DNA of 35,655 bases, taken from NCBI GenBank assembly GCA_001798595.1, contig MGSS01000161.1, forward strand, positions 1-35,655, read 5' to 3'. This document shows positions 1-35,655 of the stretch, piece after piece (within the stretch, counting starts at the first letter, position 1; every line of letters begins with the position of its first letter). The notes beneath the pieces were generated by a model. The model saw only the letters and a list, made by a program, of their open reading frames with translations. It had not been told where the DNA came from and made no database searches. Source of the stretch: Deltaproteobacteria bacterium RIFCSPLOWO2_12_FULL_60_19. GTDB lineage: Bacteria > Desulfobacterota > Binatia > UBA9968. The position numbers and the translations under genes were made by a program.

Positions 1-173
1 AATTCCTCGATCTCAGAGCGCTCAACCGCTCGATCCTCGAAGACGCCGGCGTGCCGCCGGCGCAGATCTTTGAAGTCGGCCCGTGCACGAGCTGCGCCGT
101 GGAAGATTTCTTCTCCTATCGCCGCGAGAAAAAAGAGACCGGCCGGCAAATCAGCTTTATCGGCTGGGTGTGA
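1..173 (+). CDS. pgeF: C-terminal end of PgeF/YfiH-family purine nucleoside phosphorylase (polyphenol oxidase family), 5' truncated
   Basis: An open frame enters from the left edge (first full codon at base 3) and stops with TGA at 171-173, giving the last 56 residues of a protein. The tail has the pattern of the YfiH/PgeF (DUF152) family: an LDLRALNR segment, then VGPCTSC, where the family keeps a metal-binding Cys followed by Thr, then FFSYRR and TGRQ before a short hydrophobic end. Characterised members are cytosolic zinc enzymes that phosphorolyse or deaminate purine nucleosides; older databases call them multicopper polyphenol oxidases or laccases. The start and most of the active site lie outside the window, so only family membership can be judged. 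It reads in the same direction as the M20 hydrolase, but a repeat and a good promoter lie between them, so they are probably separate transcription units. Confidence 0.85.
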   Translation, partial: FLDLRALNRSILEDAGVPPAQIFEVGPCTSCAVEDFFSYRREKKETGRQISFIGWV

Positions 174-225
174 GCGGGCCGCCCGCCAGGGAATCTCTCT
201 CCGGGCCGACGCCTGCCCTTCGCGA

Positions 226-283
226 TCTCAAATCTCAGATCTCAAATTGAAAATCTGAAATCTGAGATCTGCAATCTGAGATT
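226..283. repeat. Short-period imperfect repeat of ATCTGA/TCAGAT words
   Basis: The spacer after pgeF holds about 58 bases built almost only from variants of aaATCTcA and aATCTGAgA on both strands. Examples are TCTCAAATCTCAGATCTC on the left and AAATCTGAAATCTGAGATCT on the right. The two halves are roughly inverse complements and could fold into an imperfect hairpin just after the pgeF stop. It has no regular spacer-repeat structure. It may work as a terminator-like or simple palindromic element; no function can be read directly. Confidence 0.6.
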
Positions 284-307
284 CCGAGCGGAGCGAGGAC
301 TGCGGCG

Positions 308-336
308 TTGACCGAATACGCGCTGCGAAGTATGGT
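308..336 (+). promoter_or_regulatory. Sigma70-type promoter for the M20 hydrolase gene
   Basis: TTGACC (308-313) and TATGGT (331-336) are separated by exactly 17 bases. They match the -35 consensus at 5 of 6 positions and the -10 consensus at 4 of 6. A GGAAAGGA ribosome binding site follows at 344-351, eight bases before the GTG start at 360. The predicted leader is very short, about 15-20 bases. Confidence 0.55.
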
Positions 337-359
337 GGGGCGCGGAAAGGAATTCTCCC

Positions 360-1634
360 GTGCAAAAGGACAAGCGCTACGATCAACTTCTGGATCGGAT
401 TGAAAACGACCGCGACGAGCTGGTCGAGCTCTGCCTCAAGCTCGGCAACACGCCGAGCTATCACGCCAAAGAGAGAAACGTCGGAGACCTGGTGGTGGAA
501 TGGTTCAAAGCCTCCGGGATCGCCGCCTCGCTGCAATTCATCACGGACGAGAGCGTCAACGCCGTGGCCACGGTGCCGGGGAGCGGCGACGGGACCAGCC
601 TGATCCTCAACGCCCACATGGACACCGGACCCGAGCCGGGACCGGACGCGACCGAGGCCGACAAGAAGATCGACACCGCGTGGACCGAGGGAGAGCTGAT
701 CTTCGGCCGGGGCGTGATCAACGACAAGGCGCAGCTCTGCGCCTTTATGATCGCGGCCAGAGCAATCAAGAGAGCCGGCATCCGCCTGCGCGGCGATCTC
801 ACGATTACGGCGGTGGCGTTTGAAACCGGCGCTCCTTCAATCGACAAAGACCAGGGGGTCAACTATCCCGGCGAGGGGTTCGGGACGAAATGGGTCGTGG
901 ACCGGGGAGTCACCGCGGACTACGCGCTGGTGGGCGAGACTTCGGGCTTCGGCATCGTAAGAGCCGAATGCGGCGCGGTGTGGCTCAAGGTGCGCGTGAA
1001 GGGGAGGGAAGTCTACACGCCTCGCCTCGAGCGCGGCTCCTCCATCCAGGAAAATCCCAACGCCTTCGCGAAGGCGGCGCACGCGATTCTCGCGCTGGAG
1101 GAATGGGCCGTCCAATACCAGAAAAAGGAAAAGTTGGAGTTCGAGGGGGGCGCGATCGTTCCCAAAGCGCAGATTATGAACGTCCGCGGCAACGACGAGA
1201 TCAGCCAGGCCAGCCCCTTCTGCGATATTTATATGGACATCCGGCTGGTTCCCGGCAGGAAGCCTGAAGCGGTCAAGAAAGATGTCGAGCGCGTGGTGCG
1301 CGGTCTGGGCTTCGACTATGAAATCTCCGCGTTTCAATATTCGCGCGGCCATATCGCTCAAAACGCCGGGCCGCTGATCGCCGCGATCGAAGAGGCGCAC
1401 CGCTACGTTTTCGAAACCGAGCCGCCGCTTCCGCCATCCGCGGAGGTGAGCATGTGGCGCGATCTCAACGTCTTCAACGAGGTCGGCATCCCGTCGATCT
1501 GCTACGGCCCGCCGCGACAACGAGATCCTTACAGCGGCGCGGGCAATCGCGCGATGAAGATATCGGATTTGGTCGCGGCGACGAAAGTGTACGCGCTGAC
1601 GGCATTGTTAGTGTGCGGCGTGTCAGACCGTTGA
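360..1634 (+). CDS. M20-family metallo-hydrolase (ArgE/DapE/succinyl-diaminopimelate desuccinylase-like)
   Basis: A 424-residue cytosolic protein starting at GTG, chosen because GGAAAGGA sits eight bases upstream and a promoter just before it. The M20/M28 zinc-peptidase pattern is visible: NAHMDTG gives His86 and Asp88 (first metal ligand and its partner), and GRGVINDK gives the bridging Asp near residue 122. A later VGETSG segment matches the usual metal-binding acidic site, and a dimerisation domain follows in the middle. Family members hydrolyse amide bonds of N-acyl amino acids or small peptides. The segment where most members have a Glu-Glu dyad reads FETGAP here, so one Glu is replaced by Thr. 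A similar departure is typical of a subfamily of uncharacterised environmental acetylornithine-deacetylase-like proteins. The substrate cannot be deduced. It is a single-gene unit by position, with a repeat spacer on each side. Confidence 0.85.
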   Translation: MQKDKRYDQLLDRIENDRDELVELCLKLGNTPSYHAKERNVGDLVVEWFKASGIAASLQFITDESVNAVATVPGSGDGTSLILNAHMDTGPEPGPDATEADKKIDTAWTEGELIFGRGVINDKAQLCAFMIAARAIKRAGIRLRGDLTITAVAFETGAPSIDKDQGVNYPGEGFGTKWVVDRGVTADYALVGETSGFGIVRAECGAVWLKVRVKGREVYTPRLERGSSIQENPNAFAKAAHAILALEEWAVQYQKKEKLEFEGGAIVPKAQIMNVRGNDEISQASPFCDIYMDIRLVPGRKPEAVKKDVERVVRGLGFDYEISAFQYSRGHIAQNAGPLIAAIEEAHRYVFETEPPLPPSAEVSMWRDLNVFNEVGIPSICYGPPRQRDPYSGAGNRAMKISDLVAATKVYALTALLVCGVSDR

Positions 1635-1650
1635 AAAAGGCTCCTGGTTA

Positions 1651-1760
1651 GCTTCCGTGCTCGTGATCGTGGCTCGTGCTCGGGTCGGAAAAAATACGAA
1701 CACGGGCACGAGACTTGGGAAGGCTGCTTCGAAGTGACACAAACACGATCACGAAGCGCG
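1651..1760. repeat. Intergenic inverted repeat, copy A of a CGTGCTCGTGATCGTG family
   Basis: The spacer between the M20 gene and the VOC gene contains CGTGCTCGTGATCGTG at 1656-1671, followed by GCTCGTGCTCGGG. Inverse words follow: CACGGGCACGAG near 1711-1722 and AACACGATCACGAAGC near 1742-1757. The arms could pair into a long imperfect hairpin. The same 16-mer recurs exactly at 2537-2552 on the other side of the VOC gene. It lies just after the M20 stop and may act as a terminator-like structure. No coding frame is supported in it. Confidence 0.65.
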
Positions 1761-1824
1761 CGCGCCTTGTAGCTGGACCTTTTTGATCGGTCTGCGAATT
1801 TACTTCAGTCGAAGGAGGAAAAAC

Positions 1825-2322
1825 ATGGCGATCAAGATAAAGAGAACGGGCCATCTGGTTCTGCGGGTAAAAGACCTCGAGCGGTCGAAAAAATTCTTCA
1901 CCGAAGTCCTGGGCTTCCCGCTGGTCGGCGACAACGGCCGGGGGATGCTCTTCTTCAGTCCCGACGTCGATGCGAATCATCATCTGCTGGCGATCCGCCA
2001 GGCCAAAGAGGGGGCGGCGATGCCGGATCCCGAACAGGTCGGCATGGAGCACGTCGCCTACGAGCTTGGCTCGTTCGCCGATCTGCAAGAGGCCTACCGG
2101 ATTTTCAAAGAGAACAACGTGAAGCTTCACCATGTGGTGTTTCACGGCATCACCAAGAGCATTTATTTTTACGATCCCGACGGCAACCTGCTGGAGGTCT
2201 ACTGCAACGTGCCGCCGGAGGTTTACCGCCAGACGGTGGCGAATCCCTACGGGCTTTACGGCGATATCCGCGACGAGCTGGACGGCAAAGTTCCGCAAAA
2301 ACCCGGCACCGTGGCGCCGTAG
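1825..2322 (+). CDS. VOC-superfamily protein (glyoxalase / extradiol dioxygenase fold)
   Basis: A 165-residue protein. The ATG at 1825 is preferred over an upstream in-frame start because a strong GGAGG (within GAAGGAGGAAAAAC) lies just before it. It has the paired beta-alpha-beta-beta-beta layout of the vicinal oxygen chelate fold. The metal-ligand set is complete: His10 in GHLVLRV, His76 in MEHVAYEL and Glu124 in GNLLEVYC, the 2-His-1-Glu pattern of type I extradiol dioxygenases and related lyases. The segment YFYDPDGNLLEVY is the usual C-terminal VOC signature. It is likely cytosolic and iron- or manganese-dependent. The actual reaction (ring-cleaving dioxygenase, lyase or isomerase) cannot be told from sequence alone, and no aromatic-degradation gene is adjacent. 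Repeats with a shared 16-mer flank it on both sides. Confidence 0.85.
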   Translation: MAIKIKRTGHLVLRVKDLERSKKFFTEVLGFPLVGDNGRGMLFFSPDVDANHHLLAIRQAKEGAAMPDPEQVGMEHVAYELGSFADLQEAYRIFKENNVKLHHVVFHGITKSIYFYDPDGNLLEVYCNVPPEVYRQTVANPYGLYGDIRDELDGKVPQKPGTVAP

Positions 2323-2370
2323 TTAAGTTTTTAGTTTTGGGTGCTCAGTTTCAAGTTTGGGTTCGGGAGA
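2323..2370. repeat. Low-complexity T-rich spacer with AGTTTT/AAGTTT words
   Basis: Immediately after the VOC stop the sequence runs as variants of aGTTTTtAGTTTTggG and TTTCAAGTTTGGG. This is a short-period T-rich spacer of the same general style as the ATCTGA spacer at 226-283. No strong hairpin is evident. It separates the VOC gene from the doubtful small ORF. Confidence 0.4.
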
Positions 2371-2377
2371 GGAAACG

Positions 2378-2530
2378 ATGGAACCGCTACCGCGAGGCGC
2401 TAACTTTCAACGCCGCAAACTGCTCTGGGAGATCGGCCTCCGCATCGCGGGCGACCCGGCCACGCCGCTGGATGTCCCGCTCCATCCGGGCGCGGCGAGG
2501 TGGTATCGGGAGCACAGCTTCAAGGTCTGA
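2378..2530 (+). CDS. Small ORF (50 aa), possible remnant or mini-protein with TAXI-TRAP-like C-terminal motif
   Basis: An ATG at 2378 is preceded by GGGAGAGGA, a plausible ribosome binding site about five bases upstream, and opens 50 codons ending in TGA. The protein is basic at the start (MEPLPRGANFQRRKLLW) and ends with PLHPGAARWYRE. That ending resembles the C-terminal HPGA-x-R-[YF]-Y-x-E segment of TAXI-type TRAP transporter solute-binding proteins, as far as I recall the family. There is no signal peptide and no room for the rest of such a protein. It could be a degraded tail of a lost binding-protein gene, a real mini-protein, or chance. The frame is short, but the GC-rich third positions look coding. 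Confidence 0.35.
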   Translation: MEPLPRGANFQRRKLLWEIGLRIAGDPATPLDVPLHPGAARWYREHSFKV

Positions 2531-2536
2531 CAAGAA

Positions 2537-2622
2537 CGTGCTCGTGATCGTGTTCGGTAAAACAAAATCCAAAATATCTTGACGAGTTTTTATTTCACGA
2601 GCACGAGGCACGAACACGGCCC
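2537..2622. repeat. Intergenic inverted repeat, copy B of a CGTGCTCGTGATCGTG family
   Basis: CGTGCTCGTGATCGTG (2537-2552) is identical to the 16-mer at 1656-1671. About 45 bases later comes CACGAGCACGAGGCACGAACACGG, the inverse arm, ending exactly at the stop of the minus-strand ferritin-like gene. The stretch between the arms is AT-rich (AAAACAAAATCCAAAATATC). In this convergent position it could serve as a bidirectional terminator for the plus-strand small ORF and the minus-strand ferritin-like gene. That role is an inference. Confidence 0.6.
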
Positions 2623-3270
2623 TTACCAGTTCGCCTGGCCCATCGCCCAGCGGTCGAGGCTGGCGAGATATTCGCGAAACAGCACCATGCGCATCGCCAC
2701 CGCCCGGCGGACGCGATCCTGTCGGTCCGGCGTGGTCGCGTACTGCTTCAGAAACTTTTGCGGGATGCTGCCGTGCTCCGCCTCGTCCTCGGTGATCCGG
2801 CGATAGGGCTGCTTGATCCAGTCCGGCACGGCGGGTGACTTTAAGCACATCTGGATCAGGTAGTAGGCCACGGTCTCGCCGGCGAGCGAGAGGCCGGCGA
2901 GGCGCTCGCAGGTGTCGTTCAAGCCTTCCATGGCGTTGAACATCGCGATCTGCGCCGGCAGCGGCTTGTAGTCGAACGGGTCGTGGCCGAGCTCCTGAAT
3001 TCTTTTCGACAGGAGTCCCGCGTGAGTCATCTCCTCGTGCGCCGACTCGGCCATGGTTGCCTTGACGTCCAACTCCGGGGTCGTCTTGAGCCACGTCCCG
3101 TAGAGATCGGCCGCCCGGAGCTCGTTGAACAGACGGCTTTTCATCACCCGGATGCGCTCTCCGTCGCTCTTAAGCGGAATATAGCTGTAGGCCGGGGGTT
3201 GCCCGTCCAGAGTCTTGCAGAACGCCTGAACCGGCTCCAGCAGCTCCTGGACGAATTGTTCGGTGGTCAT
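2623..3270 (-). CDS. Ferritin-like diiron protein (EXXH twice)
   Basis: A 215-residue all-helical protein whose ATG is preceded by GAAAGGAGT. A four-helix diiron centre can be read directly: Glu50 in FNELRAAD, Glu80-x-x-His83 in HEEMTHA, Glu132 in LAGETVAYY and Glu163-x-x-His166 in EDEAEHG. This E, ExxH, E, ExxH pattern is shared by ferritin-like oxidases and oxygenases (phenylacetyl-CoA epoxidase subunits, ribonucleotide reductase R2-like proteins). It lacks the short length and sequence of true storage ferritins. It is likely cytosolic and redox active; the substrate is unknown. It lies 13 bases downstream of the 171-aa gene on the same strand, so the two are probably cotranscribed. Alternative roles include a stress-related oxidase or a hydroxylase acting on a bound cofactor. 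Confidence 0.8.
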   Translation of the reverse strand: MTTEQFVQELLEPVQAFCKTLDGQPPAYSYIPLKSDGERIRVMKSRLFNELRAADLYGTWLKTTPELDVKATMAESAHEEMTHAGLLSKRIQELGHDPFDYKPLPAQIAMFNAMEGLNDTCERLAGLSLAGETVAYYLIQMCLKSPAVPDWIKQPYRRITEDEAEHGSIPQKFLKQYATTPDRQDRVRRAVAMRMVLFREYLASLDRWAMGQANW

Positions 3271-3283
3271 AGGTTACTCCTTT

Positions 3284-3799
3284 CTATTTTTTGGAAGTTC
3301 TCCGCTCAATTTCGCGCAATGATTTATCCAATTTCTCCTCCAGATCGCCCACATCAAAGCCGATTGCGCGCGCGCCGTCAAGAATGGCGAGGCAGATCGT
3401 CACGAGATCGAGGTACTCCTTGGGCGGCGGCTCGTCCGGGTGGACGTAGAGAGTGTGCTCGATTCTGCCCTCCAACGTCTGAAAATCCTGGAGGCAGGCG
3501 ACCGGCGGGAGATCGGGCAAGGGACCGGTGTTCATCGTCGAGGGCGCAAAGGCGACGCCGCCGGGATCGACCAGCGCGATCTGGTTGCCATTCTCGAACA
3601 ACAAAACCAGATAAGCGTCTTTCGTCTCCGGATGAACTTTCTCCTCGAACGCCGTCACCCCGCTCCATGGGAGATGAGTGCTCTTGCCGGAGGCGACGTC
3701 CAGGAGCGCGCTGTTTTCTTCATCGTAAAGCGCGGCGTGGCAATGGCGTTCAGTCCACTGTCGCACCTTCGCCTTGGCCTGGCCGACGGTTTCGAGCAT
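3284..3799 (-). CDS. Conserved-looking hypothetical protein, 171 aa
   Basis: I do not recognise this protein. The first two thirds look beta-rich (LVLLFENGNQIALVDPGG, ALYDEENSALLDV), and a long charged amphipathic helix (GDLEEKLDKSLREIERRTSKK) closes the C-terminus. No signal peptide or membrane segment is visible. The ATG at 3799 is adopted as the first good start. It is the upstream member of a minus-strand pair with the ferritin-like gene (13-base gap), so its role may be tied to that diiron protein. It is divergent from the NRPS genes. Its base composition and codon use look like those of its neighbours. Confidence 0.7.
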   Translation of the reverse strand: MLETVGQAKAKVRQWTERHCHAALYDEENSALLDVASGKSTHLPWSGVTAFEEKVHPETKDAYLVLLFENGNQIALVDPGGVAFAPSTMNTGPLPDLPPVACLQDFQTLEGRIEHTLYVHPDEPPPKEYLDLVTICLAILDGARAIGFDVGDLEEKLDKSLREIERRTSKK

Positions 3800-3827
3800 C
3801 GGCCGATTCTAGCATCTCCGGCCAAGA

Positions 3828-3857
3828 TTGACATAGTGCTGCGACATCGGATATGTT
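3828..3857 (+). promoter_or_regulatory. Candidate promoter of the NRPS operon
   Basis: A perfect TTGACA at 3828-3833 is followed after 18 bases by TATGTT at 3852-3857 (or ATATGT after 17). It lies between the divergent 171-aa gene and the first NRPS gene and points at the NRPS. The predicted leader is about 150 bases and contains two inverted copies of a palindromic repeat. Confidence 0.5.
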
Positions 3858-3901
3858 TCGCTGTCTAACCGCCAGCAGAGCGCAGAAAAACCCTCCGCTC
3901 A

Positions 3902-3983
3902 CCCTTCGACGGGCTCAGGGCGAACGGAGGAATTCTTGAGGAAATTTTCGGATTTCCGTTCATGCTGCGCTAGTCGAAGCAGG
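3902..3983. repeat. Two inverted copies of a CCTTCGAC...CTCAGGG palindromic repeat in the NRPS leader
   Basis: CCCTTCGACGGGCTCAGGGC, continuing GAACGG, occupies 3902-3927. A decayed copy in the opposite orientation, CCGTTCATGCTGCGCTAG followed by TCGAAGCAGG, occupies 3956-3983. The two copies can pair with each other, which would place a long hairpin between promoter and start codon. The same element recurs twice inside the NRPS coding sequence (9644-9667 and 11399-11422). I recall similar dispersed motifs in intergenic regions of several environmental bacterial lineages, but did not check this. Confidence 0.7.
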
Positions 3984-4012
3984 AAAACGACTTTTTCAGA
4001 AACCTGTTAGAG

Positions 4013-7000
4013 ATGACCATGCCCAGAGCGGTCCCTGCTCCCAAATCAGCCGGCTCGTCCGAGGCGCGCTCCATTCATCACGTCCTTCGGCAGTGGGCCG
4101 AGCTGACGCCGCAAGCCGTCGCCATCGCCGCCCCCGGCCGCGCCGCGCTCACGTATCGTCGCTTGTTCGCGCACGTCAAGAGCGTAGTAGAGGCGCTGAA
4201 CGCAGCCGGGATCGGACGTGGCGATCGCGTGATCGTCGCGCTGCCCAACGGTCCGGAGATGGCGACGGCTTTTGTCGCCGTCGCCGCGGGCGCAACCTGT
4301 GTCCCCGTCAACCCCGCTTACCGCGTTACTGAACTTGCGTCCCATATCGCCAGCCTTGGGGCGAAAGCTTCGATCGTTCAGGCGGGAACGGACTCGGCGG
4401 CGAGGGCCGCCGCTCGATCGCTCGGCGTTCGGATTCTTGAATTATCTCCTATCCCGGACGCCGAAGCGGGTCTCTTCATTCTCGCCGGCGACGGCCATAC
4501 TCGCGCCGCTCGTACCGGCTTCGCCGAGCCCGGCGACGCGGCTCTGGTGCTGCTTACCTCAGGCACCACCTCGCGTCCGAAAGTCGTATCGCTCACCCAT
4601 GCCAACCTCAGCGCGTCGGCCGACAATATTCGCGCGGCGCTCGCGCTGACCGCAGCCGATCGCTGCCTCAACGTGATGCCGCTGTTTCACATTCACGGGC
4701 TTGCCGGCGCAGTATTGTCCTCGCTGGCGGCCGGCGCGAGCGTCTTTTGCGCTCCGGACTTCTATGCCCCGAAATTTTTGGAATGGATGGAGGAGTTTCG
4801 CCCGACCTGGTACACCGCGGCGCCCGCCATCCATCAAGCGATCCTGGAGAGAGCGGCGTCTCACCGCGAGGTCGTTCAACGCTCTCCGCTCCGTTTTATC
4901 CGGTCCTGCTCCGCCCCGTTGCGCGTCGCGCTGATGGCGGAGCTGGAGCGAAAATTCAAGGCCCCCGTCATCGAAGCCTACGGGATGACCGAGGCCGCCC
5001 ACCAGATCGCGAGCAATCCGCTCGATCGGCGAAAAGCCGGCTCCGTAGGCGTGGCCGCCGGGCCGGAGGTTGCGATCCTGGACGAGGCGGGCGACCGGCT
5101 GCCCGTCGGGCAAGTCGGCGAGATCGCGATTCGCGGCGCGAATGTTATCCAGGGCTACGACGGAGCGGCGGAGATCGACCGCGAGGCGTTCACCCACGGC
5201 TGGCTCAGGACGGGCGATCTCGGTTATCTCGACGGCGACGGATATCTGTTCATCACCGGCCGTCTCAAAGAGATCGTCAACCGCGGCGGCGAGAAAATCT
5301 CCCCTGAAGAAATCGAAGAAGCGCTGCTCGCGCACCCGGCCGTCGCCGAGGCCGCCGCCTTCGCGGTTTTCCACGTTACTCTCGGCGAGGAGGTCGCCGC
5401 GGCGGTGGTTTTGCGAGAGGACGGCGCGCCGACCGAGCAGGAGATCCGCGACTTCGTCGCCGAGCGGCTGTCGGATTTCAAAGTTCCCAAGCGTGTCGTC
5501 GTAGTCCGAGAGCTTCCCAAAACAGCCTCCGGCAAGATTCGGCGCAGAGATCTGGCGGAGCAGCTGAGGCTGACGGCTGAAGTCAGGGCCGAGCCTTCGG
5601 CGGCATACGCGCCGCCCGTCACTCCGACGGAAAAAGGATTGGTCGAGATCTGGTCCGAGGTGTTGGGCATCGCGCCGATCGGGATTCACGACAACTTCTT
5701 CATGCTGGGGGGCGATTCGCTGCGCGCCGGTCAGGTTCTTTCCCGCCTGCGCGAGTCCGCTCAGGTGGAAATCTCCTTCGTAAGTTTCTTTGCGACACCG
5801 AGCGTGGCCGGTCTGGGAAAGGCCGTTGAGGCAGCCCGGCAAGGGGCGCCGGACGCAACGGCGCCGATCCGGCGCGCCCCGAGGGACGAAACGCCGCCGC
5901 TTTCCTTTACCCAGGAGCGGATGTGGTTTCTGGAGCAGTTGGCGCCCGGCAATCCTGTTTACCACCGTTCGCTCCTCTTTCGCGTCGCCGGCCCGCTCGA
6001 CACGGCCGCTCTGAATGAGAGTCTCAACGGGATCATAAGGCGGCACGCAATTCTACGGACGACGTTTGGGTCGTCGGGTGGCCAACCCTATCAAGTCATC
6101 CTGCCAAACCAAGACACGCCGATTCACGTCGTGGATCTGACAACATTGCCGGAGAAGGAACGCCGGCCGGAGGCGGAGCGTTTCGCGGCTGTGGAAGCAA
6201 AGCGCCCCTTCGATTTGGGGAACGGGCCGTTGTTGCGGGCCATCGTGCTCCGACTCGGCGATGAGGAGCGTCTTCTTGTCCTCGCCATGCACCACATGGT
6301 CTTCGACGGCTGGTCCGACGCCGTTTTTCTCCGCGAGCTGTCGGCGCTCTACGAGACCTTCCGCCAAGGCAAGGCTCCCTCCCTCCCGGAGCTTCCCATC
6401 CAGTACGCGGACTTTGCCGTTTGGCAGCGAGAGTGGCTGCAGGGCGAAGTTCTTGAGCGGCAGCTCTCCTATTGGAAGCGACAGCTCTCGGCCGTCCCGG
6501 TCCTGGAGCTGCCCGCCGACCGGCCGCGCCCTGCGATTCAGACCTTCCGCGGCGCCGCACAGTCGTTCACGCTGCCCGAAGCTCTCTCCGACGAGCTTAA
6601 GGCGCTCGGTCGTCGTGAAGGCACAACGTTATTCATGACACTGCTCGCGGCCTTCCAGACCCTGCTTCACCGCTACACGGGACAGGACGATATTGCCGTC
6701 GGTTCCCCGATCGCGGGACGCACTCGCGCTGAGTTCGAAGGGCTGATCGGGCTTTTCATTAACACGCTGGTTTTGCGAGACGACTTGTCGGGCGACCCCA
6801 AGTTTAAGGAGCTGATGGGGCGCGTGCGCGACGCGACGCTGGCGGCGTACCAACACCAGGAGCTGCCGTTTGAGAAACTAGTGGAAGCGCTGCGTCCCGA
6901 AAGAAATCCGAGCCGCAGCCCCTTGTTTCAGGTGATGTTCGTCTTACAGAACATGCCGAGGACTTCTCTGGAGCTTCCTGGCCTCACCGTTACTCCTCTG

Positions 7001-10000
7001 GAGGGCGACAGCGGGACGGCGAAGTTCGATCTGACGCTGTCGATGGCGGAGGCGGCGGGCTCGCTGAGGGCGACTTTGGAATACAACACCGACCTGTTCG
7101 ACCACGGCACCATCGAACGCATGATCGGCCACTTCCAGACGTTGCTTGAAGGGATTGTCGCGAATCCGGATCAGCGTCTCTCCGAGCTGCCGATACTGAC
7201 CGAGGCGGAACGACATCAACTGCTGGTGGAATGGAACGACACGAAGAGAGATTACCCGAAGGATAAATGCATTCACGAACTGTTCGAAGAGCAGGCGGAG
7301 CGGAGTCCCGACGCAGCGGCGGCGGTCTTTGAGGATACGCAACTTACTTACCGCGAACTGAATCGCCGCGCCAATCAGTTGGCGCGCTATCTGCAAAGGT
7401 TCGGTGTGGGGCCGGAAACGCTGGTCGGCCTCTATGTGAAGCGCTCGCTGGAGATGGTTGTCGGGTTGCTGGGAATTCTCAAGGCCGGCGGGGCGTATGT
7501 GCCGCTGGATGCGAGTTATCCGACGAAGCGGCTTGCGTTCATGTTGCAGGATGCTCACATAGTGGTGTTGTTGACTCAGCGGCGGCTGGTCGAGGGGCTT
7601 TCGAAGGATGGAGTTCATACGATCTGCCTCGATACGGATTGGCAGGCCATCGCCCGGGAGAGCGATGCGAACCCGGTCAGTTGCGCAAAAGGAGACAATC
7701 TCGCCTACGTGATCTATACCTCAGGCTCCACGGGAACGCCCAAGGGAGTTCTGGTTGAGCATCGACAGATTCTCAACTATGTCAAAGGCGTCTCGGATCG
7801 CTTAAACCTGGAGCTCGGCGCAAGCTTTGCTATGGTTCAACCGCTGTCCGTCGATTCGAGCCAGACCGCAATCTTCCCCGCGCTGATTTCAGGGGGCTGT
7901 CTCCATGTCGTATCCGAAGAGAGAGCTTCCGATCGGCATGCCCTTGGAGAATATTTCCGCCGTTTTGCCATCGATCTGCTCAAGATCGCTCCGTCCCATC
8001 TGGCGGCGTTACAGCTTTCGCTTCGCCCCGAGCAACTCTTGCCGCGCCGTTGGCTGGTGCTCGGCGGCGAAGCTTCACGCCGGGATTGGGTGGAGAAGCT
8101 TCAAGCGACGACGTCCTGCTCCATCTTCAACCACTACGGGCCAACGGAAGCTACAGTGGGCGCGCTGACCTACGCGATGGGGAAGGAGCGAAACGGTCAC
8201 AGTTGTTCAACGCTTCCCATAGGACGCCCCATTCCTAATATTCAGGCCTATGTGTTGGACCGCCACTTGCAGCCTGTTCCCATTGGGGTTGCCGGTGAAT
8301 TGCACATCGGCGGTAGTGGTCTGACCCGAGGTTATCTCAACAGGCCTGAGCTGACGAGGGAGAGATTTATCCCAAACCCATTCAGCAATGAGCCGGGGAC
8401 AAGACTCTACAAGACAGGCGACCTTGCCCGCTACCTGCCTGACGGGAACATCGAGTTCCTCGGTCGCGCCGACCACCAGGTTAAGATCCGAGGCTTCCGC
8501 GTTGAGCTGGGGGAGATCGAGGCCGTGCTTGGCCAGCATCCGGATGTGCGGGATGTGGCGGTTTTGGCTCGGGAAGATAGCTCTGGCCGGCAGCGCCTGG
8601 TTGCCTATATCGTCGCCAACAAGAAGCGCGCGCCCACAATCGGCGGCAGGCAACGCTATAGGCTGCCGAACCATATGGCTGTGGCGCAGTTAAATAATTA
8701 CGAGACCGACTATATCTACGAAGAAATATTCGAGCGCCAAGCGTACCTCAAGCACGGGATTGCGATTCGTGAAGGGGATTACGTCTTCGATGTGGGGGCA
8801 AATATCGGCCTGTTTACCATCTTCGTGCGTCAAATGTGTAAAACCGCCAGGGTGTACGCCTTCGAGCCGAATCCGTTTGCCTTTGAGATATTGAACCTGA
8901 ATGCTTCGCTCTATGCTCCCGGCGCGAAACTGTTCGATTGCGGATTATCGAATGAAACCAAGACAGCCTCGTTTACTTTTTTCCCCGGCTTTTCATTGTT
9001 CTCCGGTTTCTATGCCGACCCACAAGTTGAAAAGGAAGTCGTAAAGACATTCATGCTGAATCAGCAGAAAGCCGGCAAGGCTCATATGGCCGAGCTCTTA
9101 GAGCAGGCCGACGGCATACTCGACGAGCGGTTTTCGCCTACCACTCTGTCTGTTCGGTCGAGAACTCTTTCCGCCGTCATGGAGGAGGAGGGCGTTGAAT
9201 GCATAGATCTCTTGAAGATCAACGCGGAAAAGAGCGAGCTGGATGTTCTCAACGGGATCAACGACGTTGACTGGAAAAAGATCAAACAGATTGTGTTGGA
9301 GGTCGATGTTGAGGAAAATCTGCGCGCCATCCTCTCTTTACTGGAGCGGCAGGGCTATGACTTCATCGTGGAGCAGGATCGGCTGCTTGAGAATACTCAG
9401 CTCCGCTACGTTTATGCGATCCGCCCGTCAGAGGGTAAGCGGCTGGAAAGGAATGCGGAGCGGGCGGAGATTGTGCCGATGCTGAGCGATTCTTTGCTTT
9501 CTCCCGACGAACTGAGGCGCTTTTTAAGAGAGAGGGTGCCCGAATATATGGTGCCCTCCGCATTGGTCTTTCTCCAGGCTCTCCCGCTGACTCCTCACGG
9601 CAAGGTGGACCGCCGGGCGCTGCCGGCGCCTGAGCAAGCCAGACCCTTCGACGGAGCTCAGGGCAGGCCCGAGCTGGAAAATTCATACATCGCGCCTCGC
9701 ACGGAGGTGGAGAATGCTCTAGCCGTGATCTGGGCTGAAGTTTTCAAGCTCGATCAGGTGGGCATCCATGACAACTTCTTTGATTTAGGGGGGCACTCCC
9801 TACTGGCCACGCAAGTCATCTCGCGCCTGCGTGAGGCTTTCCACGTGGAGACGCCGCTGCGCGCGCTTTTTGAATCGCCTACGGTGGCCGGCCTTGCCGA
9901 ACAGGTTGAGAAGGCGGGTTTGGCAGGGCCGGAGCCGCAGCCCGGCTCGGGAGACGGCGAGGCGCCCCTGTCCTTCGCCCAGCAGCGACTATGGTTCCTG

Positions 10001-13000
10001 CATCAGCTCGATCCAGGAAGCCCTGTGTATAACGTCGCGCGGGTCATGCGGTTGAGCGGCGCGCTCCATGTGGAAGCGCTGCAAAAATCGCTGAGCGTGA
10101 TCGTCGCGCGCCACGAGATATTGCGCACGAGGATCACCGCCGCGGATGGAAGGTTGCGCCAGATCGTTACCGAGGGTCGGCCGGTCCAGCTTGCGGCGAT
10201 CGATTTGAGTGAGCGGCCGCGCGACCAGCGTGAAGGGAAGATGCATCGCCTCCTCGCCGGTGAAATCCGGCGGCCGTTCGACTTGACGTCAGATTTGTCG
10301 TTTCGGGTCACCCTGCTGCGACTGAGCGAAGAGCAGCACGTCCTGGCCCTGGCGATCCACCACATCTTTTTCGACGGCTGGTCCGAAGCGACCTTGCTCC
10401 GCGAGCTCTCGGCTCTCTACGACGCTTTTTCCCAGGGCAAGGTCCCGTCTTTGCCGGAGCTTTCCATCCAGTATGCGGACTTCGCCGTCTGGCAGCGGCA
10501 ACGGCTACAGGGAAAGGTTCTGGAGGAGCAGATCTCTTACTGGAAAAAGAGGCTCGAGGGCATTCCTGTCCTGGAGCTTTTCACCGACCGTCCGCGTCCC
10601 GCGGTTCAGAGCTACCGCGGCGCGCGGCAATCCTTTGTGCTGCCCAAAGCTCTCAGTGACGGACTTAAGGCGCTCAGTCGTCGTGAAGGCGTAACGTTGT
10701 TCATGACGCTGCTGGCGGCCTTCCAGGCGCTGCTACAGCGCTACACGGGACAGAACGATATTGCCATCGGCTCGCCGATTGCGGGTCGCACCCGCGCTGA
10801 GTTCGAAGAGACGATCGGACTGTTTATCAACACGCTGGTTTTGCGAGGCGACTTGTCGGGCCATCCCAAGTTTACCGAGCTGCTGGCGCGCGCGCGGAAA
10901 ACGGCCTTGGAAGCCTACGAACACCAGGAGCTGCCGTTTGAGAAATTAGTGGAAGAGCTGCATCCCGAGAGAGATCCGAGTCGTTCTCCGCTGTTTCAAG
11001 TGATGTTTGCTTTTGAGAATATGCCGAGAGCTTCCCGAGAGCTGACAGGCCTCAGGGTCAGCCCCATAAAGGTACACACCGGAACCGCAAAATTCGACTT
11101 GACGCTGTCGATCGAGGAAGAGGCGGGCGTGCTGGCGGCAGCCTTGGAATTCAACACCGATCTGTTCGACCACGGCACCATCGAACGCATGATCGGCCAC
11201 TTTCAGACCCTGCTCGACGGCATCGTGGCGAATCCGAATGAGCGTCTCTCCGAGTTGCCGCTGCTGAGCGAAGCCGAACGCCGTCAACTGCTCGTGGAGT
11301 GGAACGATACTGCAAGAGATTTTCCGAAAGACAAGAAGATCCAGCGACTCTTTGAGAAACAGGCGGACCGGACGCCCGACGCGGTCGCGGTAGTTTTTCC
11401 TTCGATGGGCTCAGGACACAGCGAGGACAGTAAGCTCACTTACCTGGAGCTGAATCGCCGGGCCAATCAGTTGGCGCATCGCCTGCGCAAGCTGGGAGTC
11501 GGACCGGAAGCGCGCGTGGGCCTCTACATGGAACGATCGCTCGAGACGGTCGTTGGACTCCTAGCCATTCTCAAGGCAGGAGGAGTTTATGTCCCGCTGG
11601 AGCCCGCCTATCCCGACGCGCGCATCGGTTTTATGATTGAGGACGCGCAGCTATCGGTTCTCTTGACGCAGAGTTCTCTGAGCAAGAGGTTTTCCGGAAG
11701 CGGCGTTCACGTCGTCTGCGTGGACGGAGTTGAAGAACTCGTTCCTGAGCGCGAGAAGAATCCTGCTTGTGAGGTAAAGGCTGATAACGCAGCTTACGTG
11801 ATCTATACCTCCGGCTCGACGGGTGAACCGAAAGGCGTGGTTGTTACGCATAGCTCGCTCGCTCAACACTGCCTTGAGATTCAAAGATACTACGAGCTCA
11901 GGCCGGAGGACCGGGTGCTCCAGTTCGCTTCCCTCAGCTTCGATGTCTCGCTGGAACAGGTTCTTCCGGCGCTCATCAGCGGCGCAACGCTGTTCATGAG
12001 AGGCGCCGAGACGTGGAGCGCGGAAGAATTTTACGAGAAAGCCTCCGAGTTAAGACTCACTGCGGCGAATTTGCCGACGGCGTATTGGCATCAGTGTGTT
12101 CAGGCGCTGGCCGACGCCCCCGGCCTGCCTGCGGCGCACGATCTGAGGCTCATGATCGTCGGCGGCGAGGCGATGTCGCCGCTGAGTTTGAAGCTTTGGC
12201 GGCAGACAGCGATGAAGGGGGTGCGTCTGCTCAATGCGTACGGTCCCACGGAAACGACGATCACCGCGACGACTTTCGAGATCCAGCCGGAACTATCGGA
12301 AGCAGACTTGCACAGCGTTCCCATCGGCCGCCCTCTGGGCAACCGAAAAACCTACGTCTTAGATAAACACCAAAATCCGGTTCCAATCGGCGTCGCAGGC
12401 GAACTGCACATCGGCGGAAGCTGTCTGGCGCGCGGCTATCTGAACCGGCCTGAGCTTACGGCGGAGAAGTTTATTCCCGATCCGTTCAGCGACCAGCCCG
12501 GCGCGCGGCTCTACAAGACCGGAGACCTGGCGCGTTATCTCCCAGACGGCAACATCGAGTTTCTCGGCCGCCTCGACGATCAGGTCAAAATCCGCGGCTA
12601 TCGCATCGAGCCGGGAGAGATCGAGAGCGTGCTGGCACGACACCCGGGAGTGCATGACGCGGTAGTCTTGGCGCGGGACGACACGCCCGCAGATATTTTG
12701 GCCTCACTCAGAATGGAGAAACGTCTGGTGGCTTATGTTGTCCCTGGCCGGGAGCTATCCCCTTCTGTCGGCGAGCTACGCAGTTTTCTCAAAGAGAAGC
12801 TGCCGCCGCACATGGTCCCCTCGGCCTTTGTGATCCTCGATGCTCTCCCTCTCACGCCCAATGGCAAGTTGGACCGCCGCGCGCTGCCGGCGCCTGAGCA
12901 GACGAGACCCGAGCTGGAAAATTCATACATCGCGCCTCGCACGGAGGTTGAAAATGTTCTAGCCGCGATCTGGGCTGAAGTTCTCAAGCTCGATCAGGTC

Positions 13001-13237
13001 GGCATCCACGACAACTTCTTTGACTTAGGCGGCCATTCCCTATTGGCAATTCAGGTCGTCTCCCGAGTGCGCGACGCTCTTCAGGTAGAGCTGCCTCTAC
13101 GGAGCTTCTTCGAGACGCCGACGGTCGCCGGGCTCGCCGCTACCATTCAGCAAGCCAAGGACGGCGGGGTTGCAAGCGCGTCGCCTAAAATAACGCCGGT
13201 TCCCCGGCGGTCGTGCGGGATGAATTCGCCGTTATGA
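4013..13237 (+). CDS. NRPS 1: CAL-PCP / C-A(FkbM methyltransferase)-PCP / C-A-PCP
   Basis: A 3074-residue synthetase. Residues about 1-530 form an acyl-CoA-ligase-like loading domain (LLTSGTTSRPK, LFHIHGLAG, TASGKIRRR), then PCP1 with Ser569 in LGGDSL. C1 follows with active site H760-H-x-x-x-D-G. A1 has an Asp-like code, DSTKVGHVGK, and contains a FkbM-type methyltransferase (DVGANIG from residue 1593) before the A10 lysine at 1864. PCP2 has Ser1929. C2 (H2116-H-x-x-x-D-G), A2 (code DVENIGAITK, unassigned; Glu at position 239 hints at a basic residue) and PCP3 (Ser3009) complete the line. There is no epimerase. Codes were aligned by eye to GrsA. The start has no good ribosome binding site; the ATG at 4019 is equally possible. 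The stop overlaps the start of NRPS 2 (ATGA). Two 24-nt repeat insertions lie in frame. It is cytosolic and needs phosphopantetheinylation, presumably by the PPTase at 20486. Confidence 0.95.
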   Translation: MTMPRAVPAPKSAGSSEARSIHHVLRQWAELTPQAVAIAAPGRAALTYRRLFAHVKSVVEALNAAGIGRGDRVIVALPNGPEMATAFVAVAAGATCVPVNPAYRVTELASHIASLGAKASIVQAGTDSAARAAARSLGVRILELSPIPDAEAGLFILAGDGHTRAARTGFAEPGDAALVLLTSGTTSRPKVVSLTHANLSASADNIRAALALTAADRCLNVMPLFHIHGLAGAVLSSLAAGASVFCAPDFYAPKFLEWMEEFRPTWYTAAPAIHQAILERAASHREVVQRSPLRFIRSCSAPLRVALMAELERKFKAPVIEAYGMTEAAHQIASNPLDRRKAGSVGVAAGPEVAILDEAGDRLPVGQVGEIAIRGANVIQGYDGAAEIDREAFTHGWLRTGDLGYLDGDGYLFITGRLKEIVNRGGEKISPEEIEEALLAHPAVAEAAAFAVFHVTLGEEVAAAVVLREDGAPTEQEIRDFVAERLSDFKVPKRVVVVRELPKTASGKIRRRDLAEQLRLTAEVRAEPSAAYAPPVTPTEKGLVEIWSEVLGIAPIGIHDNFFMLGGDSLRAGQVLSRLRESAQVEISFVSFFATPSVAGLGKAVEAARQGAPDATAPIRRAPRDETPPLSFTQERMWFLEQLAPGNPVYHRSLLFRVAGPLDTAALNESLNGIIRRHAILRTTFGSSGGQPYQVILPNQDTPIHVVDLTTLPEKERRPEAERFAAVEAKRPFDLGNGPLLRAIVLRLGDEERLLVLAMHHMVFDGWSDAVFLRELSALYETFRQGKAPSLPELPIQYADFAVWQREWLQGEVLERQLSYWKRQLSAVPVLELPADRPRPAIQTFRGAAQSFTLPEALSDELKALGRREGTTLFMTLLAAFQTLLHRYTGQDDIAVGSPIAGRTRAEFEGLIGLFINTLVLRDDLSGDPKFKELMGRVRDATLAAYQHQELPFEKLVEALRPERNPSRSPLFQVMFVLQNMPRTSLELPGLTVTPLEGDSGTAKFDLTLSMAEAAGSLRATLEYNTDLFDHGTIERMIGHFQTLLEGIVANPDQRLSELPILTEAERHQLLVEWNDTKRDYPKDKCIHELFEEQAERSPDAAAAVFEDTQLTYRELNRRANQLARYLQRFGVGPETLVGLYVKRSLEMVVGLLGILKAGGAYVPLDASYPTKRLAFMLQDAHIVVLLTQRRLVEGLSKDGVHTICLDTDWQAIARESDANPVSCAKGDNLAYVIYTSGSTGTPKGVLVEHRQILNYVKGVSDRLNLELGASFAMVQPLSVDSSQTAIFPALISGGCLHVVSEERASDRHALGEYFRRFAIDLLKIAPSHLAALQLSLRPEQLLPRRWLVLGGEASRRDWVEKLQATTSCSIFNHYGPTEATVGALTYAMGKERNGHSCSTLPIGRPIPNIQAYVLDRHLQPVPIGVAGELHIGGSGLTRGYLNRPELTRERFIPNPFSNEPGTRLYKTGDLARYLPDGNIEFLGRADHQVKIRGFRVELGEIEAVLGQHPDVRDVAVLAREDSSGRQRLVAYIVANKKRAPTIGGRQRYRLPNHMAVAQLNNYETDYIYEEIFERQAYLKHGIAIREGDYVFDVGANIGLFTIFVRQMCKTARVYAFEPNPFAFEILNLNASLYAPGAKLFDCGLSNETKTASFTFFPGFSLFSGFYADPQVEKEVVKTFMLNQQKAGKAHMAELLEQADGILDERFSPTTLSVRSRTLSAVMEEEGVECIDLLKINAEKSELDVLNGINDVDWKKIKQIVLEVDVEENLRAILSLLERQGYDFIVEQDRLLENTQLRYVYAIRPSEGKRLERNAERAEIVPMLSDSLLSPDELRRFLRERVPEYMVPSALVFLQALPLTPHGKVDRRALPAPEQARPFDGAQGRPELENSYIAPRTEVENALAVIWAEVFKLDQVGIHDNFFDLGGHSLLATQVISRLREAFHVETPLRALFESPTVAGLAEQVEKAGLAGPEPQPGSGDGEAPLSFAQQRLWFLHQLDPGSPVYNVARVMRLSGALHVEALQKSLSVIVARHEILRTRITAADGRLRQIVTEGRPVQLAAIDLSERPRDQREGKMHRLLAGEIRRPFDLTSDLSFRVTLLRLSEEQHVLALAIHHIFFDGWSEATLLRELSALYDAFSQGKVPSLPELSIQYADFAVWQRQRLQGKVLEEQISYWKKRLEGIPVLELFTDRPRPAVQSYRGARQSFVLPKALSDGLKALSRREGVTLFMTLLAAFQALLQRYTGQNDIAIGSPIAGRTRAEFEETIGLFINTLVLRGDLSGHPKFTELLARARKTALEAYEHQELPFEKLVEELHPERDPSRSPLFQVMFAFENMPRASRELTGLRVSPIKVHTGTAKFDLTLSIEEEAGVLAAALEFNTDLFDHGTIERMIGHFQTLLDGIVANPNERLSELPLLSEAERRQLLVEWNDTARDFPKDKKIQRLFEKQADRTPDAVAVVFPSMGSGHSEDSKLTYLELNRRANQLAHRLRKLGVGPEARVGLYMERSLETVVGLLAILKAGGVYVPLEPAYPDARIGFMIEDAQLSVLLTQSSLSKRFSGSGVHVVCVDGVEELVPEREKNPACEVKADNAAYVIYTSGSTGEPKGVVVTHSSLAQHCLEIQRYYELRPEDRVLQFASLSFDVSLEQVLPALISGATLFMRGAETWSAEEFYEKASELRLTAANLPTAYWHQCVQALADAPGLPAAHDLRLMIVGGEAMSPLSLKLWRQTAMKGVRLLNAYGPTETTITATTFEIQPELSEADLHSVPIGRPLGNRKTYVLDKHQNPVPIGVAGELHIGGSCLARGYLNRPELTAEKFIPDPFSDQPGARLYKTGDLARYLPDGNIEFLGRLDDQVKIRGYRIEPGEIESVLARHPGVHDAVVLARDDTPADILASLRMEKRLVAYVVPGRELSPSVGELRSFLKEKLPPHMVPSAFVILDALPLTPNGKLDRRALPAPEQTRPELENSYIAPRTEVENVLAAIWAEVLKLDQVGIHDNFFDLGGHSLLAIQVVSRVRDALQVELPLRSFFETPTVAGLAATIQQAKDGGVASASPKITPVPRRSCGMNSPL
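8641..9440 (+). other. FkbM-type methyltransferase domain embedded in the first amino-acid A domain
   Basis: Between A8 (VKIRGFRVELGEIE) and A10 (PLTPHGKVDRR) of module 2 the A domain is interrupted by about 270 residues. They start at RYRLPNHMAVAQLNNYETDY and carry the SAM-binding loop DVGANIGLFTIF (Asp1593), AFEPNP and a late LLKINAEKSELDVLNG segment. This is the layout of FkbM (Methyltransf_21) enzymes, mostly O-methyltransferases, rather than the usual embedded N-methyltransferase. Base composition drops: three 60-base lines counted here have 42-50% GC against about 65% for a line in the loading domain, which fits acquisition as a cassette. Embedded FkbM domains of very similar sequence occur in cyanobacterial NRPSs, as I recall. 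Confidence 0.85.
9644..9667 (+). repeat. 24-nt in-frame palindromic-repeat insertion in NRPS 1 (A1-PCP2 linker)
   Basis: The linker reads ...EQAR-PFDGAQGR-PELENS, while the equivalent linker of the next module (near 12897) reads ...EQTR-PELENS. The extra eight residues are coded by exactly 24 bases beginning CCCTTCGACGGAGCTCAGGG. This is the element found in the leader at 3902. The flanks AGA CCC and AGG CCC look like a short direct duplication. Confidence 0.7.
11399..11422 (+). repeat. 24-nt in-frame palindromic-repeat insertion in NRPS 1 (start of A2)
   Basis: Where module 2 reads VFEDTQLTY and NRPS 2 reads VCEDRQLTY, module 3 reads VF-PSMGSGHS-EDSKLTY. The eight extra residues come from exactly 24 bases starting CCTTCGATGGGCTCAGGACA. 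It is a variant of the leader repeat, read in a different codon phase from the copy at 9644. Confidence 0.65.
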
Positions 13238-16200
13238 AGATTCCCGGCGATTCCGATGTCTTTCCCACCTCCTTTGCCCAGCAGCGGCTGTGGTTTCTGG
13301 ATCGGTTGGAGCCCGGCGGCTCGACCTATAACGTCGCTCAAGCTTTTAGGCTCAGCGGCTGGCTTCAGCAACCCGCGCTGGAGCGCAGCCTGAATGAAAT
13401 CGCGCGCCGCCATGAAATCCTACGGACTACTTTTGTCGAGATGGAGGGGGCGCCTGTACAGCTCATCGGCCCGCCGCGGGATCAGCCGCTAAAAGTTATC
13501 AGCCTCTTGCAGCTTCCCGCGGGCGATCGTGAGACCGAAGCCGGGCGATTGATCGAAGAGGAGGCGCGCCGGCCTTTTGACTTGGCCAAAGGCCCTCTTT
13601 TTTGCGCCACCCTCCTCAGGATCGAGGAAGAGGAGCATATTCTGCTGCTGGCGATGCACCACGTCGTCTCGGACGGCTGGTCGATGGGAGTGCTCTACCG
13701 AGAGCTGTCGTCGCTCTATGAGAGTTTCTCCCAGGGCAAGGCGCCGTCATTGGCGGAGCTGCCCATTCAGTATGCCGACTTTGCCGTTTGGCAGCGCCAA
13801 TGGCTACAGGGAAAAGTTCTAGAGGAGCAGCTCTCTTACTGGAAGCAACAGCTCGCGGACGTCCAGCTTCTTGAGCTGCCGACCGACCATCCGCGTCCCG
13901 CGGTTCAGAGCTACCGTGGAGCGCGGCAAGCTTTTGCGCTGCCCAAAGCTCTCTCCGACGGGCTTAAGACCCTAAACCGCCGCGAAGGGGCGACCCTGTT
14001 CATGACGCTGCTGGCGGCTTTTCAGACTCTGCTGCATCGCTACACCGGTCAGGATGACATTGTGGTGGGCTCCCCCGTCGCGGGACGCAACCGCGCCGAG
14101 GTCGAGGGGCTCATCGGCTTCTTCGTCAACACGCTGGTTTTGCGAGGTGACTTGTCGGGCGAGCCCAAGTTCACCGAGCTGATGGCGCGCGTGCGCAAAG
14201 CAGCCCTGGACGCCTACGAACATCAAGAGCTGCCGTTTGAGAAGCTGGTGGAGGAGTTGCAACCGGAGCGCGACTTAAGCCGCAATCCGCTTTTTCAGGT
14301 GATGTTTGCGCTTAACAATCTCCCCAGCCAGGCGTGGAGACTGCCGGGTCTCGATGTGGAGCCTGTAGAGGTGCCGAGCGACGTAGTCAAGTTCGATCTG
14401 AGCTTGGGCATGTTTGAAGAAGGGAAAGGACTGAGAGGGTTGTTGGGTTACAACCGCGACTTGTTTGACGCGGGCACCATCCAACGCATGATCGGCCACT
14501 TCCAGACCTTGCTCGAAGGCATCGCGGCGAATCCGGACCGGCGTCTTTCCGAGTTGCCGATACTGACCGGCGCGGAGCGGCGTCAACTGCTGGTGGAGTG
14601 GAACGACACGAAGCGAGATTATCCGAAGGACAAATGCATTCACGAGCTATTCGAGGAGCAGGCGGCGCGGACGCCGGATGCGGTGGCGGTGGTATGCGAG
14701 GACCGACAACTCACGTACCGGGAATTAAATCGCCGGGCCAACCAGTTGGCGCATCACCTGCGGAGCTTGGGAGCGGGGCGGGAAACGCTCGTCGGCATTT
14801 GCATGACGCGTTCTCAGGAGATGGTCGTCGGACTTCTAGGAATCCTCAAGGCCGGCGGGGCGTACGTGGCGCTGGACCCGGATTATCCCAAGGCCCGGTT
14901 GGCCTTCATGATGGAAGACGCGCCGCTCTCGATGCTTTTGACTGGGCAACGGCTGGTCGAGAGAATTCCCCAGTCTGGCGCGCGCCTCATCTGCCAGGAC
15001 CGAGATTGGAGCGCGGTCTCCAGGCAAAGCGAAGCGAACCCGGTCACCGGCGTCAGGCCCGACAACTTAGCCTATGTCGCCTACACTTCAGGGAGCACCG
15101 GGCGGCCGAAGGGCGCGATGATCGAGCACGGAAGCGTGGTCAACTACCTTTGTTGGGTCAACGAGAGTTTGCTTGGTGATCGGGTGGAGAGCGTGCCGGT
15201 GGTCACCAAGCCGGTGTTCGACGCCTCTCTCAAGCAACTATTTGCTCCGCTCCTGCGCGGCCGCAAGGTGTGGGTGTTGTCAGAGAACATGGCGCTCCAA
15301 CCTGCCGCCTTGGTGCACGCGCTGGGCACGCAGACCGAAGTCGGCCTCAACTGTGTGCCGTCGTTGTGGAGCGCGGCGCTCGACGCAATCGACTGCGGCG
15401 AGGCCGCGATGCCCGTCGAGAGCATCGCAAGTCTCTTGATCGGCGGCGAGCAGCTCAGCAGGGAGCTGATCCGCAGATCCTTCGCCGCGCTGCCGCATGT
15501 GCGGATCTGGAACCTCTATGGCCCGACGGAGGCAACCGCGAACGCAAGCGTTGCCGAAATCATTTCTGACCGGGACCTGACCATCGGCCGCCCTATCGCC
15601 AATACGCGGATCTATATTCTCGATGCCCGTTTGAAACCCGTTCCCATCGGCGTCCCCGGCGAGCTGCACATCGGTGGCGCGGGCTTGGCGCGCGGCTATC
15701 TGAACCGCCCGGAACGCACGGCCGACAAGTTCATCCCCGATCCTTTCCGTGACGAGCCGGGGGCGCGGTTTTATAAGACAGGCGACCTGGCGCGTTATCG
15801 GCCCGACGGCAACATCGAGTTTCTTGGCCGCCTCGACGATCAGGTAAAGATCCGCGGCTTTCGCATCGAGCCGGGAGAGATCGAGGCGGCGTTGAACCAA
15901 CACCCGTTGGTGCGGGACAGCATCGTCGTTGCCCGGGACGACGATGCGCAACACAAACGTCTAATTGCCTACGTCGTGCCGAACCCAGGGTCTTTTCCGA
16001 CAGCCGGCGAACTTCGAAGTTTCCTGAAATCCACCCTCCCCGACTACATGACGCCGGCCGCTTTTGTGACGCTGGAAGCGCTGCCCCTCACTCCCAACGG
16101 AAAAGTGAACCGCACAGCGCTCTCTCAGGCGCTCGACGACCGCGACGAGCGCCGGGACGCGTTCACGCCGCCGCGTTCTCCGGTGGAGAGCGCGCTTGCC

Positions 16201-19200
16201 GAAATCTTTGCCGCCGTCCTTGGCGTGGAACGGGTCGGCGCGCACGACAACTTCTTCGATCTGGGCGGCCATTCCCTGTTGGCGGCGCAAGCCGTCTCCC
16301 GCCTGCGCGCAGCCCTGCAGGCGGAGATTTCGTTGCGTGCGCTCTTCGAATCGCCGACGGTAGCGGGCCTGGCGGAGCACGTTGAAACGGCGCTCCGGGC
16401 GGCGCGCGGCCAGGAGCCGGCGCCGCCGCTTGAACCGACGCTGCGGCGTGGCCCATTGCCGCTTTCCTTCGGCCAGCAGCGGCTGTGGTTTTTGGATCAG
16501 TTGGAGCCGGGCAATCCTACTTACAACATGCGTGCCGCCTTTCGCCTTGCCGGTCCCCTCCATCTCACGGCGCTGGAGCGAAGTCTCAACGAGATCGTGT
16601 GCCGCCACGAAGCCCTGCGCACGACCTTCGCCGTGGCCGATGGGCAGCCGTTTCAGGTCATCGCTTCGGAGTTGGCTGTAGGGCTGCCGGTGGCGAATTT
16701 GCAGGACTATCCCGAGGGCGAGCGGAAAGCCCGGGCGGAGCGGTTGGTCGCCGAAGAAGCTCGACGGCCGTTCGATCTGGCGCGCGGGCCTCTGCTGCGC
16801 TCCCAGGTGTTGCGGCTGGGAGCGGAGGAACACATCCTGGTCATGACCATGCACCACAGCGTCTCAGACGGATGGTCCATGGGGGTGTTCTTCCGCGAAC
16901 TCTCAGCGCTTTACCAAGCCTTTTCAACCGAAAAGCCGTCTCCGTTGCCTGATCTGCCTATCCAATACGCGGACTTTGCCGTTTGGCAGAGGGAGTGGCT
17001 GGAGAGGAAAGTGCAGGCGAGTCAGCTGTCCTACTGGAGACGGCAGCTCGCGGGCGCGCCGCCTGTGCTGGAATTGCCGACCGACCATCCCCGACCGCCG
17101 GCTCAGACGTACTTTGGAGCGAAGGAGTCCTTGATCCTTTCCAAGGACCTGACGGAGGCTCTCAAGGCGTTGAGCCGTCGGGAGGGGGCAACGCTGTTCA
17201 TGACGCTGCTGGCGGCCTTTCAGCTCCTGCTCAGCCGTTACAGCGGGCAGGATGACATTGTCGTCGGCGCGCCCATAGCCGGTAGAAACCGAATGGAGAT
17301 CGAAGGGCTGATCGGATTTTTCCTGAACAACCTGGCGCTCCGCACGGACCTTTCGGGCAACCCGAGTTTCAGGGAATTGTTGGGCCGGGTGCGCCGGGTG
17401 GCTCTGGGAGCTTATACTCACCAGGACTTGCCCTTCGAGAAGCTGCTGGAAGAGTTGCGGCCCGCGCGAGACCTCAGCCGCACGCCGCTGTTTCAAGTTT
17501 ATTTTAATATGAACGACGCCGAAGGCCGGCTGGAACTCCCCGGGCTGACGGCGGAGCCCATGTCGTCCCTTGAGCCTCTGTCAAAATTCGATTTCACGCT
17601 CTATGTCAGAGAGCAAGCCGGCAAGATCCGGTTCAATCTTGTCTACAACGTCGATATCTTTGAGCGCGACCGAATGGTCGAGCTGTTGGGTCAGCTCGAA
17701 CATCTGCTGTCGCAGATCGCGGAGAACCCGGACCGAAGGATCGGGAACTTTTCTCTGGTCACTCCCGCCGCCGAGGGCGGCTTGCCAAATCCCGCTCGAC
17801 GCCTTGATGACGCCTGGAAAGGCGCCGTCCACACACAGTTTACCCGGCAGGCGGACAGATTTCCGCAGCGGCCTGCGGTCGTAGATCGTTGGGGAAGCTG
17901 GAGCTATCGAGAAACCGATGCCCGCGGCAACCGCATCGCCCGCTACTTGCGCGCGAGCGGCATCGGGCCGCGCGACCTCGTTGCCATCTACGGCCATCGC
18001 AGCGCTCCGCTGGTCTGGGCCGTGTTGGGCGTTCTCAAGGCGGGCGCGGCGTTTGTGATTTTAGATCCCGCGTACCCGGCAGCGCGGCTGGTCGAGTGTT
18101 TGCGGGCGGCGAAGCCCCGTGGCTGGTTTCAGATCGCAGCGGCCGGGCCGCTTCCCGACGCGCTGGAGAAATTTATCACCGTCTCCTCCATTCGATGCCG
18201 CCTTGAGCTTTCCGCCGACCCCGCCGCCGCGTCACGCGACCCTCTCACCGCTTATTCCATCGACGATCCCGGGATCGCCGTAGGGCCGGATGACTTAGCC
18301 TATGTCGCTTTCACCTCCGGTTCCACCGGCCGCCCCAAAGGCATTCTGGGCCGCCACGGTCCCCTGTCGCATTTTCTGCCGTGGCAAGAAACGGCATTCC
18401 ATCTCAGCGGGTCAGATCGCTTCAGCATGCTATCGGGACTGTCGCATGACCCGCTGCAGCGGGATATCTTCACGCCGCTGTGGCTGGGGGCGACGATATT
18501 GATTCCCGATCCGGAAATCATCGGCACACCCGGGCTGGCCCGCTGGATGGCCGAGGCGCAGGTGACCTTCGCGCATCTTACGCCCGCCGTGGCGGAGCTG
18601 CTGACCGAGACCGCCGCTCCTGACTGCCGCATCACATCACTGCGTTACGCATTTTTCGTCGGCGACAAGTTGACGCGGCGAGATGTAGCCAGGCTTCGAC
18701 GCCTCGCCCCGGAGGCCGTCTGCATCGCCTCCTACGGCTCGACGGAAACACAACGGGCAGTGGGCTACCATATGGTTTCTCCAGCGCCGGAACCGTCGAA
18801 GAGCCGGGAGCAATCGGTTTATCCGGTGGGGCGTGGCGTGGAAGATGCGCAGCTCCTGGTGTTGACCGCGGAACAACAGTTGGCCGGCGTGGGTGAGCTC
18901 GGCGAGATTCACCTCCGCAGCCCTCACCTCGCCCAGGGATACCTCGGAGACGAGGAACTCACGCGGGCGCGGTTTCTGACCAATCCGTTCACGGGTCTCG
19001 ACGGCGACCGTCTTTACAAAACCGGCGATATGGGACGCTTCTTGCCCGACGGCAGCGTCGAGTTCGTTGGCCGCGCCGACCGGCAGGTGAAAATCCGCGG
19101 CTTCCGCATCGAGCCGGGAGAGATCGAGGGGGCGCTGTGTCAACACGCTGCGGTGCGTGAGGCTTTGGTTGTGGCGCACGAGGATACGCCCGGCCAGAGA

Positions 19201-20445
19201 CGCTTGGTTGCGTATATTGTTCCCCGGCAGGAGCGGGCGCCGGCCGCCGATGATCTGCGCGGTTTTGCCGCATCCAAGCTGCCGGCGTACATGGCGCCGT
19301 CAGCCTTTGTGTTTCTGGACGCTCTGCCGCTTACTCCCAACGGCAAGGTCGATCGTCGCGCGCTCCCGCCTCCCGACCGAGCGAAGGTTGACGGCCGTCC
19401 GGGCTACGCGGCGCCCACTCCCGGAACGATTGAGCCACAGTTGGCGGAGATTTGGGAAGAGCTGCTGGGGATTCATCCAATTGGGACTCAGGACAATTTT
19501 TTCGAGCTGGGAGGCCACTCCTTGCTCGCGGTCCGGATGGCGCACCGGATCGAGCAGAGCTGCGGCGAGAGGGTTCCGCTCGCTACCTTGCTTGCCGGGC
19601 CGACGATCGAGCAGCTGGCGCAGGCGCTGGTGAGGCAGCGACACGATGGAGAAAGATCACTGCTTGTGAAAGTTCAGCCGGAGGGCGCCAAGCCGCCTTT
19701 TTTCTACCTGCATGGAGATCTTCAAGCGGGAGGCTTTTACTGCCTGAACCTGGCTAAGTATTTAGGCGAGGATCGGCCGTTCTACGCGCTCGCCCCGCAC
19801 GGGCTCAACGGCGTTTCCGCTCCCGAGACCGTCGAGGCGATGGCGGCGTCTTATATTCAAATGGCGCGCGCCGTCCAGCCCGAAGGCCCGTATTTTCTGG
19901 GAGGCTATTGCAGGGGCGGCATTGTGGCTTTCGAGGTGGCGCGGCAGTTGGAGCGGCAGGGACAGCGGGTAGGTCTCGTCGTGGTAGTTGCGGCCGGGGC
20001 GCGTAATACTCTTCCTCGAAGATTGCTCAACGGCATGGTATCGCGCGCCGGTTCGTGGCTCGGGCTCGAACCGCGCCAGAGATGGCGCCTGTTTCTCGGA
20101 ATACGCGCATGGGGACGTCGCGTGCGGCGAATTTTCCAAGCCGACCACTATCGAGTCGATCAGACGGTAACGTCAGCGCAAACAGGTCGCGATCCCGCTG
20201 TCGCCCGGCTGCACAATCGAGCGCTCGGCGGGTATGTCTCAAAGCCGTACTCGGGACGGGTGGCGCTTCTCTGGCCGGCCGAAGAACCCTTCGACCGCCG
20301 TCGAAATCCAACCTTCGGATGGGGCCGGGTCACTTCTCAACTGGAGATCCGAACCGTGCCCGGCGGCCATATCACCTGCATCACAGAGCATCTGAAAAGC
20401 CTGGCCGAACACATGAAGGATTTGTTGGAACAGGTCGAGCGATGA
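13234..20445 (+). CDS. NRPS 2: C-A-PCP / C-A(Lys2-like)-PCP-TE
   Basis: A 2403-residue synthetase. The ATG at 13234 overlaps the NRPS 1 stop (ATGA), implying translational coupling; a GTG at 13213 is an alternative. C3 starts at once (SFAQQRLWFL, active site H142-H-x-x-x-D-G). It is followed by A3 (code DAKNLGLANK, not assignable; Lys at 239 hints at an acidic substrate) and PCP4 with Ser1014. C4 (H1207-H) is followed by A4 of the Lys2 type: SHDPLQRDIFTPL, HLTPA, FFVGD and YGSTETQRAV, with code DPRHFVSRAK against DPRHFVMRAK recalled for Lys2, which suggests 2-aminoadipate. PCP5 has Ser2096. The terminal thioesterase has Cys2226 in GGYCRGG instead of Ser, and His2379 in PGGHITC. The usual Asp after the next strand is replaced (VVVVAAGAR). 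Release by hydrolysis or cyclisation cannot be told. No epimerase and no reductase domain. Confidence 0.95.
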   Translation: MKIPGDSDVFPTSFAQQRLWFLDRLEPGGSTYNVAQAFRLSGWLQQPALERSLNEIARRHEILRTTFVEMEGAPVQLIGPPRDQPLKVISLLQLPAGDRETEAGRLIEEEARRPFDLAKGPLFCATLLRIEEEEHILLLAMHHVVSDGWSMGVLYRELSSLYESFSQGKAPSLAELPIQYADFAVWQRQWLQGKVLEEQLSYWKQQLADVQLLELPTDHPRPAVQSYRGARQAFALPKALSDGLKTLNRREGATLFMTLLAAFQTLLHRYTGQDDIVVGSPVAGRNRAEVEGLIGFFVNTLVLRGDLSGEPKFTELMARVRKAALDAYEHQELPFEKLVEELQPERDLSRNPLFQVMFALNNLPSQAWRLPGLDVEPVEVPSDVVKFDLSLGMFEEGKGLRGLLGYNRDLFDAGTIQRMIGHFQTLLEGIAANPDRRLSELPILTGAERRQLLVEWNDTKRDYPKDKCIHELFEEQAARTPDAVAVVCEDRQLTYRELNRRANQLAHHLRSLGAGRETLVGICMTRSQEMVVGLLGILKAGGAYVALDPDYPKARLAFMMEDAPLSMLLTGQRLVERIPQSGARLICQDRDWSAVSRQSEANPVTGVRPDNLAYVAYTSGSTGRPKGAMIEHGSVVNYLCWVNESLLGDRVESVPVVTKPVFDASLKQLFAPLLRGRKVWVLSENMALQPAALVHALGTQTEVGLNCVPSLWSAALDAIDCGEAAMPVESIASLLIGGEQLSRELIRRSFAALPHVRIWNLYGPTEATANASVAEIISDRDLTIGRPIANTRIYILDARLKPVPIGVPGELHIGGAGLARGYLNRPERTADKFIPDPFRDEPGARFYKTGDLARYRPDGNIEFLGRLDDQVKIRGFRIEPGEIEAALNQHPLVRDSIVVARDDDAQHKRLIAYVVPNPGSFPTAGELRSFLKSTLPDYMTPAAFVTLEALPLTPNGKVNRTALSQALDDRDERRDAFTPPRSPVESALAEIFAAVLGVERVGAHDNFFDLGGHSLLAAQAVSRLRAALQAEISLRALFESPTVAGLAEHVETALRAARGQEPAPPLEPTLRRGPLPLSFGQQRLWFLDQLEPGNPTYNMRAAFRLAGPLHLTALERSLNEIVCRHEALRTTFAVADGQPFQVIASELAVGLPVANLQDYPEGERKARAERLVAEEARRPFDLARGPLLRSQVLRLGAEEHILVMTMHHSVSDGWSMGVFFRELSALYQAFSTEKPSPLPDLPIQYADFAVWQREWLERKVQASQLSYWRRQLAGAPPVLELPTDHPRPPAQTYFGAKESLILSKDLTEALKALSRREGATLFMTLLAAFQLLLSRYSGQDDIVVGAPIAGRNRMEIEGLIGFFLNNLALRTDLSGNPSFRELLGRVRRVALGAYTHQDLPFEKLLEELRPARDLSRTPLFQVYFNMNDAEGRLELPGLTAEPMSSLEPLSKFDFTLYVREQAGKIRFNLVYNVDIFERDRMVELLGQLEHLLSQIAENPDRRIGNFSLVTPAAEGGLPNPARRLDDAWKGAVHTQFTRQADRFPQRPAVVDRWGSWSYRETDARGNRIARYLRASGIGPRDLVAIYGHRSAPLVWAVLGVLKAGAAFVILDPAYPAARLVECLRAAKPRGWFQIAAAGPLPDALEKFITVSSIRCRLELSADPAAASRDPLTAYSIDDPGIAVGPDDLAYVAFTSGSTGRPKGILGRHGPLSHFLPWQETAFHLSGSDRFSMLSGLSHDPLQRDIFTPLWLGATILIPDPEIIGTPGLARWMAEAQVTFAHLTPAVAELLTETAAPDCRITSLRYAFFVGDKLTRRDVARLRRLAPEAVCIASYGSTETQRAVGYHMVSPAPEPSKSREQSVYPVGRGVEDAQLLVLTAEQQLAGVGELGEIHLRSPHLAQGYLGDEELTRARFLTNPFTGLDGDRLYKTGDMGRFLPDGSVEFVGRADRQVKIRGFRIEPGEIEGALCQHAAVREALVVAHEDTPGQRRLVAYIVPRQERAPAADDLRGFAASKLPAYMAPSAFVFLDALPLTPNGKVDRRALPPPDRAKVDGRPGYAAPTPGTIEPQLAEIWEELLGIHPIGTQDNFFELGGHSLLAVRMAHRIEQSCGERVPLATLLAGPTIEQLAQALVRQRHDGERSLLVKVQPEGAKPPFFYLHGDLQAGGFYCLNLAKYLGEDRPFYALAPHGLNGVSAPETVEAMAASYIQMARAVQPEGPYFLGGYCRGGIVAFEVARQLERQGQRVGLVVVVAAGARNTLPRRLLNGMVSRAGSWLGLEPRQRWRLFLGIRAWGRRVRRIFQADHYRVDQTVTSAQTGRDPAVARLHNRALGGYVSKPYSGRVALLWPAEEPFDRRRNPTFGWGRVTSQLEIRTVPGGHITCITEHLKSLAEHMKDLLEQVER

Positions 20446-20485
20446 AGCCGCCAGCGCCCGCAGCTTTGGATTCGGGGCGAATTCG

Positions 20486-21250
20486 ATGAGCGCCGCCGCC
20501 GATTCTCCATGGAACGGCCCGCCGGAATTCATCGATCTCCTGCCCGACGAAGTCCACGTCTGGCGTGCTCCGTTAAGCGTGTCGCCCTCGCAGCTTCAAA
20601 CGCTGGCTCCCATCCTCGCCGCCGCCGAGCGCCAAAGAGCCGAGCGGTTTCACTTTGAAAAAGATCGCGGCGAGTTCATCGCGGGGCGGGCCATGCTGCG
20701 CACGCTGCTCGGCCGCTATCTTCACAGAGAGCCGTCTCAACTGGAATTTAACTACGGCGCCTCGGGCAAGCCGCGCCTCGCCGGCGAAGATTCTTCCCTT
20801 CGGTTCAACCTGTCCCACTCCCACGGCATTGCCCTCTATGCCTTCAGCCGGGACCGGGAGATCGGCATCGACGTCGAACAGGTCAGGAGCAACGCGGATG
20901 CCGAAAAAATCGCCGAACGCTTCTTCTCTGCTCAAGAGGTCGCCGTGTTTCGAGATCTGCCCGCGTGCCAAAGGGAAAAAGCGTTCTTCGACTGCTGGAC
21001 GCGCAAAGAGGCCTACATCAAGGCGAAAGGGGACGGGCTGACGGCGGCGCTCGACGCCTTCAGCGTCTCATTGTCTCCCGGCGAGCCCGCGGCGTTGCTC
21101 CACGTTCGAGACGACCCCCGAGAAGTTTCCCGCTGGTCGTTGCGCGAGTTGGAGCCCGGCCCCGGCTATGCGGGCGCAATTATCGTAGAAGGGAACGATT
21201 GGCGGCTCGAATGCTGGGAATGGAAATGGCAGAGCGACTCGAACCGGTGA
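20486..21250 (+). CDS. Sfp-type 4'-phosphopantetheinyl transferase
   Basis: A 254-residue cytosolic enzyme that transfers phosphopantetheine from CoA to the serine of carrier proteins. All family signatures are present: GKPRL near residue 94, FNLSHS (108-112), GIDVE with Asp129 and Glu131 (magnesium ligands), and WTRKEAYIKAKGDGL (171-185) with Glu175. The length fits the Sfp/EntD group rather than the short AcpS type. It starts 40 bases after NRPS 2 on the same strand, so it is likely cotranscribed. Its natural substrates are then the five carrier domains of the two synthetases (serines 569, 1929 and 3009 of NRPS 1; 1014 and 2096 of NRPS 2). A purine-rich GGGGCGA upstream is a weak ribosome binding site. 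It ends 16 bases from the convergent PaaK-like gene. Confidence 0.92.
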   Translation: MSAAADSPWNGPPEFIDLLPDEVHVWRAPLSVSPSQLQTLAPILAAAERQRAERFHFEKDRGEFIAGRAMLRTLLGRYLHREPSQLEFNYGASGKPRLAGEDSSLRFNLSHSHGIALYAFSRDREIGIDVEQVRSNADAEKIAERFFSAQEVAVFRDLPACQREKAFFDCWTRKEAYIKAKGDGLTAALDAFSVSLSPGEPAALLHVRDDPREVSRWSLRELEPGPGYAGAIIVEGNDWRLECWEWKWQSDSNR

Positions 21251-21266
21251 ACGCTCAAATTTCGGG

Positions 21267-22916
21267 CTATTTCAACGAGCGATCGATGTGCAGCGGGAGG
21301 ATCTTGCCGCGCAGGCTGCTGTGCGGAATCTCCCGTTTGATTCTCAGGGTTCCCGCCTCCTGCCAAACCCGGGTCTGGAATTGATTGATCCAGTGCTCTT
21401 TCCCCAGCTCTTGTTCCAGCCGGCGCAGCAGACGTTCTTCGTCGAGACTTGGCACGTCGGGATGAACTCGAAGGGTAAGGCGTGTCTGTCCGTTGCCGTC
21501 CTCTTCCTCGATCAACTGATAGTCTCCGATTGCTCCCCCAAACTCCGAAGGAAAAGTCTTTTCCATCAGCTCGAAGAGGTCACCGTAGAAATAGTTCATC
21601 CCCTCACTGGTGAATTTTTCGTAGCTGCGGATGCGGTGAAGATGGAGCGCAAAGCCGGCTTCCTCCAGGGCGCAGCCGCAACTTCTCTCCGACATTGCGG
21701 CGTAATCTCCGCTCGCCACGTTGATCAGCAGCCTGGGGGCCGTAGGATGCAGGGTCGTGAGCAGGAGCGGATGGATGAGCTCGGCGCCGTGGGCAATGGG
21801 ATCGGGATGAGAGATCATCGCGAATATGTCCTGAGTCACGTGAACCTCGTCTCGCTCAAGCGGGTTGGCGCACCCATACCCGACGGACATGGCTCCCCCG
21901 AATGAATAGCGGGAGGTGAACCCTGCGCCCGTTTTTCTGATCGCCTCTTCCTTGGCCTCGGTAAACGGCTCTCCCCCGACATAAAACTTGGCGCCTTCCA
22001 GCGACGTTCCCAGCTCGGTTGCCGCGCGACAGATTCTCGCCGCATGGTTCGGCAGGGTGGTGATGAAGCAGGTTTTGCCGCTTTGCCTCTCTTTCACGAT
22101 CCAGTCGATAACCCGGTGAATCTCCGGGTCGCCGATGAACTCAGGCTTGGGAAAACCCGGGCCGAACCACTTTCCGGCGAGCACGATCTCATAGGTGGTC
22201 AAGTAATGATACGCGCTCGATAGCCGGGATCTGGACGGCACCTTGCGGACGAACCAACGATCGGCCGCCATCCCGATCTTGGCGTTGATCACCAGGTTGT
22301 TGATCGCTCCCATCCCCGGGAGAATCGCGTCATAGACCGCGTGCGCGCTCGAAAGCAGATTATGGGCGCGGAAAAATAGCGATCGCGCGCAGACCGTTGT
22401 GGCGAACCAATCGAGGGAGATTGTCGAGTTTACCGGCCGGTTGGTGGTTCCGCTGCTTTGCCCCACGAAGCCGGCCGGCGCGTCCGGCCGGTCGAAATCC
22501 GCGGGGGAGACGCGGAACGATTGTCCGCTTCGCGCCACCTTTTTTTTCCCTTTGAATTCATCCGGGCTGAAGTAAACGCCTTCGCGGGCCAGCTTTATCA
22601 ACGTTGGCTCCAGTCCATGACGCCGGACACTGCCTTGAAGATCGGAAAACTCGCAGCCGGCGATCCTCAGGAGTTTGAGATAGGGGCTGCTTGGTTGGTC
22701 GTACACCCGGGTCCGGATCAGCGCGAGAAAGTTCTCGTCTCTAGCGGCTAAATTCCTTTTAACTTGCTCCTCTGCGCGCTGCAAAGTTATGGGCTCTCTG
22801 AAATAGGTCCGCAAAGCCGGGAAGAGAGCGCACGCGCCCCCAAGCCGTTCGTAGTAGAATCCAGCGGCTCGGTAAAAGCGCTCTGAACTCAAGTTTAGCT
22901 TTGCAGTTGCTCCCAC
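21267..22916 (-). CDS. PaaK/CapK-like adenylate-forming enzyme (phenylacetate-CoA ligase family)
   Basis: A 549-residue member of the ANL superfamily. The AMP-binding loop is GQSSGTTNRPV (152-162); further along are a YVGGEPFTEAKEE segment and a SRYSFGGAMSVGYGCANP stretch. The C-terminal part has GDYAAMSERSCGC, IRSYEKFTSEGMNY and a late LRIKREIP lysine region, all as in PaaK/CapK relatives. Such enzymes activate a carboxylate as acyl-AMP and pass it to CoA, a protein thiol or another acceptor; the substrate is unknown. The GTG at 22916 overlaps the end of the upstream FAD/Fe-S gene by 22 bases, suggesting coupling; a TTG about 24 bases further on is an alternative start. It is convergent with the PPTase and next to the NRPS genes. 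It could supply an activated acid to the loading module, but its operon points to the oxidoreductase. Confidence 0.75.
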   Translation of the reverse strand: MGATAKLNLSSERFYRAAGFYYERLGGACALFPALRTYFREPITLQRAEEQVKRNLAARDENFLALIRTRVYDQPSSPYLKLLRIAGCEFSDLQGSVRRHGLEPTLIKLAREGVYFSPDEFKGKKKVARSGQSFRVSPADFDRPDAPAGFVGQSSGTTNRPVNSTISLDWFATTVCARSLFFRAHNLLSSAHAVYDAILPGMGAINNLVINAKIGMAADRWFVRKVPSRSRLSSAYHYLTTYEIVLAGKWFGPGFPKPEFIGDPEIHRVIDWIVKERQSGKTCFITTLPNHAARICRAATELGTSLEGAKFYVGGEPFTEAKEEAIRKTGAGFTSRYSFGGAMSVGYGCANPLERDEVHVTQDIFAMISHPDPIAHGAELIHPLLLTTLHPTAPRLLINVASGDYAAMSERSCGCALEEAGFALHLHRIRSYEKFTSEGMNYFYGDLFELMEKTFPSEFGGAIGDYQLIEEEDGNGQTRLTLRVHPDVPSLDEERLLRRLEQELGKEHWINQFQTRVWQEAGTLRIKREIPHSSLRGKILPLHIDRSLK

Positions 22917-25771
22917 AACACTTCCGCCAGGTGTTTGGCCCTGCGGCCGGTCAGGTGCTCGATCTGCTGGCGGCAGGAGATGCCGGAGGCGACGACCTCG
23001 ACGGCGGCGTCGGCGGCGCGAACGGCGGGCGCGAGACGGCGGTTGCCGATCTTGATGGAGAGATCGTAGTGCTCTTTTTCAAAACCGAAGGAGCCGGCCA
23101 TGCCGCAGCAGCCGGAATCCACCTCCGACACGTCGAAGCCGGCCCAACGCAGCGCTTCGACGGTCGGCGCGCTGCCGACCAGGGCTTTCTGATGGCAATG
23201 GCCGTGGAGCAGCGCCTTGCGGCCGTTTTTCGGAAATTCCAGCGTGAGCCTGCCGGCCTGCCGCTCGCGCAGCAGAAACTCTTCCAATAAAAAGGTGTGC
23301 TTGGCGACGGTCCTGGCCTCTTCGGTGCGCAGGAGATCGGGGTATTCGTCTCTCAGCGTCAGCAGGCAGGAAGGCTCGAGTCCCACGATCGCGACGCCTC
23401 GTCGCGCGCAAGGCTCAAGCCGCTCGACATTCCAGACGGCGTTGTTGCGCGCCTCCTGGAGCATGCCCTTGGAGATCATGGGGCGGCCGCAGCAGCGCTT
23501 CTCGAAAAGCGTCACGCGATAACCCGCGCGCTCCAGCAGCAGCGTCGCCGCAATCGCTACGGCAGGCGTGTTGAAATTGTTAAACGTGTCGTGGAACAGG
23601 ATCACGGTGCCGTTCTCGCGCTTGATTTGCGCGCGGTGTCCCTCGAACCAGTGCTCGAAGGTCTCCCGCGCGAAGCGCGGCAGCGGCCGCCGGGAATCGA
23701 TGCCGGCGATCCACTGGAGCAGCCAGCGGGTCGGCTTCAGCCCGGCTATCCAGTTGGCCGGCGCGGCGAAGCGCGAGCCCCAGCGATTGAGGCTTTCGAT
23801 CCCGCCGAACAGCCGGTTGCGCAGCGGCAGGCCGTTGGCGCGGTAGTAGTGGTAGAGAAACTCGTACTTGAGCTTCGCCATGTCCACGTTCGAAGGGCAC
23901 TCGGCCTTGCACGCTTTACATTCGAGACAGAGATCGAGGACCTCGTAGAGGCGCTTGCCCTTGAACTCCTGCGCCGGCACTTTTTCCGACAGCACGGCGC
24001 GTAGCGCGTTCGCCCGGCCGCGCGTCGAATGCTCCTCGTCGAGCGTCGCCATATACGACGGGCACATCGTGCCGTCGAGCTTCTTGCGGCACTCGCCCAT
24101 GCCGCTGCACATCTCCACCGCCCCGGTAAAACCGCCCTGTTGGCTGAAGTCCAGCATGGTCGCCGGCATCCACGTTTTATAGTGCGGCCCGATGCGGAGC
24201 GATTCGGTCATCGCGGGGGCGTCGACGATCTTTCCCGGATTCATCAGACTCTTCGGATCGAAGGCCCGTTTGACTTCGCGAAACGCGCCGTAGAGCGCCG
24301 GGCCGTAAAGCCGCTCGTTGAAGTGGCTCCGCGCCAGGCCGTCGCCGTGCTCGCCGGAGAGCGCGCCGCCGAATTCCATCACCAGCTCGGCGACTTCGTC
24401 GGCGATGGCGGTCATCTTTTGGACTTCGCTCTGTTCCTTGAGGTTGATGAACGGTCGGATGTGCATGCAGCCGACCGAGCAGTGGCCGTAGAAGCCGGCG
24501 GTGGCGTCGTGGCGCGCGAGGATCTCTTGAAACCGCTTGATGAAGGCGGGGAGCCTGGCCGGCTCGACGGCGGTGTCTTCGACGAAGGCGATGGGCTTCT
24601 TGTCGCCCTTCGTGCCGAGCAGCAGGCCGAGTCCGGCCTTGCGCACACCCCAGATGGCGCGGACCTCTTCCGGCTTGAAGGCCTGGGTCGCCGCGTAACC
24701 GATACGCCGCGATTTCCGCAGCTCCTCGAGCTTGTCAACCTGTTCCCTTACTTCTTCTTCGGTCTCGCCGGCGTACTCGACCATCAGCAGGGAGGTCGGA
24801 TGGCCCTGGACGAAGCCCAGCCGTTTCGACTGGACGATGTTGCCCCGGGCGAGATCGAGGATCGTCTTGTCGGTCGATTCCAGCGCGTATGGCGCGGTTT
24901 CCAAAATAGCCTGCGACGCTTCGAGCGCCTCGATGTCGTCGTAGAAATGAATCACGTCGAGCGCCGTCCACTTGGGCTTGGGCACGAGACGCATTTTGGC
25001 TTCCACCACGCACGCGAGCGTTCCTTCGGAGCCGACGATCATGCGGGCGAGATTGAACGGCTGCGGCTTGACGAACTCGTCGAGATTATAGCCGGAGACC
25101 CGGCGCATAATCTTGGGGTAGCGCGCGCGGATTTCACCCTGGTGTTTTTGGGCGAGCTGGGAGACTGCGCGGTAGATTTGCCCCTCCAGAGTTTTCGTCT
25201 TGCTCTTGCTCTCCAGCTCAGCCGCGGAAAGGTCCTTGAGCACAACTTCGCTGCCGTCGGACAGGAAGGCCGTCAATTCGACAACGTGATCGAGCGTCTT
25301 TCCGTAGGCGAGCGAATGGGCGCCGGCGGAGTTGTTGCCGATCATTCCGCCGATGGTGGCGCGGTTCGAAGTCGAAGTGTCGGGGCCGAAGAGCAGGCCC
25401 ATCCGTCTTACATGGGCATTCAGCTCGTCCTGCACCAGACCCGGCTGGACGCGGCACCAAAGCTCCTCCTGGTTGACCTCCAGAACTTTGTTCATGTATT
25501 TGGAAAAATCGAGCACGATGGCGTGGCCGACGGTCTGCCCGGCGAGCGAAGTGCCGCCGCCGCGCGGCAGGATCGGGACGTTGAACCGCTTGGCGACCTC
25601 GATCGTCGCCTGCACGTCGTCTTTGTGGCGCGGGATGACGACGCCGACCGGCTCGATCTCGTACATCGAAGCGTCGGTGGAATAGAGCAGGCGCGAGTAC
25701 TTGTCGAACCGGACTTCCCCCTCGACTCTCTTGCGCAGCGCCGCGGCGATTTCCGGATAGTCGCTCGCCAT
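22895..25771 (-). CDS. FAD-linked oxidase fused to Fe-S (CCG-domain) subunit, YdiJ / GlcD-GlcF-like
   Basis: A 958-residue two-part oxidoreductase. The N-terminal half is a FAD_binding_4 domain (PRGGGTSLAGQTVG, 70-82; GNNSAGAHSLAYG) plus a FAD-oxidase C-terminal domain (GEHGDGLARSHF). It is followed by cysteine-rich segments: CSGMGECRKKLDGTMC, and a ferredoxin-type CLECKACKAECP near residue 615. The C-terminus has two CCG-type elements, RCCGRPMISKG and DSGCCGMAGSFGFEK. This domain order equals that of YdiJ-type proteins, which oxidise D-lactate or related 2-hydroxy acids and pass electrons through Fe-S clusters to the quinone pool. It is likely attached to the inner face of the membrane, though no membrane helix is seen. 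It starts 42 bases after the UDG stop and overlaps the PaaK-like gene. The substrate could be D-lactate, glycolate or D-2-hydroxyglutarate. Confidence 0.88.
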   Translation of the reverse strand: MASDYPEIAAALRKRVEGEVRFDKYSRLLYSTDASMYEIEPVGVVIPRHKDDVQATIEVAKRFNVPILPRGGGTSLAGQTVGHAIVLDFSKYMNKVLEVNQEELWCRVQPGLVQDELNAHVRRMGLLFGPDTSTSNRATIGGMIGNNSAGAHSLAYGKTLDHVVELTAFLSDGSEVVLKDLSAAELESKSKTKTLEGQIYRAVSQLAQKHQGEIRARYPKIMRRVSGYNLDEFVKPQPFNLARMIVGSEGTLACVVEAKMRLVPKPKWTALDVIHFYDDIEALEASQAILETAPYALESTDKTILDLARGNIVQSKRLGFVQGHPTSLLMVEYAGETEEEVREQVDKLEELRKSRRIGYAATQAFKPEEVRAIWGVRKAGLGLLLGTKGDKKPIAFVEDTAVEPARLPAFIKRFQEILARHDATAGFYGHCSVGCMHIRPFINLKEQSEVQKMTAIADEVAELVMEFGGALSGEHGDGLARSHFNERLYGPALYGAFREVKRAFDPKSLMNPGKIVDAPAMTESLRIGPHYKTWMPATMLDFSQQGGFTGAVEMCSGMGECRKKLDGTMCPSYMATLDEEHSTRGRANALRAVLSEKVPAQEFKGKRLYEVLDLCLECKACKAECPSNVDMAKLKYEFLYHYYRANGLPLRNRLFGGIESLNRWGSRFAAPANWIAGLKPTRWLLQWIAGIDSRRPLPRFARETFEHWFEGHRAQIKRENGTVILFHDTFNNFNTPAVAIAATLLLERAGYRVTLFEKRCCGRPMISKGMLQEARNNAVWNVERLEPCARRGVAIVGLEPSCLLTLRDEYPDLLRTEEARTVAKHTFLLEEFLLRERQAGRLTLEFPKNGRKALLHGHCHQKALVGSAPTVEALRWAGFDVSEVDSGCCGMAGSFGFEKEHYDLSIKIGNRRLAPAVRAADAAVEVVASGISCRQQIEHLTGRRAKHLAEVLWEQLQS

Positions 25772-25813
25772 AGGTTTTCTATACCAGGTTTGGGTTCAGC
25801 TATCAGCAATCGG

Positions 25814-26494
25814 CTAGCGTATCAACTCCCGTGCCTTTTCGAACACGCCGTGAAACATCTCCCGCGTGAGCCTGCCGGTAAACGTATTCTGCTGGCTGGG
25901 ATGATACGAGCCTAGCAGCGTGAGGTTGCCGCCGAGTCGGGCGACAGAGCCGTGGCCGAACTGCGGGCGCGGTTTGGGGACGGTCCCGCCGTTTTCCTGG
26001 TGCGCTTTGAGGAACGAATCGAAAGCGATCTTTCCCAGCGCGACGACGACGCGGACGCGCTTCAACAGCTTCAGCTCCGCGACCAGATAGGGGCGGCATC
26101 GCTCAAACTCCGAAAACGCCGGCTTGTTCAGCGGCGGCGCGCAGCGGACGGCGGCGGTGATGTAGCAGTCGTTGAGCTTCAATCCGTCGTCTCGATGGAT
26201 GGACGTTGCCTGGCTCGAAAAGCCGAACGCGTGAAGCGTCCCGTACAGCCAGTCGCCGCTGCGGTCGCCGGTGAAGATTCTTCCTGTGCGATTGCCGCCA
26301 TGCGCAGCCGGCGCAAGACCCACGATCAGCAGCCGTGCGTTCGGGTCGCCGAATCCCGGCAGCGGCTTCGCCCAGTAGCGCTCGCCCTGGTAGCGGCGCG
26401 GCGGCTCCTTCGCCGCCTGCTCGCGCCAGCGAACGAGGCGGGGACATTTTCGGCACCGAACGACGGTTTGATTGAGCCCGGCGAGGGTCTGCAT
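25814..26494 (-). CDS. Family 5 uracil-DNA glycosylase (UDGb)
   Basis: A 226-residue DNA repair enzyme that removes uracil, and often hypoxanthine, from DNA. The active-site stretch GLAPAAHGGNRTGRIFTGD (59-77) is the UDGb signature: it has no catalytic Asp/Asn at the site where other families have one, and the GDRSGDWLY stretch follows. The C-terminal motif SYHPSQQNTFTG is also typical. A [4Fe-4S] cluster is expected from C14-x-x-C17 (CRKC), C118 and C133. The nearest genes on the same strand are the FAD/Fe-S oxidoreductase and the ligase, with only 42 bases between, so it may head that transcript despite the unrelated function. It is divergent from the histidine kinase, with about 140 bases between. 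Confidence 0.92.
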   Translation of the reverse strand: MQTLAGLNQTVVRCRKCPRLVRWREQAAKEPPRRYQGERYWAKPLPGFGDPNARLLIVGLAPAAHGGNRTGRIFTGDRSGDWLYGTLHAFGFSSQATSIHRDDGLKLNDCYITAAVRCAPPLNKPAFSEFERCRPYLVAELKLLKRVRVVVALGKIAFDSFLKAHQENGGTVPKPRPQFGHGSVARLGGNLTLLGSYHPSQQNTFTGRLTREMFHGVFEKARELIR

Positions 26495-26564
26495 CGGGTC
26501 ATTTTGCTAACACAAAGGCCGGGAAAGGGGAAGAATGGATAAGGCCATTGGCTGGATCTCCGCC

Positions 26565-26593
26565 TTGACAGTTTTTTTCGGGAAGCGGATACT
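26565..26593 (+). promoter_or_regulatory. Promoter of the histidine kinase gene
   Basis: A perfect TTGACA (26565-26570) and GATACT (26588-26593) are separated by 17 bases, ending about 43 bases before the preferred ATG. The -10 matches consensus at 4 of 6 positions. It lies in the divergent spacer after the uracil-DNA glycosylase start. Confidence 0.6.
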
Positions 26594-26636
26594 CTGCTGG
26601 CATTTGGGTTGAAAGTTGAACGCGGACAGCGAAGAA

Positions 26637-29441
26637 ATGAAGCTGCGCTCGCACCTTATCGCACTCGTCATCGCCGCTCTCTTGCCGGTGATCCTGTTTG
26701 CCGGCGTGATGATCTACGTCTCCTACCAGGGACAGCGAGCCAATGTGGAGCGCAGCATGCTGGACACGGCCCGTGCACTCTCTCTCGCCGTGGACCGCGA
26801 GCTGGAGGCGTCGATCCGCACCCTCCAGGCGCTCGGAGCATCTGAGCGTCTCGAATCGAGGGACTTAAAGCGATTCTACGAACAGGCCAGGCGGGTGCTG
26901 AAAACTCAGCAGGATTGGACCACAATCGTTCTCTTCGATTCTAACGAGCGTCAGCTCCTGAACCTCCTGCGCCCCTTCGGGTCGCCGCTGCCCACGCCCC
27001 CTGCGGGTCTAGGAATAGGAAATACCATTAAGCTTAAACGGCCTCTGGTCTCGGACCTGTTTTTTGGTCGCGTAGCGAGAGAGCTACGGATCGCAGTCAC
27101 AGTGCCGGTTATTCGCAACGGCAAGGTTAAGTATGTCCTTGCGGCGCCCGCCCTTCCGGCATTCCTGGTTAAGCTCCTGAAAGAGCAGAATGTCCCCGAA
27201 GACTGGCTGACGACGATCATCGACCGTAACAAAATCATCGTCGCCAGAACTCGGAACCTCGAACAATTTCTCAGCAAGCCGGCGACGCCGCTCTTTCCTG
27301 CGAAAAGCTCCGAGGCCGAGGACGCATGGTTCCGGGGCGTCCCTCATGACGGCCCGCCGGTCTACGCGGGCTTTCACCGGTCAAGCCTATCCGGCTGGAC
27401 GGTCGAGTTGGCGATTCCGGCCTCGGCTATCGAAGGGTCTCTCAGACGCTCGCTGTTGCTCACGGGGATCGGCGGCCTTCTGCTCCTCGGAGTAGGAACC
27501 GGCTTGGCGACGGTGGTCGGCCGTCGCATCTCACGCTCTGCGGCACACTTGTCCGCCGGAGCGCAGGCGTTGGGGAAGGGCGACCCCCCGCGCGTTCAAC
27601 CCTCTCCGATCTTCGAGCTGGATCAGGTTGCGCGCGAGATCGAAATGGCGGCTGTGAGCCGCAAGCAGATGGAGGAGAAGCTTCGACGCAGTCTCGAACG
27701 CATCGAGGCGCTCCGGGCGATTGAGCAAGCTATCACCTCGTCGTTGGATCTCTATAGCGTTTTGCACGTCCTATTGGAAAAGATCGAGCTATTCTTGCCG
27801 ATCGTAACGGCAGGGACCGTGAGACTTCTCAACCGCGAGACGGGGAGATTCGAGTTTCTCGCCTGCCGGGGCGTGGACGAGCAGGAATGGAACGCAGATC
27901 GGCTGGGCTCTAGATCCCGGAAAATCGTCGCGACCAAGTCGCCTCTGGCAGTCCTCAATCTTGACGCAGATCCCCTGACCCACAACCGCGAGGTTTTCCG
28001 CAAGTACGGCCTGGTTTCGTATCTCGGAGTCCCGCTGATCGCTAAAGACGAAGTTTTGGGAGTGCTCAGCATTTACACGAACCAGGAGCACGAGTTCAAC
28101 GAAGAAGAGGTCGAGTTTATCACCACCCTGGCAACTCAGGGCGCGATCGCGATCCACAACGCCCAGCTTTACGAAGAGATCAAAAGGCAGGCAGCGGCTT
28201 TAGAGAAGGCGAACGCGGACCTGAGACGACGTGAGCAAGTCGAGAGACTGCTGAAAGAACTCAGCCAGAACATCGTCTCCCTGGACGCCGCCAGCCTGCT
28301 CGACAAACTCACAGCGAGAGTACGCGAAGTCTTTGAAGTCGATGTCTGTGACGTCCGGCTCCTCGTGGACGGCGATCGGTGGAGGTTGGGGGGCATCTCA
28401 GGAGTGGATTCGAATCTATTCGCTTCTTCCCGCAGTGGAGCCGCGTACGGGCGGATGCGCTGGATTATCGAAAACCAAAAGCCCCTGATCATCGCGGACA
28501 GTACGAAAGAAGGCGCTTTGCCCCCTGGAGACACCATCAGGACTCTTGGGCTGCGGGGCTATCTGGGAGTTCCGCTGCTCTTCAGGGGCGAGGTCCTGGG
28601 AGTGCTCAGGGCCTTAACCTATCAGCCGAGGAATTTTATCCAAGAGGAGGTAGATCTCCTGCAACAGCTGGCCAATGGGGCCGCAGTCGCCCTAGACAAC
28701 GCGAGGCTCTATGACCGGACCAAGAATCAAGCGCTGGAGCTGGCGCGGGTGAACAAGATCAAAGATGAGTTCTTGAGCATGATGTCACACGAATTGAGGA
28801 CGCCTCTCAGCGTGGTGACAGGATATGCCGGACTGATCAAGGATCGGATGCTGGGCGAGATCAATCCGCAGCAGGAAGAGGCGCTGCAGAAGGTGCTCGG
28901 CCGCGCCGGAGAGCGACTCAACATGATCAACGACCTCATGCAGACCACCCAGCTGGAGGCCCGCGCCGTCGCGGTGGAGCGGCAGCGCGTAGACGTGCTC
29001 GATCTTCTTGATGGCCTAAGGTCAGATTACGATCTCCGTTTATATAAGAAAGATGTCAGCCTCATCTGGGACTATCCCTCCGGGCCGATGCCGATAACTA
29101 CAGACGGTGCAAAGCTCAAACAGATCCTGCAAAACCTGATCAACAACGCGATCAAATTCACCGATAAGGGCAATGTGAAGATAGCGGTAGAAGTTAGGGG
29201 TCAAGATTCCCGATTTATCGAATTCAAAGTTCAGGACACGGGAGTCGGGATACCGAAGGATCAGCAGGCAGCTATCTTCGGCAAATTCTACCAGGTGGAC
29301 AGCTCCGAGACGCGCCTCTACGGCGGCGTCGGTCTCGGGCTCTACATCGTCAAGAACTTCACCGATTTGCTTGGGGGAACGATCGAGGTCGAGAGCGAGC
29401 CGGGCGAAGGGACGACGTTTACGGTCCGCCTACCGGCGTAG
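26637..29441 (+). CDS. Membrane sensor histidine kinase with extracytoplasmic sensor and two GAF domains
   Basis: About 934 residues. The ATG at 26637 is preferred because it places MKLRSHLIALVIAALLPV directly at the start of the first membrane helix; a TTG at 26616 is the alternative. Order: TM1 (4-28), a periplasmic sensor of roughly 240 residues, TM2 (about 272-295), a HAMP-like linker (RRISRSAAHLSAG), GAF1 (about 375-510), a coiled coil (KRQAAALEKANADLRRRE) and GAF2 (about 530-690). HisKA follows with the phospho-accepting His718 in SHELRTPLS, then a HATPase with the N box (NLINNAIKF), DTGVGIP, FGKFYQ and GGVGLGLYIV. All catalytic boxes are intact, so it should be an active kinase. The sensed signal is unknown. 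No response regulator or receiver domain is adjacent, making it an orphan. It has its own promoter and is convergent with rimM. Confidence 0.92.
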   Translation: MKLRSHLIALVIAALLPVILFAGVMIYVSYQGQRANVERSMLDTARALSLAVDRELEASIRTLQALGASERLESRDLKRFYEQARRVLKTQQDWTTIVLFDSNERQLLNLLRPFGSPLPTPPAGLGIGNTIKLKRPLVSDLFFGRVARELRIAVTVPVIRNGKVKYVLAAPALPAFLVKLLKEQNVPEDWLTTIIDRNKIIVARTRNLEQFLSKPATPLFPAKSSEAEDAWFRGVPHDGPPVYAGFHRSSLSGWTVELAIPASAIEGSLRRSLLLTGIGGLLLLGVGTGLATVVGRRISRSAAHLSAGAQALGKGDPPRVQPSPIFELDQVAREIEMAAVSRKQMEEKLRRSLERIEALRAIEQAITSSLDLYSVLHVLLEKIELFLPIVTAGTVRLLNRETGRFEFLACRGVDEQEWNADRLGSRSRKIVATKSPLAVLNLDADPLTHNREVFRKYGLVSYLGVPLIAKDEVLGVLSIYTNQEHEFNEEEVEFITTLATQGAIAIHNAQLYEEIKRQAAALEKANADLRRREQVERLLKELSQNIVSLDAASLLDKLTARVREVFEVDVCDVRLLVDGDRWRLGGISGVDSNLFASSRSGAAYGRMRWIIENQKPLIIADSTKEGALPPGDTIRTLGLRGYLGVPLLFRGEVLGVLRALTYQPRNFIQEEVDLLQQLANGAAVALDNARLYDRTKNQALELARVNKIKDEFLSMMSHELRTPLSVVTGYAGLIKDRMLGEINPQQEEALQKVLGRAGERLNMINDLMQTTQLEARAVAVERQRVDVLDLLDGLRSDYDLRLYKKDVSLIWDYPSGPMPITTDGAKLKQILQNLINNAIKFTDKGNVKIAVEVRGQDSRFIEFKVQDTGVGIPKDQQAAIFGKFYQVDSSETRLYGGVGLGLYIVKNFTDLLGGTIEVESEPGEGTTFTVRLPA

Positions 29442-29617
29442 CGCGATGCGCGATGCATGATAGATCGGAGGGAGATATCTCGCGCAAAGGCGCAAAGACC
29501 CGAAAAAGCGAAGCGCTCTACGGGTCAAAGGGCGCAAAGTTCGGAGAAAAAAACTTTTACTTGGCGTGCTTGGCGTCTTGGCGCGATGAATCATCCGTTT
29601 CGACGGGATGCGGCCTG
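29442..29617. repeat. Convergent intergenic region with imperfect GCGCAAAGGCGCAAAG inverted repeat
   Basis: Between the kinase and rimM the spacer opens with GCGCGATGCGCGATGCATGA, a short-period repeat. Then comes TCGCGCAAAGGCGCAAAG near 29479-29498, a second GCGCAAAG near 29531, and a T-rich run followed by the inverse-like arm TTGGCGTGCTTGGCGTCTTGGCGCGA near 29561-29586. The arms pair imperfectly. As both genes end here, it may help terminate both transcripts. No coding frame is supported. Confidence 0.6.
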
Positions 29618-30130
29618 CTACAGTTCCAACAATCCCTCCGGCGGATTGATGATCATTTTCCCGGCGGCGAGGTCGATTTTTTCGACGATCTCTTTGGTCA
29701 CGGGGATGAGGTATTCCTTCGCGTCGCCTTTGACGACGTAGAGGTCGCCGCCGGGTTTGGACCAGATGCGCTCGACAACGCCGATGCGCGCGCCGTTTGT
29801 GGCGAAAACTTCGAGGCCGACCGCCTGGTAGTAATAGTATTCGCCGGGGGCGAGCGGCGGAAGCTGGGCTTCGGCGACGGAGACGATGGCGCCGACCCAT
29901 TTTTTAGCCTCGTCGATGCCCGCGACTCCGTCGAGCAGAATCAACAATCGGGAGCTGTGGCCCTTGACGGCTTTGAGCCGCTGCGGCGTGGTGAGGCCGG
30001 CTTTTTCGAGGAGGATTGCTTGACTTGAAGAGAGCGTGTTGCTCTCAGGATTGTAGAGTCTGAGCTTCAGCCACCCTTCGATGCCGTGAGTGGCGACAAT
30101 TTCCCCCAGAGGGACCAAGCGCTCAGACAC
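29618..30130 (-). CDS. rimM: Ribosome maturation factor RimM
   Basis: A 170-residue protein required for maturation of the 30S head, acting on S19 and the 3' domain of 16S rRNA. The N-terminal RimM beta-barrel is recognisable from LVPLGEIVATHGIEGWLKLRLY (residues 5-26), and the C-terminal PRC-barrel from YYYYQAVGLEVFATNGARIGVVERIW and LIPVTKEIV. The GTG start at 30130 gives the expected length, though its ribosome binding site is weak. It follows khpA by 22 bases in the conserved ffh-rpsP-khpA-rimM order. The usual next genes trmD and rplS do not follow: the convergent spacer and histidine kinase take their place. Confidence 0.92.
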   Translation of the reverse strand: MSERLVPLGEIVATHGIEGWLKLRLYNPESNTLSSSQAILLEKAGLTTPQRLKAVKGHSSRLLILLDGVAGIDEAKKWVGAIVSVAEAQLPPLAPGEYYYYQAVGLEVFATNGARIGVVERIWSKPGGDLYVVKGDAKEYLIPVTKEIVEKIDLAAGKMIINPPEGLLEL

Positions 30131-30152
30131 TTTGAGTGGCGGAAGAGGGGAG

Positions 30153-30389
30153 TTATTTCTCTTCCACGATCTCCAGGACGAACTTGCGGTTGGTCCTGGA
30201 TGCGGCGGCGTTCAGGATCGTGCGGATCGACTTCGCCGTTCTGCCTTGCTTGCCGATAATCCGGCCGAGGTCCTCTTTGGCGACTCTCAGCTCCAGGACC
30301 GAAGCGGTGTCGCCTTGGGTCTCTTTGACCTCGACCGCCTCCGGATTGTTGACTAAGGATCGCGCCAGGTATTGAACTAGATCCTTCAT
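30153..30389 (-). CDS. khpA: KH-domain RNA-binding protein KhpA (YlqC family)
   Basis: A 78-residue single KH domain. The RNA-binding GXXG loop reads GKQG (46-49) within LGRIIGKQGRTAKSIR. Length and position between rpsP and rimM are typical. It is a cytosolic RNA chaperone that partners with KhpB/Jag in some bacteria. AGAGGAG precedes the ATG. It is 26 bases downstream of rpsP, clearly in the same operon. Confidence 0.92.
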   Translation of the reverse strand: MKDLVQYLARSLVNNPEAVEVKETQGDTASVLELRVAKEDLGRIIGKQGRTAKSIRTILNAAASRTNRKFVLEIVEEK

Positions 30390-30415
30390 AGGCGAGGCTC
30401 CTCTGTTCAGTTGCG

Positions 30416-30661
30416 CTAGGCGCTCTTCGGCGCCTTCTTAATCAATTCGGAAACCGTCTGCGACGGCCTGGCTCCGCGCTTGAGCCATTTGTCCATCCTT
30501 TCCCGGTTGATTTTGATTCCGCCCGCGGCGATTTTCGGGTCGTAGCTCCCCACCTGCTCGATGAACCTTCCGTCGCGTGGAAAGCGGGAATCGGCCACGA
30601 CGATCCGGTAGTACGGCTTCTTTTTCGTCCCGTGCCGGCTTAAACGTATGGTTGCGCTCAT
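30416..30661 (-). CDS. rpsP: 30S ribosomal protein S16
   Basis: An 81-residue S16 protein, recognised from TIRLSRHGTKKKPYYRIVVADSR (4-26), DGRFIEQVGSYDP and the conserved ERMDKWLKRGARPSQTV. It binds 16S rRNA early in 30S assembly. AGGGAGAAAAA provides a ribosome binding site. It starts 15 bases after the ffh stop and leads on to khpA. Confidence 0.96.
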   Translation of the reverse strand: MSATIRLSRHGTKKKPYYRIVVADSRFPRDGRFIEQVGSYDPKIAAGGIKINRERMDKWLKRGARPSQTVSELIKKAPKSA

Positions 30662-30676
30662 ATTATTTTTTCTCCC

Positions 30677-32020
30677 TTATTGTTGAAACGGGGTAGGCAG
30701 GCGGCTGAAAAAGGCGCGCCCGCCCATCCGGTTCATTCGCTGCATCATTTTTTTCATCTCGAGAAACTGCTTTATCAGGCGATTGACGTCGGTGACGGTG
30801 GTGCCGCTCCCCTGGGCGATTCTTTTCCGCCGGCTGCCGTTTAAGACCGCCGGATTGCGCCGCTCTTCCAGCGTCATCGAGTTGATGATCGCGTCGACCC
30901 GCTTGATCTCCTTCTCCGCCTGTCCCAGATCGACCTTCGGCGCGAGCTTTCGCGCTCCCGGCACCATGTCCAGCAGGTCGCCGATCGAGCCCATCTTTTT
31001 GATCTGTCTCAACTGCGCCTGGAAGTCCTCCAACGAGAACTGCCCCTTGCGCATCTGCTTTTCCAGCCGCTCGGCCTCTTTGGCCTCGAAGGCCTGCTGC
31101 GCCTTCTCGACCAGCGAGAGGACATCGCCCATGCCGAGGATTCTCGCCGCCAGGCGATCGGGATAAAACGGCTCGAGCGCGTCCGGCTTTTCGCCGGTGC
31201 CGCAGAAAAGAATCGGCTTGCCGGCGATCTCGCGCATCGACAGCGCGGCGCCGCCGCGCGCGTCGCCGTCCGTCTTGGTCAGGATAATGCCGGTCAAGTC
31301 GAGCCACTTGCCGAACCCTTCGGCCTGATTGACGGCGTCCTGACCGGTCATCGCGTCCGCGACCAAGAGCGCGTGCTGGGGATGGACCGCCGCGACGACC
31401 GCCTTAAGCTCTTCCATCAGCTCGTCGTCGATATGCAGTCTGCCGGCGGTGTCGATCAGCACGACGTCGCAAAACTGCCGCGTCGCTTCTTCCAGCGCCG
31501 CTTTGCAGATCGCGACCGCGGGCGTGTCGGGCTGGGAGTCGTACACCGGGATGTCGAGGCTCTGCCCCAGGGTCTTCAACTGCTCGATGGCGGCGGGGCG
31601 GTAGATATCCGCCGGCACCAGGTAAGGCTTCCGTTTTTTCTCGTTCTTGAGCCAGCGCGCCAGCTTGGCGACGGTGGTCGTCTTGCCGCTGCCCTGGAGG
31701 CCCACCAGCATGAGCGTCTGCGGCGGCGCGCCTTTCAGCTCCAGCTCCGAGCGCTCGCCACCCAACAGGCGCGTCAGCTCGTCGTGGACGATCTTGATGA
31801 ACTGCTGCTCGGGGCTCAGGCTGGCTAAAACTTCTTCGCCGAGCGCTTTGGCCTTGACCGATTCGAGGAAGCTCTTGACGACTTTGAAATGGACGTCGGC
31901 TTCGAGCAGGGCGAGGCGCACTTCGCGCAGCGCCTCTTCGATGTGGCTTTCCCTGATCTTTCCCTGACCCCTCAGTTTCTTGAAGGTCAACTCCAGTTTG
32001 TCGGTCAAGGATTCGAACAT
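30677..32020 (-). CDS. ffh: Signal recognition particle protein Ffh (SRP54)
   Basis: A 447-residue GTPase that binds SRP RNA and signal sequences of membrane proteins and docks with FtsY. The N domain is followed by the G domain with GLQGSGKTT (107-115), DTAGR, TKTDGDARGGAALS and GMGDVLSLVE. The methionine-rich M domain has KMGSIGDLLDMVPG and ends with MKKMMQRMNRMGGRA. Length is normal. It is the first gene of the ffh-rpsP-khpA-rimM operon, with its own promoter in the spacer after the groEL terminator. Confidence 0.96.
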   Translation of the reverse strand: MFESLTDKLELTFKKLRGQGKIRESHIEEALREVRLALLEADVHFKVVKSFLESVKAKALGEEVLASLSPEQQFIKIVHDELTRLLGGERSELELKGAPPQTLMLVGLQGSGKTTTVAKLARWLKNEKKRKPYLVPADIYRPAAIEQLKTLGQSLDIPVYDSQPDTPAVAICKAALEEATRQFCDVVLIDTAGRLHIDDELMEELKAVVAAVHPQHALLVADAMTGQDAVNQAEGFGKWLDLTGIILTKTDGDARGGAALSMREIAGKPILFCGTGEKPDALEPFYPDRLAARILGMGDVLSLVEKAQQAFEAKEAERLEKQMRKGQFSLEDFQAQLRQIKKMGSIGDLLDMVPGARKLAPKVDLGQAEKEIKRVDAIINSMTLEERRNPAVLNGSRRKRIAQGSGTTVTDVNRLIKQFLEMKKMMQRMNRMGGRAFFSRLPTPFQQ

Positions 32021-32072
32021 GTCGAGGTGGTGGCTAGGCTCTCAGTCTTTTTGTGGGGAAGAGCTACTTGAA

Positions 32073-32102
32073 AAAATAGTCCTGGTCGGTGTGCAATGTC
32101 AA
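32073..32102 (-). promoter_or_regulatory. Promoter of the ffh operon
   Basis: On the minus strand a perfect TTGACA (32102-32097) is followed after 18 bases by TATTTT (32078-32073), about 50 bases before the ffh start. It sits directly against the groEL terminator, as expected for a new transcription unit. Confidence 0.55.
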
Positions 32103-32106
32103 GGCA

Positions 32107-32147
32107 AGAAAAAAGAGCCCGGCCCGTCTGTGGGAGACGGGCCGGGC
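32107..32147 (-). terminator. Rho-independent terminator of groES-groEL
   Basis: GCCCGGCCCGTCT (32117-32129) and AGACGGGCCGGGC (32135-32147) form a perfect 13-bp GC-rich stem with a 5-base loop. On the minus strand it is followed by TCTTTTTT. It starts about 20 bases after the groEL stop. Confidence 0.92.
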
Positions 32148-32166
32148 CATGGAGATGAGACAAGAC

Positions 32167-33837
<1,671 letters not shown>

Positions 33838-34128
33838 TTACTTCTCGATCACGCCGAGGATGTCTTCCTCGCGCATAATGCTATGTTCCTCTCCGTCGAT
33901 GTTGATTTCGCTGCCGGAATACTTGCCGAAGAGGACGCGATCGTTAACCTTGACATCCAACGGAATGATCTTGCCGTCTTCACTGACTTTTCCCTTGCCC
34001 ACGGCGACGACCTTCCCCTCCTGGGGTTTTTCCTTGGCTGTATCAGGGATGATGATGCCTCCCTTGGTCTTCTCTTCCTCCTCGATCCTCTTAACGATAA
34101 CACGATCCTGTAAAGGCCTGATCTTCAC
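33838..34128 (-). CDS. groES: Co-chaperonin GroES (Hsp10)
   Basis: A 96-residue lid protein of the GroEL ring. The start [20 protein letters not shown], the mobile loop [14 protein letters not shown] (22-35) and [11 protein letters not shown] are all standard. It starts with GTG; AGGAGG lies six bases upstream. First gene of groES-groEL. Confidence 0.97.
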
Positions 34129-34215
34129 TTCCGTCCTCCTTTCAAAAATAGCCTAACCTGCGGAATTAATACGCACCTTTTCTAACGGCTGTTAACCTGG
34201 AAACTAGACGAGCGG

Positions 34216-34247
34216 CTTATACTTAAGCACGAATTGCGAGTTGTCAA
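34216..34247 (-). promoter_or_regulatory. Possible groES promoter with weak CIRCE-like symmetry
   Basis: On the minus strand TTGACA (34247-34242) is followed by an AT-rich stretch containing TATAAG (34221-34216) after 20 bases, or AAGTAT after 17. Spacing is not ideal for the better -10. On the plus strand the same segment reads TTAAGCAC-n7-GAGTTGTCAA, loosely recalling the HrcA operator CIRCE (TTAGCACTC-n9-GAGTGCTAA), but with too many mismatches to claim it. Confidence 0.35.
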
Positions 34248-34325
34248 GGCGCCCGTGGCACTCTGTATGAGGGAGGGCCGATTTGACCAGATATGTCATA
34301 CGCATCCGGCGAAAGCAAGCGCGGG

Positions 34326-34601
34326 CTATCTTTTCTGCTTGCGCAGCTCCTCCTCGCGGTATTTCCGGTAGAGCACGTCCCACTCCCGGCTGCCGATCGG
34401 AACCGGGCGCGAGAGCGATTGGATCTTTTGCCGCACGACGTCGTCGATCCGCTCCTCGTGCCCGAAAAAACCTTCCAGCACGCTTTTGGTCTCGCTCAAA
34501 GCCCGCGCCTCGCTCGGAAAATCCGTCAGGTCCTGCTTCCAAAGCCCGTCGATAATCAGGTGAGCCAGGTGGGAGATGCGATTTTCGGAGAGGCGGCTCA
34601 T
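34326..34601 (-). CDS. DUF507 family protein (second copy)
   Basis: A 91-residue helical protein beginning MSRLSENRISHLAHLIIDGL and ending in a charged EELRKQKR tail. The DUF507 pattern is an N-terminal helix starting with a short [KR]-[IL] segment, then a helix around VLEGFFGHEERID and a C-terminal DVLYRKYREEE. It overlaps its upstream neighbour, also DUF507, by ATGA, so the two are translationally coupled and probably form a heteromeric pair. The family has no established function. The ATG at 34601 is chosen because of the coupling overlap; longer in-frame extensions run antisense to sense in the first DUF507 gene and are not credible. Confidence 0.75.
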   Translation of the reverse strand: MSRLSENRISHLAHLIIDGLWKQDLTDFPSEARALSETKSVLEGFFGHEERIDDVVRQKIQSLSRPVPIGSREWDVLYRKYREEELRKQKR

Positions 34602-34882
34602 AGCACAAACCCTTTTTTTTGCGCCAGCTTCTGCTTGATCAAGAGGAACATCTTGTACGGGTCGGCCTCCCCGGCTTGTTTGACCTCCCCCGCGTGGCTG
34701 GCGAGCATCCGGCGCGCCTCCTCCTCGATGGCCTCCTCTTCCTGAAAGTTCCGGGTGACAATTTCGCCGATCTTCGCCCGAACCTTGGCTGCGTCGGCTT
34801 TGAGAACGATCAACTCCTTGGCCCGATAAGCGCGCCAAAGCTGGTCCGCCAGCCGGTCAACCTGTTCAGGCTTGATCTTCAT
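34598..34882 (-). CDS. DUF507 family protein (first copy)
   Basis: A 94-residue protein, MKIKPEQVDRLADQLWRAY at the start and DPYKMFLLIKQKLAQKKGFVL at the end, typical of DUF507. It is nearly all helix and strongly charged (FQEEEAIEEEARRML), with no membrane segment. There is no clear ribosome binding site: the bases just upstream are instead a DnaA-box-like TTTTCCACA. Function unknown. It heads a two-gene unit with the second DUF507 gene and precedes groES-groEL, separated by about 200 bases. Confidence 0.8.
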   Translation of the reverse strand: MKIKPEQVDRLADQLWRAYRAKELIVLKADAAKVRAKIGEIVTRNFQEEEAIEEEARRMLASHAGEVKQAGEADPYKMFLLIKQKLAQKKGFVL

Positions 34883-34885
34883 AGT

Positions 34886-35124
34886 TGTGGAAAACTCTGT
34901 GGATAACGTTGCGGAAGACCTGTGAAAAGGTCCGGCGCAAGCTGTGTGGTTCCGGCCACTTCATACTGTGCCCCGCGGACGATGTCAATAACTCCGACCG
35001 CCGTCGTTTTTAAACGCCGAAGGCGAGAAAGTACTTGTGCTGACGGGACTTTTTTGCGAATATGCGGAAGGCATGGACCTCCGAAAGAGACGCGCGGCTG
35101 TGCACAACGGGGGCTCTATTCACA
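34886..35124. other. Cluster of DnaA-box-like 9-mers (candidate replication origin or DnaA-regulated region)
   Basis: TGTGGAAAA (34886-34894) and TGTGGATAA (34898-34906) both fit the DnaA box TTWTNCACA on the minus strand, 12 bases apart. Near matches with one mismatch follow: TGTGAAAAG (34921-34929), TGTGCACAA (35099-35107) and, on the plus strand, CTATTCACA (35116-35124). An AT-richer stretch with GTTTTTAAACG and GACTTTTTTGCGAATA lies between. Genes point away on both sides: DUF507, groESL and ffh leftward, LD-carboxypeptidase rightward. No dnaA or dnaN is in the window, so an origin is only a hypothesis. Confidence 0.45.
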
Positions 35125-35147
35125 GGCCCCGACATCGGAGACGGTGA

Positions 35148-35655
35148 GTGCGGCCACAAAAACCGGCGGGCCTGAAGCCGGGGGACAAGATCGGCGTGGC
35201 CGCTCCGGCAGGCGCGGTCGATGAGGGGCGGCTCCGGGCGGGGGTTGAGGCGATCGAGCGGGCGGGCTTCGTCGTCGAGCTTGCCGACGGGGCGCTGGAG
35301 CGCAAAGGCTACCTGGCCGGGGACTCGGCGAAGCGGGCCAAGGCGTTGCAGGATTTTTTCATCCGCGCCGACATCGCGGCGATATTCTGCGCGCGCGGCG
35401 GCTTCGGCTCGGTGCAACTGCTGCCGCTGTTGGATATCGAGGCGATCCGTCGCCACCCCAAGATATTCGTCGGCTACAGCGACCTGAGCATCGTTTTGAA
35501 TTGGCTCCGGCAGCGCTGCGGGATGGTGGCGTTTCACGGCCCCATGACGGCGATGGAGCTGGCGCGCGGCCTGGAGGGGCGCAGCGCGGATTTTTTTTGG
35601 GGCATGCTCACCGGGCGGATGCGCCGTTGGCGGCTCGACCTGGAAGAGGCGATAC
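35148..35655 (+). CDS. ldcA: LD-carboxypeptidase (peptidase S66 family), 3' truncated by window end
   Basis: The frame starts at GTG 35148 with GGAG seven bases upstream and runs open to the edge (169 codons). It shows LKPGDKIGVAAPAGAVDEG at the N-terminus, AIFCARGGFGSVQLLPLLD (79-97) and VGYSDLSIVLNWL (108-120), with nucleophile Ser111 in GYSD. This is the pattern of S66 serine peptidases (LdcA, MccF), with the catalytic Glu and His expected in the missing part. LdcA cleaves the terminal D-Ala from murein tetrapeptides in the cytosol during cell-wall recycling; MccF relatives cleave microcin C-type acyl-sulfamoyl adenylates. With only the N-terminal half visible, LdcA is more likely but MccF cannot be ruled out. 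Confidence 0.85.
   Translation, partial: MRPQKPAGLKPGDKIGVAAPAGAVDEGRLRAGVEAIERAGFVVELADGALERKGYLAGDSAKRAKALQDFFIRADIAAIFCARGGFGSVQLLPLLDIEAIRRHPKIFVGYSDLSIVLNWLRQRCGMVAFHGPMTAMELARGLEGRSADFFWGMLTGRMRRWRLDLEEAI

Follow-up and report, generated by a model that had tools for sequence, protein, structure and literature searches.

A family-conserved spacer with DnaA boxes between divergent DUF507 and LD-carboxypeptidase genes: a candidate DnaA-controlled regulatory region

For E. coli asnC, a DnaA box reportedly lies within a transcribed region, at the asnC terminator region, where it is proposed to stop RNA polymerase. Schaefer and Messer (1988, 1989) reportedly described this DnaA-box block to RNA polymerase, and the title of the 1989 paper is said to mention an active orientation. 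Passages of two other papers also describe DnaA blocking RNA polymerase inside transcribed regions (PMC11317965, PMC10950094). The double-box sites of E. coli, for example upstream of purH, are pairs of DnaA 9-mers near gene starts, separated by 2 or 3 bp, a spacing given in the same passages as the one preferred by E. coli DnaA (PMC11317965). The datA and DARS regions carry DnaA boxes outside oriC, according to excerpts of PMC10950094 and PMC11317965, and in the E. coli his leader boxes with two mismatches each lie in a structured leader transcript, according to part of PMC10989985.

The spacer that we describe here, between a DUF507 gene and an LD-carboxypeptidase gene, can be set against these systems as far as the excerpts portray them. 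It shares the closely spaced 9-mer pair near a gene start with the purH-type sites, but the genes are others, and here the pair sits at the start codon, with an opposed box on the divergent gene as its mirror image. As for asnC, we propose a stop of RNA polymerase within a transcribed region, but in two divergent leaders, known from sequence alone, instead of at a terminator region. It lies outside oriC like datA and DARS, whose layout differs, and it resembles the his leader in that the DUF507 boxes would lie in the leader transcript, here as a near-consensus direct pair. In the open library that we searched we found no literature joining a DnaA box with LD-carboxypeptidase or with groESL, and none on a DnaA box cluster with sda. 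What is established is the sequence itself, how it is conserved and laid out, and that it is unique in the genome by two search patterns; we consider it probable, though well short of certain, that the spacer is a family-conserved, DnaA-controlled divergent regulatory region, with promoters, transcription starts, DnaA binding, repression and coupling to replication all predicted from the DNA.

The window, i.e., the whole stretch of 35,655 nucleotides that was analyzed, is the entire contig C161 of a 4.19-Mb draft genome in 162 contigs. The genes around the spacer are:

30677 to 32020, minus strand: ffh (SRP54), PF00448; order conserved wherever the stretch extends that far
32167 to 33810, minus strand: groEL, PF00118; order conserved
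33838 to 34128, minus strand: groES, PF00166, downstream of the DUF507 pair; order conserved
34326 to 34601, minus strand: DUF507 C-half protein, PF04368 positions 95-180; start read from the sequence
34598 to 34882, minus strand: DUF507 N-half protein, 94 aa, PF04368 positions 1-93, E 5.7e-13
35148 to 35654, plus strand: N-terminal part of an S66 LD-carboxypeptidase (LDC), PF02016, E 5.9e-35; runs off the contig end

Gene directions therefore diverge at this spot, DUF507 on the minus strand and LDC on the plus strand, just as the preliminary description of this DNA had it. Read from the sequence, the ATG of the DUF507 C-half overlaps the stop of the N-half (ATGA, 34598-34601). DUF507 is thus two overlapping genes here but one chain of 183 residues in Aquifex, whose structure was described as a new fold of unknown function when reported, according to the excerpted text of PMC10439177; in one relative (G040) the profile match extends over positions 2-179 with one internal stop. 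Between 34000 and 35655 there were zero Rfam matches at E ≤ 0.1. Elsewhere in the window, a 3074-aa nonribosomal peptide synthetase frame with condensation, AMP-binding and carrier domains and an FkbM methyltransferase domain occupies 4013-13237 (plus strand), and is followed by a second giant frame at 13213-20445.

The DnaA boxes and near matches that matter for the argument are:

34886 to 34894, minus strand: DnaA box 2, TTTTCCACA, one mismatch, fits TTWTNCACA; conservation 0.83
34898 to 34906, minus strand: DnaA box 1, an exact TTATCCACA, the first of the two in the double box of the DUF507 leader; top 9-column window (0.92) of the 23-genome alignment
35099 to 35107: two-mismatch match, TTGTGCACA
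35116 to 35124, plus strand: LDC-side box position, CTATTCACA, two mismatches, sense to LDC transcription; conservation 0.90

Gaps of 3 bp separate box 2 from box 1 on one side and from the DUF507 ATG, which follows it, on the other. The two consensus boxes 12 bp apart that had been reported hold up in position and spacing, both on the minus strand, but only the first is exact, the second being a relaxed match. The three near matches are present as well, with two mismatches each, at 34983-34991, 35099-35107 and 35116-35124; the first is unlikely to be a DnaA box because it overlaps the conserved TTGAC of a promoter-like block described below. At the position aligned with 35116-35124, 15 of the 23 family genomes have an exact TTATCCACA, and the decayed copy in the source genome suggests weaker control of LDC there.

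TTWTNCACA occurs at four sites in the window, two of them in this spacer, where 0.77 are expected and one of 100 shuffles reached four; matches with up to two mismatches number 56 against 38.2 expected. In the whole 4.19-Mb draft the direct double box occurs once by two search patterns (reversed control 0 for one of them), and the single TTWTCCACA has 40 occurrences (reversed control 27). The source genome's DnaA carries the C-terminal DNA-binding domain PF08299.

The arrangement is conserved. A match to the DUF507 N-half was found in 41 of 58 genomes (23 of the 25 members of the same family, f1, the one genome of f2, and 17 genomes at class level); the complete genome G028 and eight other f3 genomes gave no DUF507 match. 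Of 19 named relatives of the DUF507 protein, all from metagenome assemblies, 16 are labelled Deltaproteobacteria and one each Proteobacteria, Syntrophobacter and Candidatus Binatia. In all 23 family genomes, which span 13 genera, the double-box position abuts the DUF507 start. Taking the best sense-direction match within a range, the first box differs from TTATCCACA by no mismatch in 15 genomes, one in 7 and two in 1; the second by one in 16, two in 6 and three in 1; and the opposed box on the LDC side by none in 15, one in 6, two in 1 and three in 1, so that 22 of 23 have the latter at two mismatches or fewer. The spacer within the double box is 3 bp in 17 genomes and 2 bp in 6, matching the double-box rule for E. 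coli DnaA as given in passages of PMC11317965. The five best non-overlapping 9-column windows in the 23 f1 spacers comprise the three boxes together with a TTGAC element and a CAAAAA block, which mark the two promoter-like blocks described below. The f2 locus (L014), which was left out of the alignment, mismatch counts and distances, also has the box pair at DUF507, with two mismatches in the second box.

An exact double box followed by ATGAA is found in 12 of 148 class genomes, once in each, all of them f1 and, by position, at the DUF507 start. A relaxed pattern gave 29 double boxes in 26 genomes (reversed control 1), 18 of them at DUF507, and missed the DUF507 site in six of the 24 family or f2 genomes (G002, G003, G016, G017, G024 and G025). 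At ten class-level N-half starts, some of them approximate, no box was present within 400 bp at one mismatch, which argues that the link between boxes and DUF507 is lineage-specific; locus L135 is anchored on the C-half, and once it is set aside 10 of the 20 class-level genomes have an N-half match. One of the ten boxless loci, L030, also has a divergent LDC. The neighbor reads by eye as a divergent LDC frame in all 24 f1 and f2 loci, and a tblastn search recovered LDC from every one of 26 loci; a motif search for LDC, which found it in 4 of 24 family or f2 loci, was too strict. DUF507 is followed by groES in 25 of the 26 loci, the last (L058) ending first; this gene-order search used five queries, and several of the 26 loci are the same genome from two collections. 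Other matches are scattered through the spacers on both strands, at -46 in L015 and L024, -154 in L023 and -95 in L017 and L018, the last two loci also providing an example of antisense matches (TTATCCACC). Matches to TTCTCCACA and TTATGCACA about 290 and 310 bp upstream of DUF507 in several relatives were discounted as boxes on a judgement by eye, which took them for the LDC ribosome site (GGAG) and first codons.

The remaining 11 relaxed double boxes lie away from DUF507: one by dnaA in G015, two near dnaB, three next to murJ and five elsewhere (G003, G007, G017, G024, G033). The dnaB sites, direct double boxes of the TTATGCACA type at L198:1501-1521 and L189:1501-1521 in two g6 genomes, lie about 230 bp upstream of dnaB (by Pfam for L198) and are consistent with a DnaA regulon. 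Those near murJ (named by Pfam at one locus), in three g7 genomes (L180, L195 and L181), are separated from the end of the murJ frame by about 100 bp; a tatC frame follows beyond murJ in L180 (Pfam) and L195 (by eye), while the L181 contig ends first.

The headline reading of the preliminary description was that the spacer might be a replication origin, at which DnaA would bind the boxes and open the DNA. DnaA boxes in both orientations between divergent genes fit such a reading, as does a local change in GC skew at about 34.9 kb, but this change tracks gene direction, with groES, groEL and ffh all on one strand. The AT-rich pockets are real: AT reaches 60% in the richest 50-mer of 34841-35150, compared with 39% on average for the window, which ranks this 50-mer in the top 0.74% for the window but below the 74% reached upstream of dnaA and the 64% of the dnaA-dnaN gap. 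Where an origin would have a cluster of boxes, the spacer has two good boxes and a decayed one. The description was right that dnaA is not nearby: dnaA and dnaN are on another contig, C37 (98 kb), whose cumulative skew minimum at 55.0 kb coincides with the 3′ end of dnaA (~53.9-55.2 kb). This minimum, to which the description had looked for a decision, is also near dnaA in two relatives, at 121.5 kb in G003 (dnaA ~120.1-121.5 kb) and at 55.5 kb on contig C5 of G015 (dnaA ~54.0-55.3 kb), and all three minima fall at dnaA-dnaN. In G003 the skew changes from -0.030 over the 100 kb before dnaA to +0.045 over the 45 kb after it. Around DUF507 in the same genome there is no sustained flip: the two sides give -0.026 and -0.015 at 100 kb, and at 20 kb -0.005 and +0.004. 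Nor is there an inversion in G016 (-0.008 and -0.012 over 100 kb), though there the dnaA contig has its minimum at 44 kb, away from dnaA at 163 kb. Because the double boxes of both G003 and G016 are weakened, this test transfers to the source genome only within limits; the source contig is itself short, with the spacer only 0.75 kb from its end. In G015, contig C12 (118 kb) does have its cumulative minimum at the DUF507 locus, but this contig ends 7.6 kb further on. G028, sampled as 15 stretches of 20 kb, gave noisy skew and was not used.

Boxes also flank dnaA itself. Upstream of dnaA the source genome has a perfect inverted pair of TTATCCACA, and the same place has two exact boxes in five of seven other family genomes (L035, L037, L038, L039, L042); L040 has a single altered box there and L036 a pair of altered ones. 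We found no literature on a Binatota replication origin in the open library searched, and a tblastn search of 11 loci gave neither dnaA nor dnaN. In a class-level relative (G050, locus L044) eight exact TTATCCACA boxes lie just downstream of dnaA in an origin-like layout, four of them in tandem at 11-bp steps. The spacer is unlikely to be the replication start site of the chromosome, and we regard the origin reading as very improbable.

The geometry of the spacer is described by two further features, both recognized by their conservation:

34960 to 34988, minus strand: promoter-like block toward DUF507, TTGACA-N17-TATGAA
35035 to 35063, plus strand: promoter-like block toward LDC, TTGTGC-N17-GAATAT, with a conserved T-tract in its spacer

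TTGAC is present at the DUF507 promoter-like position in 24 of 24 family or f2 loci. A promoter consensus scan detected neither block (none found, 0.3 expected), and both putative promoters therefore rest on conservation. Taking again the best sense-direction match in a range, the distance from inferred start to box is 44.7 on average on the DUF507 side (sd 2.4, range 41-49, 23 genomes) and 41.6 on the LDC side (sd 4.9, 22 genomes, 17 at 40-47 and 5 at 32-34), i.e., the boxes are in sense orientation and mostly follow the inferred start site on either side at 40-49 bp. Short leaders alone could explain such tight distances.

The distance between the boxes across the spacer varies more (sd 10.0, range 194-230). 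This bears on whether the spacer is a titration or nucleotide-exchange site, similar to datA or DARS, that sets the free or active DnaA pool while gene control is secondary. The retention of the double box and the opposed box across 13 genera and the presence of a sole direct double box in the source genome by two patterns would fit such a site, but the conserved boxes number only three, and their positions track the promoters more closely than each other, a difference to be expected in part, since several variable pieces add up in the box-box distance. We therefore judge a titration site unlikely. The same distances bear on repression by a DnaA loop that would join the two box sites across both promoters. 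In 22 of 23 genomes both promoter-like blocks do lie between boxes of two mismatches or fewer, but the box-box distance has no helical phasing (Rayleigh p ~0.35, n = 22), and at one mismatch the f2 genome has boxes on the DUF507 side only, which leaves looping improbable.

The double box also occupies the position where a ribosome would enter DUF507. The Shine-Dalgarno match there never exceeds 4 nt in 24 of 24 loci, whereas groES has 6-7 nt in 18 of the 19 loci with a pattern hit (the L011 hit with 3 nt and a second L007 hit with 0 nt look off-target). This could mean that DnaA acts on the mRNA, with the sense leader boxes serving as RNA sites for attenuation or for keeping ribosomes out, and excerpts of PMC10989985 present a DnaA-RNA attenuation model for the his leader of E. 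coli. But ffh in the window is also without a match above 4 nt and the DUF507 C-half has only 4 nt, so a weak ribosome site is not special to DUF507; the rule of 2-3 bp spacing applies to DNA sites; and direct DnaA-RNA binding was not conclusively shown according to the seen part of the his paper (PMC10989985). An action on mRNA thus has a low likelihood.

For the favored reading, a DnaA-controlled divergent regulatory region, we propose the following mechanism. Two back-to-back sigma-70-like promoters would serve LDC rightward and, leftward, the DUF507 pair followed by groES, groEL and ffh. Cooperative binding of DnaA to the double box of the DUF507 leader and to the opposed box of the LDC leader would then put a roadblock before elongating RNA polymerase in both. 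The footprint of RNA polymerase at a promoter does not reach boxes at about +45; with the boxes outside this footprint and in sense orientation, an elongation roadblock is favored over simple promoter occlusion. Abundant DnaA would then lower expression, coupling the DUF507 and LDC genes to DnaA activity. Alternatively, a different protein recognizing the same 9-mer may bind the boxes. Autoregulated promoters had been offered as the alternative to an origin: DnaA-controlled divergent promoters are indeed what conservation and geometry favor, but autoregulation of dnaA does not apply here because dnaA lies elsewhere. The link to the replication cycle perhaps extends to the chaperone genes as well; groES has its own strong ribosome site and a gap upstream.

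A more ambitious version, which we put forward as a doubtful conjecture, is a mirrored DnaA leader switch that is family-wide in these uncultured bacteria (probably Binatia). Sense DnaA boxes at about +45 of two divergent operons, with the double box replacing the ribosome-binding site of DUF507, would let DnaA control both elongation and ribosome entry, so that peptidoglycan recycling, DUF507 proteins and chaperonin supply would be tied to replication initiation.

A pair of boxes in a divergent gap does not by itself justify calling an origin, a call that takes long-range skew and the context of dnaA. What the spacer does offer is a concrete candidate for a DnaA target outside oriC, in a lineage represented here by metagenome assemblies only, and a first regulatory clue for DUF507.
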